A stretch of 58,823 nt of DNA from an uncultured Armatimonadota bacterium (GCA_903899015.1 CAIUHP010000092.1:1-58823); one strand, 5' to 3'. Counted from the stretch's first letter, positions 1-58,823 are shown. The notes: a model not told the origin generated them from the sequence alone. Numbers and translations: made by a program.

Positions 1-99
1 ATCCCGACCACTAACTACCCCAAAGTGGTGCACAATTCGAGCGGCACGCTGGTGCACTATTCAACCGACAAGCGGTGCATATTTCAACCGGCAGTGACA
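1..99. mobile_element. Terminal end of an IS21-family insertion sequence
   Basis: The first 99 bases look like the non-coding end of an IS21-type element. They hold three spaced copies of a GGTGCA-W-TTC-type repeat and finish with CCGGCAGTGACA, whose complement TGTCACTGCCGG begins like IS21-family termini (TG...CA ends). Multiple internal repeats bound by the IstA transposase are characteristic of this family. The istA and istB genes would lie to the left, outside the window. The boundary at 99 is inferred from the terminal CA; the matching left end and target duplication cannot be seen. Confidence 0.7.
27..91. repeat. Three transposase-binding-type direct repeats
   Basis: Three 18-base copies begin at 27, 51 and 74, that is at 23-24 base spacing (about two helical turns). 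They share GGTGCA, then A/T-rich bases, then TTCRASCG. The spacing fits an array of IstA binding sites on one face of the helix, as in IS21 ends. Confidence 0.7.
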
Positions 100-303
100 A
101 CTGTTTAGGCTCTAGCAACTATGCGGGGAGCCTCCCATTGCTTAGTATTTCGATTAGGTCGTCAAAGAGTTTTGTGACGGTAAATGACACTTGTTGCGTC
201 AACCCGCTTGGATATACATTGCCATCCGCCTAGATCTTTCGAAGTATTTCTGCTAAGCGTTCGGGGCTGGTTGGGTTTTGGCTGTCAAGAGATTGTTGTC
301 TGC

Positions 304-462
304 TCACGAATATCGTCTCCAGTTGTGGTTACCACCTTTCGAACAACCGGGCCCGTTGTCTGGATAACTCGAAAATGCCTGGATAACTCCGCACTTAACA
401 CAAGTGTATTGGTCTGCAGGTTTTGGCGTTGGCTCTGGTTTTGGCTCTGGTTTTGGCGGCAT
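304..462 (-). CDS. Small zinc-ribbon protein with a Pro/Lys/Glu-rich N-terminus (52 aa)
   Basis: This short leftward ORF has an ATG at 462 and a good ribosome binding site (AAGGAGATT, about six bases upstream). The N-terminus is a repeated PKPEPKPE tract. The second half has CVKCG near residues 21-25 and a second knuckle-like region PGCSKGGNHNW at about 39-48, followed by the stop. Two Cys plus a downstream Cys/His-rich GGNHNW tail is typical of tiny one-zinc ribbon proteins that follow a Pro/Lys linker. Function is unknown. It lies between an IS21 end and a tRNA-like remnant, so it may be cargo of an integrated element. The opposite strand over the same bases is also open, but has no comparable motif. 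Confidence 0.6.
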   Translation of the reverse strand: MPPKPEPKPEPTPKPADQYTCVKCGVIQAFSSYPDNGPGCSKGGNHNWRRYS

Positions 463-1007
463 ATCTAATCTCCTTGATGCTCAGCGTCAAATAAGACTTT
501 ACCTCTCAGCCGTTTAGAAGTCAACACAATCTGCATATTTGACCATTTATTAAGCGTATACCGCTAACATAATTCACACAAAACGGCTCCCTGTTTTTGC
601 CAGATCGCTTTGACGATGATATTCGGAGCAGTATAGTGAAATCGAATCTGCCTTCAAAAGAAATTGGCAGTTGCGGTCGTGGAAGGTTTCAAACCCGTTA
701 GGTCACCTGTTCAAATCAGGTCGCCGCTACCATTTTTTGAACTCATCAGCCTTGTACTCTGGGCCTGTTTTGCTTATGCCTTTATGATTCGGCGAACCTC
801 AAGTTCTTACTTCTAACTATGGAGTGATTGGGTTCTCAGGACGAGTAAAATTCCTTGATCCTATTTCCATAGCCTCACGGCCTCGGGAATCGTCCTGTCA
901 GCTACCAATGACCTAACCAAATCCGACCCGGTTAAACTACGGATAAATCTGTTAATGACAGTGCAGGGTATTAACATTTACGATAACTTAGGTATCGTTG
1001 TCCAGAT
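463..1007. other. 545-base gap with a tRNA-like remnant and no recognisable gene
   Basis: No ORF here has a ribosome binding site or recognisable protein. The only structured feature seen is the tRNA-like 3' half at 687-732, followed by a T-run. The last part (about 900-1007) probably carries the promoter for the kinase-like gene at 1008, but no clear -35/-10 pair stands out. Confidence 0.5.
687..732 (+). tRNA. tRNA-like 3' half (probable truncated tRNA or attachment-site relic)
   Basis: Bases 705-721 form a perfect T-arm (stem ACCTG/CAGGT, loop TTCAAAT). It is followed by a seven-base acceptor 3' strand CGCCGCT, discriminator A and an encoded CCA at 730-732. Upstream, TTTCAAA at 687-693 resembles an anticodon loop and CCCGT the 3' side of its stem. 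The matching 5' side is absent, and no D-arm or 5' acceptor strand (AGCGGCG) is found, so this is not a complete tRNA. Such 3' halves are left where elements integrate into tRNA genes. The identity of the tRNA is uncertain: the loop would read UCA, but the six-base variable region is atypical. Confidence 0.4.
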
Positions 1008-1805
1008 ATGGAATTCGATCCGATTGTGGACAGGGATCCCTGGGCTGACGAGGTGGATGGCCATATCAGCTGGGATGTTTCACCGGATCCATCCATCAAA
1101 CGCGCGACGCGAGAGGTTTACTCCGCCACCTGCCCAGATACAGGCGTAGAAGCGGTCCTCAAGCTGGACCATGCCGAAGCGAGAATCGTGGATGCAGGTC
1201 TCCGGGAAAAAATATGCTGCGATCTCGCTCAGGAACTTGGCGTACCAACACCTGGAGCTCTACTTTATAAGGGCGACGCCAAGCAAGGTGTCGCGGTAAG
1301 AAGACTTCACGGTGGCGTCTCGTTCATAATGTGGAAGCAGACATTCAAAAATATGTTTCCACGAGGCCAATTTGTCTCTATTGCCCGGGCCAATTACCCC
1401 CTTTCCATGATTGGATTTGATTGGTACGTGGGCAACTCTGATCGGAACAATCTTGGGAATATTCTGGTCATAGGTGATATAGGCAACCCCACGTTCGTTC
1501 CTATCGACTTTGGAAATACCTTGGGAACGACGGAAATGCCTTGGAGCGTTCCACAATACAGGTGGGACTACTGCCACGGATACGGCCTGCCCTACCCTGC
1601 CTGGCTGATTCTTGATGAATCATCTCGCAATTCGATTTATGGATTTTGTGATAAGCTATCACAACTTCCCGATGACCTAATACGTCGCATCATTAATCGA
1701 GCGACTACGTATTACACCGTTAATTTAGCGACGAGACCTGCTGATATAGAGAAGAGGCTCATTGAACGGAAGGAAAAAGCACGAGAATGGATATCGAAAA
1801 ACTAG
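1008..1805 (+). CDS. HipA-like (HipA_2-type) kinase-fold protein, 265 aa
   Basis: The protein resembles the compact HipA_2 kinase-fold family. A lysine in AVLKLD near residue 52 could be the ATP-binding lysine. GNSDRNNLGNIL near residues 142-153 matches the catalytic loop (D then N), and PIDFGN near 165-170 matches the metal-binding DFG-type motif. It lacks the N-terminal HipA_N domain of true HipA toxins. The downstream gene starts at 1787 inside its last codons, so the two are translationally coupled. An ATG at 1008 is used, with only a weak upstream GGT-type site. A role in phosphorylating a target, or in defence or toxin-antitoxin biology, is inference from family and context; the substrate is unknown. 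Confidence 0.65.
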   Translation: MEFDPIVDRDPWADEVDGHISWDVSPDPSIKRATREVYSATCPDTGVEAVLKLDHAEARIVDAGLREKICCDLAQELGVPTPGALLYKGDAKQGVAVRRLHGGVSFIMWKQTFKNMFPRGQFVSIARANYPLSMIGFDWYVGNSDRNNLGNILVIGDIGNPTFVPIDFGNTLGTTEMPWSVPQYRWDYCHGYGLPYPAWLILDESSRNSIYGFCDKLSQLPDDLIRRIINRATTYYTVNLATRPADIEKRLIERKEKAREWISKN

Positions 1806-2290
1806 AAGCGCATAAGATGGAAAGGTCGTTGATCGGCGCATACGTGACTGATCTTCGCAGATATGTGCCCTTTGCTTACTGCCTTTTTGCGGAAACCTCA
1901 CAGATGGGTGATATCGTTGTCGTTGGTCACTGCCACAAGCCAAGTAATCTCCTGCGGCTGGCCGGCGTCTTGGGAGCGTCCGCGGATCACTTGGGGAAGA
2001 ACTTGGTGGAGATTGCCACCGAGGCTGGGGTCGTTTCTTTTGATGATGTTAAGCGAGTTTTTATAGACGCCCTGCTACCAGGAGTTTCTGGCTTCTCGCT
2101 GGAAGGGTTCGAGGTCGTTCAAGATGGACCAAAGAGCCCAGATGGCTTGTTCGAAGTTAAATCGGTTTTGACACCCTTAAATCAATTCATCAAGAATCAA
2201 ATCAGGGAAGCCGAACAACAGCTGATGATTATTGATTCGATTAAGTCAATTAGAATAGACACGCAAACCTTGGCCTTACAAGAGGCTTAG
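1787..2290 (+). CDS. Unknown protein coupled to the HipA-like kinase (167 aa)
   Basis: I do not recognise this protein. It overlaps the end of the kinase-like gene by 19 bases, and an internal ATG at 1817 could also serve as start. The N-terminal half has a mixed alpha/beta pattern (DIVVVGHC, LLRLAGVLG), and the C-terminus (NQFIKNQIREAEQQL) is probably helical. No signal peptide or membrane segment is seen. HipA_2-type genes are often followed by a small partner gene, so this may be the cognate partner (antitoxin, substrate or adaptor), but no motif proves it. Confidence 0.55.
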   Translation: MDIEKLEAHKMERSLIGAYVTDLRRYVPFAYCLFAETSQMGDIVVVGHCHKPSNLLRLAGVLGASADHLGKNLVEIATEAGVVSFDDVKRVFIDALLPGVSGFSLEGFEVVQDGPKSPDGLFEVKSVLTPLNQFIKNQIREAEQQLMIIDSIKSIRIDTQTLALQEA

Positions 2291-2293
2291 GTA

Positions 2294-2613
2294 ATGCTCC
2301 TTAGAAGGTACAAGCCGTCGTTTAGAAGAGTCACGAAGAATAGCTCTCCCAGACGACAGCTTGGACGTTGATAATTACGGCCTAATTTGGACATCTATTG
2401 AGCTCGGTGATGAAGAAATCATTGTACTGAAACGTTTCCAATGCAACCTTGGAATAGATCCTGCTGACTTCAGGAGATCGTTTTATATTCACTTTCAGAC
2501 TGGACGTTGGTGACGGAATCGGTTGGGACACATTCAATGGAGTTGAGGCACTCCTTATTATTGAAAAACAGGTAGTCATAGATGTACTATTTAGGAAACC
2601 CTCGGGCCCCTGA
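2294..2613 (+). pseudogene. Degraded small ORF split over reading frames
   Basis: Two neighbouring frames both look like real protein. Frame A is open from 2295 to the TGA at 2511-2513 and contains LPDDSLDVDNYGLIW and NLGIDPADFRRSFYIHF. Frame B, shifted by one base, is open from 2458 to the TGA at 2611-2613 and contains RLDVGDGIGWDTFNGVEALL. Joining them in the overlap (about 2458-2510) gives one continuous acidic protein of about 100 aa. An ATG at 2294 lies in a third frame. I read this as a frameshifted remnant, or possibly a sequencing indel. It sits between the kinase-like pair and a truncated restriction gene, as expected for a decaying island. The protein family is not recognised. Confidence 0.45.
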
Positions 2614-2634
2614 TTGCTAGAAACCTAAAAGTCA

Positions 2635-3225
2635 ATGAACGCAGTTGAGATTGCAGACGCCGTAGCCCAACTTGCAGAGAAACCGTTTGACCCGGTTGAG
2701 TTTCCGTTCGAGTTTCTCGCCGCGTTCGACAACAAAGAGACGACGATCACTCGGTTGCGAAAGGGTGACTCAAACGCTTCCGACATTGAAGGCGGAGTCC
2801 TCCAAAAGAACAATATCCACCTGGCCGTCTGCGGTGTGGGCGCCGTGGGAGAGACCCTCCGTAGGCTCAAAGCAAGTCCCAAGACATCGTCGGCCAAGGC
2901 GAAGTTTGTTCTGACGACGGATGGAGAGACTCTTGAAGCCGAGGACCTGAAGACAGGCGAACCGCTCACGTGTGATTTTGTCGGCCTTGCGGATCATTTC
3001 GGCTTCTTTCTGCAGCTGGCAGGCATCTCGACTGTCACGGAGATCAAAGAGAACCCGATTGATGTTCGTGCCACCGGAAGACTCAACAAGCTATATGTAC
3101 TTCAAACTGACAGTTTCACTCGTGAGATTCACCATCAAAGGGCAAGGCTCGGAATACATTTGCTTCAGCACGTTCGACCAGAACCTAGACCGTCAGCGAG
3201 ATGGAGTCCACGTCTACGCCACTAA
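2635..3225 (+). pseudogene. Truncated MmeI-like restriction-methyltransferase, N-terminal domain only
   Basis: Residues 1 to about 155 match the N-terminal part of MmeI-like (type IIL) restriction-modification proteins: MNAVEIADAVAQLAEKPFDP, FPFEFLAAFDNKETTITRLR, GGVLQKNNIHLAVC, DHFGFFLQLAGI and DVRATGRLNKLY. Intact relatives run to about 900 aa or more and carry a SAM-dependent methyltransferase core with NPPY and a target-recognition domain. Here similarity stops at about base 3100 and the frame ends at 3225 after an Arg/His/Pro-rich tail with no family resemblance. It therefore cannot cut or methylate DNA. It is best read as the stub of a lost R-M system. Confidence 0.6.
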
Positions 3226-3373
3226 TGAGGATAATCCTCTTTCTCGTAAATATGGGGGACACGTTTTCCTCATTCTTAGTCAGTGGTTTTCGGAGAATCT
3301 TAATTCGCACGCTTGCCTAGTGAGTGTTCCCCATTTTGAAGTGGGATCTTCTGTGATCCAATTGATTTTATGA
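3095..3373 (+). CDS. Unknown ORF fused to the broken restriction gene (92 aa)
   Basis: From the exact point where MmeI-like similarity ends, a different frame becomes protein-like: MYFKLTVSLVRFTIKGQG, then GVHVYATNEDNPLS and SQWFSENLNSHACLVSVPHF, ending at 3373. There is no ribosome binding site before the ATG at 3095, so it is more likely the C-terminal fragment of another gene brought here by a deletion than a functional gene. No family recognised. Confidence 0.35.
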   Translation: MYFKLTVSLVRFTIKGQGSEYICFSTFDQNLDRQRDGVHVYATNEDNPLSRKYGGHVFLILSQWFSENLNSHACLVSVPHFEVGSSVIQLIL

Positions 3374-3375
3374 AC

Positions 3376-3564
3376 CTACACAAAGTCGGTATCTCTTTCT
3401 GCACGGCATGGAGAATTTCCCCTTGCTGCACAAGCGATCCGAGTCGAGACGCTCTGCGATGTCAGTGTAAAAGTTTCTACGACAGAGACTCCAATGGCTG
3501 AATTCGCCGTTTGTAAAACGGTGTCACGTTCCATCTTGCCCCGGACGTTTTGTCCTGCTACCAC
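3376..3564 (-). CDS. Possible small ORF overlapping the end of the DUF1906 gene (62 aa)
   Basis: A GTG at 3564 overlaps the stop of the upstream leftward gene by seven bases, an arrangement seen in coupled genes. The product is unrecognised, with no membrane segment, and three Cys/Arg-rich stretches towards its end. No independent ribosome binding site is seen. It may be only a chance ORF. Confidence 0.22.
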   Translation of the reverse strand: MVAGQNVRGKMERDTVLQTANSAIGVSVVETFTLTSQSVSTRIACAARGNSPCRAERDTDFV

Positions 3565-4175
3565 AAAACGGACTGATCAATCACTTCATCAAGATCCACA
3601 TCCATCCCGAGGACCTTTGCTTCAAGGGCTTGAACGATGCACGCTTTGGGTTTGAAATTGGCATATCCGGCCCAGCCGGTTGCTCCTGCGAGCCAACCTG
3701 AATGGGCGAGACCGGCTTCGACCAACTTCTCACACACCAAGCCGGAACCATACACGGAGGCTAGATAACCCCATGACTTGACGGCGGTTTGATAGGCGGT
3801 GAAATACTCCGTGATTCCGTCTCCATCATTGTCCCAATCGGCATCAAAGTCAACTGCGGCAAATAGCTGCGTTCTCGATGGGACACCCAGTTCACCCGCA
3901 TACTTCGCAGCGGACAATCCATCGTGCTCACCTTGGTCGGCTGTGAAATAATCTCCCGAAGTTGGGTATCCCGATTCCCATACGAACCAGATTTTCAAGC
4001 CCACTGAGTGCAGACCTTGCACGGACTGTAACGAAGTTCGATCGGAACGCAAATAGAGTCCAACCGCACCGTACCCAGCATTGAGTATGTCATGTGCTTT
4101 TCCGGTGGTCGAGTCTGCAGTATCAAGAGCTTTCATAAGTTCTATTGTATGTTCATTTTGAGGGCATGTAGGCAT
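3558..4175 (-). CDS. DUF1906 / Rv2525c-like glycoside-hydrolase-fold protein (205 aa)
   Basis: The protein shows the DUF1906 pattern: LDTADSTTGKAHDILNAGYGAVGLYL at the start (target strand 1 of a TIM barrel), KIWFVWESGYPTSGDYFTADQGEHDG, AAVDFDADWD with a candidate catalytic Asp, then YGSGLVCEKLVEAG and DVDLDEVIDQ at the end. Family members are lysozyme-like proteins acting on cell wall glycans or found in phage and peptidoglycan contexts. I chose the ATG at 4175, preceded by AAGGGCAG; a TTG at 4220 would add 15 residues. No signal peptide is apparent, which is odd for a wall enzyme and may mean it belongs to the island or a phage. Confidence 0.6.
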   Translation of the reverse strand: MPTCPQNEHTIELMKALDTADSTTGKAHDILNAGYGAVGLYLRSDRTSLQSVQGLHSVGLKIWFVWESGYPTSGDYFTADQGEHDGLSAAKYAGELGVPSRTQLFAAVDFDADWDNDGDGITEYFTAYQTAVKSWGYLASVYGSGLVCEKLVEAGLAHSGWLAGATGWAGYANFKPKACIVQALEAKVLGMDVDLDEVIDQSVLW

Positions 4176-4357
4176 TTTGCTGTCTGCCCTTAAAATTTCC
4201 TTAATTCGCACGATTAACAAGAGAAGGTGAACACCGGATTGCCTATCGAAACTTTAACCGAGCATCGACTGACATCTAACCTAAGAGGACTCTCACTTTG
4301 ATGAACTTCTGTCGGACTTAGGAGCATAATAGAGCCGAATCGGAACCATTTTTTCCT

Positions 4358-4795
4358 ATGCGACTCACTTCTAAATTCCTACTTCCTTTCATCGCTCTCG
4401 TATTCGTTGGTGTTGGATGCAAGCATCCAGAGGAGCAAATTATCGGCAAGTGGGATAGCCCTCAGGGACCGATTGAGTTTAAAAGCGACAACACATTTGT
4501 TGCCGGTAAGGAACCCAAGCTTGCTTCCGGAAAGTGGGAGCTTGCGGGAATCAATCTTGTCCTGACCTACCAGAAAGTTGATGGAATGTCGGTGGATGAC
4601 TTTGTGAAGCAAGCTACGGCAGAGGCGGCGAAGAAGAATCCTCGCGCGGCCAATCCGAAAGCCCTTGAGCGCTTGAAGAAGTCCACGGAAACCAAAGCCT
4701 ACACCTTAGATCCCGAAGAGCACGAGCTTGATCCGAACGTTCCGGTCGCTAACGGAGCGGGCATCTACAAGAAGCAAGCAGAAGCTAAATCATAA
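4358..4795 (+). CDS. Lipoprotein, lipocalin-like (145 aa)
   Basis: A lipoprotein signal peptide ends in the lipobox VGVGC with Cys21. The mature part begins IIGKWDSPQGPIEFKSDNTF, resembling small lipocalin-like and DUF5004-like domains in which GKW, a short turn, and SDNTF mark the first strands. The rest is Lys/Ala-rich and helical. Likely membrane-anchored; ligand unknown. A CATAAT hexamer about 25 bases upstream may be its -10 box. Confidence 0.65.
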   Translation: MRLTSKFLLPFIALVFVGVGCKHPEEQIIGKWDSPQGPIEFKSDNTFVAGKEPKLASGKWELAGINLVLTYQKVDGMSVDDFVKQATAEAAKKNPRAANPKALERLKKSTETKAYTLDPEEHELDPNVPVANGAGIYKKQAEAKS

Positions 4796-4817
4796 GCTGA
4801 GCCTGTGATTTAGCTTC
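4781..4817. terminator. Hairpin at the end of the lipoprotein gene
   Basis: A perfect 12-base inverted repeat (GAAGCTAAATCA at 4781-4792, TGATTTAGCTTC at 4806-4817) spans the stop codon. There is no strong T-run, so it could act as a bidirectional end for the convergent genes rather than a classical intrinsic terminator. Confidence 0.5.
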
Positions 4818-4828
4818 AAAGGCCGCAT

Positions 4829-5377
4829 TCATTCGGTGACAAACGACGTCAGACCGTCGATGCTTCGGCTGTTCTTTTCCTTTCGGTATTCGACGAGGCC
4901 GTCTGGGCCCTTGGAAGTTGCCCATTTATTGAGAGCTTCTCGATCGGATCGGAAATCCATCAAAGGAATCGAGTAGCCACAAGAAGTGGATACACGGGAA
5001 ACGTCAACAAGGACAATCGAACGGGTCCCGGGATTCTCGGGAAAGAGGATGATCAGTTCTTCGAACTTGGGATCGCCTGGAACCAATACCTTCCCCTCGC
5101 CATGGAGTCGAACGATGTTGGGTTTTCCGTCAAAAGCGCAAAACATCACAACAATTCGGCCATTCTGCTTCAAGTGCGCCGCGGTTTCAGCGCCACTGCC
5201 GGTGTAGTCCAGATAAGCCACCGTATGAGGTCCTAGAACACGAAAAGAGTCGCCGCCTTTTGGCGAACAGTTGATATGCCCTTCACTTTCATTTGGTGCA
5301 GTCGCGACGAAGAACACGTGCTGCTTCATTAGCCATGTACCCAACTCGCCATCGATCTGATCGACTTGCTTGCTCAT
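4829..5377 (-). CDS. Pyridoxamine-5'-phosphate-oxidase-fold flavin protein (182 aa)
   Basis: The protein fits the pyridoxamine phosphate oxidase-related FMN-binding split-barrel family. It has the strand pattern HVFFVATAPNESEGHINCSPKGGDSF, VAYLDYTGSGAETAAHLKQNGR and IVRLHGEGKVL, with conserved HINxSPKG and GSGAET segments. It is shorter than true PdxH and lacks that family's C-terminal motif, so the substrate is unknown; F420 or FMN binding is possible. Single gene, convergent with the preceding lipoprotein. Confidence 0.7.
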   Translation of the reverse strand: MSKQVDQIDGELGTWLMKQHVFFVATAPNESEGHINCSPKGGDSFRVLGPHTVAYLDYTGSGAETAAHLKQNGRIVVMFCAFDGKPNIVRLHGEGKVLVPGDPKFEELIILFPENPGTRSIVLVDVSRVSTSCGYSIPLMDFRSDREALNKWATSKGPDGLVEYRKEKNSRSIDGLTSFVTE

Positions 5378-5412
5378 TTCGAGCTAAGAGTACACGATGG
5401 ACGGCTTGGAAG

Positions 5413-5490
5413 ACTCAGCCGTTCGATAGGACTGATTGACCTCATAGGAATCGTTATGCGACCTATGAGGTCAATCAAACAAGGCTGAGT
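5413..5490. repeat. Nested inverted repeat between two leftward genes
   Basis: Inner arms of 16 bases (TGATTGACCTCATAGG at 5433-5448 and CCTATGAGGTCAATCA at 5462-5477) are perfectly complementary with a 13-base loop. Outer arms ACTCAGCC (5413-5420) and GGCTGAGT (5483-5490) pair as well. It lies downstream of the gene ending at 5509 and upstream of the gene starting at 5377. It may be a terminator without a T-run, an operator or a small palindromic element. Confidence 0.6.
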
Positions 5491-5508
5491 TCCATTGAGG
5501 AGCCTCCC

Positions 5509-6300
5509 CTAACCTCCGACAGGAGTCCAGTAGTAGGTTGGCGTGCCGTCAGCATTCCGGATGTTATAGATATTTGATCCGTTGTAGATGGAGTAGCTCG
5601 AAGCCACGTTCGAATTAGGCCCAATAGTTATTGGGTTATTGCGAACAATTACGGAGACTCCTTGGCCAATCTGATAGTTGAGATTTTGACGGCCGTAGTA
5701 CCAATCTGGTCCAAGATCGATGAGCATCTGACCGTTGTTTGTGTCCAAGATCGCTGACTGATACTGAACGTTGTCGAGCGTGTATGGCCGGAAAGAATTA
5801 AATGTCCCGGTGATCACGTTGGCTCCGGTTGGAGGGGTATTGTTCTGCGCCATTTCGGTGCCAACCCAATAAGCTCTGCCGCTTAATCGGCGCAGTGCCA
5901 AGACTGGCCCACCTTGCTTACCAAGTCGAATCATCGAGCCGATAATCAAACCGTGGCCATCCACGATTACCTTCGAACCGGTTACCTGAACCATGTCGCA
6001 AACCTTGATCTTGGCAGACTGGTGATCCACGAACCATGCCGGTCCGATATCGACAGTTGCAGTTCCATTTCCGTCAAAGTTTCGCACAAGAAGCGTTACT
6101 TCCGATTCCTGCCCCGCGGCAGAACGGGTTCTTTCGATGCCAGTTACTCTTCCCGTAAACGTAATTTTGTGCCGGACGTCGAAGTCCCGTCCCCAACGAT
6201 CCATGGTCGCGTCGTGTGAACTTAGTCGGACTACTTGCCCAGCCGAGGCCATGAGACACGTTGCCGCCATAAGTGAAATTGTCCAAATTGGTTTGCGCAT
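5509..6300 (-). CDS. Secreted protein of unknown function (263 aa)
   Basis: A signal peptide (RKPIWTISLMAATCLMASAG) follows the ATG at 6300, which has GGGAG about eight bases before it; a longer frame to 6348 lacks such a site. The mature protein contains two similar OB-like halves: FTGRVTGIERT...VDIGPAWFVDHQSAKIKV..VTGSKVIVDG and ITGTFNSF...MLIDLGPDWYYGRQNLNYQIGQGVSVIV. The repeated D-x-GP-x-W-[FY] motif suggests an internal duplication. Exported, probably periplasmic; no enzymatic motif seen. Confidence 0.6.
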   Translation of the reverse strand: MRKPIWTISLMAATCLMASAGQVVRLSSHDATMDRWGRDFDVRHKITFTGRVTGIERTRSAAGQESEVTLLVRNFDGNGTATVDIGPAWFVDHQSAKIKVCDMVQVTGSKVIVDGHGLIIGSMIRLGKQGGPVLALRRLSGRAYWVGTEMAQNNTPPTGANVITGTFNSFRPYTLDNVQYQSAILDTNNGQMLIDLGPDWYYGRQNLNYQIGQGVSVIVRNNPITIGPNSNVASSYSIYNGSNIYNIRNADGTPTYYWTPVGG

Positions 6301-6410
6301 GAGAATTCTCCCGGATGTCGCTATCAATCTGTTGGACTGCCGATTCAAGGATTTGGGTCCATTCTTCTAAGCCCCTTGCTCGTAATTAGAGTTAGTACAC
6401 CCCTAGCCCA

Positions 6411-7148
6411 TCACATATAGTGAATCCGATCACGATTCTCGAATAGGAGTCGCGCGTTCCAGACATCGCCGTTATCTAGGTTGGCACTCACGAAAACGGG
6501 AGGATCAACACCTCGATGCACCAAGTCGGTAACAACTTCGGCAATGATGGAATTGACGATTGCGCAACCCGTTACGCTCGAAAGGGGGCCAATCTTCTGT
6601 GCGAATCCCGGAATTTCAACCGCCGCATCTCCTAGAGGAACACAGTTGTCGATAACGACATGGCATAAGTCGGCAAGTTTCTTACCGGACGGGTGTCGAC
6701 TTGCAACCCCCTGAGTGTATGCCAGGGACGTCAATCCGATCGTTTTGATCCCTCGAGCTTCAGCTTCAAGAGCCATATCAATCGTGACCGCGTTTCGTCC
6801 GGAGGTAGAAGTGAGGATCAAGACGTCCCCTTCCTGAGCGGCCGATCCAGCAAGGAGTTGATTTCCGAGTCCCAAAACGCGTTCCATCCCAGATGTAGCA
6901 GTCAAGGGTCGCACTGAGAAATTCATTCCATGCGGATAAATTGGATTCACTAACATCAATCCACCGGTTCGATAAACCAGTTCTTCCGTAGTCATGAAGG
7001 AATGACTTGCCCCAAAGCTGAAAATGCTTCTGCCAGAGATGATCGCTTCAACCAAAAGGTCGGAGGCAGCTTGGATATTTGAATGCTGAAGCTCAGCGAC
7101 CCGTCTTAGCGCTGCAATAGCTTCCTCCAGATACAAAGAGCTCGACAT
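6411..7148 (-). CDS. SIS-domain (UPF0309-like) sugar-phosphate protein A (245 aa)
   Basis: A single sugar-isomerase (SIS) domain is visible: GRSIFSFGASHSFMTTEELVYRTGG, then DVLILTSTSGRNAVTIDMALEAEARGIKTIGLTS (the SxSG phosphosugar loop), and HPSGKKLADLCHVVIDN. Length fits UPF0309-type proteins that handle phosphorylated amino sugars. It is the last gene of the leftward cluster and lies one base after a paralogue (7150-7881). With the sugar kinase just upstream it may process the kinase's product; the reaction is unproven. Confidence 0.75.
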   Translation of the reverse strand: MSSSLYLEEAIAALRRVAELQHSNIQAASDLLVEAIISGRSIFSFGASHSFMTTEELVYRTGGLMLVNPIYPHGMNFSVRPLTATSGMERVLGLGNQLLAGSAAQEGDVLILTSTSGRNAVTIDMALEAEARGIKTIGLTSLAYTQGVASRHPSGKKLADLCHVVIDNCVPLGDAAVEIPGFAQKIGPLSSVTGCAIVNSIIAEVVTDLVHRGVDPPVFVSANLDNGDVWNARLLFENRDRIHYM

Positions 7149-7149
7149 T

Positions 7150-7881
7150 CTAATAGCCTCGCTTCTCGTACTGATCCTTCATCTGCTGGTAAAACTCGGG
7201 CCCGCCCGCCCGGTTGAAACTTTGGAACACGGTTGGCGGAGTACCTGCTTCGATCATCTTCTCGATGACCGCTTCCCAAAGCATCCATCCTGCAACGATC
7301 GCTCCGACTCCCGAGACAGGAAGCGCGGAAACACTCAGCCCAGGGATTTCGCAGGCAGCATCACCGTAGGGAGCACCATTATCAATAACCACATCTGAGA
7401 CATCACACAGTTTCTTGCCAGAAGGATGCAACGATTCCACTTGAGCGGTGTAAACCATTGACGTAAATGCGATGACTTTCACTCCAATTTCCTTGCAGAC
7501 GAGCCCAAGTTCAACTGGGACTCGGTTCTTACCTGACACGGAGCCGAGTAAGAGGACGTCACCGGCGCGAAGGTTGCTCGTTTTTACCGCAAGTCTTACC
7601 ACCTCAAGATCGCGATCTAACTCACTACCACCAGGTCGGTTTTTCAGTACTTCTGGGGTCGGGTCCGTGACTGTGAAACTGAAATTAAAGCTCTGAACGG
7701 CGGCAAGCCCGCCAGCGCGATTGAGGAAGTCGTGCTGATTGGCGTGTCCAATTTCGTAGCAGTAAATGATTCCGCCGTTAGAGAGAGATTGCACGACTAA
7801 ATCCGCGGCGTGATCGATCGCACTCAGCTCGGTCGTTTCCAAATGGTCAAGAATGTCTCGTACGGCTTGAATGTATTTCAT
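7150..7881 (-). CDS. SIS-domain (UPF0309-like) sugar-phosphate protein B (243 aa)
   Basis: Paralogue of its neighbour at 6411. It shares GIIYCYEIGHANQHDFLNRAGG at the first SIS strand, DVLLLGSVSGKNRVPVELGL (phosphosugar loop SVSG) and HPSGKKLCDVSDVVIDNGAPYGDAACEIPG. The HPSGKKL..DVVIDN block is nearly the same in both. Two tandem copies suggest a heterodimeric isomerase, deacetylase-type or etherase-type system in which each subunit has its own active site. It starts 16 bases after the kinase gene ends. Confidence 0.75.
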   Translation of the reverse strand: MKYIQAVRDILDHLETTELSAIDHAADLVVQSLSNGGIIYCYEIGHANQHDFLNRAGGLAAVQSFNFSFTVTDPTPEVLKNRPGGSELDRDLEVVRLAVKTSNLRAGDVLLLGSVSGKNRVPVELGLVCKEIGVKVIAFTSMVYTAQVESLHPSGKKLCDVSDVVIDNGAPYGDAACEIPGLSVSALPVSGVGAIVAGWMLWEAVIEKMIEAGTPPTVFQSFNRAGGPEFYQQMKDQYEKRGY

Positions 7882-7897
7882 GGGTGATTAGGAATGA

Positions 7898-8887
7898 TCA
7901 ACTAGCGTTAAGCAGATTCGTTTGTAAAGCAAATGAATCGAGAAGCGTCGTTCGAAATTGTGGGTTCAGAATCCTCATGCGCTGTGCCATTTCCAGCACC
8001 ATGCCCATCACGGCGGGATACTTGGGCAAAGTAGGGACAAATTGGGGTGCAAATTGAAGGACACTTTCGCAAAGATGGTCCCAGTAAATCTTGGACCCAG
8101 TTGCGACTCCTCCGGTCGCAATGAGTGGATATGCCTCATCCGACATTTCCAACCGTTGAACGACGTAATCGACCGTCAACGCAATTTCCTCAGCAGCTCG
8201 TTGAATGATGCTTAACGCGATCGCGTCCCCTTTCTCGGCTTCCCTATTCACAATCTCGGCTAGAGCCGCAATCTCGGAGCGATCACGTGGTTCCGCCATG
8301 AAAAGCATCATGTTAAATTCTCTTGGGTTTCCAGCTAACTCTTTACACGCGAGAGGAATGAACTCACTCAGAGAAGTTTGGTTGCTTGGATGCCATCCTG
8401 CCCGCCCGGATGCTCGGATGCCTGCCAGGCCAATTTGAAATCCACTTCCATAGTCTCCGTATAGGGGGCCGATTCCGTCGAACAGTGCCTCTTCCCCGTT
8501 CTTTGTTCGCCCGTAAACAAAGGCTCCGGTCCCGGCCAGCACAACCACCCCACTGTCAACTCCGGCAAGTATGAGCGGACCTTCCTTTTCCGAGATGTGG
8601 TGGCGGATGATCGCATCATCAGACAGGTCACGGAACGAAAACGGCTCAGGAAGAATGCCTGCGACATGAAGCGAACTAATGTTCGAATAGTTCGCAGTAG
8701 CCTCACCAATCGCGGCGTTAATGGCAGCATGAGACCGGCCAAGCCCGCCAAAGTAAAGCTGCCCTCTCAGATGATTCAAATCTCGCCTCCCACGACCAAG
8801 AATTTCTCCCGTACCGGACACGAGAAGCGCATCGCACTTGGTTCCGCCAGCATCAATTGCGAGGAGGCATCTCATCTTCGCGATCAT
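7898..8887 (-). CDS. BadF/BadG-type ATPase, probable N-acetylglucosamine-like sugar kinase (329 aa)
   Basis: The ASKHA fold is clear: LLAIDAGGTKCDALLVSGTG (phosphate 1), VVLAGTGAFVYGRTKNGEEAL with DGIGPLYGDYGSGFQIG (phosphate 2 and sugar loop), and PLIATGGVATGSKIYW (adenosine). The GDYGSG pattern and length are typical of N-acetylglucosamine and N-acetylmuramic acid kinases of the BadF family. Alternative start ATG at 8875. The two SIS proteins just downstream fit a pathway for amino sugars from peptidoglycan or chitin. Substrate is inferred. Confidence 0.7.
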   Translation of the reverse strand: MIAKMRCLLAIDAGGTKCDALLVSGTGEILGRGRRDLNHLRGQLYFGGLGRSHAAINAAIGEATANYSNISSLHVAGILPEPFSFRDLSDDAIIRHHISEKEGPLILAGVDSGVVVLAGTGAFVYGRTKNGEEALFDGIGPLYGDYGSGFQIGLAGIRASGRAGWHPSNQTSLSEFIPLACKELAGNPREFNMMLFMAEPRDRSEIAALAEIVNREAEKGDAIALSIIQRAAEEIALTVDYVVQRLEMSDEAYPLIATGGVATGSKIYWDHLCESVLQFAPQFVPTLPKYPAVMGMVLEMAQRMRILNPQFRTTLLDSFALQTNLLNAS

Positions 8888-8933
8888 TATGCTTTCAATT
8901 CCAGAAAGACGTCGTACGCATGGGGCCGCAATG

Positions 8934-10001
8934 CTACTTTGCGCGAACGGCGGCCGACATTTCGAGAAGCATTCGTTCCAAGGTATCGAGCGCGCTAAAA
9001 GAAGTTATCGATCCTTTTAATCGAGCATCGGTATCGGCCAGGATCATGAAGCATTTCTCGATTTGTCCCAGAGTCAGCTTCCCCGCCATCGCCATGGTCG
9101 GATTCAATCGGTAGGGCGCCTCGCTGCTGATATTTGGCTTTCCTGGAAACATGCGCGCTATTTCTGCGGGTGGGTTTGTTGGACTGCAACGAGCTTCGAT
9201 ACAAATCCGCGCTTGCCACAGCAGGCGAAGTTGCCGCGAGAGAGTTGGTAGGATGCGCGAGAATGCGGCATCCTCGGCTTTGGTCTGAGATCCAATGAGA
9301 ACGCGAAGCTGACGAAGCGCCTCGGGGATTTGTCCATTGAAGACGGAATCGGCCATCCGATAGACATTCCATTCCCGAGAGGCAACGACGACTTCTCGAA
9401 CGTCACTCTCTCGAATCAGTTCTTGGTCGCCCAGAAACAGATCCAGCTTCTGGATTTCATCAATCGCACGGCTGAGACTTCCGCCTGTCATCTCAACGAG
9501 TGCCACCACGGCTGGTTGAGAAATCTTTCGCTTTAATCGCGCGACTTCATTCTTGATCCCTTCTGCTGCTCCCTTCGGATCAGGGTCAAAACTGTGGGCG
9601 AAACCACCCGCTTTGGTGACCGCTTTAGCCCAATTTCCACGGGCAGTTTTCAACGTTCTTTGACGGTCATCGCCTCCAGTCTCGTCGTCCGCGACGAGGA
9701 TCAAAAGCGAAGTGGCGGGAAGCTTCGAAAAGTCGGTGCCCTTGAGCTTATCAATCTCGCAACGAAGCACGTGCCTTACGATCGCGGTACGCTTGTCGCT
9801 AAGAAACGGCGCGGTGCTGACGGCGGCAAACCACTCCATTGGAGAGCTTGTATCACCAGATAGAGTTTCGAGATCAAAGTCGTCTTTCTCGACTCCTGCC
9901 GCCTTGAGGATATCGTCAAAGGCTCTTCGTCTCAGCGATTCTTCATCGCCGGCAAGAAAGATCACGCGATGTTGGAGTGCTTTTTCGGCTACGAAGGTCA
10001 C
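8934..10001 (-). CDS. holA: DNA polymerase III delta subunit (355 aa)
   Basis: HolA opens the sliding clamp as part of the clamp loader. The three-domain pattern is present: HRVIFLAGDEESLRRRAFDDIL at the N-terminus, then FLSDKRTAIVRHV, LIRESDVREVV and WNVYRMADSVFNGQIPEALRQLRVLI, and a helical C-terminus ending in LTLGQIEKCFMILADTDARLKGS. Length is typical. Its GTG start overlaps the stop of the transglutaminase gene (GTGA), so it is coupled to a cell-envelope cluster rather than to other replication genes. Confidence 0.8.
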   Translation of the reverse strand: MTFVAEKALQHRVIFLAGDEESLRRRAFDDILKAAGVEKDDFDLETLSGDTSSPMEWFAAVSTAPFLSDKRTAIVRHVLRCEIDKLKGTDFSKLPATSLLILVADDETGGDDRQRTLKTARGNWAKAVTKAGGFAHSFDPDPKGAAEGIKNEVARLKRKISQPAVVALVEMTGGSLSRAIDEIQKLDLFLGDQELIRESDVREVVVASREWNVYRMADSVFNGQIPEALRQLRVLIGSQTKAEDAAFSRILPTLSRQLRLLWQARICIEARCSPTNPPAEIARMFPGKPNISSEAPYRLNPTMAMAGKLTLGQIEKCFMILADTDARLKGSITSFSALDTLERMLLEMSAAVRAK

Positions 10002-12094
10002 TCTGGTTTGCTCCGAGCACGCCGTTTCTCCATCTCACGAATCGATTGTCCAAACTTTACGATGTCTTCCCGCATTTTTAAAACTGCTTCGGAGGATACA
10101 GCATTGGGACCGAAAAGCTGCTCGGCAAATCGCTCATTCAGCATGGCCGCTTGCTCGAAACATTCGTTGAGGCTGGGAGCAACAATCGCCAAGAATTCGT
10201 CTGCAGTTTGACCAACCATCCGACGTTTTCCGCTGGTGCGCTCAAGCACCTTTACAAACGCCAAGTAGCTTCGTTCCGCTTCGGACCTTGGATTCTGAAG
10301 TGGCTTCTTGCTCTGCCAGCGGTAGTACAACCGAACAAATAGGAAACCAAGCGCGGCAATGAAAACGGCTGCGACTGGAATTTGGAAGACGGCTCTCTTA
10401 TAAATGGGAGGTGGCTTTCCGGCGTCGCCGAGCCCCTCGCCTTCTTTAAATCTTGCACTGGTAGTTGGATCGAAGACAACCCAACCCGCATCTTTGTAGA
10501 TCAGTTCAGCCCAGGCATGGTAGTCCAGATCCGTAACAACGTAGCTTCCGTTAGATTCGATTCGCCGAATGTCCGGCAAGTAGCCATTAACGTACCGGGC
10601 AGGAATTCCCACTGCGCGCGCCATGATGACCATCGCCGAAGCGAACAGGTCGCAATACCCTTCGTGTGACTCAAAGAGTGCGTATTCAACAGCATCCTTA
10701 TCACTTGGAGTGGGGTCCGCGTCGAGATTATAAAGAATGCGCTTCGAGATTTCCGCTTCAATCAGCCGGGCTTTTTCATAGTCATTTTTCGCGCCTTTGG
10801 TGACATCTAAAGCGAGTTGGGCAACTCGAGGGGATATGCCAGACGTGTCCAGTAGTTTTTTGAGTTCAGGGGCTACGACCGCTTTCGTCGGCTTAACGCT
10901 AGGATCAATTTCGAGCCCTTTCCCTCGCACAACCGTTCCTGCGGGCAGGTCCGAACTCTGTTCAAACGTGCCGTCCTTAAAGCTCAACAGTCCCACATTA
11001 TCAGCGGTGGGTTCGACGGCTTCGGCGGGAAGAGGAATGACTTTTAGGTTTTGAAGCAGCGAGATCTGAAATTGAAACTCTTTGTTCCGCTTCATCTCAT
11101 AAAACGCGTCGTCATTCGGTGTTGCTTCGTCGGGAGTGGTCCCCAATCGGCTAGTATCGTTCCTCCACCCATGTCCGGTGTAGGATTGAAAACTTTGCTC
11201 ACGCAAGTATCGAATCTGATCCAGTTTTGCTTCGAGCACCGGTCGGTTCAAGTTATGATTTGGCCCGCGACCGATCCCCACTGAGGAGAGTTGACCGCTA
11301 GCGCCAGACGCAGTGGCAGAAGGTTGATTCTTTATCGGGGGTGGCGTAAGGGCAACCATTCCCGCAACGCCTGACACCGACTGACGAATGATCGGTGCGC
11401 CAAGTAAACTCAGCAAAACCACCGCCAAGGCAGACAGCAGCGCCCATTCCGGTCCCGCAACCCAACGCCAAGGTCCCTTTCGCAGTTCTAGCGCGAGGCC
11501 GGGAGTCGTTTCCACCGACGGTATTGGGGTTCCTGGTGCCAGTCCTCGAGTGAAATATCCCGAATTGGCCGCCTGCTGAAGCATCTGCCGACTATGCGCC
11601 CTTGCGAAGAGGGTGGCGAGGCAAATGAGAAAAGCGAAGAAGTTAAACGTTACGAAGCGGTAAGTATCGTAGCAACCCACCAACCCGAAGAGAGCAAGGG
11701 CTGGGATCGCTTGGAACAGCAAAGTTGAGTCTTGCCACGTTGCAAAGGAACCTAAAATGAGCATCCAGGACAGCCATCCTGCCGCCGCAATTTCTCGAGG
11801 AAATCCGGATTCGGGCATCAGCGCATTTAAAGCGCCTGCGTAGTAAATGGAACAGATGACCGCAATCGCGTACAAAGCCCAATCCCACCGAATAATGGGC
11901 GACCGAAGGGTTTGAATCCGAATCGTGTAACTGGTGAGAGTCCCGATGATTACGAGCGCCACTGAGAAGTAGCCTATCACCGGCTCGGAAATACTCATTG
12001 CGGCCGAGAACACTGCCAAGCAGCTTCCGATCGCCATCAAAACGTAGTCCAGCCAACCGATGCGGCTTAAATCGCGCTCACGCCGTTTCCGCAA
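9998..12094 (-). CDS. Membrane transglutaminase-like protein, TgpA-type (698 aa)
   Basis: The N-terminal 200 residues contain about five to six hydrophobic segments, followed by a long outer-face region, a transglutaminase core and another membrane helix (PVAAVFIAALGFLFVRLYY). The core has the Cys/His/Asp triad: EGYCDLFASAMVIMARAVGIPARYVNGY, HAWAEL and WVVFDPT. Family members with this plan are encoded with DUF58 and MoxR proteins, as here. TTG start at 12094 with GGAGGTGA just upstream; it overlaps the DUF58 gene by 17 bases. Confidence 0.8.
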   Translation of the reverse strand: MRKRRERDLSRIGWLDYVLMAIGSCLAVFSAAMSISEPVIGYFSVALVIIGTLTSYTIRIQTLRSPIIRWDWALYAIAVICSIYYAGALNALMPESGFPREIAAAGWLSWMLILGSFATWQDSTLLFQAIPALALFGLVGCYDTYRFVTFNFFAFLICLATLFARAHSRQMLQQAANSGYFTRGLAPGTPIPSVETTPGLALELRKGPWRWVAGPEWALLSALAVVLLSLLGAPIIRQSVSGVAGMVALTPPPIKNQPSATASGASGQLSSVGIGRGPNHNLNRPVLEAKLDQIRYLREQSFQSYTGHGWRNDTSRLGTTPDEATPNDDAFYEMKRNKEFQFQISLLQNLKVIPLPAEAVEPTADNVGLLSFKDGTFEQSSDLPAGTVVRGKGLEIDPSVKPTKAVVAPELKKLLDTSGISPRVAQLALDVTKGAKNDYEKARLIEAEISKRILYNLDADPTPSDKDAVEYALFESHEGYCDLFASAMVIMARAVGIPARYVNGYLPDIRRIESNGSYVVTDLDYHAWAELIYKDAGWVVFDPTTSARFKEGEGLGDAGKPPPIYKRAVFQIPVAAVFIAALGFLFVRLYYRWQSKKPLQNPRSEAERSYLAFVKVLERTSGKRRMVGQTADEFLAIVAPSLNECFEQAAMLNERFAEQLFGPNAVSSEAVLKMREDIVKFGQSIREMEKRRARSKPE

Positions 12095-13280
12095 AGGTCA
12101 CCTCCGTTGGCATGACGGTTGGAATGGCGCCTGCATCTCTTAAGGCACCCATAAACGCAGGATCAGTAGCTGAAATGATGCCCCGCTTAGGCTCAAAGAC
12201 ACTTGCATCGTAAACGAGGGGGATAACGCTCGTTCCTCGAGCAACCAGTTGGGGAGCGGCATCACACAACGTTCGATCGGCAACCGCCATCATCACGAAG
12301 AGCACGCTTCCCGTCGGAAGTTGACCTACCAGCGCGGAAACTTGGTCTCCAAGAGTTAATTTTGAATCTGCTTGAATGTTTGCAACCAACTCGTAGATTT
12401 CAGCAATTCGCTCCTGCATAGATCCACGTGTTGTGGTCGTTTCAATTCCTGGGAACTCGACGTTCGCGCCCTGCCTAAGGAAGGCTTCGGCAAGATAAAC
12501 GAGGTTGCCACAAATCAATTCCAAGCTTGTGTTAGCTCCGGTACCGACCTCGGTACCTCGCTGAGTCTGGATCAAGAAAGCAGCCGCCGCTTGAGTGCCC
12601 GCTTCAAATTCTTTGACAAGAAGCTCGCCGCGTTTGGCAGTCGATCGCCAATGGACGTGGCGCAACGAGTCACCGTAGACATAATCTCGAACACCTCGCG
12701 GTTCTAGACCGGCACCTCTGGCTTGACCGCTTTCCGCTTCGCTGATTCCCCAACCGGCCGCGGCTGGCAATTCGAAAGACACAGGAATAGGTCTCGGCAA
12801 AACCGTCATCTCAGCTGGTGTCGTTTCATATTGCCGCTTGGCAGAAACCAGGCCCAAAGCATCCGTTCCTTCAACCAGCAGTCCGCTCCACTTGTAGTGT
12901 CCCCGCTTGAGTGGTCGGAACTGATATTGGGTTCTAATTGGAATATCGTACGCAGCTGCAATCGGAAGGCTCGCCGTTAGCGCGGAAAGAATCATACGGG
13001 CAGGACGACCATCGACCACTTCGATAAGCGGTCTACGGATTTTATGCTCGCTCCAAACTGTGATTTCAACCGTCACCAAATCGCCCACCCGAACACTCTC
13101 GGGAGCGATTCTTTCAAAGCGTAGACCTCGAACCGATAACCATGCTTGAAGACGGCATGCGCCAATGGTGGCGATAAGCGCGGTGCCCATGTAGAACAGG
13201 GCAGGCGAATTCAGCATGAGTGCGACGACTGCCAAAAAGGCAGACGCCAAAACCATCGTGAATCCGGCGACGTTTCTCAA
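12078..13280 (-). CDS. DUF58 (von Willebrand-like) protein (400 aa)
   Basis: Two N-terminal hydrophobic segments are followed by a beta-rich domain and the DUF58 signature region: RGVRDYVYGDSLRHVHWRSTAKRGELLVKEFE. This D-x5-HW motif marks the family. DUF58 proteins work with MoxR ATPases and membrane transglutaminases; the partners are its direct neighbours. TTG start at 13280, six bases after MoxR. Role in folding or assembly of envelope proteins is inferred from family pairing. Confidence 0.8.
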   Translation of the reverse strand: MRNVAGFTMVLASAFLAVVALMLNSPALFYMGTALIATIGACRLQAWLSVRGLRFERIAPESVRVGDLVTVEITVWSEHKIRRPLIEVVDGRPARMILSALTASLPIAAAYDIPIRTQYQFRPLKRGHYKWSGLLVEGTDALGLVSAKRQYETTPAEMTVLPRPIPVSFELPAAAGWGISEAESGQARGAGLEPRGVRDYVYGDSLRHVHWRSTAKRGELLVKEFEAGTQAAAAFLIQTQRGTEVGTGANTSLELICGNLVYLAEAFLRQGANVEFPGIETTTTRGSMQERIAEIYELVANIQADSKLTLGDQVSALVGQLPTGSVLFVMMAVADRTLCDAAPQLVARGTSVIPLVYDASVFEPKRGIISATDPAFMGALRDAGAIPTVMPTEVTFAETA

Positions 13281-13286
13281 GCTCGA

Positions 13287-14237
13287 TTATCCAACTGGAA
13301 GTGGCGTTTGGACGGACTCTAAGATTCGGTCGATTACTTCTTCGGTCGTTTGACCTTTTGCTCTCAATTCGGCTCGAGGCATCACTCGGTGAGCCAACAC
13401 GCAACTCGCCATCGCCTTCACATCATCAGGCCGAACAAAGTCATGACCATTGATAGCCGCGTTGGCTTGAGCCGCTCTCATCAAATAAAGGGATCCTCGC
13501 GGTGAAGCTCCAATCAAGAACTGGTTGCTTTCCCGGGTCGCACGAATAACATCGACGATGTATTCCTTTAGCGATTCATGAACAAAGACATCTCTTACCG
13601 CGGCTTGCATCTCGGTCAAGACGCTCAAAGGCACCACACTATTCACGAGTTCAATCGGGTGAGCTACCTGTTGTTGGGCGAGAATAGCGGTCTCGCTGGA
13701 TCGGTCAGGATATCCAAGTGAGATACGACCGAAGAAACGATCGAGCTGTGCTTCGGGCAGAGGATACGTGCCCGTCATGTCAACCGAGTTTTGAGTCGCA
13801 ATAACGAAAAATGGGATCGGCAGTTGACGTGTCTCGCCATCGGTCGTCGTCTGTCCTTCTTCCATCGCTTCAAGAAGAGCCGACTGAGTTTTGGGAGTAG
13901 CGCGGTTGATTTCGTCTGCTAGAACCACGTTTCCAAAAATTGGCCCCGGCCTGAACTCAAACTCGGACTGCTTCTGATTAAAGATTGAGCTCCCCGTAAT
14001 GTCTGAAGGCAACAGGTCAGGGGTGAACTGAATGCGCTTAAATTCTCCACCGATACTCTTGGCCAGTGATTTTGCTAGGGTCGTTTTCCCAACTCCGGGA
14101 ATGTCCTCAATGAGCAGATGCCCGTTACAAAGCAGGGTGATGACGGCTTTTCTGACAGTGGCTCGTTTACCTACAATAACCTGTTCTACTTCGTCGATGA
14201 TGGACTGTGCATTTGATGCGATTTCCGAAATGATCAA
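13287..14237 (-). CDS. MoxR-family AAA+ ATPase (316 aa)
   Basis: Walker A EDIPGVGKTTLAKS near residues 44-57, Walker B VLADEINRATPKTQSALLEAMEEGQ, sensor region FFVIATQNSVDMTGTYPLPEAQLDRFF and the C-terminal lid with SPRGSLYLMRAAQANAAI are all present. MoxR ATPases act as chaperone-like partners of VWA or DUF58 proteins. It is the first gene of a leftward cluster. TTG start with GGGGAGAG upstream. Confidence 0.88.
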   Translation of the reverse strand: MIISEIASNAQSIIDEVEQVIVGKRATVRKAVITLLCNGHLLIEDIPGVGKTTLAKSLAKSIGGEFKRIQFTPDLLPSDITGSSIFNQKQSEFEFRPGPIFGNVVLADEINRATPKTQSALLEAMEEGQTTTDGETRQLPIPFFVIATQNSVDMTGTYPLPEAQLDRFFGRISLGYPDRSSETAILAQQQVAHPIELVNSVVPLSVLTEMQAAVRDVFVHESLKEYIVDVIRATRESNQFLIGASPRGSLYLMRAAQANAAINGHDFVRPDDVKAMASCVLAHRVMPRAELRAKGQTTEEVIDRILESVQTPLPVG

Positions 14238-14361
14238 ACTGTTCTCTCCCCTGACCCCAATCTACGCTATTCACACCCAGAATGCGCCCGCATTGTAGAC
14301 ATACGAGACAAATTTGAGAGTCGGTTTATTCCCTAGTCCCCAACCATCTCGCTCTGCCTGC

Positions 14362-14367
14362 TACAAT
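14362..14367 (+). promoter_or_regulatory. -10 box for a probable leaderless ROK kinase mRNA
   Basis: TACAAT ends seven bases before the GTG start at 14375. With the usual six to eight base spacing to the start of transcription, the first transcribed base would fall at or next to the start codon. No ribosome binding site is present. Confidence 0.55.
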
Positions 14368-14374
14368 TCCGCCC

Positions 14375-15400
14375 GTGAGTAGGAAGTGTGTTATCGGTAT
14401 TGACCTCGGCGGCACGAACGTGCGAGCGGGAGCGTTCTATCAAGACGGTTCACCAGCAGGTCAAAGTTTCAGCAATCCATCAAATGCGCAACATGGCACG
14501 CAGGCGGTGCTTGAAGCGGTGGCGAAAACTGTCCACGAAGCCGCTGCCGCATCCGCTGATCAGCCATCGGCGATCGGACTTGCCATTCCCGGGCACATTG
14601 ACGACGAAGTTGGCCAAGTAGTTTGGGCTCCAAATTTTGGAGAGGAGATTAATGGCGTTTTTGTTTCGTGGCGAAACGTGCCCATTCGAGAGCCTTTGTC
14701 CAAATTGGTTGACCTTCCCTTGCATATGGGAAATGATGCAAATTTGGCGGCCCTCGGCGAGTATCGATTTGGTTGCGGCAAAAATTCGGCTCGATGCCTT
14801 GTTCTTTTAACTCTCGGTACCGGAGTTGGGGGCGGCGTTGTCATGGCGGCGTCTTCTGTTCAAGGTCAGGCATCTGGCAGCCTTATCCTTTTAGGCGGAA
14901 ACAAGGGGGGCGCCGAGCTTGGACATACCGTTATCAACTATCAAGGTATGGATTGCAACTCGGGTGAGTACGGCTCAGTCGAAGGCTATATTGGACGAGA
15001 TGCACTCATCAAGCGTGCACAACGGCGTCTCTCTCGTGGCCGTGAGTCCATTCTTGCTTCCCTCGTCGAAGGTGATCTCTCCAAGCTCACTCCCAAGCAC
15101 CTATCACAAGCTGCTGACCTTGGAGATGAGGTTTCCATTGAAGTATTGGAAGAGGCTGGCACGATGCTCGGTGTTGCGATCGGCAATTACATCAATGTGT
15201 TCGCTCCCGATATCGTCGCGATCGGCGGGCAAATAGCACGCGCGGGAGAGTGGTTACTGGGTCCTGCCCGAAAGACGGCACGCAACGTTGGCGCACCGAG
15301 CCTGTTCGTGGACGCGAAGATCGTTGTGGCCGAACAAATTGCCGATGCGGGCATGCTAGGCGGCGCGGCACTTGCTCTCGAAAACATTGCTCACCTTTGA
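14375..15400 (+). CDS. ROK-family sugar kinase (glucokinase-like), 341 aa
   Basis: The ROK/ASKHA fold is clear: VIGIDLGGTNVRAGAFYQDG, AIGLAIPGHID, LHMGNDANLAALGEYRFG and LTLGTGVGGGVVM, with the catalytic Asp in GNDAN. After GAELGHTVINYQGMDC the ROK zinc motif CxCGxxGCxE reads CNSGEYGSVE: two of three Cys are Ser, so the structural zinc site is probably lost. No DNA-binding domain, so it is a kinase and not a repressor. It may phosphorylate glucose; substrate not proven. GTG start with no ribosome binding site and a TACAAT box seven bases upstream. Confidence 0.75.
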   Translation: MSRKCVIGIDLGGTNVRAGAFYQDGSPAGQSFSNPSNAQHGTQAVLEAVAKTVHEAAAASADQPSAIGLAIPGHIDDEVGQVVWAPNFGEEINGVFVSWRNVPIREPLSKLVDLPLHMGNDANLAALGEYRFGCGKNSARCLVLLTLGTGVGGGVVMAASSVQGQASGSLILLGGNKGGAELGHTVINYQGMDCNSGEYGSVEGYIGRDALIKRAQRRLSRGRESILASLVEGDLSKLTPKHLSQAADLGDEVSIEVLEEAGTMLGVAIGNYINVFAPDIVAIGGQIARAGEWLLGPARKTARNVGAPSLFVDAKIVVAEQIADAGMLGGAALALENIAHL

Positions 15401-15447
15401 TTTGCAGACCCTAACAAGGGCAACTACGTACGGATATTTGAAGAACC

Positions 15448-15525
15448 ATGCACACTCTTCAAGTTCAAGCAACTGACACGGGTAATCTTTACACCGTTTT
15501 GTTCGGAGGATGGATTAACGGATGA
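15448..15525 (+). CDS. Possible 25-aa ORF coupled to the E2 gene
   Basis: An ATG at 15448 opens a 25-codon frame (MHTLQVQATDTGNLYTVLFG...) whose TGA overlaps the ATG of the E2 gene by the ATGA pattern. The E2 ribosome binding site (GGAGG) lies inside it, preceded by a GAAGAA site for its own start. It could be a leader peptide or chance; the four-base overlap is the only support. Confidence 0.25.
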   Translation: MHTLQVQATDTGNLYTVLFGGWING

Positions 15526-16763
15526 CCGAAGTGATCATGCCCAAGATGGGCGATGGAATGGAAGAAGGCACCCTGCTAGAGTGGCTGAAGAAAGACGGAG
15601 ACAAGGTTAAGACCGGCGAAGTCATCGGCACCATTCAAACGGATAAGGCAACTATTGACCTGGAAGCGCCTGGCACAGGAACTCTCACCGGTTTCTTAAT
15701 CAAGGGTGGAGACACCGTTCCGGTTGGCGTGCCTATTGCCGCGATTCTGAAGGATGGCGAAGCACTTCCTTCTGGTTGGGGAACTGGTAAGTCCGAACCG
15801 GCAGCGGCTAATCATGCCGTTGCACCTGCTGAGCCTGCTCCCGTCGTTGAAGCCGTTGCGGCAGTTGCTCCAGTCGTTGCTGCGCCAGTCGAAGTCGAAC
15901 GCATTAAGGCCAGCCCGCTTGCAAGGAAAATCGCAGCTGAAAAAGGAATTGACCTTGCTGCAATCGCAGGCTCGGGACCTGGTGGAAGAATCATCGAGAA
16001 AGATGTCCAAGGAGCTCAGCTACAAGCGACGCCGGTTCCAGCAATCGCCTCGACGCCAGTTTCAATCGTTGCTCCAGCCGCAGAAGATACAGTCGTTCAG
16101 CTGAATCGAATGCGACAGATTACGGGCAAGCGAACGCAAGAGAGCAAGCAGCAAGTTCCCCACTTCTATGTCACCGTCGAAGTGGACGTCGAGAAGATCC
16201 TTGGACTTCGAGCCATGTTCGAAGAAGAAGAGAGCGGAAAAGTAAGCATCAACGACTTTGTTGTGAAAGCTTGCACCTTGGCGCTTCGCGACATGCCGGA
16301 AGTAAATGCACTGTTCCAAGGAACGTCCGTGTTGCAGTACGGCGCAGTACACATCGGAATTGCGGTAGCGATTCAAGATGGACTTACCGTTCCGGTCATC
16401 AAGAACGCTCACACGCTCAGCCTCAGGCAGCTTTCCGTCAAGGCCAAAGAACTAGCGAAGAAGGCTAAGGACAATAAGCTAAGCATGGATGAACTCACAG
16501 GTTCAACCTTCTCCATTTCAAACATGGGAATGCTGGACGTGGATAACTTTATCGCGATTGTGAATCAGCCAAATAGTGCGATCCTCGCCATCGCTTCGGT
16601 TCGCAAGAAAGTTGTGGCGACTGACGACGATCAAGTCGAGATTCGAAGCCGGATGAACATCACTTGTTCGTTCGACCATCGAGTTGTGGATGGCGCGATT
16701 GGTGCTAAATTCATTAACACCGTCAAAGCCTACTTAGAGAATCCAACTCGGCTCATCTCTTAA
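15522..16763 (+). CDS. 2-oxoacid dehydrogenase E2 acyltransferase (413 aa)
   Basis: E2 subunits carry acyl groups on a lipoyl arm and pass them to CoA. The lipoyl domain has its Lys in IQTDKATIDLEAP near residue 43. An Ala/Pro/Val-rich linker follows, then the peripheral-subunit-binding domain SPLARKIAAEKGIDLAAIAGSGPGGRI (about 127-155), a second linker and the catalytic domain with SFDHRVVDGAIGAKF at the C-terminus (His about 387). No E1 or E3 gene is adjacent, so the complex type (pyruvate, 2-oxoglutarate or branched-chain) cannot be set by context. GGAGG lies about ten bases before the ATG. Confidence 0.85.
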   Translation: MTEVIMPKMGDGMEEGTLLEWLKKDGDKVKTGEVIGTIQTDKATIDLEAPGTGTLTGFLIKGGDTVPVGVPIAAILKDGEALPSGWGTGKSEPAAANHAVAPAEPAPVVEAVAAVAPVVAAPVEVERIKASPLARKIAAEKGIDLAAIAGSGPGGRIIEKDVQGAQLQATPVPAIASTPVSIVAPAAEDTVVQLNRMRQITGKRTQESKQQVPHFYVTVEVDVEKILGLRAMFEEEESGKVSINDFVVKACTLALRDMPEVNALFQGTSVLQYGAVHIGIAVAIQDGLTVPVIKNAHTLSLRQLSVKAKELAKKAKDNKLSMDELTGSTFSISNMGMLDVDNFIAIVNQPNSAILAIASVRKKVVATDDDQVEIRSRMNITCSFDHRVVDGAIGAKFINTVKAYLENPTRLIS

Positions 16764-16771
16764 GCCCATTA

Positions 16772-16810
16772 AAAGGGGCGATTCTTCAAAAGAATCGCCC
16801 CTTTATTACG
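16772..16810 (+). terminator. Intrinsic terminator after the E2 gene
   Basis: A perfect 15-base stem (AAAGGGGCGATTCTT, loop CAA, then its complement) is followed by TATTA. It lies nine bases after the E2 stop and may also serve the convergent gene at 16828. Confidence 0.85.
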
Positions 16811-16827
16811 TCTTCTGGCCTGAAGAT

Positions 16828-17328
16828 TTACATTCCGGATACGACTTTGCCGTCGATCTTAGTATTTTCCTTCAGAGTCTTGGAACTCTTGAGCTTCCAA
16901 TCGGCGCCGACTTTCACCCATGTGTCTTCGCTCACCTGGGAACTCTCGATGAGGTGCGGAGTTCCAGAAGGGTCAATAGGCGATGTCAGCTTATAACTAG
17001 AACTCACCCGAGCAACCGCCATCGATCCTTTCGTAGTGAGCGTATCGATATGCGTCGTTGAATTCATAAATTTGACGATGACCTTCATTTGCTTGCTCAT
17101 ATCGCTGAGCGCCTTTTCAACCGTTTGTTTTTCACCTTTTCCAGTGATAAAGAAACAATCTTTTGTGGCAACTTGCTTAAGCAACTTGGTCAAGCCGGTC
17201 ATTTCCTTCTTAACACTGAGTGAGTCCAACTTGTTGTAGATGCCCATCAGAGTGGATTTTGTTGAGCCTTGATAGGCAAAGGCAGATGTTGCGGCAACGC
17301 AGATTGCGAGAATTGAGAGCTTTTTCAT
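16828..17328 (-). CDS. Secreted NTF2-like (DUF4440-type) protein A (166 aa)
   Basis: A clear signal peptide (KKLSILAICVAATSAFAYQ) precedes a small alpha+beta domain. Pattern: KLLKQVATKDCFFITGKGEKQTVEKALSDMSKQMK, and the ending VSEDTWVKVGADWKLKSSKTL. The final D-TWVK-x-G-x-WKL motif is typical of SnoaL/DUF4440-like domains. Function unknown. Its neighbour at 17364 shares the plan; both read leftward and are separated by 35 bases. Confidence 0.6.
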   Translation of the reverse strand: MKKLSILAICVAATSAFAYQGSTKSTLMGIYNKLDSLSVKKEMTGLTKLLKQVATKDCFFITGKGEKQTVEKALSDMSKQMKVIVKFMNSTTHIDTLTTKGSMAVARVSSSYKLTSPIDPSGTPHLIESSQVSEDTWVKVGADWKLKSSKTLKENTKIDGKVVSGM

Positions 17329-17363
17329 AATTGAGATCCTAATGTTACGGAAACTTAAAATCG

Positions 17364-17840
17364 TTACTCAGCTGGTTGGAGTTGCATGTCGGCATTAACT
17401 TGGACTCTCTTTTGCAGCTTCCATTCCTTGCCTTGTTTCACCCAGGTATCCGTGTCTACACTTTGGTCTGATAAGGAATAACGGCGGGAGTCAATATTGA
17501 CCATTCCCTTAAATTCAGAGGCAATGATGACAACCTGCTGTTGCCCTTTCGCCTGGACCGATCGAACGGTCAAGGTTGATGAAATCACCCGGGTCGTGTT
17601 TTGCATGTCTTGGGTCAGACTCGTTCTAAACCCATCCAAGCTGTACTTCGTTTTATGGAATGAGGTGTAGCTGAATTTGGGCTGACAGTTGTTTTTGACC
17701 CATGCATCGATGCCGTTGCGGTCGCTCTTTAAGTAACTGGTATTGAATTGTTTGTACTTAGCAATCAGAACTTCTTTCGGTGAAGGAGTGTGGGTGACAA
17801 GCGAAACCGCCAGAATGGGCGCGAGCGCCAGACAGATCAT
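17364..17840 (-). CDS. Secreted NTF2-like (DUF4440-type) protein B (158 aa)
   Basis: Starts with a hydrophobic signal peptide (ICLALAPILAVSLVTHT). The domain has FSYTSFHKTKYSLDGFRTSL in the middle and DTDTWVKQGKEWKLQKRVQV near the end, mirroring the neighbour at 16828. Tandem paralogues; ligand unknown. Confidence 0.6.
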   Translation of the reverse strand: MICLALAPILAVSLVTHTPSPKEVLIAKYKQFNTSYLKSDRNGIDAWVKNNCQPKFSYTSFHKTKYSLDGFRTSLTQDMQNTTRVISSTLTVRSVQAKGQQQVVIIASEFKGMVNIDSRRYSLSDQSVDTDTWVKQGKEWKLQKRVQVNADMQLQPAE

Positions 17841-17973
17841 AACCTAGTGTGGCATGCCTGAATAGGCGGTGCCAAGATCAAAATATCAGCCTCCATCCGA
17901 ATGGAAACTCGAACCTATCAAACATTCCGCATCATTCCCACGCTTTGGGCGGTAACCGTGCCACCTGAAGCGC

Positions 17974-17979
17974 TAAAAT
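17974..17979 (+). promoter_or_regulatory. Candidate -10 box upstream of smc
   Basis: A GCTAAAAT sequence matches the box used by several other genes here (GCTANAAT) and lies about 70 bases before smc. No -35 is clear. Confidence 0.35.
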
Positions 17980-18048
17980 GGTAGGCCACGCTCAAACGCG
18001 ATGATGCGAAAAGTCCCCGACTTACCCATCGTCTGAACCGCCCTAGAA

Positions 18049-21000
18049 ATGCGACTAAAACGTGTCCGAATATTCGGATTTAAAACTTTTGCGGACCGCA
18101 CCGAGTTCAACCTCGATGGCGGAGTTATCGCGGTTGTTGGACCGAATGGTTGCGGAAAATCAAACCTGGTTGATGCGATTCTATGGGGCCTCGGTGAAGG
18201 CAACGCCCGGCACCTTCGTGCCCAAACGAGTCAAGACGTCATCTTTAGTGGCACGCCCCGTCGCAAAGCGGTCGGCTTCGCCGAAGTAAATCTCCTATTC
18301 GACAACGAAGACGGTTCTTTACCGATTGATACTCCCGAGGTCTCGATCAGTCGACGATTAACCCGCAATGGAGACACCGAGTATTCCATTAACCGCCAAT
18401 CCTGCCGCCTACGAGATATCTATGACCTTCTCGCCGACTCAGGATTGGGACGCGCAGGATATGCAATCGTCGGCCAGAAAGAGATTGACTCAGCACTTTC
18501 AGCGTCCGCCGAGGATCGACGAGGCTGGATTGATGAGGCAGCCGGAGTACAGCGTTACCGAGTTCGTAAAGTCGAGAGCCAAAGGCGCTTGTCTCAAGCT
18601 CTTGAGCACCTTGCTCGGGTCAACGACATTCTCAATGAACTCGAATCGCAACGCGAGCCTCTCAAAGAGGAAGCAGAAGTTGCAATCCGATACAAGACAC
18701 TTCTTGAGTCGCTTAGAGACGTCGAGATTGGTCTATTGGTCGTAGAGGTAGTCAAAGCAGTTCGGGAAGTCGCTCAACTAGAAAAGAACCTCGAAGAATC
18801 CGCCCGCCTCATGCGCGACGAATTGGCTCGGGCGGAAGTCCTTGATTCTCAGGCCAAGCAAACCGCCTCAAAAATCTCCGACCTTGAACTAGAGATGGAC
18901 GCCGTACGAGCGATCCAGCAAAATGCGTTGACCAGTTTGGAGCGAGCAAGCGCGAACCTCAAATTGCTCGAACAGAGGCTCGCGAGCTTAGACGAACAGG
19001 AGAAATCGCTCGATACTGACGGTCAAGAGAGTCTGGGCAGATTGTCTGACACGGAATCGGAAGTGGCGGCTCTCGTCATTGAGGAAGCTACTGAGCGTCA
19101 GGCCCTTGACGACCTCCGAACGGAGTTATCAGGAGTCGGAGTTGAAGCGGCAGCCCTCAAAAAGGCACTCGTTCAGATCGAACAGGAGTTGAACCAAGCC
19201 CGGTACAAACACTCCCAATGGCTCAAATCTGAAGCGGAGCAAGCTCACCGAACAGAGAGAAAGACTCAAATCAACCGGGAGCTTAAAGGTATCGACGATT
19301 CACTCCCTGAACTCCTTGCCGGTTTAGCGGCTGCTCAGGCAAACTTTGACGATTCTTCTGCAACCGCTCAATCTCAAACGGCGGTCATCAAAGAGCTCGA
19401 CGCCAAAATTATCGAGATCCGCAAAGCTGAGGAAGCCGACAGTCAGGCCGTCCGAAGATCCATGGCCGAGAAAGCAGCTCTTGAAGGCCGAAAGCGTGGT
19501 ATTGAGGCGACGATTGACGCTCATGAGGGCCTCAATCAAGGTGCTCGTGCGGTTCTTGAAGCCGCGGACCGAGGAATTCTCAAGGCGGACTATGTCGCGG
19601 TCGGCTCCGCAATTGAAGTTGAAAAAGACCTTGCGCTTGCCATTGAAACCGCACTCGGTGGCTCCTCAAACGATCTCATCGTGGATGACCAGCAAGACGC
19701 AAAAGTGGCGATCGAATGGCTCAAACAGCATCGAGCGGGACGAGCGACGTTCCAACCCATCCCCTTGATGCGTCCTTCCGAAGCGACACCCGAGATGCGA
19801 CGGTTGATTGGACAGGCCGGTGTAGTTGGTCGAGCAAGTGATCTTGTGCAATGCCGCGCAAAGCATCGCCCGGTTATCGACAGCCTTCTTGGCAGAGTCG
19901 TCATTGTCGAGGACATTGACGTTGCGCTTCAATTTGCGAAGTCTGGCGGTTGGGGACGCATGGTCACCCTCGACGGCGAAGTCGTTCACAGTAGTGGTGC
20001 GGTAACGGGCGGACAACAATCAAAGCAAGGATACGGACTCGTCCAGCGCAAATCGGACCTTACTACAATTAGCCAAGAAATCCAGCGGCTCGAAAAGATC
20101 GTCAACGAGTACGACAAACGAGCGGCCGCTCGTGCTCGGGCAACTCAGGAGGCTGAAGCAAACGCAGCTGCCGAACGCAAGAAATTCGCAGCCGAACAGT
20201 CGGATCTTGCCGAGGCCCGAAACTATCTGCAATCTCTTTCGGATGAGGTCAAGAGCACCCAAAAATCGAGAGATCGACTGGCTCATGAGCTTGAGCAAAT
20301 GGAGAAGGCGGGTTTGAAGCAGGGTGAGAATGTCGACATTCCCTCTATCGAAACAAGGCGTGATGAAGCATTGAGAGCCTTGGCGAGTAAGTCGGCAGAT
20401 GCTGAGCTCGCAGTCACTCGGCTTCGGGAAGCTGAACAACGAGTGGCTCAGGCGCAGTCCCGACTCTATACCGGTAAAAATCGACTTCAGAGGTTTAAAG
20501 AAAACGAGCAACAAAGATTGCACCGACTCCAAAACCTTGCTCCCGAACGCGAAAAAATCCAAAAGGAAATCATTCAAGTTCAAGAGCGATTTGTAGAGGC
20601 CGAGAAATCAAAGGGGGATGCTGAAAAGACCCTTGAGAAGCATCAAGTTACGAAGAGAGCGCTCCTTGAACAGAGCCTTCAACAAAGTGAAGAGGCCAAG
20701 GCGGCTCGAACGAATGCTTCCGCGGTAAGTGACGCCGCTCACCAGGCCGAGCTCAACCGAGCCCGTGCCGAGTCTCGACGGGCTAATGCGTTGCAAAGAC
20801 TATTTGAAGAATACGGAATGACCGAAGAGGACGCATTTGAGCAAGAAGGAACGCATGAGGTTCCCAAAGACGCCTCAGTGGTCGTCAACCGCTTGCGCCG
20901 AGAAATGAGGGCCATGGGGGATGTCAACCTCGGAGCCATTGAGGCTTACCAACGACTCACAGTTCGAGTCGATGAGTTAGGGGGGCAACGTGACGATATT

Positions 21001-21552
21001 CTGTCCGGCATCGAACAAGTTGAAGCCAGCATCTCCGAGCTCGACAAACTTACCCGAGACAAATTCTTAACGACGTTTGAAGCTGTCCAATTAGCCTTCA
21101 CAGAGATGTTTGGTCGCTTGTTTGGTGGTGGCGAAGGAAAGATCTCGCTCTCAGATCCGGAACGAGTTTTAGAAAGTGGAATCAATCTTGATATCACCCT
21201 TCCAGGCAAAAAGCGTCAGCCATTGGCACTCCTAAGTGGTGGCGAGAGAGCTCTCTGCGCATCCGCATTCTTGTTCGCACTGTTGCGTGTCAAACCTTCC
21301 CCGCTCGTCGTACTCGACGAGGTTGACGCACCAATGGACGGAAGCAACGTGGAAAGGTTCGCCAAGATGCTCCACGAGTTCACTGACAACTCTCAGTTCA
21401 TCGTGATCACTCACAACCCCACAACGATTCAGACCGCACCTGTGTGGTTGGGTGTCAGCATGCAAGAGCCTGGTATCTCTATGCTTCTCCCCACCCGCAT
21501 CGCCGGCAAAGTTCCCGAGCGCGACCTACCAGTCGTCGCCGACGCCCACTAG
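18049..21552 (+). CDS. smc: Chromosome segregation ATPase SMC (1167 aa)
   Basis: SMC dimers fold and segregate the chromosome. Walker A VVGPNGCGKSNLVDA (about residues 29-43) and the arginine-containing GTPRRKAVGFAEVNLLFDNEDG lie near the N-terminus. Long coiled coils follow, with a hinge near 500-640 (KADYVAVGSAIEVEKDLALAIETALGG, RAGRATFQPIPLM). The C-terminus holds LLSGGERALCASAFLFALLR (signature, about 1061) and PLVVLDEVDAPMDGSNVERF (Walker B/D-loop, about 1084). Length is usual. ScpA and ScpB are not adjacent. Confidence 0.95.
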   Translation: MRLKRVRIFGFKTFADRTEFNLDGGVIAVVGPNGCGKSNLVDAILWGLGEGNARHLRAQTSQDVIFSGTPRRKAVGFAEVNLLFDNEDGSLPIDTPEVSISRRLTRNGDTEYSINRQSCRLRDIYDLLADSGLGRAGYAIVGQKEIDSALSASAEDRRGWIDEAAGVQRYRVRKVESQRRLSQALEHLARVNDILNELESQREPLKEEAEVAIRYKTLLESLRDVEIGLLVVEVVKAVREVAQLEKNLEESARLMRDELARAEVLDSQAKQTASKISDLELEMDAVRAIQQNALTSLERASANLKLLEQRLASLDEQEKSLDTDGQESLGRLSDTESEVAALVIEEATERQALDDLRTELSGVGVEAAALKKALVQIEQELNQARYKHSQWLKSEAEQAHRTERKTQINRELKGIDDSLPELLAGLAAAQANFDDSSATAQSQTAVIKELDAKIIEIRKAEEADSQAVRRSMAEKAALEGRKRGIEATIDAHEGLNQGARAVLEAADRGILKADYVAVGSAIEVEKDLALAIETALGGSSNDLIVDDQQDAKVAIEWLKQHRAGRATFQPIPLMRPSEATPEMRRLIGQAGVVGRASDLVQCRAKHRPVIDSLLGRVVIVEDIDVALQFAKSGGWGRMVTLDGEVVHSSGAVTGGQQSKQGYGLVQRKSDLTTISQEIQRLEKIVNEYDKRAAARARATQEAEANAAAERKKFAAEQSDLAEARNYLQSLSDEVKSTQKSRDRLAHELEQMEKAGLKQGENVDIPSIETRRDEALRALASKSADAELAVTRLREAEQRVAQAQSRLYTGKNRLQRFKENEQQRLHRLQNLAPEREKIQKEIIQVQERFVEAEKSKGDAEKTLEKHQVTKRALLEQSLQQSEEAKAARTNASAVSDAAHQAELNRARAESRRANALQRLFEEYGMTEEDAFEQEGTHEVPKDASVVVNRLRREMRAMGDVNLGAIEAYQRLTVRVDELGGQRDDILSGIEQVEASISELDKLTRDKFLTTFEAVQLAFTEMFGRLFGGGEGKISLSDPERVLESGINLDITLPGKKRQPLALLSGGERALCASAFLFALLRVKPSPLVVLDEVDAPMDGSNVERFAKMLHEFTDNSQFIVITHNPTTIQTAPVWLGVSMQEPGISMLLPTRIAGKVPERDLPVVADAH

Positions 21553-21627
21553 GTTGCTGGCAATTCATTACGCGCCAAACCTGACGTCATCAGAAAGTGA
21601 GGTTTCCAGCAGGAAAGATGGACGTCG

Positions 21628-22308
21628 TTGTCGAAAATATCGACTGTGCTAGTCAAATCCTTTCTCATCCCTGACGCTCTCAAGGGATATGTTGCCGACA
21701 ATTGGGTCCATGAGCCCGAACTATTGAAGAGGCTCCGAGAAGAGACCAGCCTCATGACCAATTCCGGAATGCAGATTGGTCCAGATCAGGGTGTCATGAT
21801 GGGAATGCTCACCAAACTAATTGGCGCTAAAAATTGCGTCGAAGTCGGAGTATTCACTGGCTATAGTTCTCTTTCAGTCGCTTTAGCTCTTCCTGAGGAT
21901 GGGACGATCATTGCTTGCGACGTGAGCGAAGAATACACTTCAATGGCTCGACGTTATTGGGCCGAAGCCGGTGTTGCAAACAAAATCGACCTTCGAATTG
22001 CGCCGGCGACCGATACACTGGATGATTTGATCTCCCAAGGTTTAGCCGGAACGTTCGATCTTGCATTTATTGACGCCGATAAGCCGAATTATCGCAATTA
22101 CTACGACCGAGTTCTGGTGCTGCTTCGATCAAATGGTCTACTGCTCATCGATAACGTACTTTGGAGCGGCAAGGTCGCTGACGCTTCCGCAACTGATGCC
22201 GAAACACTCGCACTCCAAGATCTCAATCGCGCAATCCATGGTGACCACCGCGTGGAAGCTTGCCTCATTCCCATCGGAGACGGAGTGACGATGGTTCGAA
22301 AGAAGTGA
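21628..22308 (+). CDS. Class I SAM-dependent O-methyltransferase (226 aa)
   Basis: CCoAOMT/COMT-like family. Motif I is NCVEVGVFTGYSSLSVALALP, followed by IIACDVSEEYTSMARRYWAEAG (acidic loop) and DLAFIDADKPNYRNYYDRVLVLL with the metal-binding Asp; LLLIDNVLWSGKV completes the core. Such enzymes methylate catechol-type hydroxyl groups, needing Mg2+. Starts at TTG 21628 with AGGAAAG about ten bases upstream; GTG at 21646 is an alternative. Substrate unknown. Confidence 0.85.
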   Translation: MSKISTVLVKSFLIPDALKGYVADNWVHEPELLKRLREETSLMTNSGMQIGPDQGVMMGMLTKLIGAKNCVEVGVFTGYSSLSVALALPEDGTIIACDVSEEYTSMARRYWAEAGVANKIDLRIAPATDTLDDLISQGLAGTFDLAFIDADKPNYRNYYDRVLVLLRSNGLLLIDNVLWSGKVADASATDAETLALQDLNRAIHGDHRVEACLIPIGDGVTMVRKK

Positions 22309-22312
22309 TCGG

Positions 22313-23566
22313 TTAGGGATTGATCTCGAGACGGTCGGAAAATGCGGACTTCCAACGCGTTGACACCTCGATTTTTCCCTTGCCCTTAAAACCTTCACTG
22401 TAAAGTTCGTAGCCGTCAGAAGTTCTTCGGTAGATGAAATCACGCCCGGTGAGCGGATCAACCGAAGCTTCCCTTCCTACAACTTCAAGAAGAGTCTCAG
22501 GATATCGGTCAAATTCCCATCGAAATGCCGCGATTCGCAAATGGAGGGCCATTAACCGAATCTGAGTTCGGTTAATGGCAAACATCGTGCCGATGTCTTG
22601 AGTCGGATCATCGGACACCATCGGGACAATGAGTTTGGCAAAAGCACGCGCTTGAAAGGATGCATTGGGATAGGCAAGATTGAAATCGGGAGGTGAGATG
22701 GGTACGAGATTGACTCCCCATTCTGATTCTGGACGAGCTAAGAGATCAACGAGAGATTGGTCTTGCCCCGAGATGATGGAGGCAGCATAGTCTCTGATAA
22801 CGGCCTTGTCGTCGATTGAAAGCTGTCTTAGCAGCTTCGATAATTCTGAATCCGACCGAGTCAGGGGCTCCCTTAGGTTGAGGATGTCGTCCAATCCCGC
22901 CATCGTCATTTGATGCTCACCTTCATACCCTTCAATAATCTTCTTGGGAGAATCAAGTAGTTGGCTGACTCCATCGGTCAGTTTTTCGCAATCCACCTGG
23001 CTCAAACTCGGTATGACGGTCATCAAATGACTGATGACGACTTTGGTCATCGCTGCCCGCACGAAATAAAGTAGCCGGATATCATAGGGCTGCTTCTCAC
23101 AAAATAGCAGGGCTTGCGCGATCTCCGACGCTCCCTCGCGTTCATCTCCATGCGCAAACGCCGCGTAGGAACTGGACTCAAACATCACAGGAACGCCACG
23201 AAAGAAGGCCAACTCCGGGAAAAGAGTTGAAGGCAAAATTGTTTTATTGGGATATGCAACCGGCTTATTAAGACCGAATCGAATCATCTTCAAAACGGGT
23301 TTGAATCTTTTGGCAGAGAGTTCTTCGCCCGACAGGAAATCTTCCGTCTTCTGTAGCCAAGCGGGTAGTCCTTGTGGGTGTTCTTGTCGATCGGGAGATC
23401 GAGAGTAACGATGAAAGTCGCCCGCGTCAATCGTACGCGCCAAGATGGCGGCTTGGACGAATTCTTCGTAGCCATTCATGCCCGTCCAATTCGTGATGAC
23501 TCTGTCGAGGGCAGTTTGAGAACCGGTCTGCATGGCCACAAGAACGACGGCAAGTAGAACTATCAG
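22313..23566 (-). CDS. Membrane-anchored protein, tandem paralogue 3 (417 aa)
   Basis: The third of three homologous genes. A longer open frame extends to 23749 across the previous gene, but alignment with paralogue 2 puts the start at a CTG at 23566 whose last bases overlap that gene's TGA (CTGA). AGGAGG lies three bases before it. The protein starts with one hydrophobic segment (LIVLLAVVLVAMQTG), then NWTGMNGYEEFVQAA. Its C-terminus carries RTQIRLMALHLRIAAFRWEFDRYP, DPLTGRDFIY and GYELYSEG. A GTG (23539) or ATG (23533) start would remove part of the anchor. Function unknown. Confidence 0.6.
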   Translation of the reverse strand: MIVLLAVVLVAMQTGSQTALDRVITNWTGMNGYEEFVQAAILARTIDAGDFHRYSRSPDRQEHPQGLPAWLQKTEDFLSGEELSAKRFKPVLKMIRFGLNKPVAYPNKTILPSTLFPELAFFRGVPVMFESSSYAAFAHGDEREGASEIAQALLFCEKQPYDIRLLYFVRAAMTKVVISHLMTVIPSLSQVDCEKLTDGVSQLLDSPKKIIEGYEGEHQMTMAGLDDILNLREPLTRSDSELSKLLRQLSIDDKAVIRDYAASIISGQDQSLVDLLARPESEWGVNLVPISPPDFNLAYPNASFQARAFAKLIVPMVSDDPTQDIGTMFAINRTQIRLMALHLRIAAFRWEFDRYPETLLEVVGREASVDPLTGRDFIYRRTSDGYELYSEGFKGKGKIEVSTRWKSAFSDRLEINP

Positions 23567-24738
23567 CCGCCTCCTACAGAAGCACTGTAAGGTGCTAAGG
23601 GATCTTCGTTCTCGCTCCCCGTAACGACAATTCGGTATGCCAATCCTTTCTTTTGATCGAGTCGAAACAGTTTTTTTGTTCGAGGATCTATCAGTTCGAA
23701 CGGAGCAGCTACTTCTTTGAGCATCGTTGGCAGATGACCACGGTGCCACCGAAAGTCTTGAACTCTCGCATATAGATTGAGAAGCCGAATTTGTCCTCTC
23801 GACTTGAGTCCCGAATCCAATTCAGCTTGGGTCGGTACCACCCACTGGAGGATCGATTCAGCAAGCACACTTAGACTTGCAGACGAGGTTGATCCTATAG
23901 GCTCACTCGACCTGCTCACGTCGGAATTCCATGCGACCTCTTCTTGTCGAAATCTCTTGATGAGAGGTTCAAAAGTAGACTTGAGATGGTCACCAACCAT
24001 GATCTTCAAGGTCTGTAAATCTGATGCACTCAAAGCACCTATTTTTCTTGCCAAATTCGATCGCTCAGGAGAATTTGGATAACCTGCACTGGTTCCGGCA
24101 AGGATTTGGTCACACGTGGTGCGGCCAGCAGCATAATCTGCTTCTAGAGTATTCAGGATAGGGTTCTTCTCGTTTAAAATTGCGCCTGTTCGCTTTTCAA
24201 TTCTCTCACAGTCCTCAACCGACCATCGGTCACGTTGTGCAACAAATGCAGTCAGCGCGGTGGAGAAAAGGTTGCTCCCCGCCTGCAATCCTCGAAGGTT
24301 TTGCTTATGAACGTTGTTACAGAAGGTCATGAGCTCCAACATTTGATTGGTGCCCTTGAGCCAGTCACCTCGGGAATAAGCAATATATGCGGCGTCGCAC
24401 GCGAGATGGGTTAGGTCTAGGAATTGGGAATCTTCAAGCCCAAGGTATCGGGTACCTCTTGTGGACACTTTGGTATTTCCCTGAGCCATAAGCTTGAGCC
24501 ACATACCGAATTTTTCGACCTCAGATTTCTTTCTTGCTAAGGGAGTAGCGAACGCATTCGTGTCTGTAACTGGATTGCTTGAATCCCAGACTCGATACAT
24601 TGAAAACTCAGGAACAGAAATTCCATCAGCAGCCCTAAGATAATCCACGTAGCCGTTTGTATTTGGTTCTTTTGGCAGAATCCGGTTAGCGAGTCCTCCC
24701 GATTGGAGAGTCATCAGGATGATCAACGATGCGATCAA
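23563..24738 (-). CDS. Membrane-anchored protein, tandem paralogue 2 (391 aa)
   Basis: The middle copy. Starts at a TTG whose overlap with the preceding stop reads TTGA. One N-terminal hydrophobic segment (IASLIILMTLQSGGLANRI) and NGYVDYLRAADG follow. The C-terminus shares the family block RGQIRLLNLYARVQDFRWHRGHLP, then DPRTKKLFRLDQKKGLAYRI. Its overlap with the next gene suggests co-expression. Function unknown. Confidence 0.6.
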   Translation of the reverse strand: MIASLIILMTLQSGGLANRILPKEPNTNGYVDYLRAADGISVPEFSMYRVWDSSNPVTDTNAFATPLARKKSEVEKFGMWLKLMAQGNTKVSTRGTRYLGLEDSQFLDLTHLACDAAYIAYSRGDWLKGTNQMLELMTFCNNVHKQNLRGLQAGSNLFSTALTAFVAQRDRWSVEDCERIEKRTGAILNEKNPILNTLEADYAAGRTTCDQILAGTSAGYPNSPERSNLARKIGALSASDLQTLKIMVGDHLKSTFEPLIKRFRQEEVAWNSDVSRSSEPIGSTSSASLSVLAESILQWVVPTQAELDSGLKSRGQIRLLNLYARVQDFRWHRGHLPTMLKEVAAPFELIDPRTKKLFRLDQKKGLAYRIVVTGSENEDPLAPYSASVGGG

Positions 24739-26087
24739 GCGCGCACCTGTGGCACTCCGAAGCTCGAAGCATATTGATAGTTCAATTCGATCTCCCCGGT
24801 CATCCTGTTCCCTCTGCTAAACAATCGATAATGATCTCCTGATAACTCGTACACGAAGTTCTGGTTGCTCAAGGGATCGAAATCAAAATTCACTGGGAGC
24901 TTTAGTTCGTTCAAATCGGTGGGCAACCTGCCCCATTCCCATTGAAAGGAAATGATTCTTGCATGTAGTCGCAAGAGTCGCAACTGTGTTCTAGACGCAA
25001 GAATGGCAAGGATAGGTTTGGAATTCGTCGCAAAACTTGGCGTCCAGCCGTTTGCGAAGATATGTTCCACATCGATGATCGACTTGGGTGGAGTGTTGGG
25101 CTTGGAATTTTCGTCGGTTACACTTTTTGACCAAGAACTTTCCGGCTCCGAAAATGCCTTTAATACCAGCAAGCATCGCTCACCAATTGCCTGTTGGACG
25201 TGCTCGATGACGGCGGACACGTCTGTATCGTTTAGGGTGTTGAGTTGCTGGGAGACTGCATCCAAAACTTTGTCGTGAGATTGAGTACTTCCCTGTTTTC
25301 TCGCCTCAAGAATCATGCCGCCGACAGATTGCTTCGCATGATCCATTTCCCGTTGACATGCCTCAATGCAGGCAGGAGGCTCATTCAAAATCATCGTGGC
25401 GAATTGTTCTAGGAGCCGAGCGTCATCCGTCGAATAACTGTTTAATCGGTCGTTTACTAAAGAACAGACTCGATTGAGGTTAACGATTGAAACGAGCGTT
25501 GAAAAGTAGTTTCGATGAGCCAGCCTGTTTGACATCAGGAGCAGCTGACCCAAGATATTCACTGAATTTTCGCTTTCTCCCTGAGCGAGTGATGCATAGC
25601 TGCTATCAATAGATAATTTGCCAATACCAAGCACATCAGTAACGGTTGGAAACCTAGTATCGGCTTGTATGGGTGGCAAATAAAATGCCTTATCATTCCC
25701 GATTCGCATAAAGTTCAGAGCTTGGCCAAATACCCTTTCTTCCTCTTGGCGAACCTTAAGATAGTCGAGAGAATTGATGCTGTTGAGCAACGAGACAAAC
25801 CTTGGGTCGGGATTTGCTTCTGTCTCATCGGTAAACCGACTTTTGGGCTTCGCCCCAGTTTCCTTCCCTGAGTCGTCCGAAGCGATCCATTCGTTATAAG
25901 CGTTAAAATGCCTCTGGCGCAAGAAATCTGTTCCGAGAACGTACTCTTCAAGACCATTCGCCCCGGTCGGATTGGGGAACATCTCTGGAAAAAGTGGCTT
26001 AGAGAGCCAATTCTCTTGAAGAACCAAGAAGATACTGAGTGTTGCAAGCATGACGGCAGTGGCTATAACGTCGCCAGCACATTGCAA
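24735..26087 (-). CDS. Membrane-anchored protein, tandem paralogue 1 (450 aa)
   Basis: The first copy. The TTG at 26087 or an ATG at 26051 (MLATLSIFLVLQ, which aligns with the paralogues' starts) could be used. One N-terminal hydrophobic segment, then GANGLEEYVLG. The middle is helical. The C-terminus has RTQLRLLRLHARIISFQWEWGRLP, FDFDPLSNQNFVYELSGDHYRLFSRG and GEIELNYQY. This end resembles the pseudopilin-like C-terminal pattern (DP-x-F-x-Y...YxLYSxG). Surface or periplasmic role is inference. Confidence 0.6.
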   Translation of the reverse strand: MQCAGDVIATAVMLATLSIFLVLQENWLSKPLFPEMFPNPTGANGLEEYVLGTDFLRQRHFNAYNEWIASDDSGKETGAKPKSRFTDETEANPDPRFVSLLNSINSLDYLKVRQEEERVFGQALNFMRIGNDKAFYLPPIQADTRFPTVTDVLGIGKLSIDSSYASLAQGESENSVNILGQLLLMSNRLAHRNYFSTLVSIVNLNRVCSLVNDRLNSYSTDDARLLEQFATMILNEPPACIEACQREMDHAKQSVGGMILEARKQGSTQSHDKVLDAVSQQLNTLNDTDVSAVIEHVQQAIGERCLLVLKAFSEPESSWSKSVTDENSKPNTPPKSIIDVEHIFANGWTPSFATNSKPILAILASRTQLRLLRLHARIISFQWEWGRLPTDLNELKLPVNFDFDPLSNQNFVYELSGDHYRLFSRGNRMTGEIELNYQYASSFGVPQVRA

Positions 26088-26130
26088 GATGAGTCAGGTT
26101 ATTGACTTTTAACCTGACCCACCTTCAAAT

Positions 26131-26811
26131 TCAATTTCGAAGATGCTCGTTGAAGAACTTTGTGGCACGATTCCAACTATCCTCGGCAGCTTCTTTGTTG
26201 TAAGCCGGACGGGCATCGTTGAAAAATGCATGGTGTGTCCCGGGATACGTAATGAATTCATGCTGCTTTTCGAGGAGGGTCAACTCTTCCGCGAGAGGTT
26301 TGATCTGTTCGGGTCCCGCGTAGGCATCTGTTTCAGCAAAGAAGCCAAGTAACGGACAGTTCAAGTCACGCAATGCAGGTTGGGCATTGGGGTGGATGCC
26401 GTAGTAGTCAATACAGGCCCCGATATTTGGATTTCCACAAGCCGCATAAAGAGACAACTGGCCTCCCATGCAAAAACCAACCACTCCAACCTTCGAACCT
26501 TTAGTCGATGGATGAGACAAGAGAGTCTCGATTGCTCGGGCTAAAATCGTCGCCGTCTCGCCGATATGAAGGGCCATCATTAATGATCCCGCTTCATCGG
26601 GTTCATCGGTTGTTTTGCCTCGGTAGAGGTCTGGCGCAAGGACATTAAACCCGGCGGCAGCATATCGATCTGCGACATCCTTGATGTGCCCTACAAGGCC
26701 CCACCACTCCTGAATGACAATGATTCCTGGACCTTTTTCAGAACCTGGCGAAGCTAGGTATCCCTCGTAAGTCTCGTCGCCACCTTTAAACTGAATCATC
26801 TGACCGCTCAT
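26131..26811 (-). CDS. Dienelactone hydrolase family protein (226 aa)
   Basis: Alpha/beta hydrolase of the dienelactone hydrolase type. The nucleophile is Cys in VVGFCMGGQLSLYAACG, with the Asp in LLGFFAETDAYAG and the His in YPGTHHAFFND. Early region GIIVIQEWWGLVGHIKDVADRYAAAGFNVLAPDLYRG supplies the oxyanion side. Cytosolic; substrate is a lactone or ester, unknown. Lies 13 bases downstream of the pseudouridine synthase and is probably co-transcribed with it. Confidence 0.85.
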   Translation of the reverse strand: MSGQMIQFKGGDETYEGYLASPGSEKGPGIIVIQEWWGLVGHIKDVADRYAAAGFNVLAPDLYRGKTTDEPDEAGSLMMALHIGETATILARAIETLLSHPSTKGSKVGVVGFCMGGQLSLYAACGNPNIGACIDYYGIHPNAQPALRDLNCPLLGFFAETDAYAGPEQIKPLAEELTLLEKQHEFITYPGTHHAFFNDARPAYNKEAAEDSWNRATKFFNEHLRN

Positions 26812-26824
26812 ACTTCTATCCTAC

Positions 26825-27727
26825 TTAAAACTCTTCGAGATGTTCCCGCTTTACCATCGCTGCCCCGAAGAACGATGCATCTGGACTGGCAAATACTGCA
26901 ATCCGTTCGTTTGTCGTGGGATGATCAAACGCTAAATAGCCTGCGTGAAGTTGAAGATCTCCAATAGCCAATTCTTTTGGAGCATAAAGCTTGTCACCAA
27001 GCACGGGGTGCCCCACCGCACTTAGATGGACTCGAATTTGGTGGGTTCGTCCAGTTTCCAACCTTGCCGCAATGAGCATGCCTTGCTCAAGCCGGAACAA
27101 TCGCTTCACATGTGTAACCGCCATCTTGCCGTTTGCATCCACCGTCATTAGCAACCGATTGTGCTTATTTCGGGCAATTGGGGCTTCGACTTTGAACCGG
27201 TCCTGTTCAATATCCCCGTGTACGACCGCGAAATATCTTCGCTCTGCGGTCTTCGTCTCCATTTGCTTCGCCAACTTGACGTGTGCATTATCGTTTTTCG
27301 CAACGACCATCAGTCCCGTGGTTTCCTTGTCTAATCGATGAACGATCCCGGGTCGGAACGAGCCTGCAGTTTGACTAAGACTAATGTTGCGTGCAAGGAG
27401 TGCGTTCACCAAAGACGGTTCTTTCAGGGATGCGGCCGGGTGAGCAGCCAAACCGCGCGGTTTATTGACGACTAACAGGTCTTCGTCTTCAAAGAGGATG
27501 TCCAGGGGTATGTCAGCGGGAGTTAGATCGTGAACCTCGCTTGGACCTGGTTCGTCCAAAACGACTTCCATGCCGGAGGTGACTGTGAAAGAAGACCGCT
27601 GGACTTTTCCGTCTACGAGCACAACCCCTGCGTCAATAAGCTTAACGAGACGAGATCTGCTGTGCTCGGGGAGCATCCTTGCTAAAAATTTATCAAGGCG
27701 CTCATTTTGTTCGACAGTAAATAACAC
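26825..27727 (-). CDS. RluD/RluA-type rRNA pseudouridine synthase (300 aa)
   Basis: An S4 RNA-binding domain (residues 8-55: ERLDKFLARMLPEHSRSRL...) is followed by the catalytic domain with the Asp in GIVHRLDKETTGLMVVAK (Asp133), then the Arg-rich GRTHQIRVHLSAVGHPVLGD. The combination is that of RluD, which modifies 23S rRNA helix 69; the exact target is inferred. GTG start with TACAAT five bases before it and no ribosome binding site, so the mRNA is probably leaderless. Confidence 0.88.
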   Translation of the reverse strand: MLFTVEQNERLDKFLARMLPEHSRSRLVKLIDAGVVLVDGKVQRSSFTVTSGMEVVLDEPGPSEVHDLTPADIPLDILFEDEDLLVVNKPRGLAAHPAASLKEPSLVNALLARNISLSQTAGSFRPGIVHRLDKETTGLMVVAKNDNAHVKLAKQMETKTAERRYFAVVHGDIEQDRFKVEAPIARNKHNRLLMTVDANGKMAVTHVKRLFRLEQGMLIAARLETGRTHQIRVHLSAVGHPVLGDKLYAPKELAIGDLQLHAGYLAFDHPTTNERIAVFASPDASFFGAAMVKREHLEEF

Positions 27728-27732
27728 AAATG

Positions 27733-27738
27733 ATTGTA
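27733..27738 (-). promoter_or_regulatory. -10 box for a probable leaderless pseudouridine synthase mRNA
   Basis: On the minus strand TACAAT lies five bases before the GTG at 27727. It is divergent from a similar box of the neighbouring lipoprotein gene, so two start sites lie close together. Confidence 0.5.
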
Positions 27739-27845
27739 CCGGGCTTACGGAGAGCAGATACCGAAGTTAGAAATCCAGTGCAAAAATGCAAATAGGTAGT
27801 CCTTCTCCTCGCAGACGCGTTCCACCACCAAGGTAACTCGGCGGC

Positions 27846-27851
27846 TAAAAT
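27846..27851 (+). promoter_or_regulatory. -10 box for a probable leaderless lipoprotein mRNA
   Basis: TAAAAT sits five bases before the GTG at 27857. No ribosome binding site is visible. Confidence 0.5.
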
Positions 27852-27856
27852 AGACT

Positions 27857-28300
27857 GTGCGAAATTCGATCTTCAGTGTCTCTGTTTGTGCCGCGCTTGT
27901 ACTGGTCGGATGTTCCAAGGAAACCCACGAAGCAGCCTCAGCTAGTCAGGACAATTCTAAAGCGGGTATCCCCGCCAATGGTTTGGCAATGTCCAAGGAG
28001 GAGCTTGCCGCCAAAGCAGACATTCCTCTCTATCCCGGAGCCACCGTTCCCGAGGGCCAAAGCAAGGTCACACCAAGTGGGGCGGAGACTCGATACGAGA
28101 TCAATATGTTCACCAACGATCCGGTTGACAAAGTGGCCCAATTTTACAAATCGAAGATGAAAATCGATCGTCTTGGAAACTCCACCTCCGCTGACATGAT
28201 GGGAATGACCCCAAAAGGAGAACTCGCTAAAATCAAGATCGAACTCAAGGACGGCAAGACTCACATTCAAGCGATTACGGTTGAAGAGAAAAAGTCTTAA
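27857..28300 (+). CDS. Lipoprotein of unknown function (147 aa)
   Basis: A signal peptide ends in the lipobox VLVGC with Cys19. The mature protein has IPLYPGATVPEGQSKVTPSG and MFTNDPVDKVAQFYKSKMKI, the kind of small alpha+beta domain seen in many secreted proteins with a PGA motif. Convergent with the next gene, 3 bases apart. Confidence 0.65.
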   Translation: MRNSIFSVSVCAALVLVGCSKETHEAASASQDNSKAGIPANGLAMSKEELAAKADIPLYPGATVPEGQSKVTPSGAETRYEINMFTNDPVDKVAQFYKSKMKIDRLGNSTSADMMGMTPKGELAKIKIELKDGKTHIQAITVEEKKS

Positions 28301-28303
28301 CCG

Positions 28304-29422
28304 TCACTCAAAATCAAGTTTCTCGATTTTCCTGGATCCGATGAGAAGGAAGGTGCCTTCGCTTCCTGTCATCCAGCCCGTGCTCCCTAAAACGTATTTT
28401 GCTGGTACATCAACTCTTAACGCACCCTTTCCCCGCTTGAGTAATTGCAGCGTGCCGTCCCGCGAGCCGAAGAGATATCCGAAATGTCCATTCGATCCAG
28501 CTACTGCGAGAGTTCGGTCTCGGGTGCCTTGACGCAGGAGAACGGCTCCCGACTTTGAGTCGACCAGGTAAGCGCTACCCGTTCCGTTAACGCCGTCACC
28601 GTCTCCATGAGCAACGGCGATTTCCGATCCCGAAATGACTAACTGAGTTACAGGTAGAAAGTCGGTCGTGTAAGTTCTAAGTAGCACGCCGGTAGCTGGT
28701 TGGAAGCGCTGCACGTTTCCAGTTCGAAGCCCAAGTAAGACCTCTGAACCATCGAATGCACTTGAATCGACAAGATCCTTGGCATCAAGAAATTTCGAAA
28801 TCAGAACCTTGTCGACATATTTAAAATAAAACGCACCCGGGCTATCGGTAGTTGCCACGATGATCCCGTTCCCATTCTGCGAGGCCACCAAGCTGATTTG
28901 ACCTCGGTGGGCTTCCAAATTGACGCTTCCAATTTGCTTCCCATTTTCAAGGCTGATCGCGTAAACCATCAGGCTCTCAGGTTCGGGCCGTTGCCGTCGG
29001 GCGATGCACCAGAGCACATGCGGATTCTCTTCAACGGCGATGGATAACACATCACCTTCAATCTTGATCGGTCGAGACTTAGCGACCTTTTTTCCCGGCA
29101 TCCAGCGATACAAGACCTTTCGGTCATCCATCAGATAAGCTTCGCCTTTTGCCGATAGCATGCCGGACTGAAAGGGAGCTGCGGTTTCAAGTCGGTTGAC
29201 CTGAATGCCGTTTTGACCATCCACCAGTTCCGCTGAGCCGTCTTCAAGCAAGACGAGCGCTTGCAATTTGCCATTCCCGAAAATGGACTTAGGAGTCTTC
29301 GATAGAGAAAGCGAGTCCGTGCTTGAGGGTCTTACCGATGGAGACTCAAACACTCGTGACAAAAAGAGAGCGTAACTGGCAAGCAAACCAAGGCAAATAG
29401 CTACGCCAACTGCTCGCCTCAT
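28304..29422 (-). CDS. Membrane-anchored beta-propeller-like protein (372 aa)
   Basis: One N-terminal membrane segment (AVGVAICLGLLASYALFLSR) anchors a repeat-rich region. Repeated patterns such as LQALVLLEDGSAELVDGQNG, EVLLGLRTGNVQRFQPATGVLL and HFGYLFGSRDGTLQLLKRG have the strand spacing of WD40/PQQ-like propellers. No catalytic residues are evident. Function unknown; probably a periplasmic scaffold. Confidence 0.55.
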   Translation of the reverse strand: MRRAVGVAICLGLLASYALFLSRVFESPSVRPSSTDSLSLSKTPKSIFGNGKLQALVLLEDGSAELVDGQNGIQVNRLETAAPFQSGMLSAKGEAYLMDDRKVLYRWMPGKKVAKSRPIKIEGDVLSIAVEENPHVLWCIARRQRPEPESLMVYAISLENGKQIGSVNLEAHRGQISLVASQNGNGIIVATTDSPGAFYFKYVDKVLISKFLDAKDLVDSSAFDGSEVLLGLRTGNVQRFQPATGVLLRTYTTDFLPVTQLVISGSEIAVAHGDGDGVNGTGSAYLVDSKSGAVLLRQGTRDRTLAVAGSNGHFGYLFGSRDGTLQLLKRGKGALRVDVPAKYVLGSTGWMTGSEGTFLLIGSRKIEKLDFE

Positions 29423-29463
29423 CGTCTCGAAAGTTTAGCCCGGAATGGACCTCGAAAACACAA

Positions 29464-29504
29464 AGGCTCCCCATCGAGCCACTAGGGGCTGGAATGGGGA
29501 GCCT
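29464..29504 (-). terminator. Terminator-like hairpin after the RND operon
   Basis: Arms AGGCTCCCCA and TGGGGAGCCT form a 10-base perfect stem with a 21-base loop containing GAGCC/GGGCT. Reading leftward, the stem is followed by TTTGTGTTTTCG. It lies just past the pump gene's stop. Confidence 0.65.
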
Positions 29505-29513
29505 AGGAAGCGA

Positions 29514-32500
29514 TTAGCTCTTTACGGTTGACTCAGGAACACTCGTAACTCCTGCAGCCTCGAAGTCGAGAGGGCCCGAATGAGGGGGTGTCTTGCCCAT
29601 CAATTTGCTAATCCCAATCGACAAGTCATCGAAGATCGTGTAAGAGCATGGGATAACGACTAAGGTGAGAATCGTCGAAAGCGATATTCCTCCAATAATC
29701 GTGATACCAATTGTCTCACGGAACTCAGAGCCGCGACCGATTGCAAGGGCAACTGGAAGCATTCCTAAGATTAGGGCAAGAGTCGTCATCATGATCGGGC
29801 GTAATCGGGTGGGTCCCGCTTCAACCAACGCATCATGCCTACTCCTGCCTCGATCTCTTAGGGTGTTGGTGTAGTCGACAACAAGGATTGCGTTTTTACC
29901 TACCAGTCCTATGAGTGAGATGATTCCGATAAAGCCAACCAAGTTCAGTGACTTGTCAGTCAGGATCAGTGCCAAGAGAGCTCCGACCATCGCCTGAGGC
30001 TGGGCCATCTGAATGATCAGAGGGTAAAGCCAGTTGTCATACAGAGAAGCGAGAAGCATGTAGACGAGGAGGAATCCCATACCAAGCGCCGAGAACAGAA
30101 AGGCTGATTCTCGTGCCTGAGCGTCCGCTTGGCCCAACGGCTTATAAATTACGCTGTCCGGTACAAGGTGCTTTTGGGTCAGCCACGAACTGATTTGAGC
30201 TGTGACCGTTCCGTTTGCATAACCCGGTAGAAGGTCGGCGGTAACTTGGATCTCTTCTGAACGCTGTCTTCGGGTGATCTTATCGATACCCGGCTTCTGG
30301 AGAATTGTCGCAACGGATGGAATCGTAACCGGATTGCCTTGATTGAAGACAAACGGAACCTGCCTCAAGATGTCAGGGTTGTTTCGATCTGCGGTATCCA
30401 TCATCACTCGGATGGGATATTCCCGACCGTTGACGCGCATTTTCGTATCGTCGTTGCCTTGATAGAGGGTTTGGACCGCTCGTCCCAGATCACCGACCGT
30501 TGTGCCATGATCCGCCAAGGCTAATCGGTCTGGCGTTACCTGTAGCTCAGGCTTACCTTCTTTCGAACTGATATCCGGATTAATAACACCCTTAATCGCG
30601 CCCTGCGCTAATCCATCTCGAACTGCCTGAGCGGTGGCTAACAGAGCCGCTCGGTTGTCCGATGTGAACGAAAGCTGGATCGCTGAGCCAAAGCTGAATC
30701 CGCTCGTCGCAGAAACTTTAACCGAAGCACCAGGAATGTGATCAATTTGAGCCGTGAACTGGGCAGCCACGCTCGTACTGCTGCGATGTCGGAATCGCTC
30801 AGTGTGTTTCGCCCAAGGAAGTCGATCTGTAAATGCTTCCTTGTCAAACAGGGTCGCCTGAACTTGAGCAAAGTTTGAACCTTGGTTCGAGGCACCTTGT
30901 TGGCCAACCGCCTGGTTTCCGATTGTCGAAACGACGTATTTCACGTCAGGATCGGCTCTCATAACCTTTTCAACTTGCTCAACAACTTTTTGACTGTCTG
31001 CCAAGTTGGCACTCGGCGGAAGCTGAATGTTGGCTTGGACTTGACCGCCATCACTATCTGGCAAGAAGCCAAACTTGAAGACAGCCTCTCCCTTGTACTG
31101 AGCGTATTCGTAACCGGCGACTGACGCGACCGGGAAGATCATGGCAAATGCCACCGCGCTCAGAACGTATTTCAGAGTGAACTTCTTGAACCGAATCAGG
31201 TTCACGACAGTGGTGATGATTCCGATAACAAGGGCGATGGGGAACATCTTCATGCCCCCTTGAATCGCTCCCGGGATTCCCACTGCAGGAACTGCACCCT
31301 TAGCTGCCGCCAAAACCTCAGGAGGAAGTTTCGCTGGAACAAATGTGCCACCAAGGAATGAAATGACCGCGAAAAGGGCGAGGTTTCCAGAAAGGAAAAC
31401 GAACCAGCGGTGATTCAACGACCACTCAAGAACTCCACGATAGAAGTGTTCAAGCTTTGCAAAGCCACGCTCAAAGGCGGTTGCAAACCAACCTGTCGGG
31501 TGCTCCATATCTTCGCCCGTCTTGTACCATCTCGAAGCCAAGAGCGGCGTGAGAGTAAACGAAACGAAGAGTGAGAATAACGTCGCGCAAACAAAACCGA
31601 GAGCCAGGGGCTTGAAGAACTGGCCAACAATTCCACCCATAAAGGCAATCGGCAAGAAGACGACAACGTCGGCAAAGGTAATCGCCAAAGCCGCGAGACC
31701 AATTTCTGCGCGTCCATTGATCGCTGCTTGTCGTGGGTCTTCTCCGAGCTTTAAGTGACGATAGATATTTTCGAGAACAACGATCGCGTCATCGACGAGT
31801 ACTCCGATAGCCAACGAAAGTGAAAGCATCGACATGTTATTGATCGTGAACCCGAGAAGGCTCATCGCAATAAATGTCGCGAAGATGGATGTCGGAATCG
31901 CGAGGGCGACGATGATCGTTCCTCGCATGTTGTGTAGGAAGATGAAGACGATCGTCGCAACCAGAAAAATGCCAAAGCCCAATGCGAAGTTAAGGTCCGC
32001 AATGGAGTCCTTGATCTGGGTCGACTGATTGAACGTCTCGATGACGTTTAGGTTGATCCCAGCATATTCTTTCTGCATAGAAGCAATAACCTTCTCTGCT
32101 TCCTGAGTAATCTGCACGGCGTTTCCGTCACGCGCTTTCTGGATCGCGATAACAATCGCGTCTTTTCCATCCAAACGAGAATAGGCCGTGCGTTCAATAG
32201 TCGCATCATCGATCGTTGCAACATCTGAAAGTCGAAGCGTTCGACTCTTAGCTTGTGGGTTCTTGGGATCGCTGACCGTAATGATCATGTCCCGAATCTG
32301 TTTAGGATCAGTAAAGTCAGCCTTTACACGAACCGAATACTCTTGCTGAGAAGTAACGACTCGACCACTAGGTGCGTTCAAAGACGCGCCTGAAACAGCA
32401 TTGAGAATCGTATTGATTCCTAAGCCGTACGCCAGTAGTCGGTCTTTCTTAACGCGAACCTGGACCTCACGCTGGTCGCCGCCCTGCACCGATGCACTTG

Positions 32501-33011
32501 CGACACCATTGATCTGTGAGAATCGATCCACCAGTTTGTCGTCCATAAGGTCACGAAGTCCCTTACTGGATAGGCTGCTGCTAAAAGAAAGATTGAGAAC
32601 GGGGCTTGCAGAGCTGTCAAGTTTCGCTACTTCCGGCTTTAAAACATCCTTGGGCAAGCTGTTTACGGAAGCATCAACCTTTGACCGGACATCGCTCAAC
32701 GCAACATCGACATTTCGGTCGAGTTCGAGAGTGATAACCACAACCGAGACTCCCTCTTGCGAGGTACTCGTGATCTCACGAACGCCGTTGACACCAGAAA
32801 CCGATTCTTCGATTTTTCTGGAAACTAGCTCGTTGATGTCGTCCGGACCTGCACCAGGATATCGAGTTGTTACTGTGATCGTTCCGAAGCTAACTTCGGG
32901 ATTAAGCTCTTTTCTCATTCCGAGATAGGAAATCGTTCCCATAAGGAACGCCACGATCATCAAAACGAAGATGAATACCGGTCGGGTGATAGCTGTTCGT
33001 GTTAAGTTCAA
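29514..33011 (-). CDS. RND efflux pump, AcrB-like, with an extra membrane hairpin (1165 aa)
   Basis: Tripartite-pump inner-membrane protein. The N-terminus is typical (first helix [23 protein letters not shown]). TM4 has [21 protein letters not shown] with the proton-relay Asp pair. The second half has [22 protein letters not shown]. It is about 120 residues longer than usual: between TM7 (about 535-550) and the second outer domain (FLPDSDGGQ near 646) it has two more hydrophobic stretches, [19 protein letters not shown] and [21 protein letters not shown]. An even number keeps the usual topology. Overlaps the membrane-fusion gene by four bases. Substrate unknown. Confidence 0.85.
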
Positions 33012-34537
33012 CCTTGTACCTCACTCGCTCTTGCGGGGCTTGTGAGGAAGACTGCTTTCGTGCCGGACTCCTTCACTGCTGCCCCGTCCAAGAGATCTTC
33101 TTGGCCATTAGTCACGACCTTCGAATCAGGACTTAAGCCAATGACCTGAATCAGATCACCTTTCGTCAAACCTGTCGTGACCGTAACTTGCTTTGCCTTA
33201 CCGCCTTCAACGGTGAATAAGAAGTGCTGATCACCTTTTGACAGCACTGATTGAATCGGAACCAAAACGGCATCCTTTACAGTCCGGACAGCAATGTTGC
33301 CTCTCGCGAACATTCCAGGCTTGACACCATCCATGTCACCCGTGATTTGTACTCTGACTGAGAACAAACGACCGACACTGTCAGCCAAGGGATTCACCGT
33401 GACAATCTTGCCCGCAAAGGTCTTGTTTGGAACTCCATCGACATGGATTTGAACAGAATCTCCGGGGCTTACACGACCAATATTGGAACTGGGTACCTGG
33501 CCGTTAAAGTAAATTCCATTACCGCCGACGATTCTCACAATCGCGGTGCTCGATCCGGCAACCGTACCCGCTTGGATGGGCTTCCCAGAGACCTTGCCTG
33601 AGAACGGCGCAAAGATCTTCGTATCTTGGATTGCCTGTTGAGCAATCTGAATTTGGGCTCGCGCCGATTCTAGTTGAGCGCGAGCACTGTCGACCTGGGC
33701 GTTTGCCGTGTCGACTTGATCTTTCAGCAGTGGGTCGAGTTTCTTCTGATCTTGGGCAGTTCTCAGATTCTCTTGCGCACTCTGTAGATTGGCTTTCGCG
33801 GTGTCAATATCTTCTTGACGATTTCCCGCCTTATAGATCGCAACGTTCTCTTGGGCACTCTTGTATTGAGCAAGCGCTTGATCGTAAGTTGCTTGTATCT
33901 GGTCTAGGTTCTGACCAGGGAGGGCTCCTTCGTCAACGAGTGTCTTTGTCCGAGCCAGTTGCTTCTCTTGTAAGTCGAGTGTTGCTTTTGCAGATGCAAG
34001 TGCGGCATCTGCCTGACGTCTCTCTTCTGGACGCGATCCGTTTACAACTTTATCCAGTGCTCGTTGAGCGCCGCGAACCTGAGCCTGTGCGGCGAGCACT
34101 TGAATGGTGCTCTTATGGGGTCCGATATTGGCATTTCGCATCGCCTGAATTAATCCAGACCTAGCCGAAGCCATTGCAGCGGTTGCAGTGGCTACTTGCG
34201 CCTGAGCCTGCTTTAGCTGTGCTTGAGCAGCCGTGTCGTCCAGTGTCGCTAATAACTGACCGGCAGTTACCGAGTCGCCATCCTTGACCAGAACGGCTAC
34301 CACTCGATTCGACTGCTTCGATCCAATAGTAGAGTCCTCGCCGGCCGTGACATCGCCGGTAATTTCGACGTATTCGCTTACAGAGCCAACGGTTGCAGGC
34401 TGAACGGTGACGGCCTTAACAGGATTATTGACAACCTTCTCGGTTGCCTTTGATTGTTGCTGAGCTTCTCGATCGACGCATCCGGTTGCGGCTAACACCA
34501 ATACACCGGCAGCGCTCCATAAGAATAATTTCTTCAT
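33008..34537 (-). CDS. Membrane-fusion lipoprotein of the RND pump (509 aa)
   Basis: Lipoprotein signal (lipobox AATGC, Cys20) is followed by the biotinyl-lipoyl-like half DGDSVTAGQLLATLDDTAAQAQLKQAQAQ, a very long Ala/Gln-rich coiled coil (about 105-320), the second lipoyl half KIFAPFSGKVSGKPIQAGTVAGSS and a beta-barrel region (VTVNPLADSVGRLF). It bridges pump and outer-membrane channel. Length exceeds usual adaptors because of the long hairpin. Starts directly after tolC with no gap. Confidence 0.85.
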   Translation of the reverse strand: MKKLFLWSAAGVLVLAATGCVDREAQQQSKATEKVVNNPVKAVTVQPATVGSVSEYVEITGDVTAGEDSTIGSKQSNRVVAVLVKDGDSVTAGQLLATLDDTAAQAQLKQAQAQVATATAAMASARSGLIQAMRNANIGPHKSTIQVLAAQAQVRGAQRALDKVVNGSRPEERRQADAALASAKATLDLQEKQLARTKTLVDEGALPGQNLDQIQATYDQALAQYKSAQENVAIYKAGNRQEDIDTAKANLQSAQENLRTAQDQKKLDPLLKDQVDTANAQVDSARAQLESARAQIQIAQQAIQDTKIFAPFSGKVSGKPIQAGTVAGSSTAIVRIVGGNGIYFNGQVPSSNIGRVSPGDSVQIHVDGVPNKTFAGKIVTVNPLADSVGRLFSVRVQITGDMDGVKPGMFARGNIAVRTVKDAVLVPIQSVLSKGDQHFLFTVEGGKAKQVTVTTGLTKGDLIQVIGLSPDSKVVTNGQEDLLDGAAVKESGTKAVFLTSPARASEVQG

Positions 34538-35878
34538 CTATTTCCTTCCCTTAGGAGCCATTTCAGAGGTCGAGGCAGCGGCTGCAAGATCGTCTTGCCC
34601 CACTGCACGTTGAAGTTGTGAATAACTCGTTAAATAGTCGTAGCGAGCACTTACCTGACCGTTTCGAGCCTGAGTGAGCTGCGTTTCCGCATCGACTACT
34701 TCGTAATAGGTTCCAGCCCCTGCATCTTGCTTGACCTTGGCGAGCCGGTAGACCTCTTCTGCCAAGCTCACTTGGACGTTCGCACTATCGAATCGAGCCT
34801 TTGCGCTCGTGAGATTTGCGACTGCGTTCCTCACGTCTTGTGAGATTCCAAGTTGAGTTTGTTCTAGAGAAATCCGCGACTGAACTTCATCTTGCCTCGA
34901 TTGCTTGACCTTCGCTCGGGTAACACCCGAATCGAAGATCGGAATGTTTAGAAGAAGCGTTCCGGTTGTGCTCTGACTTCGCGATGAAAATCCTTGAGCG
35001 TCAATCGTATGCTGATTTTGAATTTGGAGGCTAAGAGTCGGATTTAAGCCCGCTTCCGTCCCTCGAGTAATTAACCCAAGTGCTTTCAAATTCTCGATCG
35101 CTGAGACGACTTCCGGTCGCTTGTGCTGAGCTGACTTCACCAGAGCATCAATCCCCGTATCGAATGTCGGCAACTCTTGAATGTCGACCAACGTAACTGG
35201 CGTCTCGATCGGTCTGGCTAAAGTGAGATTGAAGGCATAGTTTGCGAGAGTCAAGTTATCCTGGGCAGCAATCAAATCTGATTCGGATTGGGCGACCTGA
35301 GCCTTGTAGCGCGTGACGTCCAGTTTCGCAACCTGTTGCTGATCAAACTGCTTTTGTCCTTGGTCGAGTCGCTCTTTCGCATCCTTCAGAGCAAGTTGGT
35401 CGACGACTACCAGTGCTTGAGCCCGTAAAACGCTTAAATACGCTTGCCGAACATTCAGCTTCGCGTCGTTGAACGAGCCATTCAAAGCTAATTCTGAAGC
35501 TCTTCGTGAGGCCTCACTAGCTCTTAAAAGTCGCACCTTGTTTCCCGCGATATCGATTGGTAAAGTCAGTGTCGCGTTTGCTATTTTTGAGTCAATGGGC
35601 TGGATGACAATTGGAGCACCGCCGCCAAATGAAGTCGTTAAAGCTTGATCGTAACGCGTATAGTTCGCGCCAAGGGAAATCGAAGGTCCAAGGTTGCCTT
35701 TGGCTTCCTGTACTTTCAGTCGATTCTTTTCGATAACTGACTTCTGAAGTCGAACAGAAAAAGCGTTCGATTGGGCGATCTTGACCGCCTCGTCCATTGT
35801 GAGCGTGCCGCCTTGAAGATTAGTGCCGCCTTGAATAATCGCTACCAAAGCGCCGATCGTATTTCCGAAACCTATCAT
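34538..35878 (-). CDS. TolC-type outer-membrane efflux channel (446 aa)
   Basis: Repeated outer-membrane efflux domains: LTMDEAVKIAQSNAFSVRLQKSVIE, KLNVRQAYLSVLRAQALVVVDQLALKDAKERL, and the second repeat QLGISQDVRNAVANLTSAKARFDSAN, AEEVYRLAKVKQDAGAGTYYEVVDAETQLTQAR. The alpha-hairpin periodicity is clear. It overlaps the AbrB-like gene by four bases (ATGA), and the adaptor gene follows directly, so all four genes are probably one transcript. Confidence 0.85.
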   Translation of the reverse strand: MIGFGNTIGALVAIIQGGTNLQGGTLTMDEAVKIAQSNAFSVRLQKSVIEKNRLKVQEAKGNLGPSISLGANYTRYDQALTTSFGGGAPIVIQPIDSKIANATLTLPIDIAGNKVRLLRASEASRRASELALNGSFNDAKLNVRQAYLSVLRAQALVVVDQLALKDAKERLDQGQKQFDQQQVAKLDVTRYKAQVAQSESDLIAAQDNLTLANYAFNLTLARPIETPVTLVDIQELPTFDTGIDALVKSAQHKRPEVVSAIENLKALGLITRGTEAGLNPTLSLQIQNQHTIDAQGFSSRSQSTTGTLLLNIPIFDSGVTRAKVKQSRQDEVQSRISLEQTQLGISQDVRNAVANLTSAKARFDSANVQVSLAEEVYRLAKVKQDAGAGTYYEVVDAETQLTQARNGQVSARYDYLTSYSQLQRAVGQDDLAAAASTSEMAPKGRK

Positions 35879-36147
35879 TTATCCACCTCAACTTGCTCCT
35901 GAATTTGCGCCAACCCAGCTTGAAATTCATCCAGAAATTCACGCATCGCTTCTATTTTAAAAATCATCAATCCCTCGTGAATCGGGTGTCTCATGATCAC
36001 CACCTTGTCTCCGGGATGGAATCCGATGTTTGCTCTCGCTTCCGCCGGGATGACAATCTGTCCCCGTTCGCCTACGGTCGAAGTTCCGTAGAACGCGTCA
36101 GAGAAGCTTGTACATTTCGCATTAGGCTTTCCATTCATACTTTTCAT
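35875..36147 (-). CDS. AbrB/SpoVT-type DNA-binding regulator (90 aa)
   Basis: A swapped-hairpin AbrB domain is visible: FYGTSTVGERGQIVIPAEARANIGFHPGDKVVIMRHP. It is followed by a short Glu-rich helix. The ATG at 36147 (or 36138) gives a typical length; an earlier frame to 36330 lacks a site and overlaps an upstream spacer. First gene of the pump operon, so it likely controls its own operon in response to an unknown signal. Confidence 0.78.
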   Translation of the reverse strand: MKSMNGKPNAKCTSFSDAFYGTSTVGERGQIVIPAEARANIGFHPGDKVVIMRHPIHEGLMIFKIEAMREFLDEFQAGLAQIQEQVEVDK

Positions 36148-36271
36148 ACCAATCTTTTTAATGGTACACAGTATTACGAGTTGGAAACCTACTTGGTTGT
36201 AAACAATCGTCGAGATTTTCTGACCAAATGCAGAAATTGCCTTATTGAAAGTAGAGGTTGAGTGAAGAAAC

Positions 36272-38176
36272 CTAGGATCCGCTCTTTTTGATTGACGGAC
36301 CCGTTTCTTGTCCCATATACCAAGGCACATTGATCACCGTCACTTTGCGATCTCCCCGCAGAAGCAGCGCCGCCTTTAGCCAAGTCGCCCGCTGGTTATG
36401 AAGAAGATATTGATACCAACGGTGTTCCACTAATTCAGGAAGAACCACTGCGATCACACGGGTCGGGTGCTGGTCCTGAAGGTCACGGATGTAATCCAAC
36501 AGCGGATGAAACAATCGCCGGTAGGGCGATGGAACAATGACTAACCTCGGAACAGGGTGGCCGCCCAGCTGACAGGGCTTCTCGACAAAACTTTCCCACT
36601 GCCTCTGAAGTGCTGGCAGTGTGACCGGATCCGAACTAATGTGTAGAGCGATCACCTCGTCCGAAATGCGCATTGAAAATCGGAGGGCTTTCGCAGATAT
36701 CGTGCTCCAACGACCGATTGGCACCACGACGATTGGCTCGCTGATATCACCAATTTCAAACTCAGACGACAACGTCGTCTCTACTTCAACTTGAGCGTAG
36801 TGCCGTTTAACGGATACGAAAACGAAATAGATCGCGCAGATCAGAAGCAGCGTAACCCAAGCACCATCGACGAACTTGGCAACAAGAATCACCAGGATCG
36901 CAATACCGGTTGCGATCGCACCGATCGCATTGATCGCCATCGACCAGCGATGCTTGCCTTCTCCGACCTTTCGCCAGTGTTGGACCATTCCGGCCTGGGA
37001 CAAGGTGAATGCGATAAAAGCCCCGATCGCAAAGAGCGGAATGAGTCGGTCTGTGATCCCGCCGAAAACGATGAGCAAAGCGCCTGTAAGCGTCGCCAAG
37101 ATGCAGATACCCCACGTGTAAACAAGCCTACGTCCACGATTGGCAAAGGTGTGGGGGAGAAATTCGTCTTCTGCTAACAACCGGCACAAACGGGGAAAAT
37201 CGGCAAATCCCGTATTGGCTGACAGCGCCAATACCGCAAGGACACTTCCTACGGTGACGTAATAAATGGCACCCCGACCGACAACAGCGGCAGCTAATTG
37301 AGAAAGGACGCTCTGATAGGACTTCCCTTCTGGCTCAGTTGCTCCTATGTGATAAACCGTACACAGATAGGCAATGCCAGCAAGCATCGCTCCTAGAATC
37401 ACAACGATCGCAGTAAGGGTCTGTTGCGCCCTCTTTACTGCTGGCTTAGCAAAGACACTTATGCCATTACTCACCGCTTCTACACCGGTCATCGCCGTAC
37501 AACCGCTTGCGAACGCCTTTGCCAATAACCAAAGGTTTGCCGACACGAGCGCGGTCGGGATGATTGGAGGCTGAGCAACCGGTACCGGTCGCCCACCAGC
37601 GGCCATCGTCTTGAAAACACCAATCAACAAGACAAGGCCGACGCTACCAATGAAAACATAGGTCGGGAGGGCAAAAGCGGCCCCGGATTCCTTGACTCCC
37701 CTGAGATTCACAATCGTGATGAGCAGCAGAATGGCCAAACAAATCGGCAATATGTAGGGCAACAAGGATGGAACCGCTGAAACTAGGGCTCCTACACCCG
37801 CAGAAATGCCAACTGCTGCAGTTAGAACGTAGTCAACCAACAATGCAGCGGCGGCGGTCAAGCCGAGCCGAGTCCCAAGGTTTTCCTTGGCGACCGTATA
37901 CGAGCCACCACCGCCCGGATAGGCTTCCATCGTTTGCCTATACGAAAGATAAAGCACGACGAGGAGACCGATAATGATGAGGCTAATTGGCCCCATGTAT
38001 CCAAGTCCAGCGGCACCGAGAGGTAGAAGGAGCGTTAGCGCAGCCTCAGGTCCATATGCGGCCGATCCCAATGCATCGAGTCCGAGCATTGGGATTCCCG
38101 CCCATACACCAACCTTATGATCCTCCTCTTGACGGGAGGCAATTGGTTTACCTAGTAGATGATCAAGTAGCCCCAT
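36272..38176 (-). CDS. kimA: KimA-like potassium importer, APC/KUP-type permease (634 aa)
   Basis: Twelve or so membrane helices are followed by a cytosolic C-terminal domain (from about 440). Key blocks match KimA of Bacillus: LGLDALGSAAYGPEAAL, SYRQTMEAYPGGGGSYTVAKENLG, LVDYVLTAAVGISAGVGAL, AFASGCTAMTGVEAVSNGI and LAANTGFADFPRLCRLLAEDEFLP-type segments. The C-terminus has EIGDISEPIVVVPIGRWS and HRWYQYLLHNQRATWLKAAL, also KimA-like. KimA is a high-affinity K+/H+ symporter inhibited by cyclic di-AMP. It starts 11 bases after kdpC, which supports K+ uptake. The name rests on recall of family motifs, not on a search. Confidence 0.72.
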   Translation of the reverse strand: MGLLDHLLGKPIASRQEEDHKVGVWAGIPMLGLDALGSAAYGPEAALTLLLPLGAAGLGYMGPISLIIIGLLVVLYLSYRQTMEAYPGGGGSYTVAKENLGTRLGLTAAAALLVDYVLTAAVGISAGVGALVSAVPSLLPYILPICLAILLLITIVNLRGVKESGAAFALPTYVFIGSVGLVLLIGVFKTMAAGGRPVPVAQPPIIPTALVSANLWLLAKAFASGCTAMTGVEAVSNGISVFAKPAVKRAQQTLTAIVVILGAMLAGIAYLCTVYHIGATEPEGKSYQSVLSQLAAAVVGRGAIYYVTVGSVLAVLALSANTGFADFPRLCRLLAEDEFLPHTFANRGRRLVYTWGICILATLTGALLIVFGGITDRLIPLFAIGAFIAFTLSQAGMVQHWRKVGEGKHRWSMAINAIGAIATGIAILVILVAKFVDGAWVTLLLICAIYFVFVSVKRHYAQVEVETTLSSEFEIGDISEPIVVVPIGRWSTISAKALRFSMRISDEVIALHISSDPVTLPALQRQWESFVEKPCQLGGHPVPRLVIVPSPYRRLFHPLLDYIRDLQDQHPTRVIAVVLPELVEHRWYQYLLHNQRATWLKAALLLRGDRKVTVINVPWYMGQETGPSIKKSGS

Positions 38177-38187
38177 TCAGTACAGGC

Positions 38188-38835
38188 TTACTTACCAGAT
38201 TTATCAAGGTCAAGATTCAGCTTCAGAACATTTACCACTGGATCGCCAAAAACTCCCAAGAATCGAGACTCGATGTGTTCATCGACCAGTTTCTTCACTT
38301 GATCGTCTGACATATGCCTCGCTTTGGCGACCCGACTTACCTGAATGTGAGCATTCTCGATACTGATGTGAGGATCGATTCCGCTACCTGATCGAGTTAC
38401 CGCATCCGCGGGCACTTTAGCCGTTTCGCTCAGACCATTTTCTGACCGATAGGCTTTTGCCAAGTCAACTACTCCATCGAAGTTGCTTGGATCGTCTTTG
38501 CCATCCGGAGTTTTCTTATGAATTCCATTGATGAGTTTGTCGCTGGTCGGACCCAGATTTGTGCCGGCGGAGCCGGCAAAGGCGTGATCCTTATCAAAGG
38601 TTCCATATCCTAAATCGCCAGTGCCAGACGGCCTTGGATGGAAATATTCCGGCTTTGCAAACGGTTGAGCAATCAATTCTGAACCGATGACAACTCCCTT
38701 CGCATCAGTCACGAGACTGCCGTTTGCTTGGTGCGGCATCAACTTTCCAATAAAGTAAAGAGAATATGGAAACACTATTCCCGTAAACACCACAAAGAAA
38801 AGGGTGAGAAGAATCGCAGGACGAATATGCTTCAT
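38188..38835 (-). CDS. kdpC: Potassium-transporting ATPase subunit C (215 aa)
   Basis: Single N-terminal membrane helix (AILLTLFFVVFTGIVFPYSLYFIGK) then the conserved KdpC blocks GSELIAQPFAKPEYFHPRPSG, LGPTSDKLI, VPADAVTRSGSGIDPHISIENA and HIESRFLGVFGDPVVNVLKLNL. It stabilises the KdpFABC complex. Four bases after kdpB. Confidence 0.93.
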   Translation of the reverse strand: MKHIRPAILLTLFFVVFTGIVFPYSLYFIGKLMPHQANGSLVTDAKGVVIGSELIAQPFAKPEYFHPRPSGTGDLGYGTFDKDHAFAGSAGTNLGPTSDKLINGIHKKTPDGKDDPSNFDGVVDLAKAYRSENGLSETAKVPADAVTRSGSGIDPHISIENAHIQVSRVAKARHMSDDQVKKLVDEHIESRFLGVFGDPVVNVLKLNLDLDKSGK

Positions 38836-38839
38836 GACG

Positions 38840-40918
38840 TTATGCCAACCCCATCGCTACCAAAGCTCGGTCGATGATCCAGATGCAGGGGAATGGAGCA
38901 ATAATTCCGCCCACTCCATAGATAAGAAGGTTCTTGCGAAGAATCTGGGCCGCACTGGCCGGCTTGTAGCTCACGCCTCGAAGCGCGAGCGGAATCAGCG
39001 CAACAATAATCAGGGCATTGAAAATGACCGCGGCCAGTATCGCCGAATGAGGATTGGTTAGTCGGATGACGTTCAACGCTCCAAGTTCGGGATAGGTCAC
39101 AAAGAACATTGCCGGGATGATTGCGAAATACTTCGCTACATCGTTTGCAATGCTAAACGTAGTGAGCGATCCGCGAGTCATGAGCATCTGCTTGCCAATC
39201 TCGACGATCTCAATGAGCTTCGTCGGATTGGAGTCGAGATCCACCATGTTTCCTGCTTCTTTCGCAGCCTGAGTTCCGGTGTTCATGGCGACTCCCACGT
39301 CAGCCTGTGCCAGGGCAGGCGCGTCGTTCGTACCGTCGCCCGTCATTGCAACCAATCGCCCACCTGATTGCTCGTTTCGGATGTAAGCCAGCTTCATTTC
39401 GGGAGTCGCTTCAGCAAGGTAATCGTCAACGCCAGCTTCGGCGGCAATTGCAGCGGCCGTTAGGGGGTTGTCGCCCGTGATCATAACGGTCTTGATTCCC
39501 ATGGCTCTCATCTGGTCGAATCTAGCCTTCATTCCGCCTTTGACAATATCTTTGAGCTGAATAACGCCCAAGATTCGATCGTTCTCGGCAACCGCAAGAG
39601 GAGTTCCTCCCTCTTTTGAAATGCGTTCAATGATCTCGCGTACTTGGGGAGCCATGCTGCCTCCCTGTTCCTCGACGAATCGTTGAATGGACTGCCCTGC
39701 GCCCTTGCGAATCTTTCGACCTGGCAAATCCACGCCGCTCATTCGTGTCTGAGCAGTAAATTCGACAAACTCAGCATGAAGCGATTCCATGTCGCGTTCC
39801 CGAATTCCGTATTTCTCTTTTGCCAAAACGACAACGCTTCGACCTTCCGGAGTTTCATCGGCAAGCGAAGCAAGCTGAGCCGCATCCGCAACATCTTGCT
39901 CTTTAACACCCGGCGCAGGGTGAAATGCAGTTGCTTGTCGGTTACCAATGGTGATGGTTCCGGTTTTGTCGAGCAGGAGAGTGTTGACATCTCCGGCGGC
40001 TTCAACTGCCTTACCGCTCATGGCAAGCACGTTGTGCTGCATAACTCGGTCCATACCAGCGATGCCGATAGCGCTCAAAAGGCCACCAATGGTAGTCGGG
40101 ATCAAGCACACCAACAATGCCACCATAACCGTGATACTCGGTACTTCACCAGCACTTGCGGCTCGAACACTATAATGCGCAAACGGAACCAGAGTTACGG
40201 TCGCGAACAGAAAGACGATCGTCAAACCAGACAACAGAATGGAAAGAGCGATTTCATTAGGCGTCTTCTGTCGTTGTGCACCTTCAACAAGCGCGATCAT
40301 TCGATCAAGGAAAGATTCGCCAGGATTGCTGGTGACTCGAACCACGATTCGATCAGAAAGAACACGCGTTCCGCCTGTTACCGCCGAACGATCGCCACCA
40401 CTCTCTCGGATAACCGGCGCCGATTCACCGGTGATGGCCGATTCGTCTACGCTCGCAATTCCTTCGATGACTTCGCCGTCTGCGGCAACAAAATCCCCTG
40501 GTTCGCAAACGTAGATATCACCTTTACGGAGTGCAGGAGCCGCGACCCGCTCTTCGACGCCATTTACGAGGCGTCGAGCGATCGTGTCGGTCTTAGCCTT
40601 CCGAAGTGAATCGGCCTGGGCCTTGCCTCTTCCCTCTGCCATTGCTTCCGCGAAGTTGGCAAAGAGGACGGTGAACCACAGCCAAACGGTTACTTGACCA
40701 ACAAAGAGGTTGTCCTTGTTGTGCTCCATTAATCCTCTAATGAGGAGAAAGGTGGTTACGACGCTTCCAACTTCGACCACGAACATGACCGGGTTCTTGG
40801 CTACCGTTCGCGGATCTAACTTAAAGAATGCCTCTTTACAGGCTCGGACCAGAATCGTGGGTTCAAAAAGCTTGGTCGACTTTCGCGACCGCTGATTGGT
40901 TGCTTCAATTTCGTTCAT
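38840..40918 (-). CDS. kdpB: Potassium-transporting ATPase subunit B (692 aa)
   Basis: P-type ATPase engine of KdpFABC. It has [25 protein letters not shown] (actuator, TGES), [16 protein letters not shown] (phosphorylated Asp near 315), [22 protein letters not shown] and [26 protein letters not shown]. Length is normal. The stop of kdpA and the start of kdpB overlap by four bases. Confidence 0.95.
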
Positions 40919-42780
40919 ATGGGCTTCCTTGTCGGCGTCATTTGGAAGTGCTCGACAATGGGTCCTAGTGCAAGGGCCGGGAAGAAAGTAAGTGCGTTGA
41001 CGAGGATAACGACTCCGATGAGGAGAGCTACAAAGGTTCCAGAATCGGTCGAGAACGTTCCTAGTGACTCAGGAACACGCTTCTTAGCTGCCAAGCTACC
41101 GGCGATTGCAAGCAGCGGAATGATCATAAAGAACCGTCCGACCAGCATCGCAATCATGCCTGTTACGTTGTAGTGAGGGGTATTGCCGGTGATGCCAGCA
41201 AACGCAGATCCGTTATTTCCAGTCGCCGAAGCATACATGTAGAGAATCTCGGAGAATCCGTGTGCGCCACCGTTATTCGTGTTGTTTGTCGTTGCCCCAA
41301 GGTAGTTGCTTGGGCTGCTGGTATTGACATGGTTCCAGCTTGCAAGAGGAGGAAGCTTTGCTTCGTCTGCCGCATGCTTATCGTCAAATGTCACCGCCGT
41401 TGCTCCAGGAGGGTAACTCGTGTTTGCGCTCATAGCTGTGAAGCCTAGAATGCAAGCCGCAAGGATGAGCACCACAAGCATGGCCATTTGAACCTCAAAT
41501 TTTTCGATCTTCTTACCGATATATTCGGGAGTGCGTCCCACCATTAGGCCGGCTATAAAGACTCCAATGATCGCGAACATCAACATGCCGTAGAGGCCCG
41601 CTCCCACACCTCCGAAGATCACTTCACCGGTCAGGATATTGAACAAGGGAACCAACCCACCGAGAGGGGTGTAGCTATCGTGCATACCATTGACAGCACC
41701 GCATGAGGCGTCCGTTGTAACCGTCGCAAACAAGGTCGAGGCTCCGATGCCAAAACGCATCTCCTTCCCTTCCATGTTTCCACCTGGCTGAGTGGTCGTT
41801 TGCTCGGTCATGATCCCCGCTTTCGCGAAATAAGGATTGCCCGACTGCTCGGCGGCATTGCACACAAATGCGCCGGTAAGGAACATTGCGGACATCGCAC
41901 CAAAGATCGCCCATCCCTGCTTGGTATTGCCGACCATCTTGCCAAACGTATAAGTCAAACCAGCAGGAATACAGAAGATCGCTAGGATCTGTAGCAAATT
42001 AATAAAGTTGTTAGGGTTCTCAAACGGATGGGCCGAGTTCGCATTGAAGAACCCTCCTCCGTTGGTACCCAGCATCTTGATGATCTCTTGTGAAGCAACT
42101 GGCCCTTGGGCGATTGTTTGCTTCGCACCTTCCAGGGTCGTCACGACTTGATAGGGCAGAAAGTTTTGAGGAACTCCACCCGCGATAAAGATAACGCCGC
42201 CTACAAGTGCGATGGGTAGAAGAACATAGATCGTGGCTCGAACCGTATCGACCCAGAAATTGCCGATTCCCTTGGCCGATTTGCGAGAAAATCCGCGGAT
42301 GAGAGCAATCGCGATCGCCATGCCGGTTGCGGCTGACATCCAGTTGTGGATAGCCAGAGAGACCATGTTTGAGAAGTAACTCAAAGTGGTCTCTGGCACA
42401 TAGTTCTGCCAGTTCGTGTTCGTGGTAAATGAAGCAGCGGTATTGAGTGCCAAATCAGGAGTCATCTCCTTAGCTCCGACACCTTGAGGATTCAATCCCG
42501 CAAAATTGATCATTCCCTGTGTGCGAAGGAGCACATAGGTCAAAACCATCCCGACGGCGCTGAAGGCCAACATTGCGATGGCGTACGTGGTCCAAGGCAT
42601 GTCTTCATCTTCTTTGATGCCACAGATTCGATAAACCATGCGTTCCAGGGGACGCAGAATACGATAAAGAAAGGTCTTCTCACCTTCAAAGACCTTCGCC
42701 ATAAAGGCACCTAAGGGCTTTGTTATGGCAACGATGATCCCAAAGTAAATGAGGATCTGAAGGAAACCGTTAACTGACAT
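40915..42780 (-). CDS. kdpA: Potassium-transporting ATPase subunit A (621 aa)
   Basis: Channel-like subunit with four pore loops: [58 protein letters not shown] and [21 protein letters not shown]. It is longer than most KdpA (about 557-600 aa), mainly because of an Asn/Thr-rich stretch of about 50 residues before the fourth pore loop. Starts three bases after kdpF. Confidence 0.93.
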
Positions 42781-42783
42781 GTC

Positions 42784-42870
42784 CTAAAATTTCTCCGGCT
42801 TCACGAGCGCGTATAACAGGTAAATCAGAAGGAATAGACAGATAAGCCCTGTCCAGATATAGTCACTCAT
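42784..42870 (-). CDS. kdpF: KdpF peptide (28 aa)
   Basis: Short ORF MSDYIWTGLICLFLLIYLLY... ending ALVKPEKF. One membrane helix with the YLxYALxxPEKF ending that marks KdpF, a small stabilising subunit of the Kdp complex. Its ATG overlaps the preceding small gene's end, and kdpA follows three bases after its stop. Missed by size-limited gene calling. Confidence 0.88.
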   Translation of the reverse strand: MSDYIWTGLICLFLLIYLLYALVKPEKF

Positions 42871-42967
42871 CGTGAGTGGTCCCCTTCAACCTCTCGCATG
42901 CCGTCACATAGGCGGCGGAGATTCCAAAAAACAATAATCCAATGACGATGTACAGGATGTCCTGCAT
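42863..42967 (-). CDS. 34-aa membrane peptide preceding kdpF
   Basis: ATG at 42967 with AAGGAAAG about seven bases upstream. The product MQDILYIVIGLLFFGISAAY... ends TACERLKGTTHDE: one membrane helix then the C-x-R-L tail. Similar unnamed peptides (hydrophobic helix, AY...C[ED]RL) precede kdpF in other bacteria by my recollection. Overlaps kdpF by eight bases, so it is coupled to it. Possibly an extra small Kdp subunit. Confidence 0.7.
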   Translation of the reverse strand: MQDILYIVIGLLFFGISAAYVTACERLKGTTHDE

Positions 42968-43404
42968 GCTTTGCTTTCCTTGTCCGATCTCGGATTAAGC
43001 TGACGTCCGGAACGCCGGTGTCATGGGTCCCAGGAGGATCATTCGAGACAGAAATTTGGTCGCAAATCGCAACGTCACGGAGGAAGCTATCGAGCGGCTT
43101 CACCACGCAAAGCAATACGAAAAGGAATCCCAAATACTCCTGAATGGGCACCATACGAGTTCGAACCAACCCTTGAAGTGTGGGATCGAAGCTAATCAGG
43201 CATGTGTAAGAGGTTGCAGTCGATGCGTAAGGAAAACGTAAAGAGTCTCGTTATTTAATCCTTTTACGCTTTCAAGGAACCGTGAACCACGAAAGCTCAG
43301 ACAGGATATGCCCGACTCAACACGACAAAACTGCCATCGGAAGTGGCCCACAATGCAAAAAAGCCGCCAGCCTTTGGGCTGACGGCTTTTAAATGGGAGA
43401 ATTC
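42968..43404. other. Kdp leader region
   Basis: Between rpmA and the kdp operon (437 bases). It holds the rpmA terminator (43359-43390), a possible inverted repeat at about 43220-43270 (GCGTAAGG and CCTTTTACGC), and at about 43100-43169 on the minus strand a stretch that reads like the start of KdpA (see findings). I see no cyclic di-AMP riboswitch and no kdpDE genes. Confidence 0.5.
43359..43390 (-). terminator. Intrinsic terminator after rpmA
   Basis: AAAAGCCGCCAGCC / GGGCTGACGGCTTTT forms a 14-base stem with one mismatch and a TTT loop; A-runs on one side give T-runs for the leftward transcript. Confidence 0.85.
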
Positions 43405-43683
43405 TTAGGCTTCGACGGCTGTCTCGGCAACCTGCTTCTCATAAACCGCAACTCGGCGTCGACCGGTTGGGCCTTCGAAAGTCACCTGACCTGGGCGAAG
43501 AGCAAACAGAGTGAAGTCTCGTCCGAGTCCAACACCTGGACCTGGATAGAACTTAGTTCCGCACTGTCGAACGATGATTTCACCAGCTTTGACTACCTGA
43601 CCGCCGTATCGCTTAACGCCACGATACTTAGGCTTAGAGTCTCGACCGTTTCTTGAAGATCCTTGACCTTTCTTATGTGCCAT
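43405..43683 (-). CDS. rpmA: 50S ribosomal protein L27 (92 aa)
   Basis: [20 protein letters not shown] start, [36 protein letters not shown] core; typical L27. It has no Firmicutes-type N-terminal extension. Follows rplU by three bases, the usual order. Confidence 0.95.
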
Positions 43684-43686
43684 ATC

Positions 43687-44004
43687 TTAGTTACCAACCT
43701 GCACTTCGAGAATTCGAACGTGAGTCTGAGGCTGTCGGTGTCCCCATCGCTTTCGCTCGTTCTTCTTAGGCTTATAGTTAAATGCCTCGATCTTTTTGCT
43801 CTTGCCTTGGCGAACGATTTCACCTCGAACAACTGCACCCTTAATATATGGGGATCCTAAAGTTGTTTTGTCTCCATCAACGAGCATCAATACTTCGGCA
43901 AGCTCAACAGCTGTACCGGGCTCGCCCTCAAGCTTTTCCACGATGAGAACATCGTCTTTCGCAGCCTTGAACTGCTTGCCACCGGTTTTTACAATCGCGT
44001 ACAT
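43687..44004 (-). CDS. rplU: 50S ribosomal protein L21 (105 aa)
   Basis: MYAIVKTGGKQFKAAKDDVLIVEKL start and FNYKPKKNERKRWGHRQPQTHVRI end are typical L21. ATG at 44004 has GGAGAAG upstream; a longer frame to 44043 is not favoured. In an operon with rpmA. Confidence 0.94.
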   Translation of the reverse strand: MYAIVKTGGKQFKAAKDDVLIVEKLEGEPGTAVELAEVLMLVDGDKTTLGSPYIKGAVVRGEIVRQGKSKKIEAFNYKPKKNERKRWGHRQPQTHVRILEVQVGN

Positions 44005-44072
44005 AAAACTTCTCCGCGCACAGTAGGCGCAAGAGAAGATCATGGCACATTTGAGAGTCGTTTTACTACGAT

Positions 44073-45086
44073 TTAGCCTCTACTTAGAACAGTTTCGGCA
44101 ATTTGAACCGCATTAAGGGCTGCACCCTTTAATAATTGGTCTCCACTGACGAGCATACAAATCGCATTCGGGTTGCTGATGTCCTGTCGAATCCTTCCAA
44201 CCAACACATCACCTTGTCCACTTGCATCGAGAGGAGTTGGGAATCGGTTGCTACTGCGGTCATCGATAACTTTCACTCCCGGCGACCGAGTAAGGACTTC
44301 GCGGATGGCTTCTACGGATGGAGCTTCTCCTTTGAATTCGACGGTAACGGATTCGGTGTGAGCTCGGAGAACAGGAACTCGAATACAGGTCACGTTGACC
44401 TTCAATTCGGGCATGGACAGGATCTTTCGCGATTCGAAGACAACCTTCGACTCCTCTTCGTTGTAACCATCTTCACCAATCGGAGTGTTGTGGCTGAACA
44501 GATTAAACGCATAGCGAGAGTTCAGAGGCGAGGCTGGCATCTCCGTTCCGTTAACAAGCGCTCTTGTTTCGTCTTCAAGCAATCGCATCATCGCCGCTCC
44601 GCCACCGCTTGCGCTTTGGTAAGTGCTAACGATAAGCCGGTCAATCTCGCCTAGACTCCTGAGCGAATGTACGGCCATCAAGAGAATAATCGCGGAACAG
44701 TTTGGGACGGCGATGAGTTTATTGTCCGGTCCGACTGCGTCCGCATTGATTTCCGGCACAACGAGTGGGATATTGGGATCCGTTCGGTAGGCACTTGAGT
44801 TATCGACAACTAATGCTCCTGCCTTCAACGCCGCAGGAACGAGTTGTCGAGATCGAGTTGCGCCCGCGCTGAAGAAGGCAACATCCACTCCTTCAAATGC
44901 GGACTCTTCTGCTAGCTCAATTGGATAAGATTTGCCATTAAAATCCGAAGTCTTCCCTACCGACCGCTCGCTGGCTAAGAGTTTGAGGGATCCAACTGGA
45001 AATCCTCGAACTTCAAACAAACGGAGAAACTCTTGACCCACCGCACCAGTGGCACCGACGATTGCTACAGACAAACCTTTCTTCAC
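44073..45086 (-). CDS. asd: Aspartate-semialdehyde dehydrogenase (337 aa)
   Basis: Converts aspartyl phosphate to the semialdehyde for Lys, Met, Thr and diaminopimelate. Rossmann motif VAIVGATGAVGQEFLRLFE at the N-terminus; active Cys in LIAVPNCSAIILL (Cys130); STYQSASGGG and TCIRVPVLRAHTESV match the dimer and substrate region. The GTG start has TATTAA a few bases upstream, possibly leaderless. Divergent from the AraC-type gene. Confidence 0.92.
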   Translation of the reverse strand: MKKGLSVAIVGATGAVGQEFLRLFEVRGFPVGSLKLLASERSVGKTSDFNGKSYPIELAEESAFEGVDVAFFSAGATRSRQLVPAALKAGALVVDNSSAYRTDPNIPLVVPEINADAVGPDNKLIAVPNCSAIILLMAVHSLRSLGEIDRLIVSTYQSASGGGAAMMRLLEDETRALVNGTEMPASPLNSRYAFNLFSHNTPIGEDGYNEEESKVVFESRKILSMPELKVNVTCIRVPVLRAHTESVTVEFKGEAPSVEAIREVLTRSPGVKVIDDRSSNRFPTPLDASGQGDVLVGRIRQDISNPNAICMLVSGDQLLKGAALNAVQIAETVLSRG

Positions 45087-45158
45087 TATTCGTTTAATAC
45101 CCGACTTTAACCCTAGAACCTTTTCTCACGATTCGCTAGACTCATTAACACATGAACA

Positions 45159-45197
45159 AATTCACCGTGACAGTTGATGTACACTCATCGGTGAATT
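45159..45197. promoter_or_regulatory. Perfect inverted repeat upstream of the AraC-type gene
   Basis: AATTCACCG (45159-45167) and CGGTGAATT (45189-45197) are exact complements separated by 21 bases (30 bases centre to centre), so they lie on nearly one face of the helix. It sits between divergent asd and the regulator gene and ends 15 bases before its GTG. It is a good candidate operator. Confidence 0.5.
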
Positions 45198-45212
45198 GTT
45201 GGGAGTACGCGT

Positions 45213-46136
45213 GTGCGATCAGACGGTAACGAACCTCATATAGATATCAGTTTCGATTGCGGCACATCCCAAACTGGACTCAAGCGCGTTGAAGTTCCAG
45301 GGCTGACGTACATGCATCTCGAGCATTTAAGTGGCACCGTAGCTCGAACATGTACAGGCTACATCGTTGTACCGGCCGGCATGAGTGCACTCTGTATTAA
45401 TCTCAAGGGAACGCTCATCGTTCGAGCTGGAGTTCAGGGTCGACTTATTCTCGTTCCACCGCGAAGCGTTACTTACCTTCGAGGAACCAAATTGATCGTT
45501 CAAGCGGCCCGTGGAGAACACGCCACACAGTTACTAACCTGGGAAAACAGAGTAACTCCGCTCTTGGAAAATTGGATCACCACTAAAGTGGCTCGCTCCA
45601 ACAATGGCAGCACGAGAAATGTAGCTTGCAATCCGATTGACCCATTCTACAAGTCGGCACTTGCACGATACGAGCAAGCGATCGAGAAGATTACAGACTC
45701 AACGGAACCTCAGATTGTATCGGTCATTTATGAAATTGCAGCGAAACTGATGACCGGTTCAGATCAAGTTCAACTCGCAGCGATTCCAAGCGACTTACCC
45801 GATACGATTAAGGATCTCGTTGCCAAGGTCCGACAAAACCCTGCGCTTCCCTGGCCTCTTCGAGATGCAGCCGATGCGGCCGGATATTCTCCCTTTCACT
45901 TTTCTCGAGTCTTCAAAAACCTGGTTGGCTACGGATTCCATGAATACGTCGACCGATGCCGAACAGAGTCTGCGGTTGGCTTGCTCTGCACGACGGATCA
46001 AGCAGTCGATCTCGTGGCATCAACTTGCGGATTTGGAACCACACAAGGGTTAAGAGAATCGGTTAAAGAATATCTTGGACTCGTTCCATCAGAGCTCCGA
46101 ACCATTCCGGAGCCCCTCATTGATGGCCTCGACTAA
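45213..46136 (+). CDS. AraC/XylS-family transcription regulator (307 aa)
   Basis: The C-terminal part has the two helix-turn-helix units of this family: WPLRDAADAAGYSPFHFSRVFKNLVGYGFHEYVDRCRTESAVGLL and VDLVASTCGFGTTQGLRESVKEYLGLVPSELR. The N-terminal about 170 residues have a cupin-like strand pattern but no clear ligand site. GTG at 45213 with GGGAG about ten bases upstream. It may regulate itself via the nearby inverted repeat. Confidence 0.8.
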   Translation: MRSDGNEPHIDISFDCGTSQTGLKRVEVPGLTYMHLEHLSGTVARTCTGYIVVPAGMSALCINLKGTLIVRAGVQGRLILVPPRSVTYLRGTKLIVQAARGEHATQLLTWENRVTPLLENWITTKVARSNNGSTRNVACNPIDPFYKSALARYEQAIEKITDSTEPQIVSVIYEIAAKLMTGSDQVQLAAIPSDLPDTIKDLVAKVRQNPALPWPLRDAADAAGYSPFHFSRVFKNLVGYGFHEYVDRCRTESAVGLLCTTDQAVDLVASTCGFGTTQGLRESVKEYLGLVPSELRTIPEPLIDGLD

Positions 46137-46141
46137 CGAGG

Positions 46142-47674
46142 CTATTCTAGTTCTATCGTTGCGGGAGGCTTGCTCGTCAAGTCATAGAACACTCGGTTCA
46201 CTCCATCAACTTCATTCACGATTCGACTGGCAATTGTCTCCAAGACCTCAAACGGAAGATTGACTGCTCTCGCCGTCATTGCGTCCTCACTCTCAACCGC
46301 GCGTAAGACAATCGGCTGCTCATAGGTGCGTTCATCCCCCATGACTCCAACTGTCTTCACATCTAGCAATCCGGCATAGCTCTGCCAGATGCCCTTATTG
46401 AGTCCTCGAGCCTTGAGTTCGGAACGGAAGATCCAGTCGGAATCTTGAGTCATGCGAACTCGATCTCGGGTGACTTCACCTAGAATGCGTACACCGAGAC
46501 CTGGGCCAGGAAATGGCTCGCGATCGACCATGTCTTCTGGCAAGCCCAATTTGCGGCCCACATTACGTACTTCGTCTTTAAAGAGCCAGCGAAGCGGTTC
46601 GATGAGTTTCATGGTCATCCAATCAGGCAATCCGCCAACGTTGTGATGAGTTTTGATCTTCGCCGCAGTGGGTGAACCTGACTCAATAACGTCAGGGTAA
46701 AGAGTTCCTTGGGCAAGAAAATCGCACTCCTGAAGCTCGGTAGCATGGGCTTCAAAGACCTGTACAAAGTTCTCTCCAATAATCTTTCGCTTGCACTCAG
46801 GCTCCGTGACTCCGGCAAGTGCATCAAAGAATTGATCTTGAGCATCAAAGACCTTGAGATTGGCCTTGAAATGGCCCAGGAACATGTCCTTCACTTGTTG
46901 AGCTTCGCCCTTCCTCAAAAGACCGTGATCGACGAACACGCACACCGCTCGATCACCAATCGCTTTGATGAGAAGTGCAGCCATTACCGAGCTGTCTACG
47001 CCCCCTGACACCGCGCAGAGAACTTTCCCGTCGCCGACCTTTGCTCGGATAAGTTCAACTTGCTCGTCAATGAAGCTCTCGCTGGACCAGTCAGCTTTTA
47101 GCTTGGCGCAATCAAATAGGAAGCGCTTCAAAACGGTCTTCCCATCAGGAGTGTGAGTGACCTCAGGGTGGAATTGAACGCCGTACCGAACCAGTTTGGG
47201 ATTCTCGAATGCTGCCACCGGACAGGAATCCGTTGAAGCGGTTACCACAAACCCGTCGGGGGCTTTGAGAACTTGATCTCCATGGCTCATCCACACTTGG
47301 TCACTCGCCAAGCCAGCTACTAGCGAATGGGGAGTCGCTGACGAAGGCACAAGGGTTCGGTGACCATACTCTTTGTGGCTCACCTTTTCCACTTGACCAC
47401 CTAGTCGGTGAGCCATAAGTTGCTGGCCGTAGCAGATACCCAAAATCGGTATTCCTTCCAGCACATCAAAATCAATGGTTGGCGCACCTGGTTCAAGGAC
47501 GGACTTCGGTCCACCGCTTAGAATCACTGCGCTCGGCTTATCAGCGCGAATTTTCTCGGCTGCAGTGGTCCAGGGGATCATTTCGGAATAGAGGCCAAGT
47601 TCTCGAACACGCCGAACGATAAGTTGGGTGTACTGGCCGCCGAAATCAACGACGTAAACAGTCTGATGGGTCAT
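46142..47674 (-). CDS. guaA: GMP synthase, glutamine-hydrolysing (510 aa)
   Basis: Class I amidotransferase domain with nucleophile Cys81 in [15 protein letters not shown] and His/Glu in [13 protein letters not shown]-pyrophosphatase domain with P-loop [16 protein letters not shown]-terminal dimer domain with [17 protein letters not shown]. Length normal. Start has AGAAGGGT just upstream. Makes GMP from XMP. Confidence 0.96.
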
Positions 47675-47732
47675 AGACCCTTCTGAGTATGACAGCCGAA
47701 TACACCAGGATGTGGATTTCTGTTGTCAACGT

Positions 47733-47779
47733 GGCCGAATCGTTTGCGAACCCGTTGGTTCACTGGGCTCGATTCGGCC
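47733..47779. repeat. Inverted repeat upstream of guaA
   Basis: GGCCGAATCG (47733-47742) and CGATTCGGCC (47770-47779) pair over ten bases with a 27-base loop; reading leftward it lies after the M28 peptidase gene and before guaA. May be a terminator or a guaA leader element. Confidence 0.4.
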
Positions 47780-47811
47780 CCTCAAGTCTCGATGCTTTGA
47801 TGGGAAAGTGC

Positions 47812-48876
47812 CTAATTTGGCTTGCGCAGCCCTTTCCAAGCTTTGACGTAGACCGCGGTTTTGGAATTGGCTTCGTTCCACTTCGGTTCAGCGTCAGAGT
47901 CGGCAAGCATGATTAAACCGAGTGCGACCATTCGATCCACTTTTGCCATGTTTTCATAGTCCACTTTTTCTCGATGATCCGACGGTCTGTGATAGTCAGG
48001 GTACTCAAAGGCGGTGCACAGGGTATGAGCTGGCACGCCAAAGAAGGCAATCGCTTGGTTGTCGCTTCGCGAGAAGAAAGCATCACTATACTGGGGATGC
48101 TTTTGAACCTGAATTCCCGTTGCCTTCCCTGCCGCAGCGAAAATCTCCCCAACCTGCGAATAATCGTATCCCGTCATCGAGGCAGCACCGACACGAGGTC
48201 CTTGAGTGTCGTCGGTCCGTCCGACCTGCTCCAAGTTGACGTCTGCAATCGTGTTTTTAATTGGCAAGATTGGATGCTTACCGTAATAGGCCGAACCTAG
48301 TTCGCCCCGCTCTTCTCCGAAGAAGGTCATAAAGATAATTGACCGCTTCGGCTTCACCTTCATGGAACTGATCGCAGAAGCGAGTTCAATTACCGAAACG
48401 GTTCCACTTCCATCGTCATTGGCGCCGTTGAAAATCACATCTTGCCCGTTAATCTTCCGAATTCCCAAATGATCATAGTGGGCAGTGACCATAACATACG
48501 TGTCTCTCAACTTGGGATCAGAGCCTCGGATCACACCGATCACGTTCCGAACCTTCTGTTCCTCCGTTCCATTTCGAACCTTGAGTGTCGTGGTTTGAAA
48601 ATAGTCATCATCGCCGACCGGTTCCAAGCCGGACCGCCGGAACTGGTCTGCAATGTATTCGGCAGCCAAATCGAGTCCTCTGCTTGGACTCCCGCGGCCT
48701 TCTAATAAGTCCGAAGAGAGAAAATAAAGATGCCCTTTGAGAGAGTTGGACGAAATGTGCTCTAGGACGTCTTTTCGAGGACGGCTAAGTTTTGCGTCCC
48801 AAGGAAATCTCTCTCCTCCCAGCGCAATCCCGAAAAGCGTCATTGCAGTTACCGAAGCTAATAAGCGAGTCTTCAT
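47812..48876 (-). CDS. Secreted M28-family zinc peptidase (354 aa)
   Basis: A signal peptide (LLASVTAMTLFGIALGG) leads to an aminopeptidase-type domain. The metal ligands are visible: His in VTAHYDHLGI, Asp in NGANDDGSGTV, Glu in TFFGEERGELGS, followed by VDNLEQ-like IADVNLEQVGRT and the final His in PDYHRPSDH. It probably trims peptides in the periplasm or outside. Substrate unknown. Confidence 0.85.
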   Translation of the reverse strand: MKTRLLASVTAMTLFGIALGGERFPWDAKLSRPRKDVLEHISSNSLKGHLYFLSSDLLEGRGSPSRGLDLAAEYIADQFRRSGLEPVGDDDYFQTTTLKVRNGTEEQKVRNVIGVIRGSDPKLRDTYVMVTAHYDHLGIRKINGQDVIFNGANDDGSGTVSVIELASAISSMKVKPKRSIIFMTFFGEERGELGSAYYGKHPILPIKNTIADVNLEQVGRTDDTQGPRVGAASMTGYDYSQVGEIFAAAGKATGIQVQKHPQYSDAFFSRSDNQAIAFFGVPAHTLCTAFEYPDYHRPSDHREKVDYENMAKVDRMVALGLIMLADSDAEPKWNEANSKTAVYVKAWKGLRKPN

Positions 48877-48996
48877 AGGTTATGAACGTTGATTATCGTT
48901 TATCCCAGCCATATTGGGTGAAAATAAATTGAAATTTGCACCCTTTCCGATTTGGCTTGCCAAGATCGGCGCATTACCGCTTGCAATCTGATTCGC

Positions 48997-49002
48997 TACA
49001 AT
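48997..49002 (+). promoter_or_regulatory. -10 box for a probable leaderless kinase mRNA
   Basis: TACAAT lies six bases before the ATG at 49009, with TTACCG about 17 bases upstream as a weak -35. There is no ribosome binding site. Confidence 0.55.
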
Positions 49003-49008
49003 TAATTC

Positions 49009-51168
49009 ATGTCTGTTGATCCAAGCCCACTACCGATTGGATCTCAGCTTGCCGAACGATTCCAAATTCGCTCGTTCCTTGGTCGGGGAGGATTCGGCAT
49101 CGCTTACCTTGCTCTTGATCTTGAAGCGGGTGATAACGTTGTCATCAAGGAACTTGCCCCTATGGGCATCCGACGTTCGCCCGAAAATGTTCTGCTGTTT
49201 CAAGAAGCCATTGGACCACGATTAAGAGAGCGATTCCTAGAAGAGGCTGCCGTTCTCAGTCACATTAATATGCCCGGAGTCCCAAAGAATCGAGCTAACT
49301 TCCGGGAAAATGGCACCGCTTACTTTGCCACTGATTACATTCCAAACGCAGTCACGCTCGATCAACTCATCCGAACGAAAGGGTGTCTTGTCAAAGGCGA
49401 CGCGGTCCATATTTTTCGTTCCTTGATGGATATTCTCGACCTTCTTCATCGCAAGAAGATCCTCCATCGCGATATTAAGCCAACCAACATTCTGGTTAAC
49501 GATAAATGCCAAGTCTTCTTGATCGATTTTGGTGCGGCCCGGGAATGGCATGCCGATGCCCATACAAGCCACACAATCCTTTTCACTCCTGGGTTTGCGC
49601 CACTTGAGCAACTATCTGAACGAGCTAAAAGGGGGCCGGCGACAGACATATACGCGCTTTGCGCAACGATGTTTGTGGCTCTGACCGGCAATCCGCCCCC
49701 AAGTTCCACCGATCGTGCAGCCGGCTCAACCCTGCCTTCTCTGATCTCCCTCCGCCCCGATTTGGATCCTCTCTTGGTTAACGCAATTGAATCGGGCCTT
49801 GCGTTAGCCTATGCGGACCGCCCGCCCACCATCGGTGACTTGCGTGAGCTACTCGAAAAATTCGAAGAGCCCCCACCCGAGACAACTTTGTCTCTGCTCG
49901 ACGAAACTCTACTTCGCCTAAAGAAGTTCAAATTTGATCGGCGATCCTGTCCTTCTTGCCAGCAGCTGCTCTTCGAGCCTAAGCCACTTCGGCGTAATGT
50001 TTGCCCGGTGTGTCGCGAATCACTCTTAAAGCGACGTCCCATCAACGAGCGGCTTTGCCCAATATGCCAAAGCGGCTTGTTGAGTGCGCTCAAGAATGAT
50101 TCTCCGTTAGCGATCTGCCCAAATTGCAGCAAGGGACTCCTTAACTACAAGCGTAAAAGCCTACTTTCAAATGAGCAGACAGCAACTTGCGATACTTGTG
50201 ACACACGGTTTGAAGTGAAAGCCGGACGAATGGCACTCATGAGCCATGAAGAGATGCCCCCACGAGACTTTCGATTTTGGAGGATTCAATCGGGGAGATC
50301 AAAGGAGATTTGGAAATGCTCCGAGTGCCCGGCTCAGTTTGATGTCCAACCCGATGGCCGCTGGACCCAGGCAATTCCTGGAATCAAGAGCAAGTATCAA
50401 TCCCTCTACCCCGACGAATGGGCTCGAATCGCGATTGGCCTCGACCCTGGCGCAGGTAACGCGACATGCGAGGTGTGTCATGCGGACTACTTCCTCGATG
50501 ACGGAAATATCACTTTGCTCGACGCACGCGAGGATCCCTATGAATTTGCGGACACCTACCTCGGACGACTCGTGTCTCAAGAAGCCGTGCGCTGGATGGC
50601 AGTTGGCAAATCGAGCGCCAAACCCGGTTATATTTGCGAGCATTGTCAAACGGAGTTCGACAAAGAGCAAGAATATCTCCGACTTGTCACCACGACAAAC
50701 AAGCGACTAGCAAAATGGATCGACCGTCCGAAGAAGCTTGAAGACTGGCATCGCATAGCACAGGGGCTCCCGACCATCGACAAAGAAGATGAGTTTCGCA
50801 GCACGATCGATGCAGTCCTTCGTGAGGCCTATAGAAAGGGTGAATTCTACATTGACCCGGAAGGCATCCAAATCTGGAAAGGTTCGGCAACTCAAGATGG
50901 AGAAGCTAAAACATCAAGCCTTCTCATCACTCACGACGAGATTTTTTACGGGGGCCTACTCAGAAAGCGTCGCTGGCCGACCGATGCAATCGTTGCAGTC
51001 TGGGCAGATGACTCGCAAATACAGATCCAATTCTCGGGTACTAAAGAGGCAATCGGATATGAAGTTTCACCAATCGACTTAAACGCTCATTTAATGTCCG
51101 GTGAATACGAGATCACGTTGGGGCCACGAGACTTAGCCGCTAGACTTACCTTTGAGCTTGGGCTGTAG
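49009..51168 (+). CDS. Ser/Thr protein kinase with eight CxxC zinc knuckles (719 aa)
   Basis: Kinase domain (about 15-280): FLGRGGFGIAYLALDLEAGD glycine loop, Lys in NVVIKEL, LHRDIKPTNILV catalytic loop and LIDFGAARE. From about 313 to 545 eight CxxC pairs follow (CPSC, CPVC, CPIC, CPNC, CDTC, CSEC, CEVC, CEHC), probably four or more zinc ribbons. The last 110 residues (KGEFYIDPEGIQIWKG, LLITHDEIFYGG) look like a PH-like or DUF-type small domain. There is no membrane helix or PASTA domain. Probably cytosolic; targets unknown. Confidence 0.85.
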   Translation: MSVDPSPLPIGSQLAERFQIRSFLGRGGFGIAYLALDLEAGDNVVIKELAPMGIRRSPENVLLFQEAIGPRLRERFLEEAAVLSHINMPGVPKNRANFRENGTAYFATDYIPNAVTLDQLIRTKGCLVKGDAVHIFRSLMDILDLLHRKKILHRDIKPTNILVNDKCQVFLIDFGAAREWHADAHTSHTILFTPGFAPLEQLSERAKRGPATDIYALCATMFVALTGNPPPSSTDRAAGSTLPSLISLRPDLDPLLVNAIESGLALAYADRPPTIGDLRELLEKFEEPPPETTLSLLDETLLRLKKFKFDRRSCPSCQQLLFEPKPLRRNVCPVCRESLLKRRPINERLCPICQSGLLSALKNDSPLAICPNCSKGLLNYKRKSLLSNEQTATCDTCDTRFEVKAGRMALMSHEEMPPRDFRFWRIQSGRSKEIWKCSECPAQFDVQPDGRWTQAIPGIKSKYQSLYPDEWARIAIGLDPGAGNATCEVCHADYFLDDGNITLLDAREDPYEFADTYLGRLVSQEAVRWMAVGKSSAKPGYICEHCQTEFDKEQEYLRLVTTTNKRLAKWIDRPKKLEDWHRIAQGLPTIDKEDEFRSTIDAVLREAYRKGEFYIDPEGIQIWKGSATQDGEAKTSSLLITHDEIFYGGLLRKRRWPTDAIVAVWADDSQIQIQFSGTKEAIGYEVSPIDLNAHLMSGEYEITLGPRDLAARLTFELGL

Positions 51169-51175
51169 GATTCTG

Positions 51176-52384
51176 TCAGCCACTAGGAGTGGTGCGATGC
51201 CTGAGCGGAACCGTTGGTAGGCTCAGTACTTCTTGCCCGGCACTTGTCACTCGAATTAAGCGGTCAAGAATCACTTTCACCGATCCTGCGAGCGGGAACG
51301 CGATGATCATTCCAACTAAGCCAAACAATGCGCCGCCACTAAAGATAACGAACATGCTGACCACTGGATCCAAACCAACGGCTTTACCAACAACCCGAGG
51401 ATAAACCAACGAATCGTATGTAAAGTGCACAACGATGTAAATCGCAAGCAAAGTCACCGCGAAAGCCCAAGGATTGGATTGATGGAAGAGCATTCCACTC
51501 GTTTTGCCGCTCAGTCCAGTTACCACCACAAGTAGCGTGCCGCTGATGAGGACATTCAGGTACGGCACCAGATAGAGCGCTCCAAACAGCACTCCCAGAA
51601 GAACTGAATAAGGTGCGCCAATAATCTCGAGCACGATGCTCATGACCGTCATATATCCGACGACAGCGATCGTTACGCCACGCAGATAACTACTGAAGAC
51701 CTGACCAATATCTCCCAGCATCGAGAGCGTGTTGGCTCGAATGGACGGAGGAATCCAAGTAATGCTTCTTCGCTTGAATTGATCCATGTTGAACAGCATC
51801 AACAAGACCAACAAAGGGACAAACATGAGGGTTAAAACGTGCGATACGAGTCCGCTGGCGATGCCAAGAAAACCCTGTAGAAAACTCTGAATGGACTTAC
51901 CTAGTTGCGCACGTTGCGGTTCGACATATTGAGCTATTAAAACTCGTTTCGAACTGGGAAGATTCAATCGGGACAGGATATCTTGATTCTGTGTTAGAAG
52001 CTTATCAATTGGATCTTGTTCTAGCCCTCGTTCGATCTGGACAACTGGGTTCCACCGAACAAAGAAGTTATCATTCGTGTCCTCGCGTGAAATCGTCGTG
52101 GTCAGATCATCGATCTTGCTCTTAAAGCCAATAACCTGATTGGAGATGATTGGGGTGAGCCAGATTCCAGTTCCGACAACAAAAATGACAAATGCTGAGA
52201 AGATGGACCAAATGGCAAGAGGCCTAGGCCAACCTCGGAGACGCAGTTTTTTAATTGTAGGTTCGAGGACTGCGCTGATCGCAAATGCGATTACAAATGG
52301 CAGGAGAATGCCCCGAACGAAATAAAGGAACACCAGGATGGCCAAAACGATGACCATCCACAGGGCAATTCTCCAGCCTGGCAT
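51176..52384 (-). CDS. AI-2E-type (TqsA/PerM-like) membrane permease (402 aa)
   Basis: About seven or eight membrane helices with the family start VLAILVFLYFVRGILLPFVIAFAISAVLEPTI and the conserved PYLNVLISGTLL and GKAVGLDPVVSMFVIFSGGALFGLVGMIIAFPLAGS. Family members move autoinducer-2, Na+ or are unknown; cargo cannot be set here. Convergent with the kinase, 7 bases apart; downstream of a YtxH-like gene. Confidence 0.85.
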   Translation of the reverse strand: MPGWRIALWMVIVLAILVFLYFVRGILLPFVIAFAISAVLEPTIKKLRLRGWPRPLAIWSIFSAFVIFVVGTGIWLTPIISNQVIGFKSKIDDLTTTISREDTNDNFFVRWNPVVQIERGLEQDPIDKLLTQNQDILSRLNLPSSKRVLIAQYVEPQRAQLGKSIQSFLQGFLGIASGLVSHVLTLMFVPLLVLLMLFNMDQFKRRSITWIPPSIRANTLSMLGDIGQVFSSYLRGVTIAVVGYMTVMSIVLEIIGAPYSVLLGVLFGALYLVPYLNVLISGTLLVVVTGLSGKTSGMLFHQSNPWAFAVTLLAIYIVVHFTYDSLVYPRVVGKAVGLDPVVSMFVIFSGGALFGLVGMIIAFPLAGSVKVILDRLIRVTSAGQEVLSLPTVPLRHRTTPSG

Positions 52385-52397
52385 TTAATCTATGACG

Positions 52398-52634
52398 TTA
52401 AACGCCGAGTTCTTCTGCCGCGCCTTCGACGGCTCGCTTGGCGCGTTGCTCAGAAATCCATTCTTCCGTCTTGCCTTTAAGATCTAAGAGCTTTCCACCA
52501 AGGTCGTCTCTAAGTTCTGTTCCAGCCTTAGGTGCGAAAAGTAAACCGGCCGCTGCGCCAATGATGGCTCCGAGTCCAACTCCCGCCAGCATATAAATGA
52601 GAGTGTTGCTATCGTCGTTATTATTGTTGCTCAA
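52398..52634 (-). CDS. YtxH-like membrane protein (78 aa)
   Basis: One glycine-rich membrane helix (LIYMLAGVGLGAIIGAAAGLLFAPKAG) then KGKTEEWISEQRAKRAVEG, typical of YtxH/gas-vesicle-like proteins. The TTG at 52634 with GGAGGAAG five bases upstream is preferred; the 94-residue version has no such site. Upstream of the permease gene by 13 bases. Confidence 0.75.
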   Translation of the reverse strand: MSNNNNDDSNTLIYMLAGVGLGAIIGAAAGLLFAPKAGTELRDDLGGKLLDLKGKTEEWISEQRAKRAVEGAAEELGV

Positions 52635-52713
52635 CTTCTTCCTCCGCGTTGTTCTATAGATTGTACGCTCCAACAGGTTCAAATTGGCGCGCTAGGTCAA
52701 TATTCTCAACGTA

Positions 52714-53841
52714 CTATCTACTGACTGAGGTTGCATGTGCTCGGTTCACTACAGAACGTGAACTAATTGTTCCCCCAGCAAGAACCGTCTTTCCTCGATA
52801 GGCGACTGCAATCTGACCTGGCGTAACCGCGCGAATCGGCTCGTCAAAGCTTAAGCGAGGATATTCCCCACCGATCAAAGTCGCCTTCTGAGCCGTCATG
52901 TTATAGCGAATCTTTGCCAGAACTCGAACTGGGCCAGCAGGTACTTCTCCACTTCCCCAACTGAGTTCATCAAGCGGAACTTCCGTCTCCAGAAGTTCGT
53001 CAGCTTCGCCAACAATAACCTTATTCTCCGCTGGCTTCAACTCAATCACGTAAAGCGGCTTGCCGTGTTTTGGGCTCAAGCCGATTCCTTTGCGTTGCCC
53101 AACCGTAAAACCGGCCACGCCTTCATGTTCTCCGACGCGATTGCCTACCGAATCAACAAGTTCGCCCTTGCTGAAAATATCGGGGCGATGCTTCTTCAAA
53201 AATTCAGCGTAACCACCCGCTTCGCTTACAAAACAAATCTCCTGCGAGTCTGGCTTGTTGGCGACGGACAGCCCAAGATCAGTTGCCAGCTGTCGAGTGG
53301 CGGCTTTGTTCGGCATGTCACCTAACGGGAACCAAACATCCTTTAGCTGACGCTGCTCAAGCGAATACAAAACGTAGCTCTGATCCTTTTCATTGCCCCT
53401 CGCCGCCATTAGTCGGTAAAGGCCCGACTTCTTATCAAATCTGATTCGAGCGTAATGCCCCGTCACGAGTTTTTCGCAACCAAGTTCCTTCATCTTTTGA
53501 AGGAGATATTCAAACTTAACGTGCTTGTTGCATTGGACGCATGGATTCGGCGTCCTCCCCGCAGCGTATTCTGAGATGAAGTTATCAATCACCGCGCCAC
53601 GGAATTCTTCCTTGAAATTCATCACATAATGGGGAATTCCTAGCACCCTGGCTACACGCCTGGCGTCTTCAACCGCTCCCAAGGAGCAGCAACCAGCATG
53701 ACGAGGATCAGTTTGACTTTCCTGCCAAATCTGCATCGTTAAACCGATGACTTCGTAACCGCGCTTAACCAAGAGGGCGGCGGCGACACTGCTGTCGACA
53801 CCGCCGGACATGGCAACTAAAATTGGACCCTTTTTACTCAT
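52714..53841 (-). CDS. mnmA: tRNA 2-thiouridylase MnmA (375 aa)
   Basis: P-loop [15 protein letters not shown], tRNA-contact HAGCCSLGA, catalytic Cys in RTPNPCVQCN and the second Cys in SQEICFVSE are present; the last domain carries TVGQRKGIG and TPGQIAVAY. It thiolates the wobble uridine. Its ATG overlaps the stop of the VKOR gene by one base (TAATG), so it is translated right after it. Confidence 0.95.
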   Translation of the reverse strand: MSKKGPILVAMSGGVDSSVAAALLVKRGYEVIGLTMQIWQESQTDPRHAGCCSLGAVEDARRVARVLGIPHYVMNFKEEFRGAVIDNFISEYAAGRTPNPCVQCNKHVKFEYLLQKMKELGCEKLVTGHYARIRFDKKSGLYRLMAARGNEKDQSYVLYSLEQRQLKDVWFPLGDMPNKAATRQLATDLGLSVANKPDSQEICFVSEAGGYAEFLKKHRPDIFSKGELVDSVGNRVGEHEGVAGFTVGQRKGIGLSPKHGKPLYVIELKPAENKVIVGEADELLETEVPLDELSWGSGEVPAGPVRVLAKIRYNMTAQKATLIGGEYPRLSFDEPIRAVTPGQIAVAYRGKTVLAGGTISSRSVVNRAHATSVSR

Positions 53842-55004
53842 TAATTAACTAAGCTGCTGAATTGTGGACTGTTCAGTAATTCCAGAATTTCCTTTGGCCC
53901 ACATGTTTGCGTCTTTCCACCCTTCGGCAAAATGAAGAACGTCGGCGTTGAATTTACGCCGACAGAATGTCCTACGTTTAAATCGTCGGTTACTTTCTGA
54001 TAAAGCGGATCCTTTGTATTCTTAAGGCGCGCTCGAATGTCTGCGACATCAAGGCCGCACGATTTTGCGATGCCAAGAATTTCAGCCGCTGAATCTGGTT
54101 GACGGTTAAGCCCCATGACGCTCATGGCATAGTCCCAGAATCGTCCCTTCTCCTGAGCGTACTCACCAATGACGGCTGCCGTCCGGCTCAAAGGATGCAT
54201 ATTGAGTGGGAAGTTTCGGAATATCAACCGAACTTTGCCTTGATGCTGTGTGATAAATTGCTTGACCTTCGGAGATTTATCCTGACAAGCAGGGCAGCAT
54301 AAGTCGGCGAATTCAACAACCAATAGCGGAGCACCTTCGGTACCGTAAGTTTTGGGATCTTTTGGAACCAAGTCGTTGAAACCGGGATCAACAATTTTGC
54401 CACCCGCGAGAAGCGGAGGCTTTTGGTCGCTACTGCTCATCACGCCTAAAATGACAAAAACCGCGAGAGGCAATCCGCCAATCAGCCACATGTCAACCTT
54501 GCCTACTTCACCAGAGGCGACTTCTTCCTTGCCCACTGTGCCCATCAACATCCAATAGACAATCACCGTCAGAATCATCGTGATTGCCGACGTAAGGCAG
54601 TAAGGACAGATGGCGTGAATTTTAAAGAATGACAGGTACTGCAGATAGATGCTAAAAAGCGCACCTGCACAAGCGGCAGCAAAACCAATCTTAACAAGCT
54701 TTCCATCATTCGGAACTGTCATCGTCCGAGCAATTGCCAAGCCAGCAAACAGAACATAGCCCGCAAGCCCTATGTAAGCAACTGGTAGAACTCCAAACAA
54801 CATGGAGCTAGGATCCTTCGCAACGGTTGCACAGCCATGGGTTTCCCCGCACGGCAACGTGACATTAAGGAACTTCTCAATGCTCAAAGCGCCAGCCACA
54901 AAGAGGCCGACAAAGGACAGAACAAGTAGGATGCGATTGAGCAGGTATGCCTTCACCGCATGAGTATACGTAACGGACTCGGTTTGATTCGACGTAAGAG
55001 ACAT
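53841..55004 (-). CDS. VKOR-DsbA fusion, thiol oxidase (387 aa)
   Basis: Vitamin K epoxide reductase domain: loop Cys52 and Cys58 (PCGETHGCA), four to five helices, and CPYC at 133-136. This is followed by one more helix and a DsbA-like thioredoxin domain with CPAC (237-240, with an extra Cys at 236), VRLIFRNFPLNMHPLS and GVNSTPTFFILP (cis-Pro). It forms disulfides in exported proteins, quinone-linked. Fusion of both partners is known in other phyla. Confidence 0.88.
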   Translation of the reverse strand: MSLTSNQTESVTYTHAVKAYLLNRILLVLSFVGLFVAGALSIEKFLNVTLPCGETHGCATVAKDPSSMLFGVLPVAYIGLAGYVLFAGLAIARTMTVPNDGKLVKIGFAAACAGALFSIYLQYLSFFKIHAICPYCLTSAITMILTVIVYWMLMGTVGKEEVASGEVGKVDMWLIGGLPLAVFVILGVMSSSDQKPPLLAGGKIVDPGFNDLVPKDPKTYGTEGAPLLVVEFADLCCPACQDKSPKVKQFITQHQGKVRLIFRNFPLNMHPLSRTAAVIGEYAQEKGRFWDYAMSVMGLNRQPDSAAEILGIAKSCGLDVADIRARLKNTKDPLYQKVTDDLNVGHSVGVNSTPTFFILPKGGKTQTCGPKEILELLNSPQFSSLVN

Positions 55005-55132
55005 AGGGCACCCACGATTAGCAACAAGACATAGGGTTGAGGTGGTTCCGGTATCCTAGTGTCTCCTGGTTAATCGGCGACTTTCGAACGACGAATCCCA
55101 GTTGACCTTCGACAAACCTCGGTTCCCAAGTC

Positions 55133-56512
55133 ATGATTCTTAGTCCAGAAACGCTATTAAAATCTTCGCGACCACAAATCCGCAGAGGCACCTATTTCAT
55201 TCAAACCTGGGGCTGCCAGATGAATGAAGAGGATAGCGAACAAATGGCCCTCTATTTAGAAGGGATCGGATTCGAAAAAGCGGAATCGTTTGTGGAAGCT
55301 CAAGTGATCCTTCTAAACACTTGCAGTGTCAGAAAAAAACCTGAAGACAAAGCATTTTCACTTCTGGGCGAGTTAGAAACCTTACGCCGAGGTCGAAGCG
55401 ATGTGATCATCGGAGTCTGCGGATGCATGGCTCAAGCACGAGCGGATGAAATCAGGAAGCGCGCTCCCCATGTGGACTTCGTTCTTGGAACAGGTGATAT
55501 AGGCCAGCTGCCTTCCCTGGTTGAAGAAGCATCACAACGCCGAAAGTTTCAGAAGCGAGTGGAACTTCCCGAACGGAAAGGCAAAATCGTTGACGATGTT
55601 CCCCAGAGACACCTCGGTCGAAGCCCCAAGCTGAAGTCCTTTGTTCCGATCCAATACGGTTGCGATAAGTTCTGCACTTTCTGTATCGTGCCCACCACGC
55701 GTGGACGAGAGCGCTCACGCCCTACAAACGATATCATCGAAGAAGTCACTATGCTCGCACAAGGTGGAACCAAAGAAGTTTCATTGCTTGGCCAAACGGT
55801 GAACTCCTACGGAAAGAACCTTGTCGAGGGCCGAGTGCCATTTTCCAAATTACTTTGGATGCTTAACGATATTGAGGGACTGGAACGTATCCGGTACATG
55901 TCCCCGTATCCTCGAGATTTCCGAAGTGACCTGATTGAAACGATTCGGGATTGCCCGAAGGTCATGGAGTCGGTCCACCTTCCCATTCAGTCGGGAGACG
56001 ATGCAATGCTCAAAGAGATGCATCGACTCTATACGGTGGACTCGTTCCTTGAAATCGTCGAGAATCTTCGTCGAGCCATCCCAGGAGTGGGAATGACGAC
56101 TGACGTCATCGTCGGCTATCCGGGTGAAACTGAGGAACAATTTGAGAACACGATGCGCCTGATGGAAAAAGTGCGATTCGACGGAGCCTATATGTTCGCC
56201 TATTCCATCCGACCTGGAACTCCCGCCGGAGATCGAAAAGATCAGATCCCTGAAGGAGTCAAGAAAGCAAGGCTCGCAAAGCTGATCGACCTCCAAAACA
56301 AAATCACTTGCGAGATCAACGAGACCTTCCTCGGAAAAGTCGTCGAAGTACTTGTTGAGGGACCGTCATCTCGAAATCCAGAAGTGCTTCAAGGTTATTC
56401 GAGAGATTTTCGAATGGTGCATTTTGAAGGATCACCGGACCGTAAAGGCAGACTGGCCAACGTCAAGGTAACTGGCAGTCAACAATACGGACTTCGAGGC
56501 GAATTGGTCTAG
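55133..56512 (+). CDS. miaB: tRNA-2-methylthio-N6-dimethylallyladenosine synthase MiaB (459 aa)
   Basis: UPF0004 domain with GCQMNEEDSEQ (Cys28), LLNTCSVRKK and GVCGCMAQ cysteines; radical-SAM CxxxCxxC at 177/181/184 (GCDKFCTFCIVPTTRGRERSR); and the C-terminal TRAM domain. It adds the methylthio group to tRNA. Divergent from the VKOR gene. Confidence 0.94.
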   Translation: MILSPETLLKSSRPQIRRGTYFIQTWGCQMNEEDSEQMALYLEGIGFEKAESFVEAQVILLNTCSVRKKPEDKAFSLLGELETLRRGRSDVIIGVCGCMAQARADEIRKRAPHVDFVLGTGDIGQLPSLVEEASQRRKFQKRVELPERKGKIVDDVPQRHLGRSPKLKSFVPIQYGCDKFCTFCIVPTTRGRERSRPTNDIIEEVTMLAQGGTKEVSLLGQTVNSYGKNLVEGRVPFSKLLWMLNDIEGLERIRYMSPYPRDFRSDLIETIRDCPKVMESVHLPIQSGDDAMLKEMHRLYTVDSFLEIVENLRRAIPGVGMTTDVIVGYPGETEEQFENTMRLMEKVRFDGAYMFAYSIRPGTPAGDRKDQIPEGVKKARLAKLIDLQNKITCEINETFLGKVVEVLVEGPSSRNPEVLQGYSRDFRMVHFEGSPDRKGRLANVKVTGSQQYGLRGELV

Positions 56513-56517
56513 AAATC

Positions 56518-57912
56518 ATGCTGAACAAGACGACCAGCCGAAGAGAGTTCTTAAAGAATTCGGGACAGGTCGCTCTTGGTCTCAGCTTGATCCCAAACAG
56601 CCTTCTTCAGGTCGCGAATCCTCCAAGCTCGAACCGACGAGAAGGTCTCGTCAAAGATCCCGTTATTCGATCCGGTTTAGTTTCGGCTATTCACCAGAAC
56701 CTCATTCCAGCTGCGAGTCAGAGGTTTTATCCCGGCCACTTCAGGATCAGTGCCGACGGTCGAGCTTACGGCAACGACACCACTTGGCCCGGGCTCGACT
56801 CTTGGCAAATGGCCGGTGCCTATTTACTCATAGGTCGAACCCAGCTCGTGTTGGACTATTTCCGATTTGTAAGGGCCTCCCAGCGCAAAGACGGCAACAT
56901 TCCGTTCGCAATATTCAATGGAGACACCCGCCCTGGCGGCTTCCTCAGCGGATTGAATTACCCTGATGACGTTTATCAATACGCCCCTCTTGAACGAGAG
57001 GGTGTCCCGGACTCAGCCCTTGCGATTCGAAAATGGATTGGTCTGTTTGTCCACTGGCAGCCATTGGCGGAACCTCTCGGAACGCTTGGAGCGACGTGTT
57101 ATCTGCTTACTGCTTCAGAGATTTTCGAAGCAACCAGAGACAAAGAATGGCTCCGGGACAATATTTCGTCGGTTGACCGAGCCGCTCGATATCTCTTAAC
57201 AAAGATTCATACCGATGGGTTGGTCTACGGAACCGGTTTCTATACGGAATTGCCCCCACGACGCGGCTGTGACGGTATCAGCCAGTGCTATTTGGTCCAT
57301 GCCTATCGCAAACTATCCGAACTCTATCGAGCGTTGGGTTCTCGGGACGAAGCCCACTTCTGGTCGCACGCAGCAGACCATTTAACGGACGCTTTCATTA
57401 AAGCCTTTTGGCGTACCGACCATTTCGGCGAATATCTTCACTTTGAACGCGGTCTAGTCGATTCACATGGACTGTCCGATACCAATTTCGCGGCGATTGC
57501 GTTCGGCCTCGCCGATCATTGGCACCGAGAAAAGCTCTGGCCAAAACTTGTGCAAGCACGCGAATTCTGGCTCGGAAACGTACCGACTCAAACCGTAACC
57601 AAGCCGTTCACCTACGAAGACTGGGAAGACACCGAACCCGTGAACCTGCCCATCGAGCATGGCAACGATGCAGCCGCGATGGGACGTGCCTATTATCTTG
57701 AGGCGCTGGCATGCATCAAGATGCACGATAAAGCCCGACTCCTCGAATGCACGCGTCTTGTTTGCAAGGCGGCCGAGAACGGATATTGGCGGGAAAGATA
57801 CCATCCTCAAAAAGATGGAACGGTCAAACCAGCCGGGGCGGCTAAATACTGCGAGTACCCAGCCGTTCTAACTCGTATTGTTTTGGGCAACGAATCGTTG
57901 TTCTCCAAATAA
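56518..57912 (+). CDS. Tat-exported six-hairpin glycosidase-like protein (464 aa)
   Basis: A twin-arginine leader (SRREFLKNSGQVALGLSLIP) sits at the N-terminus. The mature part has the helical pattern of (alpha/alpha)6-barrel enzymes: GLDSWQMAGAYLLIG, RKDGNIPFAIFNG, LTASEIFEATRDKEWL, YLVHAYRKLSELYRALG and NLPIEHGNDAAAMGRAYYLEALA. Exact family not recognised; catalytic acids are not certain. Acts outside the inner membrane. Five bases after miaB, perhaps co-transcribed. Confidence 0.7.
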   Translation: MLNKTTSRREFLKNSGQVALGLSLIPNSLLQVANPPSSNRREGLVKDPVIRSGLVSAIHQNLIPAASQRFYPGHFRISADGRAYGNDTTWPGLDSWQMAGAYLLIGRTQLVLDYFRFVRASQRKDGNIPFAIFNGDTRPGGFLSGLNYPDDVYQYAPLEREGVPDSALAIRKWIGLFVHWQPLAEPLGTLGATCYLLTASEIFEATRDKEWLRDNISSVDRAARYLLTKIHTDGLVYGTGFYTELPPRRGCDGISQCYLVHAYRKLSELYRALGSRDEAHFWSHAADHLTDAFIKAFWRTDHFGEYLHFERGLVDSHGLSDTNFAAIAFGLADHWHREKLWPKLVQAREFWLGNVPTQTVTKPFTYEDWEDTEPVNLPIEHGNDAAAMGRAYYLEALACIKMHDKARLLECTRLVCKAAENGYWRERYHPQKDGTVKPAGAAKYCEYPAVLTRIVLGNESLFSK

Positions 57913-57949
57913 TCCTTGTGAGCTTATGACGGGTAACCTTTAAGTCAAG

Positions 57950-58462
57950 ATGTCACTTCTCAATGCCAAAATCGGTCCCAATGCCCCTGTTACTTTCAAC
58001 ACTGTCATCGAGATCCCAAGAGGCAGCACCAACAAATACGAAGTTGACCAAGAAACCGGCTTAATTCACCTAGATCGAGTGCTGTTCTCGCCGCTTTTCT
58101 ACCCATTTGATTACGGATATATTCCGCAGACACACTATCTTGACGGCGATCCTCTCGACGTATTAGTGCTTGTAACTCATCCGACCTTCCCTGGCTGCGT
58201 CATTGAAGCGAGCGCCATCGGCGTGTTAGAGATGCGAGACGAAAAAGGCCCCGATGAGAAGATCCTATGTGTCGCTACCAAAGACCCGCGCTACGGTTAC
58301 CGAAAAGATATCGTCCAAGTGAATGAGCACACCACTAAGGAAATCACTCACTTCTTCCAAGTCTATAAAGACCTTGAAGAAAAGAACGTTGATGTCATCG
58401 GATGGCACGGACCCGACCTCGCAATCGAACTGATCCAGAAGTATCGAACCGACAGGCGATAA
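57950..58462 (+). CDS. ppa: Inorganic pyrophosphatase, family I (170 aa)
   Basis: Hydrolyses pyrophosphate. It has IEIPRGSTNKYEVDQETG, FYPFDYGYIPQTHYLDGDPLDVLVLV with the metal-binding Asp cluster, KILCVATKDPRY, and a helical C-terminus. Soluble, normal length. Near the right edge of the window with its own strong terminator. Confidence 0.94.
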   Translation: MSLLNAKIGPNAPVTFNTVIEIPRGSTNKYEVDQETGLIHLDRVLFSPLFYPFDYGYIPQTHYLDGDPLDVLVLVTHPTFPGCVIEASAIGVLEMRDEKGPDEKILCVATKDPRYGYRKDIVQVNEHTTKEITHFFQVYKDLEEKNVDVIGWHGPDLAIELIQKYRTDRR

Positions 58463-58497
58463 TCATCGAATTTTCAGAATAGATACAGGTTAACAAG

Positions 58498-58545
58498 ACT
58501 AACTGGCTTAAGGTCCAAGACCTTAAGCCAGTTAGTTCTTTATTT
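58498..58545 (+). terminator. Strong intrinsic terminator after ppa
   Basis: An exact 18-base stem (ACTAACTGGCTTAAGGTC and its complement) has a three-base loop and is followed by TCTTTATTT. Confidence 0.9.
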
Positions 58546-58579
58546 GAGTTCGAACCAGACCGAGTGGTCAATCCAAACC

Positions 58580-58703
58580 TTAAGTGTTAGCAACGAATGT
58601 TACGGTCAACGTTCCTGTTACAGTAGATGCAGTGGGAGGAAGCCCGATTGATGTGTTGCCAAGAAGCTCGACATCAACTGAGTGAGGAACGCCGTCACCA
58701 TTG
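58580..58703 (-). pseudogene. C-terminal remnant of a secreted-type protein cut by an IS
   Basis: A leftward frame reads NGDGVPHSVDVELLGNTSIG then LPPTASTVTGTLTVTFVANT and stops at 58580. It is open up to the IS3 end at 58704 but has no start of its own; the frame continues into the IS only by chance. The Thr/Val-rich ending resembles secreted surface proteins. The rest of the gene should lie beyond the IS. Confidence 0.55.
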
Positions 58704-58823
58704 TGACCTGTTCCCCTTAGGATGACCCACATGGAGTGTGAATTCCGTCTGGAATCACATCGATGAGAAAAGGCAAGCGTTACACAGAGGACGAGATCCT
58801 CAAAGTGCTCAAGGAAATCGAGG
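58704..58823 (+). mobile_element. Start of an IS3-family element (partial)
   Basis: TGACCTGTTCCCC at 58704 resembles IS3-family terminal repeats (TGA-CTG-CCCC). It is followed by a short leader and the start of an OrfA-type transposase gene. The other end lies beyond the window. Confidence 0.7.
58763..58823 (+). CDS. IS3-family transposase OrfA (partial, first 20 aa)
   Basis: The visible part is MRKGKRYTEDEILKVLKEIE, matching the helix-turn-helix start of IS3/IS911-type OrfA proteins, in which a Y/FT-x-E-x-I/K pattern opens the DNA-binding domain. The rest of OrfA and OrfB are outside the window. Confidence 0.7.
   Translation, partial: MRKGKRYTEDEILKVLKEIE

Follow-up and report, generated by a model that had tools for sequence, protein, structure and literature searches.

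Three overlapping genes in an uncultured Armatimonadota bacterium encode strongly diverged paralogs whose C-terminal ends resemble a pseudopilin, which raises the question of what these proteins do and whether the three act together as parts of one machine. The stretch analyzed, hereafter referred to as the window, comprises 58,823 nucleotides (GCA_903899015.1, CAIUHP010000092.1:1-58823). A preliminary description had proposed that the genes encode membrane-anchored proteins of no described family, possibly a multi-subunit surface or secretion complex.

Organization of the three genes

All three open reading frames are located on the minus strand. Gene 1 (24735-26051, 438 aa) encodes a short hydrophobic N-terminus followed by a predicted helical domain and a pseudopilin-like head. 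It is followed by gene 2 (23563-24738, 391 aa), which starts with TTG, and gene 3 (22313-23566, 417 aa), an open frame recognized by its paralogy to the other two. The stop of gene 1 and the start of gene 2 overlap by four bases (TTGA, 24735-24738), as do the stop of gene 2 and the start of gene 3 (CTGA, 23563-23566), which confirmed the coupled order reported previously. The earlier lengths of genes 2 and 3 were retained, whereas gene 1 had been read as a 450-aa frame from TTG 26087 (24735-26087). Because of its alignment with homologs, such as gene 1 of locus L034 (42% identical), gene 1 probably starts at ATG 26051. No ATG, GTG, or TTG was found at the expected start site of gene 3; the sequence AGGAGG lies three bases upstream of CTG 23566, which is the likely start. 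Overlaps of the same NTGA type also join tandem members in other genomes, namely G013 (GTGA), G031 (ATGA), and G136 (ATGA twice).

The three proteins were found to be paralogous over their full length in every pair, sharing 21–24% identity with BLASTP E values far beyond chance (3e-15 for genes 3 and 2, 1e-19 for genes 2 and 1, and 2e-27 for genes 3 and 1). The shared motifs that had been noticed earlier, NG..Y, the RxQxRLxxLxxR...F[RQ]W block, and the DP...F.Y end, were all present and conserved across 30 homologs. The C-terminus of gene 2 is degenerate, reading RLDQKKGLAYRIVVTGSE where the others have F.YE...YRLYS.G.

Database searches and distribution of the family

Neither the trio nor the homologs tested gave a credible match in Pfam, NCBIfam, PHROGs, PADLOC, or the PDB sequences, in agreement with the initial impression that no described family was involved, and plasmid searches with the family returned nothing or chance matches. 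A scan with a 30-row profile (alignment A2, E ≤ 1e-5) detected matches in 232 of 291 Armatimonadota genomes, including 161 of the 194 best genomes; a wider superfamily accounts for the weaker matches. Members are often present in multiple copies per genome and often in tandem, the copy numbers being lower bounds, as up to six candidates were scored per genome. In the genome of the window, a fourth close member was located on contig C65, and weaker ones were located on C75, C12, C68, and C104. A collection of named genomes was scanned with another alignment (A3), as A2 was too diverse, and yielded 20 loci, many of them labelled Fimbriimonas, Fimbriimonadaceae, or Chthonomonas. All of these loci were from Armatimonadota under a single strict peptide pattern, and the family may extend beyond the phylum. 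Similar architectures may occur in Planctomycetota and other phyla. On the basis of sequence comparison, the trio belongs to an undescribed family that is spread across Armatimonadota. A family that is found in 80% of the phylum genomes searched and has no entry in the searched libraries represents a real annotation gap.

The proteins on C12 and C68, together with their relatives, constitute a sister family with a similar layout and a GspG-like '..YSVGPN.KDDGG' end. The profile of this sister family aligned with A2 along the full length (hhalign probability 99.9%, E 8e-34). Its membrane segment was 25 residues long in the two proteins whose N-termini were checked, and it also occurs in tandem pairs and trios. 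The C12 protein (L128; G000:C12:23725-25167) and its relatives had no Pfam match.

Predicted structure and the pseudopilin-like head

The AlphaFold2 model of gene 1, built with a 27-row alignment, had a pLDDT of 85.7 and a pTM of 0.86. It is helical from approximately residue 21 to 340, continues in a long helix (344-373), and contains two strands within residues 400-412. A two-domain layout is thus confidently predicted, with an N-terminal all-helical domain of approximately 310 aa followed by a C-terminal domain of approximately 100 aa. The whole model showed no significant fold match (Foldseek E ≥ 1.3), and its VIA Z scores of up to 7.2, among helical repeat and 14-3-3 proteins, correspond to background.

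The C-terminal domain of gene 1 (24738-25088) comprises the long helix and a beta hairpin; the corresponding regions of gene 2 (23566-23883, partly degenerate) and gene 3 (22316-22672) were delimited with alignment A5. Modelled alone, the last 117 residues of gene 1 reached a pLDDT of 87.9. Foldseek ranked GspG/EpsG pseudopilins first to third with probabilities of 0.85–0.60 and TM scores of approximately 0.5, with E values of 1.2–1.6 that are not significant alone. In VIA, Vibrio vulnificus GspG (3gn9) matched with Z 9.4 (2.2 Å, 81 residues aligned), and ranks 1–18 were all type IV filament subunits, with Z decreasing from 9.4 to 4.4 and the next match at 2.6. When the C-terminal profile was compared with the phylum's own GspG by hhalign, the two aligned in register with a score of 33, or 27 without insert columns; 60 column shuffles scored no higher than 10.8, and the reversed profile scored 1.6. 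As the fold and profile comparisons agree, the C-terminal domain is predicted to be a GspG/PulG-type head, and the suggestion of a pseudopilin-like end was borne out.

Nevertheless, these proteins are not considered pilins despite the pilin-like head, because they lack a prepilin signal and the alpha1-N helix. No class III (prepilin) signal resembling [GA]^[FY]TLIE was present at the N-termini of the trio or of 27 homologs, and the trio had no N_methyl match in Pfam. The Pfam model T2SSG (PF08334) matched neither the trio at E ≤ 10 nor any of 30 members at E ≤ 1. The hydrophobic alpha1-N of approximately 30 residues directly before the head was also absent. The helix leading into the head is situated in the middle of the protein and carries the conserved R.Q.RL..L motif.

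The sole hydrophobic stretch is located at the extreme N-terminus and spans 9–17 residues in nearly all members. It mostly begins at residue 1–2 and mostly has no basic residues before it; this lack of a basic n-region is unusual. Such a short stretch is more likely to be a secretion signal than the permanent membrane anchor assumed previously, and the proteins are probably exported.

Relation to type IV filaments and type II secretion

The resemblance of the head to GspG, in both fold and profile, suggests that the proteins could be accessory components of either a type IV filament or a type II secretion apparatus, with the head docking on the tip or side of the filament and the helical domain acting as the working part. 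An analogy is provided by the helical domain inserted in GspK. Pilin heads with large extra domains are also known from ComZ of Thermus and CpaL of Caulobacter, for which a location at the filament tip has been proposed (PMC6561018; PMC12607857). ATPases of the T2SSE (type IV filament) family and 24–118 prepilins were present in all 12 genomes tested, so the partner may be a type IV filament of another kind. In the phylum-wide comparison, GspG served as the sole marker of type II secretion (E ≤ 1e-15) and strong members were defined by E ≤ 1e-30. Genomes with strong members were somewhat more often GspG-positive than the others (50/66 versus 133/225; Fisher p 0.014, uncorrected for kinship).

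We consider this accessory role less likely than the reading favored below. The absence of a prepilin cleavage site and an alpha1-N core helix leaves no known route into a filament. In addition, 16 of the 66 genomes with strong members had no detectable GspG, including genomes that are at least 95% complete (G031, G150, G038, G039, and G045), which suggests that GspG-type secretion is not required. No secretion or pilus gene recurred beside the family in the neighborhoods compared. Four of 28 loci had a pseudopilin gene (cluster c7) in the vicinity of the family, which was judged unremarkable because each genome contains approximately 80 prepilins. Of the previously suggested link to a secretion complex, the canonical type II system therefore appears not to be an obligate partner, and another type IV filament may be involved.

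Locus neighborhood and history of the array

Upstream of gene 1, a dienelactone hydrolase gene (26131-26811, minus strand; Pfam DLH, 4.6e-55) lies on the same strand, 79 bases from ATG 26051, and it is followed by a gene for an RluD-type pseudouridine synthase (26825-27727, minus strand; Pfam). On the other side is a gene for an SMC chromosome segregation protein (18049-21552, plus strand; named from its sequence; cluster c6 in five loci). The same slot between the RluD-type and SMC genes is occupied by the family in the window and in G013 (L034), G025 (L042), G005 (L044), and G032 (L049), with three copies in the window, two in G013, and one in each of the others. The dienelactone hydrolase was present in four of the five slots, and besides the window it adjoins a family member in L042, L044, and L049. 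Trios are also found in G023 and G136, at another locus that is flanked by PurD- and PurB-type genes (also named from sequence).

Several other genes in the window were noted. Two small, probably exported proteins are encoded beside SMC (16828-17328 and 17364-17840, minus strand), the second with a weak DUF4440 match; they represent a further small tandem group of probably exported paralogs, with relatives beside SMC in L044 (8576-10809) and one in L034. A probable lipoprotein of 147 aa (27857-28300, plus strand) could be assigned to no family; L042, L044, and L049 encode related proteins close to the RluD-type gene. An RND efflux transporter of the AcrB family (29514-33011, minus strand; 1165 aa, two matched stretches) appears by eye to contain, after residue 560, an insertion of approximately 100 residues that includes additional hydrophobic segments, and L044 encodes a relative of comparable length (1161 aa). 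At 9998-14237 (minus strand), genes for a MoxR ATPase, a DUF58 protein, and a transglutaminase-core protein stand in a row, a combination known from bacteria.

In a tree of 40 proteins, gene 1 paired with the first copy in L034 (support 100/99) and gene 2 with the second (L034:9352-10515; 100/100). Gene 3 formed a long branch elsewhere, without a counterpart in G013 or a clear ortholog. The AU test rejected the trio as one clade (p 4e-5; p 0.04 with the two L034 copies added), and with it a recent triplication, although the long branch of gene 3 calls for caution. The tree and the AU test together indicate that the pair of genes 1 and 2 predates the split from G013 and that gene 3 has a separate origin. 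The tandem pairs in L035, L038, and L039 and the first two members of L036 clustered in the tree and seem to be local duplicates.

These data bear on the possibility that the trio is a dedicated hetero-oligomer whose stoichiometry is fixed by translational coupling. The four-base overlaps, found as well in the tandem arrays of other genomes, are consistent with such a complex, as is the preservation of both order and overlap of genes 1 and 2 in G013. However, the trio as such was seen in the window genome only, and genes 1 and 2 alone have a same-order pair elsewhere, in G013. Isolated single members are present in many genomes, and the trios in G023 and G136 are, by the tree, separate expansions. 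A hetero-oligomer of this kind is accordingly improbable, and the multi-subunit complex that the preliminary description considered possible is not supported as an obligate assembly of the three.

Proposed function

Neither His nor Cys occurs at any alignment column that is conserved in 70% or more of 30 members. Among the conserved positions are N44, E47, Y49, G130-N131, K133, G170, P315-E316, W319, R366, R370, W383, P389, D404-P405, F411, and Y413 (numbered by gene 1 in its 450-aa form). Without a conserved His or Cys, catalysis is less likely than a role in structure or binding. A function as exported enzymes or as inter-bacterial effectors of some unrecognized kind is quite improbable: fast divergence, tandem expansion, and export, the last probable here, are common in such families, but no conserved catalytic-looking residues and no immunity-like partner gene were seen, and the defence and phage libraries contained no match for the family.

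The reading that we favor, with a probability of roughly one half, is that the three proteins are exported and are not part of a filament; a ligand or partner would be bound by the helical domain, and the pseudopilin head, detached from its filament context, would provide stability or docking. The proteins would be exported by the Sec pathway through the short N-terminal signal and would act outside the cytoplasm, where the all-helical domain of approximately 310 aa would serve a binding or scaffold role. The GspG-type head, devoid of the prepilin site and the filament-core helix, may stabilize the protein or mediate its docking. Through translational coupling, tandem paralogs would be produced jointly as divergent variants, and the array would represent a set of related binding proteins rather than an obligate three-part machine. 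The occurrence of single-copy members and of members in GspG-less genomes suggests autonomous function and argues against both an obligate trimer and a canonical type II secretion part.

More broadly, and tentatively, Armatimonadota may have built a large extracytoplasmic class of proteins by detaching a pseudopilin head from the filament and placing it behind a new helical domain, often as tandem arrays of co-translated variants. The pilin fold, which serves in filament subunits and in tip adhesins, could in this way have found a third use. What would be new is the family and the setting in which a known fold is employed; by its predicted fold, the head belongs with pilins. If true, this would show that a pilin head is not tied to the filament and can be reused as a building block in different exported proteins. 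The family may also inflate counts of 'pseudopilins' in genomes. The genome of Fimbriimonas ginsengisoli is reported to contain 79 PulG (COG2165) genes, 65 of them with the N-methylation motif (PMC4072686).

Comparison with known systems

TPR and 14-3-3 proteins, which ranked best in the fold searches with the whole model, likewise consist of antiparallel helix arrays; none of these matches was significant, and Z scores of 5–7 are background for helical models. The head resembles GspG/PulG, the major pseudopilin of type II secretion, in its long helix followed by a beta hairpin and in the pattern [YL]P...DP.(G)..[FY].Y...Y.[LV].S.G. It differs from GspG in the absence of the class III signal, the hydrophobic alpha1-N, and the T2SSG match described above, and in its C-terminal position behind the helical domain. 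The D/G-rich end loop of GspG is lost in the trio and kept as DDGG in the sister family. As a separate observation, four GspG-type (T2SSG) frames are found in a row in G004 (C40:2218-3896; L119), and those examined by alignment had no usual prepilin start.

The minor pseudopilin GspK consists of a pseudopilin head and a helical domain, and it shares this combination with the present family, although it was not among the structural matches listed. In GspK the helical domain is inserted within the head, whereas in the family it is N-terminal to the head, and GspK retains alpha1-N and is prepilin-processed. ComZ and CpaL likewise join a pilin head to a large functional domain (PMC6561018; PMC12607857). 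Their pilin head is N-terminal and accompanied by a beta-solenoid or vWA domain, whereas in the present family, which lacks the filament features, the helical domain precedes the head.
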